In this document: in pieces, positions 1-64,000 of the stretch
How positions within the stretch are numbered: the stretch's first letter is position 1
Layout of the letters: each line of letters begins with the position of its first letter
Source: Isoetes taiwanensis
Taxonomy: Eukaryota > Streptophyta > Lycopodiopsida > Isoetales > Isoetaceae
Direction: 5' to 3'
Length of the DNA stretch: 64,000 bases
NCBI GenBank assembly: GCA_021234155.1
Contig: JAJEKV010000025.1
Span: 3,123,339 to 3,187,338, forward strand
Made by a program: the position numbers and the translations under genes
The notes under the pieces: generated by a model
What the model saw: only the letters and a program-made list of their open reading frames with translations
Told to the model about the DNA's origin: nothing
Databases searched by the model: none

Positions 1-220
1 TACGTTAATCATCTGCATGAAGAACCTTCTCGGCTATCAAGCACTCGGTTGCAACATCCACGAGCTCACAGCAGAAAGAAGATTGCTAGTACAACGTTTT
101 GTAAATACAAATTTATGTTTTGATCATGTTAACGTGTAAAGCTATAAGTAATTAGGTTGTATTAATGATATCTGCATGTGGAATTACCAAAATTGGAGCA
201 AAACTCAGTGTTTCTGGCAT

Positions 221-695
221 CTCTCATAGAGTGCGCCAGGACCAAATCCGTCATTCTCGGATTAGCCTCTCGCGCACTGTGTGAGTGGTCGGACACTGAT
301 CTTTGCCAATACTTGGCCAAATGCAGAAAGTAAGGACACCATTCGACTCATCTCATCTTAATTAGTAGGATTTGACCCCTAGTTTGTAGAAATTGGCCAA
401 CCCTAACTCAAATGGAGCCCCACCTTTCACAGAGTGCACCCAGACCAATTCGGTTTGCAAACCGATTCGACTCTGGCGCACTGTGTGAGTGGTCGACCCC
501 AAAACTAGGCCAAAACTTATCCAAATGAGGCAAGTAAGGGCTCAATCCGACCTATCTCGACGAGATATGCAGGATTCTATCCTTAATTTCCATGTTTGGC
601 ATCATCTTTGACCCAAACAAGACCCCACCCCTCACAGAGTGCGCCCAGACCAAATCGGTTTGCAAACCGATTCGACCCTGGCGCACTGTGTGAGT
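221..695. repeat. Three hairpin units spaced about 204 bp apart (copy A)
   Basis: Three units of about 65 bp start near 221, 425 and 629. Each begins with a variant of cacagagtgcgcccag and ends with ctggcgcactgtgtgag, which are imperfect inverted repeats of each other. The third unit has the perfect 20-bp palindrome aatcggtttgcaaaccgatt at 653-672. The second has the shorter core cggtttgcaaaccg, and the first has a different loop. The units lie upstream of a TATA-like site and an ORF, so an enhancer or U3-type role is possible, but that is inference. The same array recurs at 10038-10514. Confidence 0.8.
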
Positions 696-871
696 GGTCA
701 CACTAAAATTGCCCTAACTTGTCCATACTTTCTCCAAATTAGATGGAATTTGTTGCAATATGATCCTTAGAATGTACTCTTTAGCATGATTAGCTTGTCT
801 TTTGCTTAGCAATACCTTAGAATCCTAGATTTTCCCTTATCAAAAAATTTCCCAAAATTAGGGTTTTTGCC

Positions 872-879
872 TATAAGTA
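872..879 (+). promoter_or_regulatory. Possible TATA box upstream of the accessory ORF
   Basis: The sequence tataagta lies 111 bp before the ATG at 990, in an AT-rich stretch that follows the hairpin array. The second copy keeps it at 10687-10694. The spacing suits an RNA polymerase II core promoter, but only the motif and its position support this. Confidence 0.35.
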
Positions 880-989
880 GACCACAACCCTCATTTGCAT
901 CCTACACCTTTGCTCCTCACTCCAAGCCGATTTTCCAGACCCCTAAGGTGCTTGCCTATTTGTTTGATATCCCCAGCTGCTCATAGACC

Positions 990-1769
990 ATGGCAACCAC
1001 TGCATTCAGGCGATGGTACAGCGCCACAGCACATGTGGCTGAGGCCGACATCAACTTTGTCTTTGTCGTCTTCCAGAAGGAGCTTGATGTGGAAGCCACC
1101 ATCAATGCCACCCCTTTTTACCAAGACATTATGTCTGAGTTCCATGCCAAGATAGGACCATCTCTGGTAGAGCTCCCACCTTGCATAGGATACCTTGCCC
1201 CCAGCATGGCCCTTAAGTCAGCCCTGCAGGACATCCAAAACATAGACAAATACCTAGAAAATAAGGTCAGCTGCTCACCCAATTATATGTCCGTAGCTAT
1301 AAATAGGAGGAGATACTTCTCATACACCGCTGTAGCCATTTTCTTATCCCATAGAGCTCAAACCCAGATAGGAGAACCATATGTCCAACCCCTAGAGCTC
1401 GAGCCTATGGGCATGGCAACAGGTGAAGAAGGGCAGATGCTTCTCAAGTACGAGGAGGCAGAACAGGAGGAAGATAAAGGACGTGGGTCGGACGTAGAGG
1501 ACATCATAGACATCAACCCAGCACAGGAGAGGCAGCAAGCTGAGAAGGAACTTCAAAGCTTTGAAGAGGGGCTGAGAACTACGGCGCTAGGCATCACAAG
1601 CTTAACCCCGGTAATCATCCAAGGAGAGGCGTACCTGAGCCTGCACGACATCAAGAACCTCCCAGAGTGCAGGGACAGGGGCTACAGGATAGACGAGCTC
1701 CTACATCTCTTACGTCAACAACCGGGTCTTGATTCGACCGGGAGACACATGACTTCCCCATCAGTATAA
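990..1769 (+). CDS. Accessory ORF of an LTR-type element, copy A, 3' part decayed
   Basis: The ORF gives 259 residues from the ATG at 990. I recognise no named domain. Its architecture parallels the ORF at 6175: an aromatic RWY or QWY start, a helical N-terminal half, an acidic Glu/Asp-rich linker (about residues 140-175 here), then a short motif (LTPVIIQGEAYLSLHDI here, LLPTVLLNNQEYLILEDI there) followed by a basic helix. I therefore infer that the two are diverged members of one retroelement accessory family. A single extra g near 1740, compared with copy B, shifts the C-terminus. Coding-like sequence interrupted by stops continues to about 2385, where the LTR is inserted. It is probably not functional as it stands. 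Confidence 0.5.
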   Translation: MATTAFRRWYSATAHVAEADINFVFVVFQKELDVEATINATPFYQDIMSEFHAKIGPSLVELPPCIGYLAPSMALKSALQDIQNIDKYLENKVSCSPNYMSVAINRRRYFSYTAVAIFLSHRAQTQIGEPYVQPLELEPMGMATGEEGQMLLKYEEAEQEEDKGRGSDVEDIIDINPAQERQQAEKELQSFEEGLRTTALGITSLTPVIIQGEAYLSLHDIKNLPECRDRGYRIDELLHLLRQQPGLDSTGRHMTSPSV

Positions 1770-2390
1770 GAAAGGCCCGGATGTACACTGGCCAATCATC
1801 AACAGATATATAAGTCTACCGGCATCAGGCAGATGACGGCTCAGCAAGAGCTACCCATAGAGGAGGAGTTCTTAGCGATCTAGGAGCGGATGGGAATCAG
1901 AGGGAAAACAACGAGTGCGCTCCTACCTAGCACCTCGACAGCAGCACCAGCTGAACAGGATAGGGGCAACATCAACAAAAGGCGCAACAACGCTAGACAA
2001 CTGCAGAACACCCAAGTCCAGCCATGACGAGCTCCCAGACCCCTTGCCCTAGTAAGAAGACAATAATGACTTCATCGATTTAAAAAATAATGGATCATGA
2101 TCAAGGAAAAAGAGGAGACGTAAAATAGGGAAGGCACATCTCCGACTTGAAGGCATATATCAACACCAAGGGCAAGATCAAGGAGGAGGATAGTCGGTAC
2201 GAATAAGAGTTCCAGACCCAGAAACACCTGCAAACCCAAGGTAGGATGATTCCAGTGCCTCAGTCAAGTAGTTCAAGACTCGAGTGGACCCGACCCAAAG
2301 GACGGAGGAGCCGATCTAGCCAACAACCACAGACTACTCAAAGGCAACTCGAAGGAGCGATGGCATGTGCAATGTAGACGACAACATTTC

Positions 2391-3970
2391 GGTGACGTTC
2401 CAAGTATTTATACGGTATACGTATAAATATATTGACACGTCACCCAGTAAAGATACGCCACCATGGGCTATTTTAACCTAGGGGGTTGACCTAAAAGGGA
2501 TTAATTTAGCTATGCTAAATTAATTATTAAAGGTTAATTACAAGCATTGTCAAATTAACTCAATTAAGTTAATTGATTAATTAGAAAGGTGCCACTTGGC
2601 CAAATTCGATTGGCCAGCAGGGAAATGCTAACTTGGGGCATCAAATTGGAGGAGGAGCTGTGAGCGCCCAAACTGTTGCTGAACACCCAAGTTGCTGAAG
2701 TTGTTGCTGAACACCCAAGTTGCTGAAGTGGTTGCTAAACACCCAAGTTGCTGAAAGATGGAGGTGCCCCATGATAACGTTCTAGCAGAAACTCGGGTTA
2801 GTGGGTAGTCAAGCTTGAGATTTGTAGGATAGCGCCTCAGTTAGTCTTCTCTGGTTATCTTTGTTAGGATTAACCCTTCTTTGATAGTTGAGATTATATT
2901 TCAATTATGGATTATGCTTTGTTACGTATGGATGGATGAATCTATGAAAGTATCTCTGTTAGCTTCCGTAAAGCAGGGATTGGGGAGGGAAGAGACCTCT
3001 GAGCCCATGTATTGTAGCATGCTCCTAGATAGAGCCCTGTATTAATCCCATTAATTGCGGCCTGTGCACAAGAGACCACCGAGTCATGGATGCTATGGAA
3101 TTGCTTATCACCAGAGAAGGGACGCAGTGGTGAAGTGGGGGTGGGGTCTTGCACGAACATAAAAGGCTCCTGGGACTCCTACAGTGGGCTAGGCCTGATA
3201 GCCGGTCACGTAGAGGGCCGGGTATGGGTCTGACACTCCCTGGGTGGAGAGGTATGACCCGTATGGGGCATCCTGTACTTTGAAGATAACGTTAGGGGAG
3301 TAGGTCGGGTACGGATACGGGGGTCGCTGATGCGGCACATATTCTCTAGCTCACCCATGGAACCGCTGTGATCCTGGAAGGGGACACTTCCCTGACCTGC
3401 CTCATCGGACCAGGTCTTCATGAAACCTGGAGTAGGCTCGAAGGGTGATACCTTGAGTCTGCGTCTCCGGAAGGCTATAGTGATGCCATAGCATGATTCG
3501 ACTCATCTGCAAAGTGTGCACAGGAGGGGCGGATGGAGTGGACAACCCTAGCCGATGTTCTATGCCAGCCAACGCCATGCCAAGATTCGGTTTGCTGATC
3601 TCTTGAGACCTAGCCGTCAGTCGATCCTCACTGGAGTCTAAGCCGGGGTAGAACCATGGGTTTGGGGTGTTTTCTCTAGTATTAAATGTATCTTCTCTGT
3701 TATTATCAGTTGGATGGATGTGCCACCCTTCGTGGTGGTATTTATGATATGATTATGCTGTATGCTGACCTTGTATTCACGCTTCCGCGACATAGGAGCC
3801 CCATCGAAGGCATGGGCCGAATGACCCCTCTGTGTCCTTCACTCGAGCATCTTTCCATAGATGGCCCGAGTTAGACGGAGGGCCCTGCTCATGGCGAGAT
3901 GGTTGCCATGGGAGGGGGAAGTCCCCGTATGTATACGCCCGAGCGTCGTATATGTTCTGGGAGTGTCACA
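2391..3970 (+). repeat. 5' LTR of the histone-carrying retrotransposon (LTR A)
   Basis: The 1580-bp LTR begins ggtgacgttcc, where its relatives begin tgtgacgttcc, so the first T appears mutated. It ends gagtgtcaca. It is followed within two bases by a primer-binding site, which makes it a 5' LTR. The five bases before it (2386-2390, ATTTC) equal the target duplication around LTR B. Compared with LTR B it lacks about 36 bp near 2648. A tandem repeat lies inside at 2668-2757. Diverged relatives are LTR C (23125-24727) and LTR D (62790 onward); shared blocks include a GT-rich 'ggggtagagacct' region and 'gtgcacaggaggggcggat'. Confidence 0.88.
2668..2757 (+). repeat. Tandem repeat of about 30-33 bp within LTR A
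   Basis: About three head-to-tail copies of a unit containing gttgctgaacacccaa are seen. The same array is in LTR B at about 12522-12607. Confidence 0.85.
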
Positions 3971-3971
3971 G

Positions 3972-3983
3972 TGGTATCAGAGC
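3972..3983 (+). other. Primer-binding site (initiator tRNA-Met type)
   Basis: The sequence tggtatcagagc begins two bases after the LTR end. It is the standard plant LTR-retrotransposon primer site complementary to the 3' end of initiator tRNA-Met. It fixes the orientation of the element as rightward and marks the LTR end. Confidence 0.93.
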
Positions 3984-4641
3984 CGTGATTTCGGTCGCCC
4001 GAAATCATAGCACTGACCAAACCCCTAACTCGTTAGTTCGGTAGTTAGGTGGGAGTTTAAGGTAGTTGGACTGTTTAACTCTTCGATGTTTGGTTTGGTG
4101 CTAGGTTAATGTAATAAATTGTAAGTTTTAAGAAGTTTAGGGCGACTGGAGGACCCAAGTTTGGAAGGGCCATAACTTTTTGTAGGTGGCGAAAATGGTT
4201 CCAATGGATCGGGCATCTTCTAAATACCCTAGGGGGCACGTTACCCGAGGTCAAACTGGCGATAGCAAGGCGAAAAAGTCAAAGGGGCACTGCTGTTGGA
4301 TCGAGTGTTTTTCTCGGAAAAATAAGGGCGTATAACGCTAGCAGCGCCTGACGCCCTCTGGTCCCGCGTATAAAAATATGGCGTTTTTTTTTTAAATTTT
4401 GAAAACTTTTTACAAAAAGTTAAAAGTTGAATTCAAATTTGTGTTACTTTTTGAAAAGTGTGTTACTTTGGACACCTTCTTGCCGCCATAGCCGCCGAAC
4501 TTCAGATCTTCTTTCGCCATAACCGACCTCCAGTGCTACCTTGCAACTGCCCTAACCACCTAGCGCCTTTGCCTAGTCTCTAGCGCCACCTGTCTAAGCC
4601 TGAGCGCCCTACTTCTTCTCTTGTCATCCATCGTTAGTGCC

Positions 4642-5541
4642 ATGATGCCGCGCTTCAAGCTCACCATGGACCTAAACAAGGCGACTGTCTTCCAGCTGTT
4701 TAGCATCCTAGTCGACCATCTCTCTGATGATAGTGATATGGCCGACACTGTCCTAAACCTACTTGTGACTCATTTCACTGAGGGCCGTAGAATCCCCTAC
4801 CCCATCTTCCATTTCAATGACTGCTTCCTCATGAAGCTAAATGCTGCAGACCAACCTTACACCCTTGTAGAGCAGCCTGATCAAGCTTGGGCCATTGTTA
4901 AGTTCTATCCGCTAGCCGGCCCAGAGGAGGATCCCGCAGAGCTTATCAGAACAGAGGCCCAACGGATTTTGCACCTTGCTAGGGTAGAGGACCTCCAGCA
5001 AATAGCTAGTGGCCTACCAGAAGAGCGGGCTAGCCGTTTCTATTACCTAGGTAAGGGCCATGTGCTCATGTACAGGGACTGCATTACAACCTTCCCCCTT
5101 TCTTTTGGAACGAAGAACTATATAGTTTTATCTTCGAGAATGTTCCCCCTACCTTCACACAAGACCGCATGGACCTCGTGCAAGCTGACATGCGAGCTCA
5201 CCCGGCCCGGTACCACACGGAGATTGCTAGGCGTATACAAGTTGTGCCAGGACAAGGAGGCCCGGGATGCTGAGAGAGAGAGGCTCCGTAAGGCAGAGGG
5301 GGATGCCCAAAACCAGCAGGGCAGGGATCAAAATGTTGATCAAAGTGTAGATCAAACTGTTGTCCAGCAAGGAGATCAACCAGTGAATCAGGAAGGAGAT
5401 CAGACTGTCGTCCCGGATAAGAAGGAGCAGCGTTGGGGTAACCGAAAGAGGAAGAATACAAAACCTATAAGGGGAGGTGTGGATTATAGGACCCGATTGC
5501 AGAAGGATGCCGCCATTGGCAAGAAAACATCGGCTCAGTGA
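4642..5541 (+). CDS. Retrotransposon accessory ORF, N-terminal part of a histone H3 fusion
   Basis: The first in-frame ATG is at 4642 (the frame is open from 4621), giving 299 residues before a TGA at 5539-5541. The N-terminal 190 or so residues look globular but match no family I know. From about residue 195 the protein turns strongly charged, with a repeated DQ-V-Q-GDQ pattern, then a Lys/Arg-rich stretch near the end. It lies between the primer site and gag, an unusual place for an extra ORF. After the TGA the same frame continues without another stop into a histone H3 domain, so the original product was probably one protein of about 425 residues. A retroelement-specific function is likely but unknown. 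Confidence 0.6.
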   Translation: MMPRFKLTMDLNKATVFQLFSILVDHLSDDSDMADTVLNLLVTHFTEGRRIPYPIFHFNDCFLMKLNAADQPYTLVEQPDQAWAIVKFYPLAGPEEDPAELIRTEAQRILHLARVEDLQQIASGLPEERASRFYYLGKGHVLMYRDCITTFPLSFGTKNYIVLSSRMFPLPSHKTAWTSCKLTCELTRPGTTRRLLGVYKLCQDKEARDAERERLRKAEGDAQNQQGRDQNVDQSVDQTVVQQGDQPVNQEGDQTVVPDKKEQRWGNRKRKNTKPIRGGVDYRTRLQKDAAIGKKTSAQ

Positions 5542-5925
5542 CGGGAGCAGATCGTTCAGCGGGCGAAACATCCGACGACCGGCGGGAAATCCATCCCATT
5601 GCTGAAGGCAACCGTCAAGCCGCGGAAGCCCCATAGATTTCGACCGGGCACAGTAGCTCTTCATGAGATACGTAAGTATCAGAAGACTACTGAGCCATTG
5701 ATTCGTCGGCTACCCTTTCAGCGGCTTGTCCGGGAAATTGCCCAAGAATTCAAGACCGACCTGAGGTTTCAGGCTTTTGCTATCCTCGCACTCCAGGAGG
5801 CTACCGAGGCTTACCTCATTGAGATTTTGAGTGACGCCAACCTCTGTGCCATCCATGCAAAGAGGGTTACCATAATGCCCAAGGATATCCAGCTCGCAAG
5901 GAGGATCCGAGGGGAGTTTCGGTGA
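5542..5925 (+). CDS. Histone H3-like domain, in frame after a TGA
   Basis: In the frame of the preceding ORF, the stretch from about 5557 to 5925 reads as histone H3. It has a degenerate tail ([11 protein letters not shown], corresponding to QTARKSTGGK), [20 protein letters not shown] leading to the alphaN helix, then [21 protein letters not shown] (shown split as [13 protein letters not shown] and EFKTDLRF), [10 protein letters not shown] for alpha2, [20 protein letters not shown], and LARRIRG near the end. Loop 1 has canonical H3 length (FKTDLRF), so it resembles H3.1/H3.3 rather than CENH3. Lys9-Ser10 equivalents are lost and part of the tail (around residues 20-35) is shortened. No ATG precedes the H3 part, so translation would need the upstream ORF plus read-through or an earlier intact version. 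It is almost certainly captured from a host gene. Confidence 0.9.
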
Positions 5926-6174
5926 CTATGGGACCTTCTTTGTTTTGTTGTAAAAATTTTGTGGATCTATCTATGTAAAAAAAGCTATAAATATAAAAAT
6001 GTCTCTTTCCGCCACTTGATGTGTACCTAAGTCTAAATTATTAAGTAAATAATAAATTTCTTTCTAACCTAGGAAAGCGTGCCGAAAAGTATAAAGCCAC
6101 TTTTGGGCCATTAGGGTTTCATTTTCGTTTTCGCTTTTAGAGTTTGTCTCCTCCTCCCTTGCGCCTTCTTCCTC

Positions 6175-7380
6175 ATGGCTCGCCCGACTCTACAGCAGTG
6201 GTACTTGGATGGAGAGCATTGGGACCCTGCGGTTCCCTTTGACGTTCTTCATCCTTATCTGCTCCAGCACGTGGATCTCATCCACAACATGCAGGCGCAC
6301 CCCGACTACGCCGCCTTCCTTCAATTCTTCTGTGAGGAGATTGTGCCTGCTTGCATCTTCAATGAAGACGACTCACAGCTCTACCTCGACTTCCACACCT
6401 TGCTCGAGATGTTAGGAGGTGATGATCATGCCCGGAATGTTATCAAGGGCATAAGGAGGCGAGGGACCGACCTCCCTATTGTTACTATAGATCGGGAAGT
6501 CTGTTTTGAGGCCCGATTTGCACTGGCCATCATCATGGACCAGTATATTGAAGAGGAGCAGATAGCTGCCGAGCGTTCTTCTACGCCAGTACCTCCTGAC
6601 CCGGAAGACGATGAAGTCGTCGACGAGCAGGACTTTGTACGGTGGAAGGAGTTAGCCACCGAAGCACTGGCAGGTCGAGATAAAGCCCTCAAGCTCGAAG
6701 GGCTAAACCTCCTCCCTACCGTACTCTTGAACAACCAAGAGTACCTGATTCTCGAGGACATTATGTGGGCTTACCGCGTCATTGCTGATATGCGGGGCCG
6801 TCGAAAGATAGAGGTCCTCTACGACCTTGCCGAGTACTGTCAGGATGACTTCCTCGACTTTACAACACCCGTCGTGCACCCACCACAAGTAGAAAACTTG
6901 CTGGTATACCGGCCAGAAGAGCTAGAGCCTGTTGAGACCCTTTTGTCTCTTCGGCAGTTCCTATTGACTGATACACCCCAGCCTCTGGAGGAGCAGTTTG
7001 CAGCTCACATGCGCCCTCCTCTTGCAGTTCAGCCATTGCAGATCACGATGGGAGGGGTGGATCAAGAGGAGGAAGACCTTTGGGACACCAAGATGAGCCT
7101 TAGGGATGACAAAGAAGAAGCAGAGCAGGAGAAGATCCCTGTTAACTTGGAAAAGGAAGCAGAGACCTCCAGGGATCCCCAAATTAGGGCAATGGGCAAC
7201 CAGTTGACCCGATTCTTTCAGCCTTCCGGCAAGGTGAGGTCTTGTTCTTCTCCAAGAACTTGGGGCCTTCTTCTGAAGCATCCTGGTGGGCGCTCCGTGC
7301 GTTATCCACCTTGGTGGGCCATAAGAAGATTGATTACCATGCCACCACTATCACTTTGGTCTGACGAGATCTGGCTATAG
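6175..7380 (+). CDS. Second accessory ORF of the histone-carrying retrotransposon
   Basis: The ATG at 6175 opens 401 residues. There is no named domain. It begins MARPTLQQWY and has an acidic linker near residues 140-155 (PPDPEDDEVVDEQD). The motif LLPTVLLNNQEYLILEDI comes next, at about residues 180-197, and a second acidic region around residues 295-330. The layout matches the ORF at 990-1769, so I infer homology. After about 7230 a shift of one base gives a more natural continuation that runs to 7561 with a single TGA at about 7358, so the true C-terminus has probably been frameshifted. A splice-donor-like AAG/GTGAGG also occurs near 7229. It lies 249 bp after the H3 domain. Confidence 0.55.
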   Translation: MARPTLQQWYLDGEHWDPAVPFDVLHPYLLQHVDLIHNMQAHPDYAAFLQFFCEEIVPACIFNEDDSQLYLDFHTLLEMLGGDDHARNVIKGIRRRGTDLPIVTIDREVCFEARFALAIIMDQYIEEEQIAAERSSTPVPPDPEDDEVVDEQDFVRWKELATEALAGRDKALKLEGLNLLPTVLLNNQEYLILEDIMWAYRVIADMRGRRKIEVLYDLAEYCQDDFLDFTTPVVHPPQVENLLVYRPEELEPVETLLSLRQFLLTDTPQPLEEQFAAHMRPPLAVQPLQITMGGVDQEEEDLWDTKMSLRDDKEEAEQEKIPVNLEKEAETSRDPQIRAMGNQLTRFFQPSGKVRSCSSPRTWGLLLKHPGGRSVRYPPWWAIRRLITMPPLSLWSDEIWL

Positions 7381-7561
7381 TGGCATTGGGGGACGTGGCG
7401 GGCTGCGCTAGTATGCGACTCCTTGTGGCGGCATCCTTGGCCACTTGCTTACCACCGGAGGCAGCAGCTCGAGCCGCCCTCTCGGCTAGCCCCAGTACCA
7501 CCCTGATGCGCTACCGGCCACCTCCTCAGCCTATGGACGACGATGAGGAACCTAGTTCTTA
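7381..7561 (+). pseudogene. Frameshifted C-terminal continuation of the second accessory ORF
   Basis: In the alternative frame the reading continues through an alanine-rich, then proline-rich segment, ending in MDDDEEPSS and a stop at 7561. I recognise no domain. It is best read as the displaced C-terminus of the preceding ORF, because the open frame extends back through the last 150 bp of that ORF with only one stop. Confidence 0.35.
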
Positions 7562-7708
7562 GATAACTCTTTTTACAATTGTATATCTTTGTATTGCGTA
7601 TAGATGTAAACTTTGATTGGCATTTTTTTAAGCCATCATATGTACTCTTTTCTTATGCTCTATGATTACTGTATCGTTGAGTACCATTAAATTGTGTCCC
7701 TATGATAC

Positions 7709-8248
7709 TTGTTTGTCTCTTTTAGAGTTTGGAGTATAAAAAATCGTTCGATATTGTATATTCATCCTTGTCGTCTTACAGACGATGAGCTCGAGGAAAT
7801 CGAGGACAGAATAACCAATGAATTACGAAGGGACGATCAGGCACCTCCCGAGCAGGACTTTGGTCAACGGTATGGGGAGTATCCGGATCGGGATGATGAT
7901 TACGAAGCAGGGGAACCCGTGGACGAGGGAGAGCCCTATGATTCAACTAAAGGATTGGAAATAGTCAACATCCTCCGTGAGCGCGCTTTTGAGCATCTAC
8001 AACAGACTCTTCGTTGTACCTGGGATTACTGGGATATGACGAAGCACGAAGATTTTGCCGACGCCAATGACCATTTATGGCAGATCTTCTACGCGTTAAG
8101 AGACCTTTTTAATTTGCTCATCATTAGTCCTACGTTAGACTACCGGTACGTCATCATCCAGGCATGGGCTCGCTACAAGGTAGTCAGGGCAGTACGGGAG
8201 AGCATCCGTTACTCTATCATGTACCCCTTCGCACAACCCTGGGCCTGA
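7709..8248 (+). CDS. Third accessory ORF, unknown, possibly a 3' exon
   Basis: An open frame of 179 codons starts at a TTG and has no early ATG; the first Met is in the C-terminal half (WDMTKHED). The coding-like part begins at about 7783 after a splice-acceptor-like cttacag, so it may be a 3' exon. It has an acidic N-terminal region (TDDELEEIEDRI, DRDDDYEAGEP), then a helical, aromatic-rich C-terminal half (WDYWDM, WQIFYALRDLF). No family is recognised. A run of 18 A's follows at 8289-8306, which could be a retained poly(A) tract. Confidence 0.45.
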   Translation: MFVSFRVWSIKNRSILYIHPCRLTDDELEEIEDRITNELRRDDQAPPEQDFGQRYGEYPDRDDDYEAGEPVDEGEPYDSTKGLEIVNILRERAFEHLQQTLRCTWDYWDMTKHEDFADANDHLWQIFYALRDLFNLLIISPTLDYRYVIIQAWARYKVVRAVRESIRYSIMYPFAQPWA

Positions 8249-8525
8249 TCTCTTCAGTTTTTCTTTTATGGCTAAGTATGTGTTGACTAAAAAAAAAAAA
8301 AAAAAATTGTCCAATGTATAATTACTACTTTTGTACTGTACAGCCTTAAGTTCCAGTTAAAATACACTTCCAATGTAACTGCCACTTTGACTTATAAATA
8401 AAGCTCTTTTCTTTAATTCTCTTGTATTGTCTTTATTATTGTTTCTTAGTACTGCTCAAAAATGATCTTCATTGTGACACTCGATATCACAATAATTCTA
8501 TTTATACCTTCTTATGGTCAATATA

Positions 8526-9170
8526 GATGGTGCACGTAACGCCTCATGGCAGACACCCTCGAATGCTAGCAGATTAACACCTGAGCAGGAACTCATGTTG
8601 ATGAAATAGCAGTTAGTAGAGCTACAGGCTTATGTCTTAAATGCCAAACCACCACAGCATATGCAGGAGGACGGACCGGAGTTACCTCCGTTACCACCAA
8701 GTCCATCACCACAGCAGCCACCTGCACCTAAACGAGGCCCTGTACCCGCACAAAGGAGGAACCGTTCCAAACGTCGTCGAAGTTCGTCTACAGATAGTGC
8801 CACATCCTCACAATCAGCCACTTCTATGTCTTCGGAGTCGTCTATATCGTCCGGTGACCATGCAAAGGCCCGAAACAAGGAGTACCGTAAGACGGTTGAT
8901 ACGGCCATTACCAGTATATGGAAAAACAAAAAATTGGCTCAGTTTGATGGGAAATCAAGAGGCGGGCTGAATGCAGAGTCTTGGTTAAACGAGATGAAGG
9001 AGTTTGGGAAATCCTATGGGATGACGGAGAAAGATACAGGAAAAGTTGCCACTACAAACCTTACAGGGGCCGCTCGTATTTGGTGGAAGGGCTATGCTAG
9101 AGCCAAGCATCTGGACAGAAGCAGATGCAAGTTTAAAAAGTTTGCCAAAGCCGTTTGGGATCCGATTTGA
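8526..9170 (+). pseudogene. gag: Truncated Ty3/gypsy gag
   Basis: The frame is readable from 8526 but has a TAG at about 8607. From the ATG at 8661 it gives 169 residues: a Pro-rich segment, a basic RRNRSKRRR patch, a Ser-rich linker, then the retrotransposon gag core (FDGKSRGGLNAESWL, GAARIWWKGYARAK). The IWW motif and the spacing are typical of Ty3/gypsy capsid. The reading breaks off at 9170 in mid-domain, where the sequence passes into the flank repeat of copy B. No zinc knuckle, protease, reverse transcriptase or integrase is present. Confidence 0.82.
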
Positions 9171-9200
9171 TCTTGGCGCACTGTGTGAGTGGTGGACCTA
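9163..9200. other. Junction of the tandem duplication
   Basis: The gag sequence ending in gatccgatt meets tgatcttggcgcactgtgtg, the right half of a flank hairpin. Intact hairpins read aaccgattcgaccctggcgc, so the two partners share ccgatt at the crossover. This suggests a microhomology-mediated or short-homology junction. Confidence 0.6.
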
Positions 9201-9331
9201 TGTTGACCTAGTTAAATGCATAATTTAGCTAAACTAATGGTGTAGTTCAGCTTATGATTCTAGCTAGTTTTGCATGTTACAACACTAAGAAACCCTTTGT
9301 AAATTGAGAATTGACCCAAAAAGAGGTGACC

Positions 9332-10514
9332 CCTCATAGAGTGCGCCCAGACCAATTCGGTTTGCAAACCGATTCGACCCTGGCGCACTGTGTGAGTGGT
9401 CAAAACTTTGAACCTTCATTATACAGCTCCAAATCGCCTGAAATTTGTTGCGTTAGGACCATTAAAGAGTCTAGAATCCAATTATAACCCTAAATTAGGC
9501 TAAAAATATTATAATCCACCTCAAAATGACCAAAAATTGCTCAAACCCTAAATTATGTCTTCCAAACTAGGGTTTGTTTAGAAATAGAGGCAGTAGCTTT
9601 TAGGATACAAGGCTAGAGCCACAGAAGAGCAAAGGGCATGACTTTTTGAAGACATTGAAGACCCAGACGACGTACTGACAACATAAGGGAGGACTGTGAA
9701 AGGCAGACCCAAGAGAGGAAGCACTATGGCAAACACCTCTACCAACGAAGCAAGTAGTACATGGCACAACTGGTTTATCAACAATCTTCATCGAATGGAA
9801 GACATACGTTAATCATCTGCATGAAGAACCTTCTCAGCTATCAAACACTCGGTTGCAACATCCACGAGCTCACAGCAGAAAGAAGATTGCTAGTTATCGT
9901 AAATACACAACTTTTTGTAAATACAAATTTATGTTTTGATCATGTTAACGTGTAAAGCTATAAGTAATTAGGTTGTATTAATGATATCTGCATGTGGAAT
10001 TACCAAAATTGGAGCAAAACTCAGTGTTTCTGGCACCCCTCACAGAGTGCGCTAGGACCAAATCTGTCATTCTCGGATTAGCCTCTCGCGCACTGTGTGA
10101 GTGGTCGACCACTGATCTTTGTCAATACTTGGCCAAATGCAGAAAGTAAGGGCACCATTCGACTCAGCTCATCTTAATTAGTAGGATTTGACCCCTAGTT
10201 TGTAGAAATTGGCCAACCCTAACTCAAATGGAGCCCCACCCCTCACAGAGTGCGCCCAGACCAATTCGGTTTGCAAACCGATTCGACTCTGGCGCACTGT
10301 GTGAGTGGTCGACCCCAAAACTAGGCCAAAACTTATCCAAATGAGGCAAGTAAGGGTCAATCCGACCTATCTCGACGAGATATGCAGGATTCTATCCTTA
10401 GTTTCCATGTTTGGCATCATCTTTGACCCAAACAAGACCCCACCCCTCACAGAGTGCGCCTAGACCAAATCGGTTTGCAAACCGATTCGACCCTGGCGCA
10501 CTGTGTGAGTGGTC
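9332..10514. repeat. Hairpin units of copy B
   Basis: Hairpin units lie near 9332-9400, 10038-10105, 10241-10310 and 10445-10514. The last three match the three units of copy A with the same 203-204 bp spacing. The first lies further upstream and would correspond to DNA left of this window in copy A. Confidence 0.8.
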
Positions 10515-12206
10515 ACACTAAAATTGCCCTAACTTGTCCATACTTTCTCCAAATTAGATGGAATTTGTTGCAATAGGATCCTTAGAATGTACTCTTTAGC
10601 ATGATTAGCTTGTCTTTTGCTTAGCAATAACTTAGAATCCTAGATTTTCCCTTATCAAAAAATTTCCCAAAATTAGGGTTTTTGCCTATAAGTAGACCAC
10701 AACCCTCATTTGCATCCTACACCTTTGCTCCTCACTCCAAGCCGATTTTCCAGACCCCTAAGGTGCTTGCCTATTTGTTTGATATCCCCAGCTGCTCATA
10801 GACCATGGCAACCACTGCATTCAGGCGATGGTACAACGCCACAGCCCATGTGGCTGAGGCCGACATCAACTCTGTCTTTGCCGTCTTCCAGAAGGAGCTT
10901 GATGTGGAAGCCACCATCAATGCCACCCCTTTTTACCAAGACATTATGTCTGAGTTCCATGCCAAGATAGGACCATCTCTGGTAGAGCTCCCACCTTGCA
11001 TAGGATACCTTGCCCCCAGCATGGCCCTTAAGTCAACCCTGCAGGACATCCAAAACATAGACAAATACCTAGAAAATAAGGTCAGCCGTTGACCCAATTA
11101 TATGTCCATAGCTATAAATAGGAGGAGATACTTCTCATACACCACTGTAGCCATTTTCTTATCCCATAGAGCCCAAACCCAGATAGGAGAACCATCTGTC
11201 CAACCCCTAGAGCTCGAGCCTATGGCCATGGCAGCAGGTGAAAAAGGGCAGATGCTTCTCAAGTACGAGGAGGCAGAACAGGAGGAAGATAAAGGACGTG
11301 GGTCGGACGTAGAGGACATCATAGACATTGACCCAGCACAGGAGAGGCAACAAGCAAAGAAGGAACTTCAAAGCTTTGAAGAGGGGCTGAGAACCACGGG
11401 GCTAGGCATCACAAGCTTAACCCCAGTAATCATCCAAGGAGAGGCGTACTTGAGCCTGCACGACATCAAGAACCTCCCAGAGTGCAGGGACAGGGGCTAC
11501 AGGATAGATGAGCTCCTACATCTCTTATGTCAACAACCGGATCTTGATTCGACCGGAGACACATGACTTCCCCATCAGTATAAGAAAGGCCCGGATGTAC
11601 ACTGGCCAATCATCAACAGATATATAAGTCTACACCGGCATCAGGCAAATGACGGCTCAGCAAGAGCTACCCACAGAGGAGGAGTTCTTAGTGATCTAGG
11701 AGCGGATGGGAATCAGAGGGAAAACAACGAGCGCGCTCCTACCCAGCACCTCGACAGCAGCACCAGCCAAACAGGATAGGGGCAACATCAACAAAAGGCA
11801 CAACAACGCTAGACAACTGCAGAACACCCAAGTCCAGCTATGACGAGCTCCCAGGCCCCTTGCCCTAGTAAGAAGACAATAATGACTTCATCGATTTAAA
11901 AAATAGGGGATCATGATCAAGGAAAAAGAGGAGACGTAAAATAGGGAAGGCACATCTCCGACTTGAAGGCATATATCAACACCAAGGGCAAGATCAAGGA
12001 GGAGGATAGTCGGTACGAATAAGAGTTCCAGACCCAGAAATGCCTGCAAACCCAAGGTAGGATGATTCCAGTGCCTCAGTCAAGTAGTTCAAGACTCGAG
12101 TGGACCCGACCCAAAGGACAGAGGAGCCGACCTAGCCAACAACCACAGACTACTCAAAGGCAACTCGAACAAGCGATGGCATGTGCAATGGAGACGACAA
12201 CATTTC
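9807..12206. repeat. Copy B of the duplicated flank DNA
   Basis: From 9807 the sequence is nearly identical to the window from base 1 onward, through hairpins, TATA-like site, accessory ORF and the decayed region, up to the same LTR insertion point. Small substitutions and indels show that the two copies have diverged modestly and are not a simple assembly echo. Confidence 0.93.
10805..11566 (+). pseudogene. Accessory ORF, copy B, broken
   Basis: This is the second copy of the ORF at 990-1769. It starts at the ATG at 10805 but stops at about 11090-11092 (TGA where copy A reads tca). The frame resumes from about 11102 and runs to 11566. The C-terminus keeps the frame that copy A loses, ending SLHDI...LDSTGDT. 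Together the two copies show that each carries its own lesion. Confidence 0.75.
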
Positions 12207-13825
12207 TGTGACGTTCCAAGTATTTATACGGTGTACGTATAAATATATTGACACGTCATCCAGTAAAGATACGCCACCATGGGGTATTTTAACCTAGGGG
12301 GTTGACCTAAAAGGGATTAATTTAGCTATGCTAAATTAATTATTAAAGGTTAATTACAAGCATTGTCAAATTAACTCAATTAAGTTAATTGATTAATTAG
12401 GAAGGTGCCACTTGGCCAAATTCGATTGGCCAGCAGGGAAATGCTAACTTGGGGCATCAAATTGGGTCCCTACCCCATTTGACCCCAAAATCGAGCCAGG
12501 AGGAGGAGCTGTGAGCGCCCAAGCTGTTGCTGAACACCCAAGTTGCTGAAGTTGTTGCTGAACACCCAAGTTGCTGAAGTGGTTGCTGAACACCCAAGTT
12601 GCTGAAAGATGGAGGTGCCCCATGATAACGGTTCTAACAGAAACTCGGGTTAGTGGTTAGTCAAGCTTGAGATTTGTAGGATAGCGCCTCAGTTAGTCTT
12701 CTTGGTTATCTTTGTTAGGATTAACCCTTCTTTGATAGTTGAGATTATATTTCAATTATGGATTATGCTTTGTTACGTATGGATGGATGAATCTATGAAA
12801 GTATCTCTGTTAGCTTCCATAAAGCAGGGATTAGGGGGGGGGGGTAGAGACCTCTGAGCCCATGTATTGTAGTATGCTCCTAGATAGAGCCCTGTATTAA
12901 TCCCATTAATTGCGGCCTGTGCACAAGAGACCACCGAGTCGTGGATGCTATGGAATTGCTTAGCACCAGAGAAGGGACGCAGTGGTGAAGTGGGGGTGGA
13001 GTCTTGCACGAACATAAAAGGCTCCTAGGACTCCTACAGTGGGGTAGGCCTGATAGCCGGTCACGTAGAGGGCCGGGTATGGGTCTGACACTCCCTGGGT
13101 GCAGAGGTGTGACCCGTATGGGGCATCCTATACTTTGAAGATAAAGTTAGGGGAGTAGGTCGGGTACGGATACGGGGGTCGCTGATGCGGCACGTATTCT
13201 CTAGCTCACCCATGGAACCGCTGTGATCCTGGAAGGGGACACTTCCATGACCTGCCTCATCGGACCAGGTCTTCATGAAACCTGGAGTAGGCTCGAAGGG
13301 TGATACATTGAGTCTGCGTCTCCGGAAGGCTATAGTGATGCCATAGCATGATTCGACTCATCTGCAAAGTGTGCACAGGAGGAGCGGATGGAGTGGACAA
13401 CCCTAGCCGATGTTCTATGCCAGCCAACGCCATGCCAAGATTCGGTCTGCTGATCTCTTGAGACCTAGCCGTCAGTCGATCCTCACTGGAGTCTGAGCCG
13501 GGGTAGAACCATGGGTTTGGGGTGTTTTCTCTAGTATTAAATGTATCTTCTCTGTTATTATCAGTTGGATGGATGTGCCACCCTTCGTGGTGGTATTTAT
13601 GATATGATCATGCTGTATGCTGACCTTGTATTCATGCTTCCGCGACATAGGAGCCCCATCGAAGGCGTGGGCCGAATGACCCCTCTGTGTCCTTCACTCG
13701 AGCATCTTTCCATAGATGGCCCGAGTTAGACGGAGGGCCCTGCTCATGGCGAGATGGTTGCCATGGGAGGGGGAAGTCCCCGTATGTATACGCCTGAGCG
13801 TCGTATATGTTCTGGGAGCGTCACA
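12207..13825 (+). mobile_element. Solo LTR (LTR B) with ATTTC target-site duplication
   Basis: The 1619-bp LTR starts tgtgacgttcc and ends gagcgtcaca. It is flanked by ATTTC at 12202-12206 and at 13826-13830. No primer-binding site follows it, so it is a solo LTR formed by LTR-LTR recombination. Its 5' flank is the same insertion site as LTR A. It carries a poly-G run near 12835 and the tandem repeat at about 12522-12607. Confidence 0.93.
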
Positions 13826-13830
13826 ATTTC

Positions 13831-16800
13831 CAGGCATAGGGGAGGCATCTCACAACGAAGCAAAATCTAAGCAACAAGAATCGCACTCAGAAATTCAAAC
13901 GGCCGAGAAATGACACTGTCTAACCGACGATCGCTATCTCAAAGCTTCGAAGACATGCAAGAACACCCGACTGCAACAACCAGGTGATCGTACCCAAGCG
14001 ATCAATGACACTACACATCTTCAACGTTGTAACGACACACTCCATGTATGGACACTGAGCAGTCACAACACTACACATGACAGGTAAACACATTAAGGAG
14101 GGGCATTTTCAACTCAAGAGTTTACATCGAGGAACGCTCTCTGCGACTTGGGATAACGACCTCAGATCACATAGGAAGGTCAACTACAGTTGCAACACCT
14201 TAAGGAACCCCGGAGTCAAGCAGAACGAGAAAAATGCAGCAAAACCGAAGAATCAAACGTGATTGGAGGAGGAAAATCCTAAAGGAGTATAAACTCTTCT
14301 ATAAATTAGAAAAGTGGATGAATTAAAAATCCCAATATAATTATATATATGTGTCTATCATAAGTATCGGGTGTTCACACATAGTACAAAACATGAGTTT
14401 AGGATCATGTTTTAGGCTTTAGTGTTTGCATCCAAACTTCATCACTCGACTGACAAAGGATGAAGTAAAGAACCACAGGTATAGCCAAGATCAAGTGTTC
14501 GAATGGAAGAGCAAGTAGAGAGAGAGAGACGACCAGAGCCCAAGCCAAGCTTTGGCTCCAAACATTTCGAAAAGCGGCCTTAAATAGAAGACCGCTCGTC
14601 TAGCACAATGCCAAGATGAGAGATAACGGCAGTCATCTCAAGATCCATAGCACTACACCATCTAGGTTTTGCACGACGACATCTTCGGGATGCAACTCTA
14701 CCTCCTCTAGGAGCAGAAACACTTGACGGCATTATCACACAAGTGTCCTCAACAACAAGAAGGAGGAACAACCAGACATCCTCAGAAACTATGGCGACGA
14801 CCTCAAGCCGATAGACGTCGAGGAATTCCTTGGGACAACTCGACATCAACGAGCCAACTGAGGAGGCAACCTCTCGACGACCATAATTCTGCCTTGTATG
14901 CTGATGTTTGTATCATGCGTACTAGATGGAGATACACTTAAGAAAGGTGCCACAATGATGGGTTATGCCTATGCTCATTCAACAACTAGGTGATGGCTTC
15001 GTCAAGTACTCCTACCAACAATTAGAAGAGAAGAAGCCCAACTTATCTTCGACACGAGGGACCTCAACGCCCAAGATAGAAGCATTCGACACCTTAACGA
15101 CAAGGACATCAACCAAAGTACCTTCGGCAAAAAGAGAGTTCAAGACAATAGCCGGGCTATTCAAGGACACGAGCAGGTCTAGGGCAGAAAGTACTTCAAC
15201 TCAAGGGTCAAGCTACGCAAATATAAGAGTACATCATCCCCGACAGCAAACCAATCACGGAGAAGAGTCATGAGGCTTTACTCGCCAGGAAGATGCACAT
15301 GTATTGAGGGACAATGGCCATAAACTAGAAGATGAAGGAATGCTAGTACTTCCACGAGCTCCTTAAATGTAACATGAGGGTCATCAAGCTACGACAACTC
15401 GCATGCAACTTCGTGAACCTAAGGATCGACGATTCGAAAGGCAACTGATGAAGAGAACAACTCCTTACGAGTCTAGCCAGGGGAATTGCGCACAACTTCA
15501 AGAGGCGCCTCCAAAGATCTTCAGACATTGTGAAGAGGAAGCAATTATTGCACAAGAACAAGATTAAGAAGTAGACCGGAACGCCGAAGCATCAACGACC
15601 GTCACATCCTTAGTTAGCATGTGAAGCAGAAGCAAGTTGTGCCGCAGCCGACCAATATTGGAGAGCTAAAACATATCAAAGAGTCTACCAATCGAGCACG
15701 AGCTGACGCACAAATAAGAGGATATAGACCTTCAACACCAGCACACTAGGAGGAACATAACAATGCCATGGAGTATGTGTGCACCTTGAGGGGAGACATC
15801 AAGGGGGCCTAATAGCTTTAATAGTATTTGTAATCATAATAGTATAAGCTATATGCCTCGCATGCATAGTTTCCCTTGTTATTCCCCCTCTCTCTCATAC
15901 AGTGTAGCAGATCAAAGAAAAGAGATGCCGGACAATTGGAAGGCGTGAAGCGAGTAGCATCCTCAACACTTGCCTGTCAATATGATACAAGACTCGAAGG
16001 ATGGAGTTGGCACAACAACATCGGATCTAGAGGCATCCTTTAGCCGCCAAGATGAAAAATTCAACGTATGTTTGTCAACGAAACCACCTTCAGCCTTTTG
16101 GGAAGTAACATAGAAGATTTCAAGTGGTCAACCACGCCATCAAACCACCAGCAATGGGAAGTCTTTAATGAAGAAAGTTAACCTCTACACTGAGGAGGAG
16201 CTCAGAGTCTCAAGCAACTCGAAATAACGTTATGATGCGAGCAAGATTGAGGAGCTACGATCATATAGTCGAGTAGGATAGGCTTATGGATGATGACATC
16301 CATAATGAGATTGGAAGGCATTTCCAGATTTTCTCAGGAAGGGATTGCCCCAAGTTGAGCTAAGCGTCAACGAGTGGGAAGGAAATGCATAGGAGTAACT
16401 AAAATTATACACGATTGTTAACAGATATCCAACATATTGAAACCACTTGGTGAGATTGATCACCTCGCTAAGAAGGAATCATTACTAGGATAATTGTTGA
16501 CCATGTATAAAGCTAGTAACTCCAAGGAATAATTCAATCAAATGAAAAGAAGTAATCTAACAAGTCCGGCCAACTTGTTATGATGACATCAATTCAATTG
16601 ATAGGAATATTCCAAGAGAGTAAATAACTAAGGAAGGGGGATCTCTAGAATATAAAATTGAATAATACATGAAAGGTATATCTAAAAATAAGAAGTATGT
16701 TAATCACATAATCTTTTGAGACAAAGGGAATTGTCATGATAATAAAACCTTGCAATTTAGAATTGTTATAAATAATTCAAAAACTCATCGCTTAGGGATA

Positions 16801-17057
16801 GATATGTTAAACATGATGGCTGCATCCATCATAGATGATTAAATATGTTAGCTAAGGCTAGTAAATTAATGTGTTAGGTAAGAAGCATATAGCCTCTTAA
16901 GGTAGATAGAATAGCTGAGATGTTATGACAACATCAATCGAGGGGATAGGATACATTGAGGTGTAGGACCATTTTCTTATGAAGGAAGTGGGGGAGTTAG
17001 GCTGAAGCTCAACATCGGCGATTAGGGGACAATTGCTGAAGCTCTGCATCGATAATT
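13831..17057. other. No recognisable gene; probably decayed retroelement DNA
   Basis: Only short open frames occur, and none resembles a known protein. Features seen are an AT repeat near 14340, an opa-free A-rich composition, and short diverged duplications (for example around 16570 and 16917). The block ataatagtataagctata near 15838 resembles a block at about 22876 in the gypsy 3' region. That suggests an old retroelement non-coding region, but weakly. Confidence 0.4.
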
Positions 17058-17084
17058 GGGTAAAAGTATGCTGGTGGGTATCAA

Positions 17085-17108
17085 AAGCATGCGTCCGGAC
17101 GCATGCTT
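17085..17108. repeat. Perfect 24-bp palindrome next to the left TIR
   Basis: The core gcatgcgtccggacgcatgc (17087-17106) is extended by aa/tt on each side. It lies directly inside the left inverted repeat and is a candidate protein-binding site. Confidence 0.8.
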
Positions 17109-17298
17109 ATAGCAAGGGTTTTAGCCCGCTTAAAGCACCCCTGCTTTTGCTTAATTTGGGTGCTGGTGGGTGTAACTGCCCGTCATTTTTTTCACGCCCT
17201 TCATGTACTCACACATCCACCTCACCAACAAACCGTTAGGAAAATGATTGTGGGATTTTGGCTAGATTTTCGCGCGAGTGGTATCTCTCAGGAATTTC

Positions 17299-18243
17299 AT
17301 GGCGCTCCCTGATACCGGCCTAGAGGCAATCACACGTTTAGCATTGGATTTTCGGCCTGATGAATTCCAATACAGTGTTCCAGATTTGTTGGATGTCAAT
17401 GCAACACAGGAAATATCGCGTGAAGATCCAGTTTCCTCTGCAATTTACAAGAAATTGGATGCAGAGAGAAAGAGAGAATACAGATTACGGAATAAGATGA
17501 GAAAAGCAGCAGTTGAACGGGAAGATCTGAGCATGAGACGCAGGCAAGAAATAGCCAAGCTTGTAGTTGACTACTACAACAAGCTCACCAAAAAGCATTC
17601 ACTCGAACTCAAGGCCGATGTGATGAAGAGGGTGGTTCATCACCACGAAATGGAAATCTCAGAACCTGGAATTTTGCCAAATCCAAAGGAGTGCAAGGCA
17701 GCGGGGGTGCTGCTCAACAACTTGAAACAGACAATGGCAGCCACAAAGAGGCAAAGGAACCATGATTTGGAGAGCCAGAACCTCGACACTGGTGATGGCT
17801 CTTCCACAAAATCGAGATGCAATTCCACTATGGCAGGGCTGTTAGGTACATCTAATTCTTGCTTTCATGCCTGTGCTTCTTTATGCTTTTAAGTGCTTGT
17901 ATCTGCTGAGTGATGTTAGCTGGAATATGTTCATTGATTAATGTGCAATATTTCTTATGATAGGTTGCATGAGGTCAACAATTGCAACTGCTGCATTAAG
18001 AAAATCGGAAGTCGTCCTTGGAAATGGTCCGTGGTCTTGCTTCCAAAGGAGGTTGAGATGCGATTCTCTCACCCCTGCCCGATGGTAGTTGGGAGCTACT
18101 TGAAGACAAAGGCCTGACCTTCCAGTACAGTCATCACGTATCAGCAATCAAGTTTGAGATGAATCAGATTCCTGGCACCAACAGATTTTCCCTTGAACAG
18201 GCTACTCACCAGATGATCCTTGACAGTCTACCATATGAAGGTT
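17299..18243 (+). pseudogene. Unknown two-exon gene inside the TIR element
   Basis: Exon 1 runs from the ATG at 17299 to about 17848, encoding a start of MALPDTGLEAI and a highly charged helical middle (KKLDAERKREYRLRNKMRK). It ends at a GTACAT donor after MAGLLG. An intron to about 17964 ends in ttatgatag. Exon 2 continues the frame (CMRSTIATAALRKSE), but it needs a one-base shift near 18070 to enter the better frame PDGSWELLEDKG and later FSLEQATHQMILDSLPYEG, with a stop at 18243. No known domain is visible. The charged coiled-coil-like region might be a DNA- or protein-binding part of the element, but this is conjecture. Confidence 0.5.
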
Positions 18244-18457
18244 GAATATGCTTTGACCTAGTTGTTTTATCATTTTAACAGGTCTGTAGTTACTTGTTTA
18301 CTTGTCTCAAATTTTGATGATTGTATTGGAGACAATGCTTGTGAGACAATGTTTGTAGTATTGGACTACTATATTGGAGTATTTTAGTATTGGAGACAAT
18401 GCTTGTAGTATTGGAGACAATGCTTGATATATATTACAGAAAATTGTACACTGAAAT

Positions 18458-19348
18458 TCATAACATAGAGTCAAGAGGTATGCCCAACAACTGCTTTTGT
18501 ACCTGGGGTGGAGCATTGAGGACATAATAGGCTGAGACGAGATAGTTCGAGAGACAGTAATCCAGCACAAGGACTGTCTCTGGTTCCAACCATGCATCAG
18601 AGATGTCTAACTGTGAAATGGTATCCTCAACCGTATGATTTGACAAGTATTCCAATGATGGAACCAGAAATCTCTGTAGGAAATTTTCCTCTTCCTGCCC
18701 CTTGAAAGGCATAACAGGAAGGGTTGTGTGTGCATGGTTTAGAAACCCTTTGTGTAGGCTGTCATCTACCAAGAAAATTTGACCATGGTATCTAGAAAAG
18801 TTCTCAAGTACAACCTTCAACTCCTTGAAATGAAGCTGCTTCTCTGAGTTGCTTGGGTGATTACATGTGTAGCACTGCTCCTGGCCATAAATCTTTAGAA
18901 ACTTTGTCTTCAAATCCGGGAACAAGGCAGCTACCATATCCCTTGTGTTGCGAAGAAGAGAGGCACTCCATATTACAACTTCAAATTTTTGCAAAGCCCA
19001 CTCCACAAACTCATGGTAACCTGGTCTGCAAATCAGGTACTTGTTTGCAGTCTCTTTCACTACATGGTGCGTATCACTGCTGTGTATGTACCAGCACTCC
19101 ATTTATATCTAGAACCATGAGCTTCTTTGGAGGTTGCCATCCCTCACCCCCTTCTTCCATGTGCTGAACAGTGCTGTCATGTGTTGTGGCTTTGCTGGTC
19201 GGTGATGGCGAGTGCTGACGTTCATGCTGAGATGCACCTGCCCCATGATCTCCCTGCCCCCAAAAAATTTGTGTCTCCTGGCTATCCGCAGCCTTTGCAT
19301 GGGGACTAGGTGGTTTATCAACCCTGTCCACGGAAACTACTTTCCTTG
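18458..19348 (-). pseudogene. FCP1/NIF-type HAD phosphatase-like gene, frameshifted
   Basis: On the minus strand, an exon starts at about 19348 after a gattttgcag acceptor. It reads KKLMVLDINGVLVHT, the plant HAD/FCP1 motif I with DxN in place of DxD, then hits a stop at about 19073. One base over, the frame continues with KYLICRPGYHEFVEWALQKF, EVVIWSASLLRNT (motif II region) and FLVDDSLHKG (motif III) before the stop at 18458. Canonical FCP1/SCP phosphatases act on phosphoserines of the Pol II C-terminal repeat. The Asn at the second acidic position is shared with a plant FCP1-domain subfamily, so I cannot assign activity. A further upstream exon (about 19450-19580, SESEDEDSERTQID) may belong to it. 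Confidence 0.72.
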
Positions 19349-19449
19349 TTCTCCTGCAAAATCAAAAGTGGTGCTACAATTACCAACTGAAACTTGCAGA
19401 ACATTGTGCCAAGTGAAATAAGACAAGAAAAATAACTGCTTGAACTTAA

Positions 19450-19582
19450 ATATTGGATTGCACCTTTTAGATGTAATAGGTTGTTTTGGCACTTTGGTTT
19501 CTTCATTATCTATCTGGGTTCTCTCACTATCTTCATCTTCAGATTCACTAAGCACCACTTGTGTCTGCCTTCTCCTTCTGCA
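19450..19582 (-). CDS. Candidate acidic exon upstream of the HAD domain
   Basis: The minus strand reads RRRRQTQVVLSESEDEDSER, then KVPKQPITSKR. It lies between a ctgcag acceptor-like site near 19582 and a GTGCAATCC donor-like site near 19460. It would link the RING-type coding region to the HAD exon, but the phase of the upstream join could not be settled. Confidence 0.35.
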
Positions 19583-19748
19583 GGCAAATGCATATTGATC
19601 CCTAGGTTGAAACTCCAAACAAATTTTACAAGGACACAATGGGGGAAAATAAATATATTCTGGTATTAAACAAAAACCTTTTAACTGCTCGTTTTGGCAA
19701 GTCTTGTGCAATCAAAATTGGGCCTGAAACAAGTATGGAAAAATTACA

Positions 19749-21027
19749 TTAGACTGGGGGTTTTTTCCCTACTGCGACGTCTATAGGCACGTCCTCATCA
19801 ACCGAATCATCTGACTCACCCTCACTCTCGGGTTCTGTAACATTTTTGGTCCTTGACCTTGTCAACCTAGTGATTCGAGTCACAACCTTGTCAACCTGCT
19901 TCTTCACATCTTCAACATCCTTGTCTGCCCCTGCATCAACAGTGTTAGAGGAGGTCTTTGTAGAGGTTGCTGCAGAATTTGGAACTATAGTGTAATTGTC
20001 AACATCGTCAGAACTACTGGAATCTGCTTTGGACCGTGTTGGTGTCTTTAGCACTGTGCTTTCAGGTGCTGCATTGTGCTGCTGACTGCTTGCCTTTTGC
20101 TGTGCACTGTTTACAGGCGCTTCTAATGTTCCCAATTCAGAAAACAAGCGTGTACCTTTTCTGGCTGTTCTTGCTTGTGGAGTTCGAGTCCTTGTAGACT
20201 TGTGTCCGGGGGTCCTTTTACTAAGAGGTGTTCTAACATGCTTCCTTTTCCTGTTGCTGTCTGGAGTTGTAGCTACCACCTCATCTATGTCAATTGTCTC
20301 AACTATGTGTTTGTATGCTGCCCCAGCATATAAGGGTTCCTGCTTGACTGTCTTCCTCAATTCCTCCACTAAGCCTGTTGGAACTGTTTCTGAGCATTCG
20401 AGGCAGTGTGCCTTCTCCATAAGCAAACTCAGGCAGCTGACATGATATACGTGGCCACATTTCAGCTTCAGACTGAGGGTGTAATCATCCTGGAATGCGA
20501 GCCCGCATGTGGAGCATCTCTCCTCATCTCCAATTGGCAACTTGAATGGCACAGGATAGATGCTCACAAGCTGGCCGGCTCTCTTTGTAAGTTCCCTAAG
20601 CCTGTTGACATTCTGTAAATGCTGCTGGGCTTTTGCAAGCTGCACTTCATTGTTTGCAACCTCAGCAGCTACAGTGGCCACCTGTTGAACTATCCCGTCA
20701 TCTACTGGGCCACCCCCCATTTCAACAAGGGCTTTGAGCATGTACTCTGCCATGTCTTTTTCTCTCTCTGTAGCTCTGTAGCTCTGTAGCATCAGGACCT
20801 GTCAGGGCTTGAAGACGTGAGATGTTGTCTTTTATTGTCTGCAATTTCTCTTGTGAAGCCGAGAAGAAAGTTTCCTTAGCCTGGAACTGGACAACTAGCT
20901 CCTTCTTGGAGACTAAATCAGCCTGCTGCGTGTTTAGGGTTTCCTGCAAAGCTTTGCACATGACTTCCAGGCGTGATATGTTCTCCCCATAAGCTGTGTA
21001 AGCTATTGGGCACATTGCAACGCTCCT
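19749..21027 (-). pseudogene. RING-type zinc-finger protein with N-terminal coiled coil
   Basis: The minus strand reads a coiled-coil-like segment (YGENISRLEVMCKALQETLN, then KLQTIKDNISRLQALTGPDA). The frame changes at about 20771-20795, within a repeated 8-bp agagctac unit, so replication slippage is the likely cause. The other frame gives EKDMAEYMLKALVEMGG and a RING-like finger: CSTCG, 20 or so residues, CGHVYHVSC, then HCLEC. This is followed by a long basic and Ser-rich tail with KRTPGHKSTRTRTPQ and an acidic end, and a stop at 19749. RING fingers usually recruit E2 enzymes for ubiquitin or SUMO transfer. Upstream exons (21107-21560 and a short MEAMRR exon at about 21636-21653) appear to belong to the same gene. 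Confidence 0.62.
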
Positions 21028-21106
21028 AATGGATGGCCTCCCTTCTAATTTAATACCAATGCCTCCTGAAACTTGCCTTTCTGCTATGCTTTCAGGTGCT
21101 GTGGTT

Positions 21107-21560
21107 TACTGAGATTTGCTGGTCTCTGCTCTGCTTGCTGGAGCACTGCTGGTGGGTTCACTTTTAACCTTGCTGCTGTAGGCTCTACTCTTTGATGCAA
21201 CTGCTGCCCAATTAACCTTGAACTTTTCTGGATCCTGCTTTGCTCTCTGGCAGTTATTGAATGCAAATAGGTATGATACTGTCTTTCTAACTTCTCTGTT
21301 CTTCAATCCGTCCGGGTATATTTTGCTCAGAAGTTCAATTAGAGCTTCTTCGTGCTCTGGCCTTACCTTATCAATAGAAGTTTTGCCAGGAATGACCCCG
21401 TTGGTATCCCAAACTTCATTGTACTCTGCTGCAGATATGACGGCTGTTCGAAATTGAGAGGGATGAACGCCCTCGTTTGGCAGACCCGCATACGCATGAA
21501 AGTCTTCTTTGGTTCGGCAATCAGCCAGGTCTGGTCTTAAGGGAACGTTTCTTCTGGCCT
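21107..21560 (-). CDS. Upstream exon of the RING-type gene
   Basis: After a cattcttccag acceptor at about 21561 on the minus strand, one frame reads RRNVPLRPDLADCRTKED, DFHAYAGLPNEGVHPSQF, EEALIELLSKIYPDGLKN and VSYLFAFNNCQRAKQD without a stop to about 21107. The sequence looks like a genuine folded domain but I do not recognise it. A short first exon (ATG near 21653, MEAMRR, donor GTAAGC) fits upstream. The stop at 21107 follows SKSQ, so a splice before it is needed to join the coiled-coil segment. Confidence 0.5.
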
Positions 21561-22011
21561 GGAAGAATGCAAGAAAATCGAATTAACAGGGGACCCTAAA
21601 CCCATAGAAATTTTGTTTAGTTGCTTTTTGCTTACCCGACGCATGGCCTCCATTGGAATTACTGCTTGAGCGGGCGAATCAATCACCTGGGAAATCCGAG
21701 AGCACAAATTCGCGGGTTGCTTGGCCGGAGTAGAGAAAGTTGGGGAAGAGAGATTTGGGAAACACAAATTCGAAAGTTAGTTTGTCTACTGGTTATAGAT
21801 TGCAGCGGGTCGCATTCATTACCGCGGGCGGCAAACAGGTAATGATTGTATAAATGGGTACGGGCTAGATGAAGAGACGGGCAGAAAATAGGTGGTACTA
21901 TATAGGTGAAGGGTGGGAAAATAATGTATGAAGGGTGGAAAAAAATGTATTTTGGGTGCTGGTGCTGGGCTCGCGTTTATTTGCTACCCACCAGCATACT
22001 TTTGCCCAATT

Positions 22012-22395
22012 GCAAGAAGCTTGCTCCAAGGTGTGCTAGACCAATCCTATAAGTTGGACCTGCCAGCACACTTGAAGATCCATAGTGTTTTCCAAGTAAG
22101 TCCCCTAAAGAAACACACTCCTAATCCAGAGGAAGTATTGGAGACACCAAAGTTACTGGAAATGATGGACGATCACCTTGAGATTGTTCCAGAGGTTCTT
22201 CTTGTCAGATCCTATAAGAAGACAAGAAGATCTCAATTCTCCAATACCTAGTGAAAGAGACACTTACCAGTGGAAGACGCTACGTGGGCACTACAAATAA
22301 ATTTTGAAAAGCAGTACCCACAACTCATGGAGCAATGCAAAGGTCGACTCGTCACCGAAGTAGTCGACACTGACCCGATAGGGAGTGGAAGGTAG
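22012..22395 (+). pseudogene. pol: Ty3/gypsy integrase C-terminus (pol 3' end)
   Basis: The frame reads SYKLDLPAHLKIHSVFQVSP, then PEEVLETPKLLEMMDDHLEI, the usual end of gypsy integrase. A frameshift near 22235 follows (LQYLV in another frame), then PVEDATWALQINFEKQYPQL, a chromodomain-like end, and a stop at 22393-22395. The rest of pol is missing: the TIR element's right end abuts it at 22008-22011. Left of that element no pol sequence is recognisable. Confidence 0.85.
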
Positions 22396-23111
22396 ATTAA
22401 AAAGTCTACTTCCGTCCCATGGAAGTAGACGACCTTGAGAGATAAGAGGTCATTCAGGCATGCATTGATAGGAAAGCACCTTTGGTCAATGCCTACTACA
22501 GGGAAGACTCTATCCTTCACGCCCAAATACGGGAAGGACTCTATCCTCCACGCCAAAGGCAACTAAAGGTGTAGGCATGAGTGAGCACCCTAGGCATGAT
22601 AGGGCGCTATCTCCACGGCCACGATGGAAGAAACATAATCTTCCTACGCCGGGAGATATGTCTTGCATTCATGTAATTGTATTTAATGGGTGGTTCTTTA
22701 ACAACCAACCCTTATAATAATTAAACGTATTCTAGCGTAGTGTTGGACCTGCAAGCCAATAGGAGAGTCTATGGGAGGAAGGTCACACTGCGAAGACTTG
22801 CAACACATAATTTTGTCATGATGTGTTGTAAGGAAACGATGTGGAACCTTAAGTAGGAAATTTCGGAACTATGTTAATAATAATAATGGTATAAGCTATA
22901 AAACTTTGTGAATAATAATAGATGATAAAGTAAGAGGGTGAAAGACTCCCTTACCATAGTATGATATTAAACAAGGATGTGTTATAGAAATTAAAAACTT
23001 AAATATTACCTTGGGGTAATTGTGTTGTAAAATTATATGCATCAAATGTATTGCAGGGTATGCAGGTTTCCAAGGTGGGGAGACGCGTGATGCTGAGGAC
23101 AGCATCAAGTC
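22396..23111. other. 3' untranslated region of the gypsy element
   Basis: No ORF of note is seen between the end of pol and the polypurine tract. The region is AT-rich in its second half (22860-23040). Confidence 0.55.
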
Positions 23112-23124
23112 AAGGTAGGGAGAA
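23112..23124 (+). other. Polypurine tract
   Basis: The purine-rich aaggtagggagaa ends exactly at the LTR start at 23125. This is the plus-strand primer site and shows the following LTR to be a 3' LTR. Confidence 0.8.
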
Positions 23125-24727
23125 TGTGACGTTCCAGCATAATATACGCTCCAAAAATGTATATTATACTGCCACGTCACATGTACATGTCACGGATGAC
23201 ATGTACTTGCGAGCCGAAGAGGGTTGCACCTAGGGGCCAAGAGTTGCACCTAGGGGGGCAACCTCGAATGTTGTGCATGTTAAATAAACATACACAATTA
23301 ATAACCCCATGGACCCCATTGCCAAATGGCTAAACCCCATTTGGCCAATGTCTAACCTAACCCTAAGGGTTTCTATAAAAGGGGTTCCCCTTAAAACCTA
23401 GACCCTTTCTTCTCTTTGCATTTTAGGGTTTTCATAGAGCTCCTTTCCCTTCTCGCATTTAGGGTTCTCTTGAGCCATTTCGGCTAAGCCAAGACCCCAT
23501 TTCGCATTGTTCGGCTCTGCAAAGCCGTATTTGCACAATAGATCATCGAGTAGCAGCAGTCTTCAGCAGGATCAGAGGCATGGATGCATTCCGAGACTTT
23601 GGAGCAGATCAAGGACCAGGTATCGAGTCATTCCGTTGTGCAAAGCCGCCTTTTGGCTAGGCAATAAGCAGGTTTAGTATGTTAGATCAGCCATAGAAGC
23701 CTTATAGATCCCGAGATCATAAACCCTAACTAAGGAACCTAACTCTGGACGTTTAGGTAGATGGATTAGATGATGTTCTTCATTTCAGTTCTGTGATGAT
23801 GTTGGTATTTCATTCTGTGACCTCCATGTATTGGGAAGGGGGGTAGAGGCCTAAAGCTTGTGTAGCAGATGATCATAGGTAGCCTACTAGCTCCCAATTA
23901 TTGCGGCCTGTGCACAGGAGCCCACTGGGTTGTGGGTTGAGGGGCTAGACCAGCAGAACAATGGGACACTTATCCCAACACAGAATGATCCCTCTGGTGT
24001 GTAAAGCCTACCGGGGATTCCCTGTGGACTAGGCTTAATGGCTTGCCACTGTGTGTGGGCAAGGCATGAGCTCGACACCCGTGGAGTGATGCGTCACTCT
24101 CCATTGGGTTCAAGTCGAATAAGGGCAGTGGCCCTCTAGTCACCTGTGTTGGGCATGGAAGTCCCTGGAGGAGAGGTGACTCTCTTCCTGCCTCATCAGT
24201 GCTAGGGAGATGCAACCCAGTAGTAGCCCTTTTGGCTATGCACCTGGCAGGCTACGGTCCAGTCCCAACACTTTTCAATCCAATCTGCAAAGTGTGCACA
24301 GGAGGGGTGGATGGAGTGGACTACCCTTAGCCATGTTCTTATGCCAGCCAAATCCATGTGCCATGAATTCTGTCTGCAATGTGGAGGCCCAAGCCGGCAG
24401 TCATACACCCTCGAGTCTGAGCCCTGGGTAGGATTTCCTTTTACTGTTAGTGTTCATGTTGATGTTGTTATATTGACGAGGATATGATGTTTCACCCTTC
24501 GAGGTGATTGTATTGTTATAGTATGTCATGTGCTCATGTTTATTCACGCTTCCGCAGATAGGTCGACCCGAAGGGAGACGGGTGAATGACACATCCACTC
24601 TTCCCTTGCTGGCTCATTCCACTGGAAGTGGTGTCAGGTGGATGGCCCCTGCCAGTTTGGCTGTCAGGGGGAATGCTCCGCCTTCTGATACGGTGTGTGC
24701 ACCGTAGAGGAAGTAGGGGACGTCACA
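23125..24727 (+). repeat. 3' LTR (LTR C) of the truncated gypsy element
   Basis: The 1603-bp LTR starts tgtgacgttccag and ends ggacgtcaca. It shares structure and blocks with LTRs A and B (attgcggcctgtgcacagga; gcaaagtgtgcacaggaggg) but is clearly diverged. No direct repeat matches on both sides, because the 5' end of the element is lost. Confidence 0.88.
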
Positions 24728-27642
24728 GCTTGTAGAATTATGACATGGCTGGGATAGTAACAATACCATCAGCTTGCGAGGTGATCTGTGATATATATAT
24801 ATCTTGTAAAGCTAAAATGGATGCAATGGCAATATGTACTGATTTGCATCAGTTGTGAGGCTCAATCCTTAAGGTTTTTCTTTTGTTATGATTCAATCAT
24901 GTTGCTAGATAGTACTAGAAGCAAAACAAAATATTAGGCATAAATTAGAAAGGAACATCTTACTTGCCCATGCCGTCATTGTGTCATTGTTTCTAGGACC
25001 GATGGCATTTGAATGATGAAGTGGCGATCCAGAGTGTAACAGGTGATTTTATCATGTATCACAAAAGAAATAAAGTAACTGTCATAATTGTGTCGACCAT
25101 ATCTAAGAGTGGAAGAGCCAGGAAGTTTGTATTTAATCATGATCCTTGGGTCAAGTTTGTAACTAGGTTTCTTGAAAGAGTGGCATTGAAAGCTGCGTAA
25201 CTCTATGAAATAAGTAATTCATCATGAACGGGCATCTCCTGGAGTCCACTGTCATTGAGATGCTTCTCTATTCCCACTTCCTTCTTGCAGGTATATGTGT
25301 GGCACATGTCTACTGGACGTTATCTACTCAGATCCAGCATTCCTATGCCAAAAGGATCACGCTTTATCTTAATGGGCTATGATTTTCCAAGTTTTGACCA
25401 TGGTCTCATCCTTAGTTGTCTCGATCTTACGGTTCCTTAATTTATTTTGATATAAGAGTATTCAGTACAATTGCATTATCTTCAACTGCATTGTATGCAT
25501 CAGAATGGTTTTGTATGAGAATGGAACCTAGTTTTCATGAGGTCCAAGGACATGAAATTGACTGTAACTGTGCTATAGTTCAATCTGGCAAACTGTTAGG
25601 ATCTGGAGGGTATATTCATTGTTTTAAAGAGGTAATATCCTAGGAGGATGGTCAGAGTTAGATTGACAATTGTGACCCAGTCCCGTAAGCATGTATTTTT
25701 TCTTAAGTTCAATTGCAGTAGTTTGTTTATAGGAATTTTTTTAGAACGAGAAATAATGCAATTTGTGTCATGAAGGAATCCTTTAAATTGTCTTTAACTG
25801 CAGAAAGAAGACCTTATAAAGCTTTATCCCAATCAAGAATCATCCCAAAAGAGAGCATCTAGATGCTGGGAATATTGCCAGTACCGGCATGAATTTTATA
25901 TTGTGCAAGATACAAATTAGACTTCAAATTTCTTGAAAGGTTGTGGCGATGGTAGAGTTCTTTATGCCTTTTCGAAAAAAGGAATTAGATTTTTGAATCA
26001 GATGCAGAGAACAAAGGTTCTGGATCAGGGAAGAGAAGATCAGGGATTAGAGGGTTTCGTAAGCAATGCGCAATGGGGGCTAGGGATTGAGATAGGAGCT
26101 TTTGCAGAAACAGGGTTATCTAGTTTATCTTCTGCAGTATAACAAATTGAATGCCCATTCTTGAGTGAACTGAAAAATGGCTACTCTTGAATCAAGGCAA
26201 GTTCTGCACCAATCTGCCCTCGTTACTATCCTAGGTTGGTTCAACTTCTACCAAAAAGAAGAACAGGGAGAATGGAATCGATCTTGTTGATGATGAAATT
26301 GAAAAGGAACTAAATGATCCGAAGCAAATGATCACTTTTTCTGCCCGTGAGATGGAAGAACCCTTAAAAGGCAGGGACCTCAGACATGTCAAAAATGCTG
26401 TGCTCAAATAGATTCGCTTCTTGGATTTGTGAGTCCTTCATCTTTGCTTCTTCTTCAAGTACTTCTATGGTTGTAACAAAGAGCAGCAACAAACATCCTA
26501 TGACCAATTCTAAATTTCGCAAAATGATTTTTCTAACAGGCACCAGATCCTCTGTCTTACCGAATAGACAAAAGATCCTTGATAATTAGCTTTGGATCCT
26601 ATATTTCTTGGTGCTTATGATGATGAAAACAAGGGTGTAGAAACCCTAGTTCAGTCATATAAACTATTTACAAATAGCAACGTTTCCTTGTTGACAACAA
26701 GCTTGAAATCGCATCTTCTTTTACATGCTTTGTAGATATTAGTCTTGCCATGATGCTAGCAGTTTTGAGAAGGCATGCCCAACACAAAATAAGACCCAAA
26801 ATGACAAAACAGAACCCATGAAAACACACTCTTGGGCTACTGGAGGGCAACCCCTCGTGCGCAGCACCTTGTTTCTCGTAGGTTATTACCTATGTTTCTA
26901 TCACTGATCTCTAGAGTGCATTTTAGAAAGTCTCATATTGCGCAAGTGGGTTTCTTTGTTTTTCTATCATAGTTCCTTTGGATATTGTTCCCCCTTTTTT
27001 CGGGTATATCTTTTTATATTTTGTTGTGATAAAATGTTTTTCTGATCAATCATTTCACTAGTGGTTATGCATTTAGTTTGAGTTGGCTATGCATTGTGAT
27101 ATTTGGTTCCTCACCTTGGATTTGATGAATTATGGCTGCATTTGTCATGCAATTTATCTTAACCATTTCATTTATCGCACATAACTATCTTCATTAGGAT
27201 CGTGCATTTCCATTCAGGTTTGGTTTATATCCATCTAGCATTTCCATTTGTGCTGCTCTCCCTAGCTTCCTCCCATATGTTTTTTAAACTAATTCGATAT
27301 GTTGCACGGTTGTTATCGTTTTTGATACTCGTGTTAGTTGCATTGGTGAAAGTGGTCTGGATGAATTGTTGATTCTAGGAAGGGACTCGCAAAGAATGCA
27401 AAAACCGATGTTTTTTCCTCTCTCAGCAGTTTCCTTGACTCTTTTTTTTTTTTATACTAGGCAGAGGAGAAGCTTCTCCCTGCTTGATTTGACAGTTTGG
27501 CATCTTTTTCCATGTTGGGACATGTTCTTCCCCGATCTTGTCCTCTTTTTGGCCATACTTCAACCTTCGACCTCGATCCCGTTTTGATAAGGAAGCTCTC
27601 TTTTTGTTGGGAGCTTTTGTCTGTTTTCATGCGAGCCCTTAT

Positions 27643-27689
27643 TCGAGAATGCCATCGATCCGAGCCATCGGATCGGTATTCTCGAATGG
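27643..27689. repeat. Short hairpin followed by a CATG-rich run
   Basis: An inverted repeat pairs attcgagaatgccatcgat with the complement of cggatcggtattctcgaat. A gcatgcatgcatgcattgca run follows at about 27708-27731. Its role is unknown. Confidence 0.6.
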
Positions 27690-28355
27690 GTGAGCATGCA
27701 TCTCTTGCATGCATGCATGCATTGCATGCATTTTCTGGGGGCTCTAATTCATTTGGGGATCGCTATTTCTTGCAGATTCTTCATTGACTTCTCATCGGCG
27801 TTTTATCCTCTCTTAGCAGTTTCCCTAACTTCCACCCACCCTCCCTTAATGTGTATATTATTGTAAATGTTGTTTTTTATTGCATGGTACGTGTGACCAG
27901 CCTCTCGCTTTTTTGAGGTTGTTTTTTGTCGTGTGGCACACATGACCAATCCCTCGCTTTTCGAGGTTGTTGTTTTCTTATCTTTGTATTCTAGTTTGTT
28001 GATGTGCAGGTACAGTGGGATGCGCGACTCCATCTTCTTCAGACTTCATGGGTTTCTTTGTGGGAGCATTTTTTTGCAGCCTTACATTGTGTCCAAGCCC
28101 CTTGCCAAGGGCTTATCACTAGGGTTTTCCCTCGAAAACCCGAAAGGGCGGTTTTTTTAATCCCGGCAATAAGCTCTCGGCAGGTACACTTAACCGACAT
28201 CTGTAGAATTTTTTTGCGGTCCAGATGATATAACTGGAAATCCCTGTGTTTTTTCATTGTGGATAGCTTGCAAATGTGCAGCTACTCACTCCCAACCATT
28301 GTAGAATTCTGCTCAGATGAATGAAAAGCCTAGGTAGGCAATGGACAAGGAAAGA

Positions 28356-28404
28356 GATGATGTGAGAAGACGCTGATGTGAGAAGACGCTGATGTGAGAA
28401 GACA
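28356..28404 (+). repeat. Short tandem repeat (about 18 bp, three copies)
   Basis: Three near-identical copies of gatgtgagaagacgct are seen head to tail. Confidence 0.75.
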
Positions 28405-29582
28405 CCGAATTAGAGTTCGATTTCCATATCCTTGTGACTCGTACTTCTATATTATTCATCTTTGCTTTGGGATTCTGGTGGTTGTTTAGTAATAGGAGTA
28501 TTTTCTGACGATATATTGTGAACCTATGCATTTTGATGGTCTCCATGCTCCCATTTTCTTCTATCACGTGCACATAATTGTTATTATTCTGGTTTGGAAG
28601 ATTCTTTTTATCATATTATGTTTCTAGGCTACAATTTATTACCATGATTCGCGTGATTCTCGTTTTTCCATAGTTCTATTGTGTTTTGGATGTTATTATT
28701 GTCATTGCTTTTTGTTGATATGCCACCATTTATTTTATATTCATCTCTTTGGCTAGCATATTTCTCCAGTAGGTTGGGATGTTTAGTTAACATCATGTTT
28801 GACATTCTCGATCATATCCCTTGACCATGTCTATTAATCTGACCTAAAACCTTACCTTGGCCTTATTCTCGATTGTGACCTTATCATCGTTTCATTCGTC
28901 CTAGCTATCGTTTCTTCTTCTTTGACCACATATATCACTCCTCGCCCCATGTAACCAGTCCTTTTCCACTCATGTTGATCTAGAGCTAGAGGAGTTCTAG
29001 ATAGTCTTTTCCGATGCCATAGGTATCTTCTTCTCGTGCACGATACATTCAACCCGATCTTTACAGATGAGTCTATTAGAGATACTAATTCCATGATTAA
29101 TCTCACTTATAACAGAAAAAGATACATGTGACTCTATTCTAGATAGTAATTCCGTGATCATCTGGTGCTACTATGAGAAATTAAAGAAAAGCAGGGCGGT
29201 ATCTCCAAAGATCCTGATACGTCATTTTTTAAGGGTTAAGCCTTTCACTCTCAAAGGCAAGTGAGGTTGTTGATTTTAGCTTTGTGCCGCCCAACTGGGG
29301 TGCTTTTGCCTATCCATGGATTGCAGCTATGGCTATTACTTATCCATGGCTTGAAGAACCTCGATTCGACGAGGCTCTAGCTCAGCTCGCTCGTTCCTTT
29401 CCAGATTTTGCTCTCTGTTTTCATAAATTATGACGGATTTATCATTGATGGTCTTGCTAGCCAACCAGTGCAGGTATGTTCAAAATAAGAAGGCAATCCC
29501 ATAATTTTGTAACTCCAACTCTCTTAATACCTAATCTAGGTAGAAAGATGTATCTGCAGTTCATTTAGATATCAATGTTCAA

Positions 29583-29791
29583 TGGGAAGCCTAGTTCAAT
29601 AGCACTCTTCAAACATATGAGTGCATGAACACAAGGCAATGGTGCAAGTTCAAATCTTGTGTGCTTTCAAATTGACATGCACTGGATGCCAAACAAAATT
29701 CTAGCCAGTAAGGGATCGGGAAAGAGAAATGTTCGCAGCGGCCTTGGCCGCCACGAGAAATTTCTTGTATTAGATAAATAAATAAATAAGC
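29583..29791 (+). mobile_element. tRNA-derived SINE
   Basis: The 5' part has an A-box-like tagttcaatagcac (29592-29605) and a B-box-like agttcaaatcttg (about 29646-29658), as in tRNA-derived plant SINEs. The 3' part has a GC-rich stem-loop (gcagcggccttggccgccac, 29735-29754) and an AT tail (ataaataaataaataag). A second copy of the 3' end is at 62720-62790. The ends are approximate. Confidence 0.65.
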
Positions 29792-31450
29792 CCTTTTGAG
29801 CTCCAACAAATAGCCATGGCGATTCTCTAGAGCTTCATAAGCCTGCACCAAATGCTGACGTTATCTGCGCCCAATGTGGATTAGAAACTCAAGAACAGAA
29901 ACCTAGAGGGATTTTTTTTTGTGGAAACAAAGAGTGATTAATGGAAACTAGTCTAGGTTTCCAATAAAGCTTACTTTAAACGCCAAATAAGGCTTTAAAT
30001 GACTATTTAAGAATGTTGGTTGCTAAAATAAGGCTTTAATTAGTGCTTTAAGAACACTGACTGCTAGAATCCTACCGGATTTGTATGCAACTGATGGAGT
30101 TGCATATATATTCTTCTACCTTGAATTGGAGCTCAAGAACCGGCGCCCAGTGCAAGATCAGCGCCTAGCGGCATTCCATGCCCTTCGATGCTTAATGTAG
30201 CAAGTTTTTCAGTTCTATTCAGTATATTTCATTTATCTAGAAGGATTTGTTTGTTTTAGGAAAAATAGTCGAGCTGAAGGACCATTGTTTATGCTCCAAT
30301 TTTTGTTTGAATTTTAGCTCAAGAGCCATCCTTTCTGCTCCGATTTTTTGGAGTTATTTTGGAGGGAGGTTTTGTGGAAATCGCATTGGCCATATCAATG
30401 TTAAGTACCTGATTCTTTCTTTGACTGGTAGGGCTTACGAGGCTTAGGATTGGTCGCCATCTATTCTTCTTCTATATTTTCTGTGCAAAATTTACCTAAA
30501 GGGATTTGTTTGTTTCAAATCGACAGCTCCATATAAATTATCCGGATTCAATGGAGAAGCAGATCCAGAGATTTGTTTGTTTCAGAAAAAGAAAATTGAC
30601 AGTTCCAACTATCCGGAAAGCAGATCCTCAAAAATCTCTTATAGAAAAAATCGAAACCCAAAATAAACAATGGGTGTTTTTGTATAGATGAACTTGTAAT
30701 TGTACATAAAGTTTATACATCTGTCTTAGTTCTAATGCTTTTGCATTTTGCAGCAGTCTACTCTATCAAGCAAAACCTAGTCTCCAATAAGCAAAACCTA
30801 TTCTTCAATGGCTTCTTTAAGACCCAAATTATACAGCAAATAGATAATGGGTTATCTTCAAAACAAAACTTGCAATTTCGGTCCAGTGTGTCACAAATAC
30901 AATCTAAATCAACCACTGAATAAGTATAATGCAAGCATAGTGAAAATTACAGGTACAAGAATAATGATGCAATTCATGCATTATGAGGCATGGAGGCAAT
31001 GCCATCAGAACTCGCTTTTTTAAATTTTAAGTCTTTCGAACAATTCCTAGCTTTTTTAATTTCATGTGAACAAAATTCCTAGTCCTTTGACTTGTGCTTG
31101 CTATATATTGTAATGCATATAAATATAAACATATATACTTCATACCATTACCTTGCAAATAAGAATATAATACAATTCACATTGTTATACTGATTATTTA
31201 ATTGTATAGCGCAATTTGTTATCAACTAGTCACCTACATATTAAGTGTGCCAAGATACTTAGGTCTTCAACTATTTAGTGTTTAGTGTTAGTCGCTTATT
31301 GCCATAGATATGGCTGAAGAGGACGCACCAGGAGGTAGAGGAGAAAATGTGCCCCTCAGGCATCACATGTTTGCCAATGATGAGTAAGTGCATTAGCCCT
31401 TTCAATTACCTGGACTTCCCCCTCTCTAAAAAAAACACGATCGATGTACT
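29792..31450. other. AT-rich stretch without a recognisable gene
   Basis: Only short ORFs with no coding character occur. Nothing assignable is seen. Confidence 0.5.
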
Positions 31451-31488
31451 TACACTAGCATAGAATATGGAGTATACGCCGTTTACTT

Positions 31489-31794
31489 ATGTCTATTCCA
31501 GGCTTGCCTGCCAATTCACAGGACATGTGGTTTTGTGTGCATGAGGGATGCACTCATACACGGGATTGTGGAGAGGGCTATGAGGGGATGACGCTACAGA
31601 GTGCTCAGGTGCTCCAACGAACATTCCATCGAGATGTGGAATGGGGTCCACCTCGAGGTGCTCATAGGAGACACCTAATGCATGATGAGGATGAGGCATC
31701 TCTGGAGAGGCAGAGATCAAGGGCCCAGATACGTGGCCAGAAGAGATGTAATAGGAGAGAGTACCTATCTAGTCAGCAAGAGGGCATGGTATAG
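31489..31794 (+). other. Isolated 101-codon open frame, unrecognised
   Basis: A frame reads CVHEGCTHTRDCGEGYEGM then a basic stretch. It matches no known family; its opposite strand is also open. It lies just 3' of the Mutator-like relic, so it may be part of that element. Confidence 0.2.
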
Positions 31795-31817
31795 GGCTAG
31801 AGCACAGTCATGACAAG

Positions 31818-33628
31818 CTATAGAGTGGGCAAAAAATGAGAGAACCATGACACCTCTTGAGATTGCAAAGAGATTTCCTCAGGGAAAGGAGCAGACTTCT
31901 CTTGGTAGGCATCAATGAGATCATGTAATTGACTAGTGTATTCCCAGGTATTGATGCAAGTCATCATCGAGATGAGGCATGCAAAGAAATCCTTGTTTGA
32001 CTCGACCCTGAAACCTGAGAAGCTAATCCACGTATTCATTATTCTAGTCAAGATACCAAGATATTTCAACTCCAACGTACCTTTGGGAGAAAGTACTTCA
32101 GCCATGAAAATTTTGCGTGAGACCAATATCCGAGAATATGACATGCAATCTATATATGTAGAATCAATATCATGATCAGAAGCAACACAATGAGCGTAAG
32201 GGATGACTCACCTATGTTTTTCTAGCCAACAATGCGTGTCTTCCCTAACCATATCCTTGATAGCCAAATGCTCTACTTTGTCGAGATCTATAAGGATAGC
32301 TCTTCGTCTAATAGTCCCCATTCGAAACAACATGCAAGGCAGCACCAAGGGCAAGCCTCTCATGATGTTGACTAGCTGCTGTCATACATCGCATATAGAA
32401 AACAGGAATACCCATCCCATTGTGGTTTGGAACATACGCACTATATAATGGACAACCATACATATTTGTCCTCAAAGTTGAATCCATGGTCCATGCCGCA
32501 TTTTGGCTATATCTAACTGCTTGCTCCAACATCCATGGATCTTGGATAACCACAATCCAAGGATGTTTTGCTGCGTCCTCATGGGCAAACGCATAGGACT
32601 GGTTGTAAATTACTCTTTGTAACCCTACCCAACTATCCATTCCACTGTCTACTTCATCCCAATCAGGACCAAATGGTGCCACTTTAATATAGAGGAAACC
32701 ATAACCTTAAGGTCACTCAAACTTGTAGGCAATTCAACAAAACACATCGTTCGATAGTCTATATGAAACAGAAAACTAGCAAAGAGAGAGTAAATGATCG
32801 TACCACTTAGCTGCGATTGATATTCAAGGCATTAAATGTCCTCATGACCTTGCAATCTAGATATGCGAACTTTGCCTCCTCTATGATATATATAGTCAAC
32901 ACATTGCATATCATTTATCCACACTCTACAATGATGACGATACAACCTAACTCTATGTTGTACTTGTTGCAATTCCTCCAAGCGAGCATCAAAGGAGGCA
33001 ATGGGCACATCCTCCTCATAATAAAATACATTTGCAATCCTAGTGGGCACTACATCCTTGATGTTGCATTTGCATGCTGAGATGCATTGCCTAATATAAA
33101 GCTCTGGGATGCCATGGAACTTGGTGCCAACTTGCCATGTATTCTTAATGTTATCCAATGTAGGCGATATTGGAAGATGTCCCAAACCGTCATGAACATG
33201 GGCTCTAACAATGATATTTTTCTAAATATGAACTGGTGGAACATATAGCCATTTTCCAAAGGTCACACGTGTGAGAAAACCAGCCTGTGCATCTATTTGC
33301 AGTTTTTGCTAGAAGGACACCCACCTTGTTACTACTTATATCTGTCGAGACCTTAATGAAGAAGGCGAAGCATTTCAGCAGACGCAATAAGAGGTGGAGG
33401 AAATAGGTCCTTGATCCTCTCAATATTTACATCATCATCACAACCTTCACCTTGTGTGTCTTCAAGCTCTGCATCTAGAGCAATCTCTACAAAAGCAAAG
33501 TCACTCACTGTTTCATCTGAGTCATATACAAAAGAATCAGATGAGCTTGACTTAGCAACATAGCCTTCAAGGTTCTGATCCATATCATAACACGAAGCTT
33601 TCAAAGAATTTGAAGATGGAGGAGACAA
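31818..33628 (-). pseudogene. Mutator-like (MULE) transposase relic
   Basis: Fragments on the minus strand run in order. At 33628-33353 is an acidic segment (DSDETVSDFAFVEIALDAEL). At 33270-32832 is a zinc- and Trp-bearing region (KNTWQVGTKFHGIPELYI, CKCNIKDVVPTRIANVF). At 32682-32308 is WTMDSTLRTNMYGCPLYSAY with GMGIPVFYMRCMT, the MULE catalytic neighbourhood whose first Asp lies in MDST. At about 32300-32190 is LIDLDKVEHLAIKDMV, a likely second catalytic region, ending at a GTGAGT donor. The last piece (32144-31818) reads in another frame. Stops and frame changes between the pieces mark it as dead. Terminal repeats were not found. Confidence 0.68.
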
Positions 33629-33629
33629 C

Positions 33630-34920
33630 CGTTACAAGAAATTAGTAGAAATGGAGAAACAATAGTGGACAAGAATCAAAAATAATTTCAAAGGCATAGA
33701 TGAACCATGATGTCATGGTGCAAAATGCCTGCATCTTGAAGATGCCTAAGACACACATGCATGAGATGTTGAAATGCCCGAGACACAGGAGATACTTTTG
33801 CATTAAACGCTCAAAAGGTAACATCTGGGCAAGAAGATGCTGGATTAAGAAGATACCTAGATAAGAAGATGTACGGCGGCATGGAAACTCTGGAGTTGAT
33901 TCCAAGGGTCTCACGACCCCTGGGATCAGGGAGTGGGTCCTGGAATTAGCGACGGAGTTTCAAACCCCAACAACATGGTAACCGGGGATTTACCTGGAGG
34001 TGACCCCTTGAGCGGAATCGCAGTGCCAAATTCCATTTCGCAAATAGAACTCTATCATTGGTTTCCATGTTGTCGGATAAGAAGATAGCTAGATAAGAAG
34101 ATGCCGAATTACGCAAGGTAACATGTCTAGATCACATTGCAGAACCTTCCATTATCTACTTGCAAATTCTAATGGCATATCCACTCCAATGGAATATGCA
34201 TGGGAAAAACACAATTGCTATACATCTATGCTACTTAAGGCAATGCTCTGGATTTGTGCTACGATCTGCACCTGTGCTAAGCCAAAGCTGGAAAGCAATA
34301 TAAGTGTTGGACGTTGTACTAAGGCCCAATATATTAAGATTCTAACATATAAGACAAGGCAAGCCAAGAGAAACTTTGCATCATGAATATCATCCGCTGC
34401 ACTTTGCATCATGAATCTCATCTGCTGCTGCACCCAGCTCTCATGAAGATCCGCATCATTTACCGACTCTGCTCCACTCATCTGCCCAAGCGCTCTGCCA
34501 AGCACTCGTTCGCCAAGATCTCTGCTCATTTCCCAAGCGACACATGGTGGAGAACCTTAAAATTCCCTTGTCCATTGTAAGCTAGTACATTTAAATTAAA
34601 GTATTCAAAAGTGGTGGATTGCACTTGGTTGTTTAAAGTTCCTAAATAGCAGCCTTTTTCTCAAAATAATGCATTGGTGCTCTTAAGCGCTTTTTGGTTT
34701 ATGGTTTATGTTTCTATCTGAATTCCTGTCCATCAGATTATGGCACATTCCTTGGGATCTCCCATATTCAAGGCCAACATATTTTGTTTCCTAAAAACTC
34801 CTGCACAAACCAATGGTGCGGCGTATAGGAAGGTAGGCCATGGTTTAAACTTATTGTACATGCAACTGAGAAAACCATAGGTCAAAAAACTTGAGAATGT
34901 GCCAAGCAACCAATATGCTA
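33630..34920. other. No recognisable gene; short repeats
   Basis: A 28-bp duplication with tttgcatcatgaat lies at about 34374-34433. The motif ataagaagat recurs near 33840-34100. No coding region is supported. Confidence 0.45.
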
Positions 34921-34924
34921 GAAA

Positions 34925-35065
34925 ACGACGCTGGAGGATTCAAACCTTCAGGCTGTAATGGCCTCGCTAGAACCTTAAACACTCCACAAACCTACAGGCT
35001 CAAAGATTTCTACGTAAAAATTCATCTTATCTTATCTTATCTATTGTAGCCTCGCTAGACCCATC
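34925..35065 (-). repeat. Possible SINE or tRNA-like fragment
   Basis: On the minus strand, ggttctagcgaggcc and aaggtttgaatcct resemble A and B boxes and match the order seen at 37150-37205. A tandem ttatc run adjoins. It may be a diverged SINE in reverse orientation. Confidence 0.35.
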
Positions 35066-35069
35066 AAGA

Positions 35070-37045
35070 TATTGAGGGCTGCCGCACCACTACCCGCAAA
35101 AAAAAAGGGAAGGAAACATACCCGCTGAGCCCGGTCTCTCAGCCTCCATAGCCGAAGGAAGAATCCTGAAATGCATATGCCATTGCATTAAAAAAAATTG
35201 TATGATACTTCCTGACCAGCTTCTAAGTTTTCGTTGTGCAGTTCTTGCTCTGTCCCTGCCGGCAAAGGAGAGTTTGCTTGCTCCTTTCGTGCTAATGCAG
35301 AGGCAGGAGACTTTGCTTGCCCTGGTTCTTTCGTGCTCATGCAGAGGCACATCCTCAACCTCAACCTCTTGTTTGCTATTCGACGTTCGCCAAATGAGAA
35401 TTCCACGTTTATGAAAGGGGTATTTCCATTTGCAAAAAGGCTAATTCCACGTCGCCAATAAAACTCGCACAAAGGACATATGACACTCCCTTAGGCTAAG
35501 CATTCATAGACATTGAGAAACATTTCTCCAATTTAAGGGTTTGCTTGTTAATAATTTTTATCGATTACCACTTCCAATGGCCACGATACACAATAAACTT
35601 GTAATATTTCATTTCGTATTGCCGAGGGCTGGGACTATGATTCTTGGTGCGTATTGTATGAAAAACCATATATTCTCCCACCTTTGAGTAGCTTAGTTAG
35701 GCTTAGAGGTTATGTTTCTATTTTTTGAATGTTTTCGATGGATTTTTTGCAATGGTTGTGGAAAAAATATAGCTTGCGATTTTTAGAAAGTGGATAAAGC
35801 AGACATCTGTGCTTTCATGTCGAAAGGATCGGGCCTGCTTCCTTCGCAAAACCCTGGTCCCTTGCCCAAAGGGTTTGAGAAAACCAGAGTTCTTTCTACA
35901 ATTGTTCTGCATTTGGAGAATGAAACCGCTTTAGGCTTCCTGAACCAGCTTGTGAAGCCGCTTTCTGAGGCTTTCAACATGCATTGCTTTTTGTCTTGTA
36001 CAAGGATGCATAGTGAAGGATTGAGGAGAAGCAAGATTTGGTTGTTTGTGAGTCCAAATCACATATTCTAAGTGGAGTAGATGTGTCAAGCTATCTGGGC
36101 TGCCATCTTAGACCAAGGCTTTTTGGTTCTGTCTGAATTGTGGTGAGGCGAGCTTGGAGGCAGGGATTTCGGCCATGGCTTCACACCAGCCTTCATGCTC
36201 TGTTTTTTTTGTTATTTTCTTGATGCACTGTTTTTGTTGTTATTTTCTGGCATGAATTTAGAACAGGGAAGGTGTGGCTGGGTGTAGCAGAAGGCAGATG
36301 CCAGAATAGCTTCTGTCATGTCCTCTGTTATTTTTCTGAACTCCTGATGCAACAATAGTCTCTGTCATGTCCTTTTGTTTCATTTTTGAAATCCTGTGTA
36401 TAAATGGGCTTGCTTTATCTTAGCCACATCATGTAGTAATCCATGAGTTTGGAACCATGGTTATATATAAATACTATGTTTATTATGGCAATGCAATTTT
36501 ACGACCATATGTTCGATCCACACCATAGGAAGTGGCTTTTAATTTTTCGTCAAGATGTTAATGGCCATCGATCTGGCACAACACCGGGAATATGCCGCCA
36601 ATCCATGGCTCTGAATCAAAGAAACAAAAAAACCCATAAATAAAGATGGATAATAAGAAGAGTCCCGAAAAACATTCATAAAAACATTCAACATTCTATT
36701 TCTCAACACTTTATGGGATGTTTCACACTTTTGTTGCTAGCCTTAGATGGGAAGAACATTCCCCCCATTGTGCCGGATCAAAGGCCCGTGATTTTTTGTC
36801 ACACGACCCCCACGAAAATTACAATGGTGCACATCGAACAGAAACAACCATTGGCCTGCCATGGCCTTAAAATTTAAACTACCCGGCTCCATCGTCTGCA
36901 ACCGTGCACTGTAATACGCATGCCGATCATATGGTTGAAGCAAAGAGGAGCAAAAAAACCCATTCAATAAGCGACTCTCGTCTATCCATCTACTGCTATT
37001 CATCTCTGCGCTGTCAAAGTTGCCTCCCGATTACTTTTGTTGCTG
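35070..37045. other. No recognisable gene
   Basis: A tandem duplication of about 42-58 bp with ctttcgtgct-atgcagagg lies at 35260-35350. An open frame at 35790-36071 matches nothing known. The rest appears non-coding. Confidence 0.4.
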
Positions 37046-37049
37046 TAAA

Positions 37050-37205
37050 GATGGCATGTGGGATTTGAACCCACGGTACCAAAACTTCCAAATAGAAAAA
37101 ACAAAGCAGAGAAGCAAAGAGGGCACAAAAAACTACTTCTAATTAATCCTAACTAGGGCTGCAGGATTCGAACCTCCGGGCCATCTCGGCCTCACCAGAA
37201 CCCTT
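37050..37205 (-). repeat. tRNA-like / SINE fragments in reverse orientation
   Basis: The minus strand has gtgggttcaaatcccac near 37052-37070 (a tRNA T-arm with B box), but no matching 5' acceptor stem within 75 nt. It also has ggttctggtgaggccgaga with aggttcgaatcctg at about 37155-37200, a B-box match. These are better read as SINE or tRNA relics than as functional tRNA genes. Confidence 0.4.
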
Positions 37206-37289
37206 CTAATGCCATCTTACCTGCCCTGCATAAATGCATAAATGCTACAAGCAAGCAGCAGCAAAGCAAGGCATTCAGATGCCATGCTA

Positions 37290-39742
37290 TGTAACGGTCC
37301 TGGCCACCTAATGGGTCAATATACCTATTTATGTATGTATATACATATTCATGGCATATATGCAGCATGAGATTAGGGTTTTGTCTCTTTGGAGAAAGGA
37401 TTGTTGCAGAGCATGAAGGTAGGGAGCAATTCTGGGCAGTTTTGGAGCCCGAAGTTTGAAGCATCATATCTCGGCAACTCGAGATCCTTTTCAGGTGATT
37501 TTTCTTTTGTTGGAAAGGTCTTTAAGTAAGCTTTCCGGAATGGGTCTGATCAAGCCAAAACTCATCCGTATGCAAACGTTATGACAGAAATAGTGATGCT
37601 GAGTCAGAATTGACTGCACTATGCCTATTCTTCTGCAGTTTGCTTCTTGGAGCTAGAAGACGATCTTTGGAGGCACAATCAATTACAAGGGGTCCAGAGG
37701 TCTATGTGGAAAGAAATTATCAGGTGGGGTTTTGCTTTTGATCAATTGAGGTGTGCTATGAGCTGCCATGATTAGTCTGCACATGATTTTTGCATGCAAA
37801 TATGATAGATTATGAATTTGTTGGAGACTCATAAGGCTAGAGAAGAAAATCAATGATTGGAAACATCCCTGTAAGGCTGATTTTAAGTCAAGAATGGCTG
37901 AATATTACATGAAGAGCACTGATTCAACATGGAAACTTTAAAAAAAGGCAGAATTAGATTGGATCTGGTCGGCACCGAGCTCTCCAACGCCATTTTGTGT
38001 TCATGTTATGTTTTTGTCATTTTGGTTTTGTGCTTTATTTTGTTGGTCTTGTATTTGCTGCCTTTCTCAATTTATTTGCATGTCCTAGTATGAAGCTAAG
38101 TCCTCATAGATGGAATTGGGCTGCATTCGAGCTTAGCAGCAGAGGAGATCGGAGCATGAAGAGCTGAGCAGAATAATCATAATAGTAAGAATATGCATTG
38201 TTTGATAATTGTCTAACTATGGTAAAATTCTAAGGTTTGGGATAAAGTATCTTTCTTAGCTCATGGAGATGGGGCTAATGCTGAAAAGTAGTCTAGCACA
38301 GATGTAGAGCGTCAACGACCCCTCGGCATCAAGGATTTCAGCATCAAGTTCGCATGTGGATCTTGAAATAGGAATAAGCGGTCATCTGACATCAAGGATT
38401 ATTGAGATTGAGACGGGTCCACATTGGTACAAGGAGAGCCATGTGAAGCTTGGGGGTTTCTGAATGTGACTATAGCATGAAGTACATCTAGTCTGAGTGC
38501 GTAACTGTAAGTTTTCAAGTTGTTGCATTGTATTTTATCAAGAGCATCATAGCTAATGGATTCAAAGTATAAACGTTATGGAACGTTGTATTCCTCATGG
38601 GAAGATGGTTTCGAGGTAAGTTTTGCATTATAGAAGATGTTAGTATCTTTCCTTGATCAGTAACGTATATAGGTATTGAAGCTACATCAATGACAGTCAG
38701 GCTCGTAACTTCCTCCACATGTTTGTATTGTGATCATGATCTTCACCAATGAGTTAGCTACTTCGGCATGGTTAGGTTGTATGGGCAACCTCGACAAGGG
38801 CTAAGAGTATGATCTAGGCACATGTTTAATAAATATTGTAATGAACTTCACATGTCATGGTCTTTGCATTGCTCTACTGTTGTCTTGGTATTTGATTATG
38901 TCTATTGGAACCTCCGGGGTCGGACTTCTAGGTTCGGTGGCCTAGGTTGCTCTGGCATGCTCATGTTCATCTGTGATTCTCTGTGGTTCTTGTGCTCTAT
39001 GACACCGGGCGTAGTTTCCCTGATCAGGAGGCTACGTCAACTCTTGTGACTCCATGGTAAGAGGTCCTCCAGTGCCAGACGTGGGCTGAGAGGGTATGCG
39101 CATACGAGGTTCACCCCACCAACTCCGTCAACGGGGCTCGGAATGTGAGCTGGCCGGGCATTTCTCTGCTAACAGGGCCTGCATGTAGGCTGGCTGAGCT
39201 TCCCATTGTCCCGGAGCTATGTGTCATGATGGTTTGATATTTTTGACTATGTCTTGCTTCTGATGTTCATGTTGATATTTCTTTGGATTATGTTGTCATT
39301 GTCTTAGCACTGTACTCACGTAGGATTTTCCATCTGTGTTTATGCTTATCCGAGATTTCCAGAGTATTTCCATACATGCAGTGGCAGCCAGGGATCCCCA
39401 CTTAGTCACGAGGACTAACCCCAGTGAGTGCATGTGCAGTGAATAAGCAAGGGATGGCGGCGGTGCAGCTGAGGATCGTGGTGGAGCGAAGCTCTTGGGA
39501 TGAATTGTTCACAATTATATGTTATATTTGTTGAGAACATGGATTCTTTGGCTGTTAATATTTTCTGATTATATTGAGATCTTAAGTAGTTGCTCATTGA
39601 GTTTTGAGCGTGTAATTTAACTGTGCAAGAGGAAGATTCAATTCTTCACCATATCCAATTGTTTGTCACACCAACCTAGAACTAGCACAGTATTGACAAG
39701 ATCCCGAGTTGCCTAGAGGGTCAACTCGGCAGGCTCGTCACA
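37290..39742 (+). repeat. 5' LTR of the TGCTA-flanked element
   Basis: It starts tgtaacggtcc and ends ggctcgtcaca. It is nearly identical to the 3' LTR over most of its length, but has a cluster of differences at about 39070-39200. Confidence 0.93.
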
Positions 39743-40136
39743 GTTGGTATCAGAGCAATGTTGGATCTTTGGGAGTTGGCTTGTTTGGTTGTGGCATTGT
39801 GATGCTAATGATCTTTCTTTCAGAGACATCAAGAGATGGTATCCTCAGAGGGATAAGCAATATCTAGGGGTGGTTAGCATGAAGATGCCAAGGCAAGCAA
39901 ATTTTGACGATGTTGAAGGTAAGGTCTTTCTTGTGGCATGTTCAGTAAGATGATAGCAATTGTAAGATGGTGCTGGTAAGATTGGAATATGATTGTGGTA
40001 GAGTAAGTTGCTACACGAGCTGAAGTTTTGAGTTGAGTTGAGCTATGCTTGATCTGAGATTTGAATCAAGAAATTCTTCAGTAGAATCTATCACGCGACC
40101 CATGAGGACATGGGTTAATTTTTAGAAGGGGAGACT
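39743..40136 (+). other. Internal region of the non-autonomous LTR element
   Basis: The region holds a 69-codon frame (39744-39953, with FRDIKRWYPQRDKQY) that matches no gag I know and might be a remnant of a gag start. It ends in the polypurine tract agaaggggagact (40124-40136). Related sequence (agtagaatc-, cgacccatgaggacatgggt) recurs in the CHERP intron near 47320-47420. Confidence 0.75.
39745..39756 (+). other. Primer-binding site (initiator tRNA-Met type)
   Basis: The sequence tggtatcagagc starts three bases after the LTR end, complementary to initiator tRNA-Met. Confidence 0.93.
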
Positions 40137-42595
40137 CAGAACGGTCCCGCCACCTAATGGGTCAATATACCTATTTATGTATGTATATACATATTCATGG
40201 CATATATGCAGCATGAGATTAGGGTTTTGTCTCTTTGGAGAAAGGATTGTTGCAGAGCATGAAGGTAGGGAGCAATTCTGGGCAGTTTTGGAGCCCGAAG
40301 TTTGAAGCATCATATCTCGGCAACTCGAGATCCTTTTCAGGTGATTTTTCTTTTGTTGGAAAGGTCTTTAAGTAAGCTTTCCGGAATGGGTCTGATCAAG
40401 CCAAAACTCATCCGTATGCAAACGTTATGACAGAAATAGTGATGCTGAGTCAGAATTGACTGCACTATGCCTATTCTTTCTCAGTTTGCTTCTTGGAGCT
40501 AGAAGACGATCTTTGGAGGCTAATCAATTACAAGGGGTCCAGAGGTCTATGTGGAAAGAAATTATCAGGTGGGGTTTTGCTTTTGATCAATTGAGGTGTG
40601 CTATGAGCTGCCATGATTAGTGCGCACATGATTTTTGCATGCAAATATGATAGATTATGAATTTGTTGGAGACTCATAAGGCTAGAGAAGAAAATCAATG
40701 ATTGGAAACATCCCTGTAAGGCTGATTTTAAGTCAAGAATGGCTGAATATTACATGAAGAGCACTGATTCAACATGGAAACTTTAAAAAAAGGCAGAATT
40801 AGATTGGATCTGGTCGGCACCGAGCTCTCCAACGCCATTTTGTGTTCATGTTATGTTTTTGTCATTTTGGTTTTGTGCTTTATTTTGTTGGTCTTGTATT
40901 TGCTGCCTTTCTCAATTTATTTGCATGTCCTAGTATGAAGCTAAGTCCTCATAGATGGAATTGGGCTGCATTCGAGCTTAGCAGCAGAGGAGATCGGAGC
41001 ATGAAGAGCTGAGCAGAATAATCATAATAGTAAGAATATGCATTGTTTGATAATTGTCTAACTATGGTAAAATTCTAAGGTTTGGGATAAAGTATCTTTC
41101 TTAGCTCATGGAGATGGGGCTAATGCTGAAAAGTAGTCTAGCACAGATGTAGAGCGTCAACGACCCCCGGCATCAAGGATTCAGCATCAAGTTCGCATGT
41201 GGATCTTGAAATAGGAATAAGCGGTCATCCGACATCAAGGATTATTGAGATTGAGACGGGTCCACATTGGTACAAGGAGAGCCATGTGAAGCTTGGGGGT
41301 TTCGAATGTGACTATAGCATGAAGTACATCTAGTCCGAAAAGCGTGAATCGTAAGTTTTCAAGTTGTTGCATTGTATTTTATCAAGAGCATCATAGCTAA
41401 TGGATTCAAAGTATAAACGTTATGGAACGTTGTATTCCTCATGGGAAGATGGTTTCGAGGTAAGTTTTGCATTATAGAAGATGTTAGTATCTTTCCTTGA
41501 TCAAGAACGTATATAGGTATTGAAGCTACATCAATGACGGTCGGGGCTCGTGAACTTCCTCCACATGTTTGTATTGTGATCATGATCTTCACCAATGAGT
41601 TAGCTACTTCGCATGCATGGTGAGGTTGTATGGGCAACCTCGACAAGGGCTAAGAGTATGATCTAGGCACATGTTTAATAAATATTGTAATGAACCTCAC
41701 ATGTCATGGTCTTTGCATTGCTCTGCTGTTGTCTCGGTATTTGATTATGTCTATTGGAACCTCCGGGGTCGGACTTCTAGGTTCGGTGGCCTAGGTTGCT
41801 CTGGCATGCTCATGTTCATCTGTGATTCTCTGTGGTTCTTGTGCTCTATGACACCGGGCGTAGTTTCCCTGATCAGGAGGCTACGTCAACTCTTGTGACT
41901 CCATGGTAAGAGGTCCTCCAAAGGCCGGACGTAATGAGAGGGTATGCGATATCGCAGGTTCACCCCACCAACTCCGGCCAATCGGGGCTCGGAATGTGAG
42001 TCGGGCGGGCATTTTCTCTAAAGGGTGGCCTCGCATGTAGGTCGGGCCGAGCTTCCCATTGTCCCGGAGCTATGTGTCATGATGGTTTGATATTTTTGAC
42101 TATGTCTTGCTTCTGATGTTCATGTTGATATTTCTTTGGATTATGTTGTCATTGTCTTAGCACTGTACTCACGTAGGATTTTCCATCTGTGTTTATGCTT
42201 ATCCGAGATTTCCAGAGTATTTCCATACATGCAGTGGCAGCCAGGGATCCCCACTTAGTCACGAGGACTAACCCCAGTGAGTGCATGTGCAGTGAATAAG
42301 CAAGGGATGGCGGCGGTGCAGCTGAGGATCGTGGTGGAGCGAAGCTCTTGGGATGAATTGTTCACAATTATATGTTATATTTGTTGAGAACATGGATTCT
42401 TTGGCTGTTAATATTTTCTGATTATATTGAGATCTTAAGTAGTTGCTCATTGAGTTTTGAGCGTGTAATTTAACTGTGCAAGAGGAAGATTCAATTCTTC
42501 ACCATATCCAATTGTTTGTCACACCAACCTAGAACTAGCACAGTATTGACAAGATCCCGAGTTGCCTAGAGGGTCAACTCGGCAGGCTCGTCACA
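40137..42595 (+). repeat. 3' LTR of the TGCTA-flanked element
   Basis: It begins cagaacggtcc after the polypurine tract, where the 5' LTR begins tgtaacggtcc, so the terminal TG is mutated. It ends ctcgtcaca at 42595. The exact start is uncertain by a few bases. Confidence 0.9.
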
Positions 42596-42600
42596 TGCTA

Positions 42601-44380
42601 TAAACAAACAGCAGCAAAGCCGACATGCCACAAATTAGCCTTGCCAGTAGGGGATATGCCATCATCCACCATAGCATATGTGGGCCTTCTCTGCTCTCCA
42701 CCTCTGCTCCGCGCACAACTCTCCATTCACGCATTTGCTGCATCAAGCCGCCCATTTGTGCCAGAAGCCGCCCTCTCCGCCTAAATGCTCTCTGTCTCTG
42801 CTCCGCTGCCGTTGCCAAAAAAAGAAGGGAGCATCCCTTCTTATCCAGGCCCTAAACCCAAGGAGCAAGAATAACTGTTAAAGAAACTATTCTTTGAAAA
42901 GGAAAATACAACAATTCCAACTAAATAGAATGCCCATGACCACCTGCCGTAATCACAAATTGCAAGGCAAATGCGAGGAAGGGCTAATGTGGATCATATT
43001 TAGTAAATATAAAGAAGGAAAATTTATTGAGTATATGAAAAATCTAGCTAGAATGTAAAGGTATAAATCATGGCAAGAAAAATATCATCGAACAAAGCCA
43101 AGGTATCCAAAAAGGGTATCAACCCAGGTTTATAGTTGTACAAAATACTGGAATGACCAGAGGATACAAGAAACTCCGCATGGCAAATGCAATCTCTGTT
43201 CAAATATGGCAATTTGTCCCAATCAAGATTTTTGTTTTGTAAAGAAATCAAGGAAGGAAAAACAAAGGATAATACCACCTAAGGTTGTAAATTCTAGAAC
43301 CCTACAGCGCCATCTGAGCATCAATCTCCATCACATCAACATGCTCAATACATAGTCTTGTAGCCATCTCCAAAAGGGTATCAACCCAGGTTTATAGTTG
43401 TACAGAATGCTAGAATGACCAGAGGATATAAGAAACTCCACATGGCAAATGCAATCTCTGAACCTGCACAAATATTACCAACTTGAGCAAGTGCAATCTC
43501 CTCCTTCACCTCCACCATGTTGCAAAAGCTATAGAAAGTAGAGGAAATTGGAGAAAATAACTCATAGTAAGATACACTTGTAAATAACCAAGAGATATAT
43601 GTTTTAAGAAGCCATGGTCGCGGTAAAGCTAGGTTAAGAAAATGCACAGCTATAAAAGCAACCAAAACACTTATTACTGCGGAAAGAAGAAATGCAGTAA
43701 GAATGCTTATCTGGAAATAGTCATCAAATCTTTGTTCCAGGGCTTTAGATAGAATCATTATGCTTGATTAACCACAAATTTGATCCACCATCGATCTTAG
43801 CACCACTCTACCAATGAACAGTACCCAACTTGATATCACAAATTCTAAACATGTCCATCTCCTCAAACAACTCCAGCAATAACTGGTTCCCAACATAAGC
43901 AACCAATCTTGGACAGGCTAATGAACACAAATAATGCTGAAACTGTTATGTGAATGTAACAAGATGGCACCGGCAGATGGATTTGTATCCTGGGAACACA
44001 AATCAGTAATTTTGAGGTAACATAAATCCGCAACAACTTGAGGTACAACAAATCTGCAAACTGTCGTATCGTCTAGTGCAACTGGAGCAGAACAAAGACC
44101 TTTCTGCTTATTCCAACTACCACCTTGGCATACTTATGAATGAAAGTATTCCAAAAACTGTCCCAAAATTGGTCTCCATTATGCAGCACGAACATGGGTT
44201 AAATATGAAAGCTATCCTGGCTCATACGTTCTTCATACACGAAAGCCATGCTCTTCAAATATCTACTAACTTCATTTCATTTATATAGACTTGAAGGACA
44301 TAGCCACACTTAGGATCATAAAGACAAATTCTTGCCATGCTGTTGCAAAGTAAATGTTGCCAGCTCTTGCCATGACAAAT
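42601..44380. other. Sequence without an assignable gene, with a direct repeat
   Basis: An imperfect direct repeat of about 88 bp (gggtatcaacccaggtttat...) lies at about 43111-43198 and 43374-43461. A hydrophobic minus-strand frame at 43381-43758 (FLLSAVISVLVAFIAVHFL) could be part of a membrane-protein relic, but I cannot assign it. Confidence 0.45.
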
Positions 44381-44384
44381 GGTG

Positions 44385-44550
44385 TAAGCAAACCTGCGTT
44401 CAGTCTTGCTTGGGTTGCTTCTTCCCATTGCCTGTGGTGATATCTTCCATGAGATGGGGAGCTCTCCAAACAGAGCAAGGTGCTGAGAAAATAAGCCAAA
44501 CCACATGTGGCAGCAAGCATAGCACATTCTACCAATCTTAAAGTTTGCTG
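44385..44550 (-). pseudogene. DUF2232-like plastid membrane-protein exon with an internal inversion
   Basis: The minus strand, after a ctgaaacag acceptor-like site at about 44545, reads QTLRLVECAMLAATCGLAYF then LSTLLCLE, as in the plant DUF2232-type membrane protein family (from memory of that family). In the family the next residues are close to LGCFFPLPVVISSMRWG. Here exactly that sequence is found on the plus strand of the same stretch (about 44415-44465), while the minus strand gives unrelated residues. The segment has therefore been inverted in place and the exon is dead. No other exon of the gene was found in the window. Confidence 0.6.
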
Positions 44551-45431
44551 TTTCAGATTTTGTATCTATACCAAGCTCCATATCCAGTTGGGGGAGTACA
44601 AAGTTGCCCTTCAGTGTTCTCTTTGTTTCCCACTGAAGACCTCGATTCGGCACCATTTTCACGAAATCTTTGTATCCTTTCAAACCCATGCTGCTGATAG
44701 AAATTCACGAAACTTAAGCCTAATCACTCCCAACACCCACTGTTGTATTGCAAAAAATCCTTGACAGAGAAGAAATAATGAAGCCGAGGTTGGTCTGTGC
44801 TTCTTGGTATAAATCGCCAGCCCACACCTCTCTCGGGAAAAACGCAGAACACAAACTCTAATAAAATGGGTTGCACGGAAAAGGCCAAGTCTGAGCGACC
44901 AGAAACCACAAAAAGAAAATATGCACATGGATCCCAATGAGCAAGAGCCAAAATCCGAAAGCAAGACCCAAAAATGCAGGAACCGTCTCCGGTGGCCGAA
45001 TCTGCAGTGGCACAAAAATAAACTCTAGGACCGTCACTTGCAGTCGGTTTTGGATAGCCCAAACTGTAGAGCCAAAAAACCATCTCTGTGGAGTCGATTC
45101 TTGTGGCAGCCAGAAGGAAAACCAACAGAAAGGGAAATGGCACGAAGAAAAATTCACCGAATTAAACTGTAGAGACACGGGAGAGATAGTCTAAGGAAAG
45201 CCTGGGAAAGTAGACTGAAGAAAGAATCGACAAGAGGAGAACGCAGATGAGCTGATGAAGAAGAAAAGGGAAGAAACGACATCTATAAGTGCGAAAACCC
45301 TAACTACCAAGAGGATCTAACTAACTATATGTGGCAATGGTTTCGAGAATTACATTTCTTCTTCACCTCTCCAAAATAACTTATCCAAAAACCCAAAAAA
45401 GCAACATGACCTTCCTCAAATATGGCAATAT

Positions 45432-45489
45432 ATACGGTTTTCTATACAATACAATACCAGATGGTTTTCTATACAATACAATACCAGAA
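45432..45489 (+). repeat. Direct repeat upstream of the CHERP-like gene
   Basis: Two copies of ggttttctatacaatacaat plus six further bases lie head to tail, about 140 bp before the start codon. They may sit in the 5' leader or promoter. Confidence 0.8.
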
Positions 45490-45626
45490 TCATAGTTCCC
45501 ACCATTGCGAGAATACCCTCCCGCAATACCAAACGAATTGGGTAAACTTAATCATATACAAACCCTACGTGACAACTAAGGTAATAACGAAGAACCCTAA
45601 AATCCTGTTCCAGCTGGTTTGGGAAA

Positions 45627-48600
45627 ATGGACTCGCAGCAGGGCCAGCCTTTCTATCCGGCAGCAGGATCGGGGCATCCAATCCACCATCCTCAGCAGCA
45701 GCAGCAGCAGCAGCAACAATATGGATCAACAGGTCAGCACTTTCCCCAGCCATCCCATTTTCCTTTTGGCTTTCATCCGGCCACTCCATCTGCTGCCGGA
45801 ATTGTGCCTCCTGCAGCTTATCCATTCATGGGTTCTTCTCCCTTGCCCTTGCCACAGCCTCCTCTTCCTGCCCAACAGCCCGTTCCAATGCCTGCACCTG
45901 GGTCAGGTCCTATGCATTTGATTCAGGGATTTTTTAATCCTTGGGAACCTCCTCCGCCTCCTGTCCCAGCTCCTGCTGATTCAGACCTGCAGAAGAGGAT
46001 TGAGAAGTTGGTTCAATATTCTGTTAAGAATGGGCCTCAGTTCGAGGCCCTTATGAAGGAGAAACAAAAGGATGATCCAGCTTATGCATTCCTCTTTGGT
46101 GGCGAAGGTCACGGATATTACAGGTACAAACTTTGGCTGACCATTAATCCGCCTGTTGCTGGATTTCATCCTTCACATGCTGTGCTGCCTCCAATCAATT
46201 CCTCCGTCGGTCTTGTGAATCCTCCATTTTCTGTGCATAATGCTGCAAGTATGAATGTTGTGCCGCAACCTCCGCCTCCTTCATTTCCGGCTTTCCATGA
46301 GCAGCAGCAACAGCATCAACAACCCCAATTGTTACCACAACAACATGAGCATCAGCAGTTTCCATTGCAACAACGGCATCATCAATCTCAGGCAGGACAG
46401 CATGAGGGAGGACGGGGCTCCTCACCATTAAAAGCAGCTACAGCTGTTCTGCCATCTGAAGTGGCTGCAGAGTTGAAGGCTACTTTGGATAATTTGACAG
46501 GGACAAAGGAATCTATCAAAGGAGCAAAGACATGGTTTATGCAAAGATCTCATTATGCCCCATCATTGACAGAAGCTCTTCGAGACCGAGTACTGGCTTT
46601 GGAGGATCCTGAACGGCAGCTTCATGTCATTTACCTTGTAAATGATATACTTTTTAGCAGGTTTGTTCTTTTCAAATTCCTTGTTTAGATTAAATTAGCA
46701 GCAGATTGATCCAAGTATAAGTTTTCTGTCATTAAGATGTTACTGAAGCTGGTACTTCGAACTGGAGAACCCTATGTTGTTGCCTCTGCTGTTATTTAAC
46801 TTTAATGTTTGGGAAACCTGCAGTTTGCTGGCCCACCACGAGATGGTCTCCTGCTTGTATGAGTGGACGCCCTCATGTGCAGCTTGTGGTAGTCCTCTCC
46901 ACAGCTTTGTGAGTTGCAATTCTTGGCAACGGCGAACTATTTGGTCTCTTAAATTTTAGGAACCTTTGTTGCAGCACATTCAGAAAAGTGAGCATTTCAT
47001 AGTTAGAGTTATGCTGCATATTATAGACTATACGACAGACTGGTCACCTGGAAACCATGTAGAATCTACCTCTAAGTTGTGCCTGTTCTATAGCTATCCC
47101 ACCTTCACTGGTGTTTGTTTGGGCGATAAACATCTTCCTCTGAAGTGAAACTAGTTCAAATCAAAGTCGCGTCTGCTTATCATGAAATCCTTTATGCCAT
47201 ATGGTATTTGGCTCCTCTATATCACTTTTGTGGAACCACAGATTAATTAAAAGAGATGCATGTGCCATGATCAATTGGATTCGGTAAAATGGTAATGCAT
47301 ATGGTCTATAATTCAGTATCATATGTATGCGGAGTTAAAGTTGTGCTAGATTTGAGACATTTGAATCATAGAATGCTTCAGTAAATCCATAACGACCCAT
47401 GAGGACATGGGCCAGATTTCTAGCTGCATAAGAGCTATACTTCAGAAGTTTTAGATATGCCTGAGTAACTGTCCATCTTTTGAGCTTCTCATTGCAGCAG
47501 AGAACAGCAGGGGACTAAGGAGAAACCCCTGGACATTGTATGGTCAAAAGGCTCGTTGATATTTCGTACATCGATTGACTTGCTGTTCCAGTATAATAAA
47601 TAAAGTGCGACATCCATATTTCTATTATCTCAGGATCAAGTTTTCTGTAATATTGTCAGTTAGTGGCTGTTTGGTTTATTAGTGTGTGAGCGAGCTGTTT
47701 GATGTCTGCTTGTCATTGGATTACTCAGTCCTCTTACCATATGTGACAGTCTTCATTATTGAATTGTATTATAAATTCCTTACTGGAATATCCTTTTATT
47801 GGGCACATACTGTTGCACCCAGCATTGCTAAAACACTCTTCATAGCCTGTCAGGTAGCTTATCAATTCATAGACATGTATCAGCCAAGAGCATACATGAC
47901 TAGTATTTTTCCAAGTGCAGTTTGCCACTTGGGCTTTTGGAAAGGCATTTTTGAAAACAAACCACCTGGGAGTTTAGCCTTCCCTCAACCCATGCCAGAC
48001 CCTATGTAAGGGCTCATTACGAATTTGATGTCGAGCACAAATCCGAAATTTTTCTTCTTCGATCCTCACCTTCAGCCCCTTGAGGTATTCAGATACGAGT
48101 AGTTTTGAATGAACTCAATATATTGAAGACTGCTACAGCATGCATCCAATATTGTTTCATGGGTTCATAACCGCTTTCAACTTCTGAAACATTACAAGTT
48201 GTGAATGCGTTATGAAATATGGCCAACCGATGCATACCAGGTGGGACAATTAAGCATATTTCTTTTGCAATCCAAAAAGTGGAATTTGACATCGATATTT
48301 TTTTCCTTCCATCTGGGACAGAGCGGCCATGTTAAAGTCTCCCATCATATGCAGCATGACCATGTTTTTGTCTCTTTGTGTTTTCCCTCCACAGGTGTGT
48401 TCTCTTTGTGTATTTGCTAAGAGACATAGAATTGATAACAGCGATTCTATCAGTGTTCACCCATTACAAGGGCTTTCCATGTGTCTCATTGCTTTTGATG
48501 GGGAAGCTTGAACTTCCTCTTTCTAGCTGTTCTGGAAAGCAAATGTTGAGGACATGCTCTGCGACACGTTGGGCTGCTAAATATAAAATTTGGGACCATA

Positions 48601-49915
48601 TCCTGGTGGATAAATGAAAGCAAAGTAGTTAGGAAAAGAATTTTGAGTTTTGATCAGTTCTCATTTTAAATTAGTAGTTGTTGCTGCAACATGTTTTTTG
48701 ATTCATTATTAGAATGCGAGCAAAGGAGGCTCAGTACTACCTGCTATTTGTCACTGTTTTTTTTACTACCAATCTGACTGTATTGTCTGTGAACTTGCAG
48801 TTTACAGCATCGTGCCATTGTGAAGGAGCTTGACAATGAAGCACTTGCTTTTCGTCCTGTGTTGGGCTCAATGCTTGCAGCAATCTGTCACAATCGCAAG
48901 AATGCAGATACAAACCGAGAGTGTCTAGAAAAGATCGTGAGATTCTGGGGTGAGAAAGACGTGTATGATCGTGAGACAATAAAGAAATGGGAACGAGATA
49001 TGAGAGATGGAGTTGGATGGCATGTCAGAGAAACTAGTCCTGCTTCCCTAGGTATTGTGATTAGCAAATATCATATCTTGATGTGTTTTCACTGATGTTT
49101 AAAGTATCACAGGTGCTGCTGGTCCCGTAACATCATCTACACATCCTGGTGCTAGTTTTCCTGGTCCATGGCAACCAGAGCAGGCGCGAATCAACCAGGT
49201 AGGTGCAGACCAGTCTGAACAGGCACCCCCATTTACGGGTAATGTATTTTCGTCATCTGGTCTTCTCTTCCCTCCTTCTGGGACTCCACAAGTAATTCCG
49301 GCCTCCATTCCTCCTTTATACCCAACGTTAAATCCTCCTTTTTTGCCTCCTGCACCCACAGTCCCTTCCGTTCAAGCACCATCTATCTCTCCAATAAGAA
49401 GTGTTGATCAGAATCCGTACCCTCTTTTCCCACCTGGCCTTATTCCTGGTATGGTTAGGAAGATGCAGATAGGTAGTGGTGTTCCATATTCGTCATTGAG
49501 CCCCTTAGACATTCCAACAGTTATCCCGCCATCAACGACTGCAGAGAGCTATATTATGGAGCGTGTAGCAAAATTTTTTAAGGAGATTGGAGAAGTGGAT
49601 CCCCTGGATGGTCGTACTAAACAAATTCCTTTAACTGAAGAAGATGGTAGTTATGAAGAGGATAGAGATAGACATAGGGATGGTGGTGCAAGGATTCCAC
49701 CCCCTCCACATATGCTGATTGATCCAGACACAGGTACTCTTCCAGATGGTAGCATGGAGCACAGGCCTGGGATGGTTTCTTCTGGAAGATTAGGTCTAGG
49801 TGCAGCTGCAGACCCAAACGAAATGTCCCAATACGATGATGTTTACACATCTTACAGGAAGCAGCGGAGCACAAACTACCATACTTCATTGAGTGCAAGA
49901 GCAGCAGCCCGTTGA
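45627..49915 (+). CDS. CHERP-like SURP/CID splicing factor, three exons, apparently intact
   Basis: Exons 45627-46660, 48801-49051 and 49113-49915 join in frame (2088 bp, 695 residues) with GT-AG introns. The N-terminus is Pro/Gln-rich, including a run of nine Gln near residue 23. A SURP domain lies at about residues 119-170 ([20 protein letters not shown] ... GYYRYKLW). A second Gln/His-rich linker follows, then a CID domain (about 283-425: [57 protein letters not shown]). The C-terminus is Pro-rich, with a conserved block near [18 protein letters not shown]-type proteins bind U2 snRNP and the Pol II C-terminal repeat during splicing. The plant homologue is a SWAP/SURP protein of the At4g31200 type. 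I saw no G-patch. Intron 1 (2140 bp) holds transposon relics. Confidence 0.92.
47320..47420 (+). repeat. LTR-element relic in intron 1 of the CHERP-like gene
   Basis: The stretch with gagacatttgaatcatagaa and acgacccatgaggacatggg matches, with divergence, the internal region of the element at about 40050-40120, which precedes the polypurine tract. It shows an older related insertion in this intron. Confidence 0.55.
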
Positions 49916-50994
49916 CATGTTTATATCTATTGACCAATTTTTCTCAAGAAATAATATTCGGCATTACTACACCTGTTGTGGAACTAGTAGCTTTATGAAT
50001 TAAACTACTAACATGGGGAAATTTTGAAGAAATGGCAGCTGAGTTTCAGAGGTATGCAATTGTTAACAATGTGTAGATATAATTAAGATTGTAAAAGGAA
50101 TCTATGGGCACTAATATTGCACGCTACAAATTTCATATTATGATTTCAGGGTGGCAAATTTCTTTAGATGACCTTCATTACATTGTATCCTTAGTATGAC
50201 AATGCATGTTTGATATCTAATCAGCAAATATGTAGAAGTGAGCAAAATTTATATTTGCGGTACATTCTTTTGAAGGCGTGGAGTAGCCTTTGCTACCCTC
50301 AAGCAAGAGAGCAAATTATACATTTGGTTAGGCGAGCTGCTCATGTTTGTGGCATCTTAAGCACGGCTCATTGTTCTTTTTGTGAGGAAAAAGGAATGTT
50401 ATATTTAGATATCCCGTATAGTGTTTGGGGTGGGTTTATTATATGCATTGAATCGAATTTCTACCAATTTAAGATGTGGTGCCCTTGGAATGGAACCACC
50501 AGTTTAGTTGATATTTATGCAGCATATGGAACTACTTGCTGTTTATGTCACCTAACTATAATTGTGTATGACAAAATCTTTCGAAGTCAAAATCTTTCTT
50601 ATTTGCTTCTGCATTTTGTGGCAAAAACTGTTATGTCTTTTAGCGTCCAGCCTCAGCCAAGACTTCACCGGTCAAATTTCCTCAAAACAAGTAGCTAGAA
50701 CAATCTCCTGCAAGGTTTTGTAAGCTCCATCTCATACCAAAGTGTTGGAAGGGCAATAGCTGCATCAGATGGAAAACAATTACTTGTAAATAAATAGCGA
50801 GGCTTATCAAATTTTCCGTATGAAGCCACACTTCACATTGGGAAGTAAGTAACGCAGGCATGTGATTGTATTGAGAAATAGATACAGCAGCCGAATGACC
50901 ATGCTTCACATTGGGAAGTGAGTAAAGAGGCATGTGAGTTGTATTGAGAAGATAGATACAGCAGCTGAATAACCATGCAATCTGTGATAAACAT
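49916..50994. other. 3' flank of the CHERP-like gene; no gene recognised
   Basis: An open frame of 162 codons at 50210-50698 has no coding character I can support. Two near-copies of cttcacattgggaagt-agt lie at about 50828 and 50908. The 3' untranslated region of the CHERP-like gene probably occupies the first few hundred bases. Confidence 0.4.
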
Positions 50995-52016
50995 GTGAGA
51001 TCGGTAGCTAGAGGGTTGAGCTCGTTCCTTACCAATGACCTGCGGCAGATAGAGATGTTATACGGCCATTTTTTTCCTTTCTGGAAAGCTGAATGTTCCC
51101 ACTGTGCATTCAAAGATTTTGTAAAAGAGTCTTTCAAAGCTGGAGATTTAGACAAGGAATTTGAAGAGGTTGAAGTGGCTATGGAAAGTCAGATACAGGG
51201 AGAATAACTGGCCAAATCATCTGTGCAGCTTTACATCCCTAAAAGCCATTGAAGATGGAATTTCTTTGGGCTTTACATACTTCTTAGAAGAAGACCAGAT
51301 GTGGTGGAGAAATTTCTTTCTTGAACAAAAGATTATTATTCAAAACTTAGCTCTAAGGCAGTTGCAGGAATCTTTTTAGTGGCTTGATGCCTTCCATCAA
51401 CCCCAGAACCAGGCAGGTCCAAGCACTGCTACAGTGGCACCTGCAGTAGAGGAAGATGAGGATAGGGTCATGTACCTCGCACCACGTCACAAGAATGAGC
51501 CTCCCGGTAATATCACAGAAATTGCCAAAGGTATGCTAATTGCTCTCCCCACTGAGGAGGATGACAAAGGTCGACCTTTTTGGATAGCCAAAGTAATTGA
51601 CACAATAAAAAAGGAAGGCTTGGTGACTAAACTCAAGTTTCATTGGCTTGCTACATGTTCAGAAAATGCTTTTGAAGGTAGGTATGAGTTAGAAACGAGA
51701 ACTCAAGGAAAGGGGAGAAAGTCCAAGAAAGTGGGTTGTTGAAGTGAGTATACTGTGCTATGATTTCAAATTGAAATTTGACAATCGTCTACGCCAAAGG
51801 ACGATCAGCTTGCTTAAGAAGGTTTGTAATTACGAGGACGAAGATGAAGAAGGGAGTGGTGGTGGCAATGCGTCACCCTCTATCAGTGACGAGGAAGATA
51901 ACGCAAGCACTTCCTCAAGTGATAGTGAAAGAAGTGAAGGTGATGAAGATGGCATAAATGAACATGATCATGATGTGTTGGATTCCACCCTCATCTCCTC
52001 ATCCTTTTGCACGTAA
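50995..52016 (+). pseudogene. Broken unknown ORF with an SH3/BAH-like barrel motif
   Basis: Pieces in successive frames read HCAFKDFVKESFKAGDLDKE, DGISLGFTYFLEEDQMWWRN with an in-frame TAG at 51377, MLIALPTEEDDKGRPFWIAK then LKFHWLATCSENAFEGRYEL, and after a one-base shift near 51728 WVVEVSILCYDFKLKFDN. It ends in an acidic Ser-rich tail with a stop at 52014-52016. The 'FWIAKV...HWL' pattern recalls small barrel domains found in some plant transposase C-termini. That is a weak resemblance, and I assign no function. Confidence 0.45.
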
Positions 52017-52980
52017 CTGAGTCTTAGGAAAAGATTGTAAATTTTGCATGTGAATATGAAATTTTATCTTCAATTTTTGGAAATACTATAATTTGAGTTA
52101 CAGACTTCACTTCAATTTTTTGTTCAAAGTTATATTCCCCTAACTTGGAGGTTCTCTCTAAAAACATACTTCGGGAAAATTCTAGTTGCAAGGAAAAGTG
52201 TCATTTTTACAGAGTCAGTCCTCTCTTTGCACAAAAAAAGTAGTGATTTTGGAGGGATCAAAATACAATTTGTGTCCTTTTTTTTACCATATTTTAGCCC
52301 CCTTTTGTTAAAAAAAAAAGGAATCTTCGAGGAATATTCTTTTTGCTCCCACTTCGATGATTTGATCCCGTCTAATATGCAATAGTGTTATAAGAAATAA
52401 TAGGTCTAAACTAACTACACTACTCATACATGAGAATACATTACTAGGGTCCCTTTGTCAATTCAATTTTATGGTTTAGGATGCTTGCAAAATCGATCAA
52501 ATCAAAAAGATCTGCAAAATAGCTCAAGCACAACATCAAACGATTCAAGTCTTGAGAAAAAAACAGCCAGAGATATATGCATCTTGGCTTCTAAAACTAT
52601 ATCAAACTGAGCAGAGATATGGGTGACAAATAAAGGCTGAGCAAAAGGAGCAGAATCAGACGAATGATTTTAGCAGAGAAGCAGAGTTTTGGAGTCTGGC
52701 TACGAGGTTTGTGAAAGGTCAGATATCTGATGGAGCTTATAGATGCACAGATGCATGGAGCCAGAATATCTCCCTCAAAACTTTTACTGCCAAGAGCCTT
52801 GCTCTGCTTCAAGATAGGAATTGCAACAAGATTGCACACATGCACGAAGCATGCCCTTCATTCTTGTTGTGATCCGCTCAACAGTGCTCCCCTGGAATAT
52901 TGAATGCTCCCAAATAGTTCTAGAGCATAAAAAATGACCTCGGAGAAGAATAGGATCTCCGTAGAACCTCCATTCTGATG
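52017..52980. repeat. Non-coding stretch with the first copy of a dispersed module
   Basis: About 52500-52980 is related to 58515-58985: both have caagtcttgagaaaaa, agatatatg, aaaggagcagaatcaga and ttttggagtctggct. The first half (52017-52500) is AT-rich with nothing recognisable. Confidence 0.7.
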
Positions 52981-52984
52981 GCAA

Positions 52985-53400
52985 ACTTTCCCACATCCCT
53001 ATCAGTTGGCCTCATAAGGCAAAAAAAAAACAAGATCATTTGGGTGCTGCTACATAATCATAATAAAACCAATTTGAATGAGGCAAAAGATTAAAGAAAT
53101 AATTGGGCCCAGAAACTCTTTATAAAATCAATAAGAAGCCGCGTACAAGATAATGATCCCTTTATGTCTCTGAACCATGGAGGGTCTTTGCACCAGATCC
53201 ACCCTTCAAATAACACCTCCCCATCTCAACCCTTGAATCTTCTTTAAATCTAAGCCCTTGAGTTTTAACAACTAGATCTAGGCCTTTTAATTTTTGGTGC
53301 CTTATACCTTTACAATATTTAGGCTTTATATAAGGAGTCCCCTCCACCCTTAAGCATACAAAATTATATAGTTCTCCCATGTTGACTGGGTGCCAAAAAC
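52985..53400 (+). repeat. Dispersed repeat family, copy 1
   Basis: It contains tcagttggcctcataaggca, gatcatttgggtgctgctac, and later gacctttacaatattt-like and tgttga-c-gggtgccaaaaac blocks. The same order recurs at 55604-56120 and 60895-61350, with a shorter version at 58970-59040. No coding capacity is seen, so the copies may come from one long non-autonomous element. Confidence 0.75.
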
Positions 53401-53945
53401 TATGTCAACAAGGGTCCAATTCCCCAACTAGTAAACAGGTATCTCCTGTAATTTAATCAAGGAACTAGAACGTAAGACAGGATGCAAGTAAGAGCAGTAA
53501 GAATTTTAGAATGTAAGTAAAAACCTCGAAGCAAGTAAGATCCGAGAATGCTAAATAAAAATTTAGAATCATCTTGGAGCTAAACATTCCTAAAAAGAAT
53601 GTATGCCATGTGGCAACGCACCATTGGCCAATAAATCAAAATGTACCGTAGCCAAACTTTATGTTTGATTGAAGACTATTCTTAAATAACTACATTAGTT
53701 GAAATTTATACAAGTTCACTAACATGGAAAGCATTTTTCTTCATAACAAGATGTAAATGGTAGATCTCATAACCAGATACTACGTCACGTTGTAGACTTG
53801 CCCTTTGTTAAGGGGCAATTCGTTAGGGAGAGAGTGAGCTTTTGCATCTTGGGGCATATTTTAGGTATATCTCAATATGCGTCTGGTTTGCTTTTCGATG
53901 TAAGACATTTTTTGTATTTTTCTAAGTGATGTAGACTAAGGTTTT
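53401..53945. other. No recognisable gene
   Basis: AT-rich sequence without coding character. Confidence 0.5.
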
Positions 53946-54490
53946 TGGTGAGGTAGGTAGATATATAGATAGGTAGGCAGATAGGTAGATAGACACTATA
54001 AGGGGTCGGCGTGGTTGAATGACGTCAACATATTATTGAACGTCGTCCAGACGTGTTTTAATGACGCTAAGTCATTCAAAGACGTTTTCCTCGTTGAACG
54101 ATGATATGTCATGCTGGCATGTCGTGTTTTGTCACGTCGACATGACATACATGATATATCTGACATGTCGTGGCTTGTTGAGATGCCACGCTGGAACGCC
54201 GCCATGTTTTGCCACGTCGAGATGACATCGTTAAACGAGGTCCAGGATATCTAATGTGGCTAAGTCGACCTTGTGGCTTTTTGACATGCCATGCTGGCAT
54301 GCCGCCATGTTCTGCCACGTCAACATGATGTCGTTAATCGACGTCCAGGAAAATTGATGTGGCTAAGTTGGCCTCATGGCTTGCTGAATGCCACGCTGGC
54401 ATGTCGCCGTGTTCTGCCACGGACATCGTTTAACGACATCTAGGATATCTGGCATGGCCAAGTCGGGATCGCGACTTGTTGAGATGCCTT
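53946..54490 (+). repeat. GATA-type microsatellite and a four-copy ACGT-rich minisatellite
   Basis: A run of (ata)gataggtag units (53953-53996) leads into about four diverged units of 105-120 bp. Each unit contains gccacgctgg-a-g, tgccacgtcgacatga and cgttaaacgacgtccaggat. Many GACGTC- and ACGT-like cores recur. Confidence 0.8.
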
Positions 54491-54852
54491 CCACATGAGT
54501 TCTTTCACTAGAATCATCTAGATATTGCTTCTAGATCTCTACCCCTCTTCCCCAAACACAAGTGGTGCATGACAGAGGGAACATCCATCTTTATCAACAC
54601 AAGATAAGAAACAACAGGTCTAAACCAACTACGCTAATACATGACTAGGGTTCCTTTGTCAATTCAATTTTATGGTTAGGGTGCTTGAGCTCAAGAAGGA
54701 AACTAGAGCTAATTTTAGATGACAATCTAGCTTAAAAACATCAAGTACGACTACTAAGCCACCTATTTCCAGCTGACCCTTTGCTGGCGTCCATGCTCTG
54801 TGAAGCTCCATCCCGTTCGAGCTTGAATTAGCTATTATTGGAGTAGCGCCAT

Positions 54853-55500
54853 AGGCTCGGAGTTCTGAGATTATTTCTTCATACTCTACTTCCAAGAGTT
54901 TTCCAAATGAGTGGAGCTACATCCAAGCATTCCATTAAGTAGGGATCTGGCAGTTCTCTGTGAGGATTTTCTTTCGTATTCATGTTTCTGTAAGCTTTTG
55001 TCTTGCAGTGTGTAGCATATTAGTCTAACACACTATGTAGTGGACCATCGGTGTTCTATTATGTCTTTCGACCTCCAGGAGCATAAAGTATATGCCATGA
55101 AGAATTTACCTGTTCTTATTCGCATCTACCTCTAGATAACGATACCTTTTAATGCAGAGTAGGCAGAGGTTTTCCCATAGCAGATTATAGGCTCGAAGTT
55201 TTGAAACTATTTCTTCATACTCTGCTTCCAGGAGTTTCCAAATGAGTGGAGCTACATCCAACCATTCCAATAAGCAGAGGCTGGCAGTTCTCTGTAAGGA
55301 TTTTCTTTCGTATTCATGTTTTCTGTAAGCTTTTCTCTTGTAATGTATAGTATATTAGTCTATGCTACGTAATAGACCATCGGCGTTATATTATGCCTTT
55401 CGGCCTTTGGGGGAATAAAGTATCTGCCATGAATTATTTATTTGTTCTTATTCGCATCTTCCTCTAGATAACCTACCTTTTAATGCAAAGAGTAGAGCCA
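54853..55500 (+). repeat. Tandem duplication of a unit of about 330 bp
   Basis: The stretches 54853-55170 and 55187-55500 align along their length (ggctcggagttctgag / ggctcgaagttttgaa; ccaaatgagtggagctacat in both). They are diverged by substitutions and small indels. No coding role is seen. Confidence 0.85.
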
Positions 55501-55603
55501 ACACGATGCAGAAGTAGAGGTAGCAGATGACATCTATCAAAGTTTAATCCCCTTTTCCGAGCTGTTACTATGTTATGGTTTCATGAGGACCTGATGATGG
55601 ATT

Positions 55604-56120
55604 TTTCCACATCCCCATCAGTTGGCCTCATAAGGCAAAAAACAAGATCATTTGGGTGTTGCTACATAATCATAACAGAACCAATTTGAATGAAGCAAAA
55701 TGTTAAAGAAATAATTGGATACAACAACTCTTTATAAAATCATTAAAAAGCAGAAGTCCAAGATAATGATCCCTCCATATGGAGGCTGCCAGATCATATG
55801 GAGGCTGCCAGCCTCCACAAAATCGTAGAGCAGAAGGAAGAGGAGGAGCTCGTGCTGCTCAAAAAGTATTTATAATTTTCACCTCTTAATCTCAACCTTA
55901 GAACACGCACCACTTCAACTCCACCCTTCAAATAAAACACCTCTTCATCTCAGCCCTTGAACCTTCTTTAAATCTAAGCCCTTGAATTTTAACAACTAGA
56001 TCTAGACCCGTTAATTTTTGGTGCCTTAGACCTTTACAATATTTGGGCTTATATAAGGAGTCCCCTTCACCTTTAAGCATGCACAATTACATTTTTTTAC
56101 ATGTTGATCGGGTGCCAAAA
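55604..56120 (+). repeat. Dispersed repeat family, copy 2
   Basis: It matches copy 1 in order: tcagttggcctcataaggca, gatcatttgggtgttgctac, caattataa-type and gatctagacccgttaattt blocks, and gggtgccaaaaacctggtca. It includes a small gaggctgccag duplication near 55795-55818. Confidence 0.75.
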
Positions 56121-56639
56121 ACCTGGTCAACATCATGCCGAAACAAAAAAAAAAAAAAATAGGCTGGTCCCCTCGGCCCAAATGCTTCAACTCATTTTTC
56201 TCCATCAGAATACGATAGAAGGTTGGAGGTTTTAAGGTGTACTCCAACACCATAAAATAATAATAAGTTTGGAGGTTTTAAAGTGTACTCGGAACACTAT
56301 AAAAATGATAATAATATTAATAACAAGATTTGGAGATTTTTAAGTGTACTTCAACACCATACAGATAATGTAATATTGTAGTGAGATTGATAATTTCACA
56401 AAGGACCATGGGGTACGGCATAAATAAATACTTACGCAAATGATAAAGCTTCAATGAAATTCCTAATTTCTTAGCTTTGGCAAGGTGAGTGGTCAAAATA
56501 TATGAAAGGGACACCCATGCATCATGATACGTGATAAGGATGCAATGGTTGAAATATAAAAGCAATGGTCGAAAAAAGAGGAATCGTAAAATAAAGGACA
56601 TAACGGGTCAAGGGAGATTGCAGAAGAAATTTAGATTTA

Positions 56640-57496
56640 GGGTGAAATCACACTACGTTCCCTCCCCTTTGCTGACGTGGCAGTGAGGGAAACGGAAAGG
56701 CGAGCAACTTGGTTCGACCGTATCACACTATCGAAGATGGAACGGTGGATGCAGTCAGGATTCAAGAATCGGCTCAAGTATCAGACAACAGAGCAGTGCA
56801 GTTCTTCTCATTTCGTTGCAATCCTTGACCCCATGGCCAAATGCCTGCCTTCTTCTTCCTCGGCATTCATCGATTTAGCCCCTTCCTCTTCATCCCAGCC
56901 TCCAATTTGCTTCGCATCCAGTTTCCGCAGGGAATTCTTCAATGGGTCCTCCGGATTTGAGCTCCAATTCAATCCCCTGTCTCGAAAGAAGTCTGCCCCC
57001 TTCCATGTCTCCTGTGTTGTGGCCACAAGTCCTTCAATTTCAATTTAATCCACCAGAACAATTTCTCCAGAACCCATCATCAAGAAGCCGGCCCCTCCTC
57101 TGCAGCAGATTCCTGGCACCTACGGCGCCCCATTACTGGGAAATTTGCAAGACAGAATGGATTATTTCTGGAACCAAGGAACCGAACAATTTCTTGCCAG
57201 CAGAATGGCGCAATACAACAGCACAGAATGGCGCTATTCTAACAAGGCCGGAGGCCATTTCTGCTGTATCAAGCTCTTGGAAGAATGCTGAATCGGACGA
57301 ATCAAGTGACGTGTGCCCGAGGAACGCGGAGGGGCAGCCGAGGTTGCCCATCCCTCGACTGCCCCTAAATGAGGTGCTGACGAGGCTTGGGAAGGAGCAA
57401 GTGTGATACGCCTTGGGTTACCTTCGTCAACATGGCGTTCTTTTATTGGACAATAAAAACTAAAAGAAGGGGAGGGAACGTAATGTGATTTCACCC
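56640..57496. mobile_element. Harbinger-type Pack element with TTA target duplication
   Basis: The left end, gggtgaaatcacactacgtt (56640 onward), is matched by the complement of the right end over about 30 bp (one mismatch). TTA flanks both sides (56637-56639 and 57497-57499). A 3-bp TTA duplication with GGG-starting inverted repeats is the PIF/Harbinger signature. The 857-bp element encodes no transposase but carries a CYP74-like gene fragment, so it is a Pack-type, non-autonomous element. Confidence 0.88.
56833..57291 (+). pseudogene. Captured CYP74 (allene oxide synthase-like) N-terminus
   Basis: From the ATG at 56833 one frame reads a Ser/Pro-rich start (MAKCLPSSSSAFIDL) that looks like a chloroplast transit peptide. 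There is one TAA at 57046, then IPGTYGAPLLGNLQDRMDYF, WNQGTEQFLASRMAQYNST. That is the N-terminal substrate-channel region of CYP74 enzymes (canonical form close to IPGSYGIPFLGPIKDRLDYF). Similarity ends after the YNST block and the frame stops at 57289-57291. CYP74 enzymes convert fatty-acid hydroperoxides in oxylipin synthesis, but no haem-binding region is here, so this fragment has no enzyme activity. Confidence 0.82.
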
Positions 57497-57499
57497 TTA

Positions 57500-58300
57500 G
57501 GGCACGTATGTTTCGGCTGTGCAACTCAGATATCGGGCGCCAGGGTACTTATAAAGATCGAGAGATTGGTAGGCAACAAAATAGAAATAGGGTCGGCATT
57601 TTTACCTGGCGTGCATTTTTCTGGCGCCACATGGCCTAGCCCAATATCACGAAATGAAAGTTGGGTTGATGTATTCTGACTGACCGGATGCGCAGGTTAG
57701 TGTTTTTTGGGTTAGGGTAGTCTCCACACCGCCGCCGTTTCCTCATGCAGATGCAGATGTAGCTCGCCATAGCATGTGATGCTTGATGCAGATCGCCGCC
57801 GTTTCTTCATAGCATGTGATGCAGATGCAGATCACCGTCGCTTCTTCATGCAAATGCAGCTCGCCATGACATAAGGGTTCGCTATCCAAGCCCGAAAAAT
57901 GAAGGATCAAACAGGAGTTTAAAAGGCAGCATGTAATCCTTTTCTGGTATATCGCTATCCTTTAACAGAGCAGATCGCATCTCGGCATGTTAGAATAGAT
58001 TGCATATCAAAGCAGATTGCAGCTCGGCATGCATGTTCTTCCTCAGTTTTTCGACCCAATGCCCTATTTTGTAAGAAGAAATGCTTGCCATGGGCTTGTT
58101 TTCACTTCACAGGTATTTCTAGTTCGTAGATAGCAGATTGCAGCGAGTTTCTTTGCCAGATCTGTTCAAAGGATGAAAAACTTCACAATAAATGGTAAAA
58201 CCTTGATGATCTTGCAAAAATGATGTGAATCTGTTTTCAAATGCCTTATAAATCTATTGAATCTGGAAGAATCTGAAAAATCCCTCCCCTATTTCTATTT
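57500..58300. repeat. Non-coding stretch with an imperfect minisatellite
   Basis: At 57718-57862 about three imperfect units of 60 bp share catgtgatgcagatgcagat and cgccgccgtttcttcat. The rest (57863-58300) has no recognisable feature except recurring cagattgcag-like words. Confidence 0.6.
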
Positions 58301-58303
58301 TGT

Positions 58304-58420
58304 AGGGGAATGGAGGTTGGTCCTCCATTCTCGGTTTTGCAGGTGACCCGCTCCCGGCTAATGCCGGTCGCGGGACCCCACCTGCAAAACCTGGAATGGA
58401 GTCCCAACCTCCATTCCCCT
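58304..58420. repeat. 117-bp near-perfect foldback
   Basis: Arms of about 55 bp pair: aggggaatggaggttggtcc on the left, and the complement of the right arm begins aggggaatggaggttgggac. Further matches cover gttttgcaggtg. The loop is only a few bases. TA dinucleotides flank it on both sides if the outermost bases are excluded, as in small TA-targeting MITEs. A microRNA-like precursor is an alternative. Confidence 0.8.
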
Positions 58421-58514
58421 ATACTTCATCCTACCGAATCCTCTTTGAAGCTTGTAAAATAGACACAACACCAATCATCTTTGCAGCAACACTGGAATAT
58501 ACCCATAAGCAACA
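58421..58514. other. Spacer before the second module copy
   Basis: Short stretch without recognisable features. Confidence 0.5.
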
Positions 58515-59045
58515 CTAGTGAAAGATCTACAAGGTAGCTCAAGCACAACTCAATCTATAAATCAAACATCAAGCAATTCAAGTCTTGAGAAAAAACAGCC
58601 TGAGATATATGTCTCACCCTTTCAAAATAGATTTGGGGCTTCTAAAACTATATCACACTTAGCAGAGCTATGGATGATAGAGAAAGGCTAGGCAAAAGGA
58701 GCAGAATCAGATGAATGATTTAGCAGAGGAGTGGAGTTTTGGAGTCTGGCTATGAGGTTTGTCCAGGTCAGAAGAATGGCCTTCAGAGATTTGGCATGCT
58801 TTTCTTTGCAATTCCAGCCTGTGCATTTCAGAGAAACAGTGCAAACAAGGCTAAAATTACATCTGATGGAGCTTGCAGATGCATAGATGCATGGAGCACA
58901 GATGCACAGATGCTTCCAAATAACTCTACACCAGAAATAATCCCTGGATCTCAGTAGGACCTCCATTCAGTGGCTTCATAAGGCAAAAAATAAGATCATT
59001 TGGGTGCGACTACATAATCATAACAGAACCAATTTGAATATCTAG
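58515..59045 (+). repeat. Dispersed module, second copy, with short family tail
   Basis: It aligns with 52500-52990 (ttttggagtctggct, gaggtttgt) and then with the start of the dispersed family (gcttcataaggcaaaaaata, gatcatttgggtgcgac). It passes directly into the PPR pseudogene. Confidence 0.7.
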
Positions 59046-59125
59046 CATAATAACAGGGGGTTGTCTTTGTATTTTTTGTACGATTTTCAAGTGGAAGTAT
59101 TGTTGAGGCAAATTCTGCCTTTATT

Positions 59126-60250
59126 ATGGTCCTACAAGCCACAATTTATACGTGGAGTGCCATTGTTTTGGCCAATGTGGACCTTGGACAGGCTGAAGCT
59201 GCAGTTGAACTTTATTGCAGAATGAAACAATCAGATAGTGAGAATGACCATGACCAGCATATTTATGTTTCTTCCCTAAAAGCATGCTCTTCAGCGTCAT
59301 TATCTTTGCCAGGGAAGACTTGTGCATAATCAGATCATTTGCAGTGCACACTCTCCTAATGTTTTTGTGACAAGCACTTTGGTGGATGTGTATGCAAAAT
59401 GTGGCGACTTGGAAAAGGCAATTAGACTCTTTGAGAATTCTCCAGTCCATAATGTGGTTTTGTGGGGAATCATGATTTCTGGGTATGTCCATAATAGATG
59501 TGGCCTTCTTGCTCTAGATTGTTATGAGAAGATGAATCAGGTGGGAATAGAACCTGACGTGGTTACATTTATGAGCATTCTAAAGGCATGTGCTAGTGTT
59601 CGCATGCTGGAAAGGGGCAGGTGCATCCACTCATGTATAACAAAAACTCAGTTTCATTTCCATGCCTATATTGGGAACGCTCTGGTAGATATGTATGCTA
59701 AATGTGGGAGCTTGGAGGAGGCATGCAAAGTTTTTGAAGAGTTGCCAAATCGGAATGCAGTATCATAGAATGCCATAATTGCAGGACTTGCCCAAAGAGG
59801 TGAAGACATATTTGCCTTAGCGTATTTTGATCAGATGCTGCAAGAAGGGATGAGTCCAGATGAGATTACATTTTCAAGCATCTTAAAAGCATGTGCCAGC
59901 ATTAGGGCCATTGAAAGAGGCAGGTACATTTATATGATGGGATCCAAGTTTCAAGCTGCTATTTTTGTGGGTAGCACATTGGTGGACATGTATGCAAAAT
60001 GTGGGAGATTAAATGAGGCTTTGGCAGTCTTTGACAATTTGGAAAATCGAGATGTGGTCACTTGGGGTGCAATGATTAATGGACATGCTGAATACAACGA
60101 CATCATTTCTCCAGTAGACTGTTTTGACAGCATGCAGAAGGCAGGGATAATGCCAGACACAGTAATATTTCTTGCCTTTTTTAAAGCATTCAGCAGCACT
60201 GGGGCCATGGATAGAGCAAGGCATATTCATGAGCAAATTATCAAGAAGAG
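59126..60250 (+). pseudogene. PLS-type pentatricopeptide repeat pseudogene
   Basis: The reading shows several PPR motifs in order: YTWSAIVLANVDLGQAEAAV, then after a one- or two-base shift near 59315 VFVTSTLVDVYAKCGDLEKA, VLWGIMISGYVHNRCG, IEPDVVTFMSILKACASV, YIGNALVDMYAKCGSLEEAC, NRNAVS. A TAG (59766-59768) follows, where functional relatives have Trp. Further motifs (MSPDEITFSSILKACASIRA, TLVDMYAKCGRLNEA, DVVTWGAMINGHAEY) run to about 60250 before the sequence leaves the family. The C-terminal E/DYW part is missing. Such proteins act in organellar RNA editing or processing; this copy is dead. Confidence 0.9.
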
Positions 60251-60298
60251 CCAGATGCAGTGTCCATGTTTTGAAACCATAAGAAACAAGTACTTTAA

Positions 60299-60383
60299 CT
60301 ATTTGGCATATTTTAAAATACTCCCTATAACTTGAGTATGTGATTTGGCAAATTCTAAAATACTTTTTATAACTTGAGTATGT
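60299..60383 (+). repeat. Tandem 42-bp repeat at the end of the PPR pseudogene
   Basis: Two copies with atttggca and taacttgagtatgtg lie head to tail where PPR similarity ends. Confidence 0.8.
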
Positions 60384-60490
60384 GGTGCAGCACCTCAGTT
60401 TTTTTTCAATGCGTTTATCTTTTTTTCTTTGTCTGATTTTGTTAGGGCCCGAAGGGCCCAAAATGTTTTTTTTAACTACCAACATATAAA

Positions 60491-60893
60491 ACATTATTAA
60501 TACAAACCATTGCATCCAACACATTTAAATGAAAATCCCCCTGAAACCCCCTTTGGTTTGGGTGCATATTCACACGGGGGGTTACTCCGGGCACCGAAAG
60601 CTGTTGGATGGGCATATTTGCCCTTTATTCCTCGATCTGGACCGTATATAGCGATCCTCATTTGTGGGGTATGCATATACAAGTTTTTGTATACTGTATA
60701 TTGAGGTTTGCAAAATACTATAAGATTTGAGGGAATGTACTTAATGGTGTTAATTTTGTACATGTATTGTAAGTTTTTAGGGGCTCTCGCTACCCTACGT
60801 AACCCCCCGTGTGAATATGCAGCCAAACCAAAGGGGGTTTCAGGGGGATTTTCATTTAAATGTGTTGGATGCAATGGTTTGTATTAATAATGT
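60491..60893. mobile_element. 403-bp element with 95-bp inverted repeats
   Basis: The arms 60491-60585 and 60799-60893 are inverted repeats with essentially one mismatch over 95 bp. Each arm has aaatgaaaatccccctgaaa and tgcatattcacacgggg. TTAA flanks tacaaaccattgc on both sides, so a TTAA-targeting MITE is possible; the palindromic surroundings make the true border uncertain. The near-identity of the arms suggests recent origin. Confidence 0.85.
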
Positions 60894-60894
60894 G

Positions 60895-61350
60895 AATGAA
60901 GCAAAAGATTAAAGAAATTATTGGGTCCAAAAACTCTTTATAAAATCAATAAGAAACACAAGTACAAGGTAATGATCCCTCCATATCTCTAAAGCATGGA
61001 GAGGCCTTGCACCAGATCATGTGGAGGTTGTCACCCTCCATAAAATCATGGAGCAGGAGAAGGAGGAGGAGCTCATGCTCCTCAAAAAATATTTATAATT
61101 TTCACCTCTTAATCTCAATCTTAAAACATATCCACTCTATCTCGACCCTTCAAATAACACCTCTTCATCTCAACCCTTGAACCTTCTTTAAATCTAAACC
61201 CTTTGAATTTTAACAATTAGATCTAGGCCCTTTAATTTTTGGTGCCTTAGATCTTTACCATATTTAGGTTGTCCATAAGGAGTCCTCTTCATCCTTAGGC
61301 ATGCAATATTACATAGTTTTTCCATGTTGACCGGGTGGCAAAAACCTGAT
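60895..61350 (+). repeat. Dispersed repeat family, copy 3
   Basis: It starts gaatgaagcaaaagattaaa directly at the right arm of the inverted-repeat element and continues in the order of copies 1 and 2, to tgttgaccgggtggcaaaaa. The left part of the family unit is missing, so the element inserted at or replaced its start. Confidence 0.75.
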
Positions 61351-62181
61351 CAATAGGGTCAGATTCCCCAACTAGTAAATAGGAATCTCCTATCTACACT
61401 TATATAATCGATTCTCGCCAAGATTCGATTTCATATTCTTTGGATTCCCGTCCGGGGGAAAAATTAGGAAGGAAAAATAATTGTGAGAAAATTTGAAGGG
61501 ACGCCACGATGTTGATCTTATCGCTTCTGCAGGACTGCGCTTCGTCAAATGCTCTTCCTCAGTCTTTGCTTTCTCCATTCATTTGCTCCATTCCGGAGCT
61601 ATTTTGTCTGTTTTCCGTGCTCATCAATGTTTTTTTGAAGTCGCACGATTTGGGAGCACGAAACTGGTCTGTATTCTTCTGCTGGCTATGGCGTCGTCGC
61701 AAGGGCAAATCCGGAGCTATTCCCTCTGTTTCCAGTGCGCATGAGCTTTGGTGGTCATTTTTGACCGATTTTTTATTTTTTTGTTTTGTGGATGCAGTGT
61801 ATTGCTGAGGCAATGGAAAAACATGGAAATGGGGAGAAAATTTGCCCCTTGTTTTTTTTTCTCGCAGGTTGCGGCTATGGCGCCTGCTTTGCCTTTTTTC
61901 TTCTTGACGGCTGCAGGTATGGAAATGGACAATGGCGCCTGCTTTCCCAAGCTTTAGTTTTTGCATGCCGATCTCCTGTTTTTCCTTAGCTATGGCCTTT
62001 TCTATTCTTTCTTGCATGTAGGTCTTCTGCCTTCCGTTTTCATATAACAATACCATATTTCCCCTTTAAAATGCTTTTATAGAGCAAGTCAGTCCACTGG
62101 GCTTACTTTGGCAGCAAATCCGACAGCTATTTGTTGTTCTTTTCTAGGATCAGATGTCCATTAGTTCTTACGAGCCGCGGG
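61351..62181. other. No recognisable gene
   Basis: Several short open frames overlap on both strands (61490-62050), none coding-like. Splice-acceptor-like cttttctag lies just before the PB1 fragment. Confidence 0.4.
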
Positions 62182-62356
62182 AAGCTTATGTGCAGCTATG
62201 GAGGAAAGATTATGCCCTGGCCCCATGATAACCAACTCCATTAAGTACACTGGAGGCGAGAGTCGTATCCTTATTGTGAATAGGAATATTTCTTTTGCAG
62301 ATCTCATGGCCAAACTTTCTAAGATCAGTGGCAAAGAAATAGCCATAAAGTATTAG
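62182..62356 (+). pseudogene. PB1-domain fragment, frameshifted
   Basis: The frame from 62182 reads KLMCSYGGKIMPWPHDNQL and then stops. One base over, from about 62243, it continues KYTGGESRILIVNRNISFAD, LMAKLSKISGKEIAIKY, with a stop at 62354-62356. This is the N-terminal half of a PB1 domain as found before Raf-like kinases in plants. The frameshift between NQL and KYTGG and the isolated context mark it as a relic exon. Confidence 0.75.
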
Positions 62357-62719
62357 CTTTTGAAGCTGATACTTTTTCATGAACTTGATGGATTCTCATA
62401 AAGACAACAGAAATCTTGATTTGCCATTTTTCTAATATTTGCTTGATGTTGCAGCGTTAGCATAGTTCAGAGTTTCTTGATGTTCAGAAGAGTTAGCAGA
62501 GTTCAGCTTTAGCAGAGTTTCTTGAGTTTCTTGTAGCATTAGCAGAGTTTCTTGAGTTTCTTGCAGCATTAGCACATTTTCATGTTGCAATACTATAAAC
62601 ATTGACATTTTCTTCCAAATTTTGTACAGATCAATTTCAAGAGGAGGAGATAGTTTACTTTCTAAACTAGGTAGTTGAAATTCTTAGCAAACATTCCCTT
62701 TTTCTCAACCCACCCTAAA
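62357..62719. repeat. Non-coding stretch with a short tandem repeat
   Basis: At about 62509-62575 two copies of a 30-bp unit with ttagcagagtttcttgagtt occur head to tail; partial copies precede them. Confidence 0.7.
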
Positions 62720-62789
62720 GACAACGGGATTGAAAAGAGAAATGTTCGCGGCGGCCTTGGCCGCCGCGATAAATTTCTTGTAATTTAAT
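62720..62789 (+). mobile_element. SINE 3' end (5'-truncated)
   Basis: The stretch agagaaatgttcgcggcggc ... aaatttcttgta matches the 3' stem-loop of the SINE at 29583-29791, with a perfect gcggcggcc-tt-ggccgccgc stem here. It ends directly at the LTR start at 62790. Confidence 0.65.
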
Positions 62790-64000
62790 TGTGACGTTCC
62801 AGGGAAATATACGCCATAAATACGTATATTTCCAGGTCTGTCACTATACAAGTCTATCTCCATAGCCTTGTATACCATAGATTGTGGCACTAGGGGGCAT
62901 GCCTAAGTTATTCATATAACTTAGCCAACCTTAGGTTAAGACCATTTTTCACGTGGCCTTAACCTATTGGGCACCCGTCACACGGACTTACCCTATTGGA
63001 GCCACGTGGCATAACATGTGAACCCTAACCTATAAAGGCCTAAACCCTAACCCTAGGCCTCTTTTTTGGCTCCAACAGTCTGGGAACCTTCTTCGCGCTC
63101 GAAACTCCGTTTCGAGGTAGGAGTGGGAGCTACCTCGAACACTTCATGGAGACGCCGGGAGCAAGAGGGAGTTCTTCGGGAGCAGGTATTTTGGCATAGA
63201 GTTCTTGGTAGATCATCTGGAAGTTAGGATTCCAAATGAGTTAGCATCTCATATCTCTAGTAGAGCCATTCTAGAGCCCTCAGTTTAGATCTTAAACCCT
63301 AATCAATGAACCATAACTGTAAGTTAGATACATATGATTAGATTTATATATTATTCGCATTATTATGATGTTACGTTATATGTGACGTTGGTTGATCATG
63401 TTTGCTCCTCTTGTATTGGGAAGGGGGGTAGAGACCTAGTAGCCATTACTTAGTAATGCTCCTAGTTTAGACCCTTTAGGAACCCACCGGGCTAGGGGGG
63501 CTATGATATGACTCAGCACTACATAACGGGGCTAGAGGCGAGACGGAGGGAGGGTCCCTGCTGAGCGCGGCTACTGGGGACCCCATAGCGGGCTAGGCTT
63601 ATGGCCGGTCATTTCGAGTGGGCCGGGCATGGGTCCGACACCTCTTGGGGCAATGGTGTCGCCCTGCCTCTCAAGAGTTGCAGGTGTCGGCCTGGCTCTT
63701 GTTTTGGGGGGTTAAGTCGGGGAAGAATCATGTGTCGCCATGATTCTCTAGCCGCCCGTGGAACCTCTAGACCCCGGGAAGGGGAGATGGAACCCTTCCT
63801 GCCTCGACGGACCGGGGAGATGCAACCTGGAGTAGTCTCGATGGGTAATACCATGAGATTGCGTATCCGGAAGGCTAGAGTCGTACCAGAGCCCGATCTA
63901 GCCCATCTGCAAAGTATGCACAGGAGGGGCGGATGGAGTGGTCAACCCTAGCCATTGTCTATAGCCAGCCCCGCCATTGTTATGACTCGGTTATCTTGAG
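62790..64000 (+). repeat. LTR D, running off the window
   Basis: It starts tgtgacgttccaggg and contains the same ordered blocks as LTRs A-C, including gtagagacct and gcacaggaggggcggatgga. The end and any internal region are outside the window, so whether it is a solo, 5' or 3' LTR is unknown. Confidence 0.82.

Follow-up and report, generated by a model that had tools for sequence, protein, structure and literature searches.

A family of Ty3/gypsy chromoviruses in the genome of the quillwort Isoetes taiwanensis, with up to three extra ORFs before gag, carries a histone H3 as a standing module. This H3 is fused to an orphan domain, and purifying selection acts on it in diverged subfamilies, which bear Gag-Pol as well. 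Within the literature searched here, an H3-carrying LTR element is new. The window, i.e. the whole stretch of DNA that was analysed (64,000 nucleotides of contig JAJEKV010000025.1), contains one decayed member of this family, whose features are the following.

2391–3970, + strand: 5' LTR, starting with GGTGACG and ending with GTGTCACA, with ATTTC directly before it; aligned to the LTR of the related locus L010
3972–3983, + strand: primer-binding site TGGTATCAGAGC, read directly in the sequence and identical in L010
4642–5538, + strand: ORF-A (orphan N-domain, Q/D-rich linker and basic pre-H3 segment), from ORF reading and tblastn
5539–5541, + strand: TGA, in frame, separating ORF-A from H3 in this copy
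5542–5925, + strand: histone H3 module with a shortened and altered tail and a complete histone fold; stop codon at 5923–5925; from Pfam PF00125 and PDB H3 chains
6175–7559, + strand: ORF-B, frame shifted near 7212–7338; in relatives it is about 450 aa long; without a Pfam match
7778–8248, + strand: ORF-C, in relatives about 170 aa long; nothing above the Pfam cut-off
8496–9155, + strand: gag, first part only, with one stop, from tblastn with residues 1–220 of the L010 gag frame; junction near 9145
9145–12206, + strand: duplicated flanking segment X', read as outside the element; its other copy begins about 711 bases beyond the left end of the window and ends at 2390
12207–13825, + strand: 3' LTR, TGTGACG...GCGTCACA, with ATTTC directly after it; probably a solo LTR

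The initial annotation of this DNA called an LTR retrotransposon; its LTRs, as corrected here, are 2391–3970 and 12207–13825. The longer repeat (1–3970 and 9805–13825, 96.1% identical) includes duplicated flanking DNA besides the LTRs, and its interpretation as a pair of 4-kb LTRs was rejected because the comparison with L010 gives LTRs of about 1.6 kb plus the duplicated flank. The divergence between the LTRs (K80 0.021) is similar to that between the flank copies (0.025). ATTTC is found on both outer sides of the LTR pair, before the 5' LTR and after the 3' LTR, and the first base of the 5' LTR is altered (GGTGACG versus TGTGACG in the 3' copy). The primer-binding site, which we take to be of the initiator-Met type, is present, but a polypurine tract, looked for before the 3' LTR, is absent. 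Past the junction near 9145 the remainder of gag and the whole of pol are missing, so that the Ty3/gypsy domain order cannot be read in this copy. The simplest reading of the arrangement would be a tandem duplication through gag and the left flank, with the second element copy down to a single LTR.

The duplicated 3-kb segment (9145–12206, and from left of the window to 2390) contains the ORFs 987–1769 and 11093–11566, neither with a Pfam match. The first of them had been considered as LTR-borne, a placement rejected after the L010 comparison assigned it to the duplicated flank. An 88-nt motif with self-complementary parts occurs in five copies, at 408, 613, 9315, 10224 and 10428, most of them in this segment. 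Elsewhere in the window, a second LTR element lies at about 37290–42595, with 2.45-kb LTRs (97.5% identical), the primer-binding site TGGTATCAGAGC and TGCTA on both sides; about 400 bases separate its LTRs and coding capacity is not evident. Two fragments, 24283–24431 and 63743–63992, are 76–80% identical to the LTR and are perhaps remnants of related elements. At 59280–60335 there are frames resembling, by eye, exons of a PPR-repeat protein, which is consistent with the many PPR genes described for I. taiwanensis in the accessible part of its genome paper (PMC8566536). Rfam at gathering scores gave no match within the window.

The nearly complete H3 core described in the initial annotation was borne out. 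Positions 5542–5922 encode 127 aa that match Pfam Histone PF00125 (2e-44, 151.2 bits, cut-off 26.4) and, over residues 22–125, PDB H3 chains (1.5e-50); the best 60 PDB matches shown are all H3 chains. A single-sequence structure model of this part had a pLDDT of 43.8, too low to bear on the fold. In six loci and in the window copy, the core (100 residues) aligns without gaps to host H3 and is 82–88% identical to it, the window copy being at 82%. CENH3 is marked by a longer loop 1 and a diverged core; identity with CENH3 was rejected because the core is ungapped to canonical host H3 over these 100 residues. The placement of ORF-A and H3 between the primer-binding site and gag also holds, with the correction that ORF-B and ORF-C intervene between H3 and gag. 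With respect to the fusion in frame, ORF-A and H3 do share a frame, but the TGA at 5539–5541 and two compensating frame shifts within ORF-A (about 5090–5260, by eye against relatives) break the window copy. The unbroken fusion thus belongs to its relatives. The fusion of locus L026, used as a tblastn query on the window, gave a single match at 4642–5922, with 81% identity and one stop.

These relatives establish the class of the element. Locus L010 has LTRs of 1633 and 1632 bp (TGTGACG..GCGTCACA, K80 0.035) with TG..CA ends, GTGGC as target-site duplication on both sides, the primer-binding site TGGTATCAGAGC and the polypurine tract AAGGAGGGGAGAA before the 3' LTR. Its order is LTR, ORF-A/H3, ORF-B, an ORF-C-like stretch (DNA match), Gag-Pol and LTR. 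The domains of Gag-Pol follow the Ty3/gypsy order, Ty3_capsid, RVP_2, RVT_1, RT_RNaseH, Integrase_H2C2 and rve, the latter at 30.1 bits, below its cut-off of 32.6. The frame breaks inside the integrase, ahead of the chromodomain position. The chromodomain at the integrase C-terminus that characterizes chromoviruses is found in locus L022, whose gag-pol is in two frames; the second runs from the integrase through an SH3-like part to the chromodomain (PF00385, 6.3e-8, 32.9 bits, cut-off 25.1). In the same locus the gag frame starts 263 bases past the H3 stop (L022:3363–3626) and both the fusion and the chromodomain integrase are open; neither ORF-B nor ORF-C seems to be present. Most of the 10-kb stretches stop short of the integrase end, and none of the copies examined has a wholly unbroken Gag-Pol.

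The genome search covered an assembly of 1,658,258,908 bases in 1110 contigs. In the histone profile search the best 150 of 8704 candidates were scored; the first-look candidate counts of this and other searches (8704, 12627 and 4641) are not copy numbers. Fifteen of these best 150 matches score 164.1–165.4 bits, and the eight of them that were examined are ordinary H3. The other 135, the window's included, score 144.5–154.7 bits, and for 36 of the 135 the open frame is 400 codons or longer. Twenty long-frame loci were picked for frame length among these best 150 PF00125 scores. In all 20, one open frame covers an N-domain of about 200 residues, a linker and H3, and ends with the latter, except in L026, where it runs about 20 residues further. 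Three forms can be distinguished among them: subfamily A (12 loci), subfamily B (7 loci) and L021, which stands alone. The N-domains of four B loci and of L021 are 32–36% identical to that of L010, an A locus. In 20 short-frame loci drawn from the same best-150 list, N-domain sequence lies upstream of H3 in 18, although in one of these only the last quarter is present.

A sample not selected on H3 was obtained by searching with the first 200 residues of ORF-B. The best 150 relatives were scored and 20 of these rows were chosen by eye, away from H3 rows already examined; all have an A-type best match. Within the 900 bases upstream of ORF-B, H3 is found in 19 of the 20, about 241–382 bases before ORF-B, and stops occur in five of the 19; L060 has no H3 within that distance. 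With the entire fusion as query, 108 match rows were obtained, and 30 of these are stop-free from query residue 11 or earlier to residue 435 or later. Of the intact master on which the initial annotation had made its proposal depend, stop-free fusion frames are thus seen, but no wholly unbroken Gag-Pol in the copies examined. The idea that H3 is present only at the window locus fails with the three samples (20/20, 18/20 and 19/20). So does that of a separate insertion within the element, since in less decayed copies H3 is continuous with ORF-A and the fusion H3s form one clade. It is scarcely conceivable that host H3 genes were misplaced beside repeats by assembly or annotation: the fusion H3s are a clade apart from host H3, the matches are spread over dozens of contigs, and nothing was found to favour such an artefact.

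Selection was estimated as dN/dS by Nei-Gojobori counts for pairs within subfamilies A and B. The medians for H3 are 0.043 in A (66/66 pairs usable) and 0.019 in B (21/21), those for the N-domain 0.083 (44/66) and 0.110 (21/21), and those for the linker 0.218 (61/66) and 0.116 (21/21). In a query-anchored alignment, the values for A and B, respectively, are 0.043 and 0.009 for H3, 0.036 and 0.161 for RT (in reach in 15 of the 20 loci), 0.027 and 0.250 for the gag core, and 0.115 and 0.232 for ORF-B. The constraint on H3 in subfamily A is thus about that on the enzymes of the element, no tighter than on RT or gag, while in B it is tighter than on these. The long-frame loci are biased towards low H3 values because frame length and a high H3 score were the criteria of choice. 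In the ORF-B sample, with decayed copies included, stop codons skipped and seven saturated pairs left out, the H3 median is 0.11 and the 90th percentile 0.34 (148 comparable pairs). The comparison among copies that the initial annotation had proposed gives H3 medians of 0.02–0.11.

These values bear on the idea that the H3 is a neutral passenger, i.e. a host gene fragment captured by transduplication and carried by chance. Plant LTR elements do capture pieces of host genes, according to the available part of PMC7264820, the window copy is broken, and about a quarter of the H3s in the ORF-B sample (5/19) contain stops. However, the few copies and decaying coding sequence expected of a neutral fragment are not what is seen. 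The dN/dS of 0.02–0.11, the existence of three diverged forms, the 30 of 108 rows that are full length and stop-free, and the presence of H3 in 19 of 20 ORF-B-sampled copies make this origin very improbable.

That H3 was captured once, long ago, and then kept by selection is well supported. In a tree of 21 fusion H3 cores and eight other H3s (simple model without mixture, 100 columns), the fusions form one clade with support 100/99, found in 100% of 200 bootstrap trees. Synonymous differences between fusion H3s and eight host H3 genes are saturated (median pS 0.90–0.93, lowest 0.79), values above 0.75 partly reflecting codon bias. Neither a recent second capture nor gene conversion from these eight host genes agrees with the separate clade and the saturated pS, and both were rejected. 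Between subfamilies A and B, synonymous sites are saturated in H3 and in the N-domain (84/84 pairs), whereas RT has a median dS of 0.64 (54 pairs), so the 5' module seems to predate its pairing with the present pol. Across L009–L028, ORF-A/H3 and ORF-B are saturated or nearly so at synonymous sites between A and B and RT is close; 5' modules were probably swapped between elements. The gag core of the subfamily B loci (L009, L012–L017) is diverse, with dN 0.28 versus 0.02 within A, which suggests more than one gag type within this subfamily.

In the fusion protein, the N-domain (about 200 aa) is followed by a linker that is charged or rich in Q, then by a basic segment that is conserved, and finally by an H3 with a rebuilt tail. 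The N-domain found no match among about 5.8 billion proteins at E values up to 0.001 (single sequence) or 0.01 (alignment of 10), in a search that detects only relatives with common short exact words and whose scope leaves unannotated plant repeats outside. In Pfam, ten members gave a best value of 0.05, with no family common to more than two, and a profile search of the PDB gave a best value of 0.072, which is not meaningful. In IMG/VR there were 24 pattern matches, none of them confirmed. Comparison of the N-domain, ORF-B, ORF-C and gag by hhalign showed no relation between them (best probability 0.5%), with rows picked by motif (two for ORF-C, nine for ORF-B and nine for gag). The H3 part gave 5103 matches in the protein database; among the 120 listed, the eight examined are tandem copies of ordinary H3, and this listing neither shows nor excludes fusions elsewhere.

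Across the 20 long-frame loci, the mature-H3 positions 43–45, 47–52, 65–70, 72–74, 78–85, 108–120, 122–123 and 126–132 are invariant; in the window copy H replaces R at position 49. These positions presumably include parts of the alpha-N helix, of the DNA-binding loops and of the H3-H3' bundle. Changes are concentrated in the tail, at 57–64, 86–89 and 101–107, and at the C-terminus. Common to the three forms, in comparison with host H3, are A at 107 and the loss of S at 86 and of S/T at 87, to which I at 89 (V kept in 3/12 A loci) and R at 36 (19/20 loci) can be added. The changes at 86–89 and 101–107 could affect contact with H4 or with chaperones. The canonical tail, ARTKQTARKS with K4, K9, K27 and K36, is not found in the fusion H3s. 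It is replaced by the basic segment and a rebuilt stretch, with 16–18 K+R versus 3–5 D+E before the core in three loci, and the basic segment keeps the pattern Y(K/R)..L......(A/G)K.....RR in the six loci aligned. A K beside 'HP' in this tail is ambiguous, being the counterpart of either K9 or K27.

The element probably acts on host chromatin. The invariance of the contact regions points away from a decoy and to a histone that should still form tetramers and be taken into nucleosomes, and the selection on an N-domain standing in place of the tail suggests a tether. We therefore consider, giving it about an even chance, that the fusion may be built into nucleosomes with the orphan domain as a tether in the tail position, for marking or shielding. 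The fusion would be translated from its own ATG, its H3 would pair with host H4 and reach the nucleus via the H3-H4 chaperone route, and after incorporation into nucleosomes the orphan domain would occupy the position of the H3 tail. From there it might flag chromatin for the integration complex. Alternatively, element DNA might be covered by nucleosomes whose tails are beyond normal modification by silencing enzymes. A tail not open to normal marking by the host would fit silencing evasion as well as target-site labelling, and on present data the two uses are inseparable. Somewhat more tentatively, the element could supply part of its own nucleosomes, so that the chromatin it occupies or targets would be physically tagged and partly exempt from host marks. 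The family may then code for a chromatin reader, in the chromodomain of its integrase, as well as for a histone of its own that the integration machinery could find.

Conservation of the core would also be expected from a protein that bound only a histone chaperone. The H3 part could then bind importins and the H3-H4 chaperones of the host while never entering nucleosomes stably, and we consider it unlikely, though worth weighing, that it serves in this manner as an adaptor. An equally unlikely extension is that such an adaptor would carry the orphan domain and the integration complex to the nucleus or to replication forks. Most of the core is conserved, including the surfaces of chaperone contact, and the changes at 86–89 fall within the stretch by which chaperones distinguish H3 variants. 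However, chaperone binding alone should need the H3-H3' contact less, and positions 108–120, 122–123 and 126–132, which hold it, are invariant in the 20 loci.

The highly basic pre-H3 segment, encoded in a fusion upstream of gag and beside two other unknown ORFs, could also serve in packaging, if this segment and H3 condensed the cDNA or RNA of the element together with host H4 in the particle or the pre-integration complex. This is distinctly improbable, since gag already includes a capsid family and what looks, by eye, like a basic stretch of its own, and since H3 needs H4 as a partner and no H4 was found among the ORFs run against Pfam. The replaced tail and the change of K36 in 19 of 20 loci, which would keep incorporated copies from bearing normal marks there, might instead point to a fusion that is dominant-negative on host chromatin assembly and relaxes silencing generally. 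Such interference would be costly to the host, and we hold it to be quite improbable. Incorporation into nucleosomes with a tethered orphan domain is the reading that we carry forward.

Transposable elements read chromatin, by means of chromodomains, and hide from silencing. If the proposal is true, an element supplying a core histone would represent a strategy distinct from both. The fusion is also a naturally occurring H3 variant whose tail is altered while its core is conserved, and it brings an orphan domain family to solve. From the standpoint of genome annotation, H3-bearing repeats risk being taken for host histone genes or lost from repeat libraries. In the I. taiwanensis paper, for instance, repeats resembling plant proteins were dropped before masking, according to the accessible section of PMC8566536. 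The word histone is absent from the main text of this paper and of that on I. sinensis (PMC10541799), as judged from term counts.

Different known systems share features with this family. CENH3 and other H3 variants also combine an H3 fold with an altered tail, but here the core is ungapped (loop 1 is not longer), an unrelated domain is fused and the gene is borne by a mobile element. Large DNA viruses encode histone sets or doublets and are likewise mobile or infectious genomes with their own histones; however, their genome type is unrelated and, to our knowledge, they offer no case of H3 on an LTR element. Captured genes of the Bs1 type are host gene sequences within an LTR element as well, and transduced genes occur in one or few copies, as stated in the available part of PMC7264820. 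The H3 module differs from these captures in its presence in 19/20 ORF-B-sampled copies, in its diverged forms and in its purifying selection.

The family shares with plant chromoviruses the TG..CA LTRs, the 5-bp duplication, the primer-binding site, the polypurine tract and the domains from capsid to integrase (L010), as well as the chromodomain (L022). It differs from them in the extra ORFs before gag, the first of which is fused to histone H3. No histone domain in such elements is named in the accessible portions of PMC3350952, PMC12786077 and PMC7264820, and nothing comparable to a histone-bearing retrotransposon was found in the open literature, which leaves out most subscription papers and every bioRxiv preprint. 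According to the available part of the review PMC12786077, chromodomains of group II have no aromatic cage and act by mechanisms yet to be elucidated; an element with a chromodomain, of group I or II, and its own H3 would provide a new handle on this question. The closest account in the literature searched is that of an orchid Ty3/gypsy lineage which, in the accessible text of the same source, carries its own AlkB-type demethylase. Both are LTR lineages that retain a host-type regulatory domain in an additional ORF, but the orchid enzyme demethylates RNA, whereas the quillwort fusion includes a core histone, and its action would be on the structure of chromatin.
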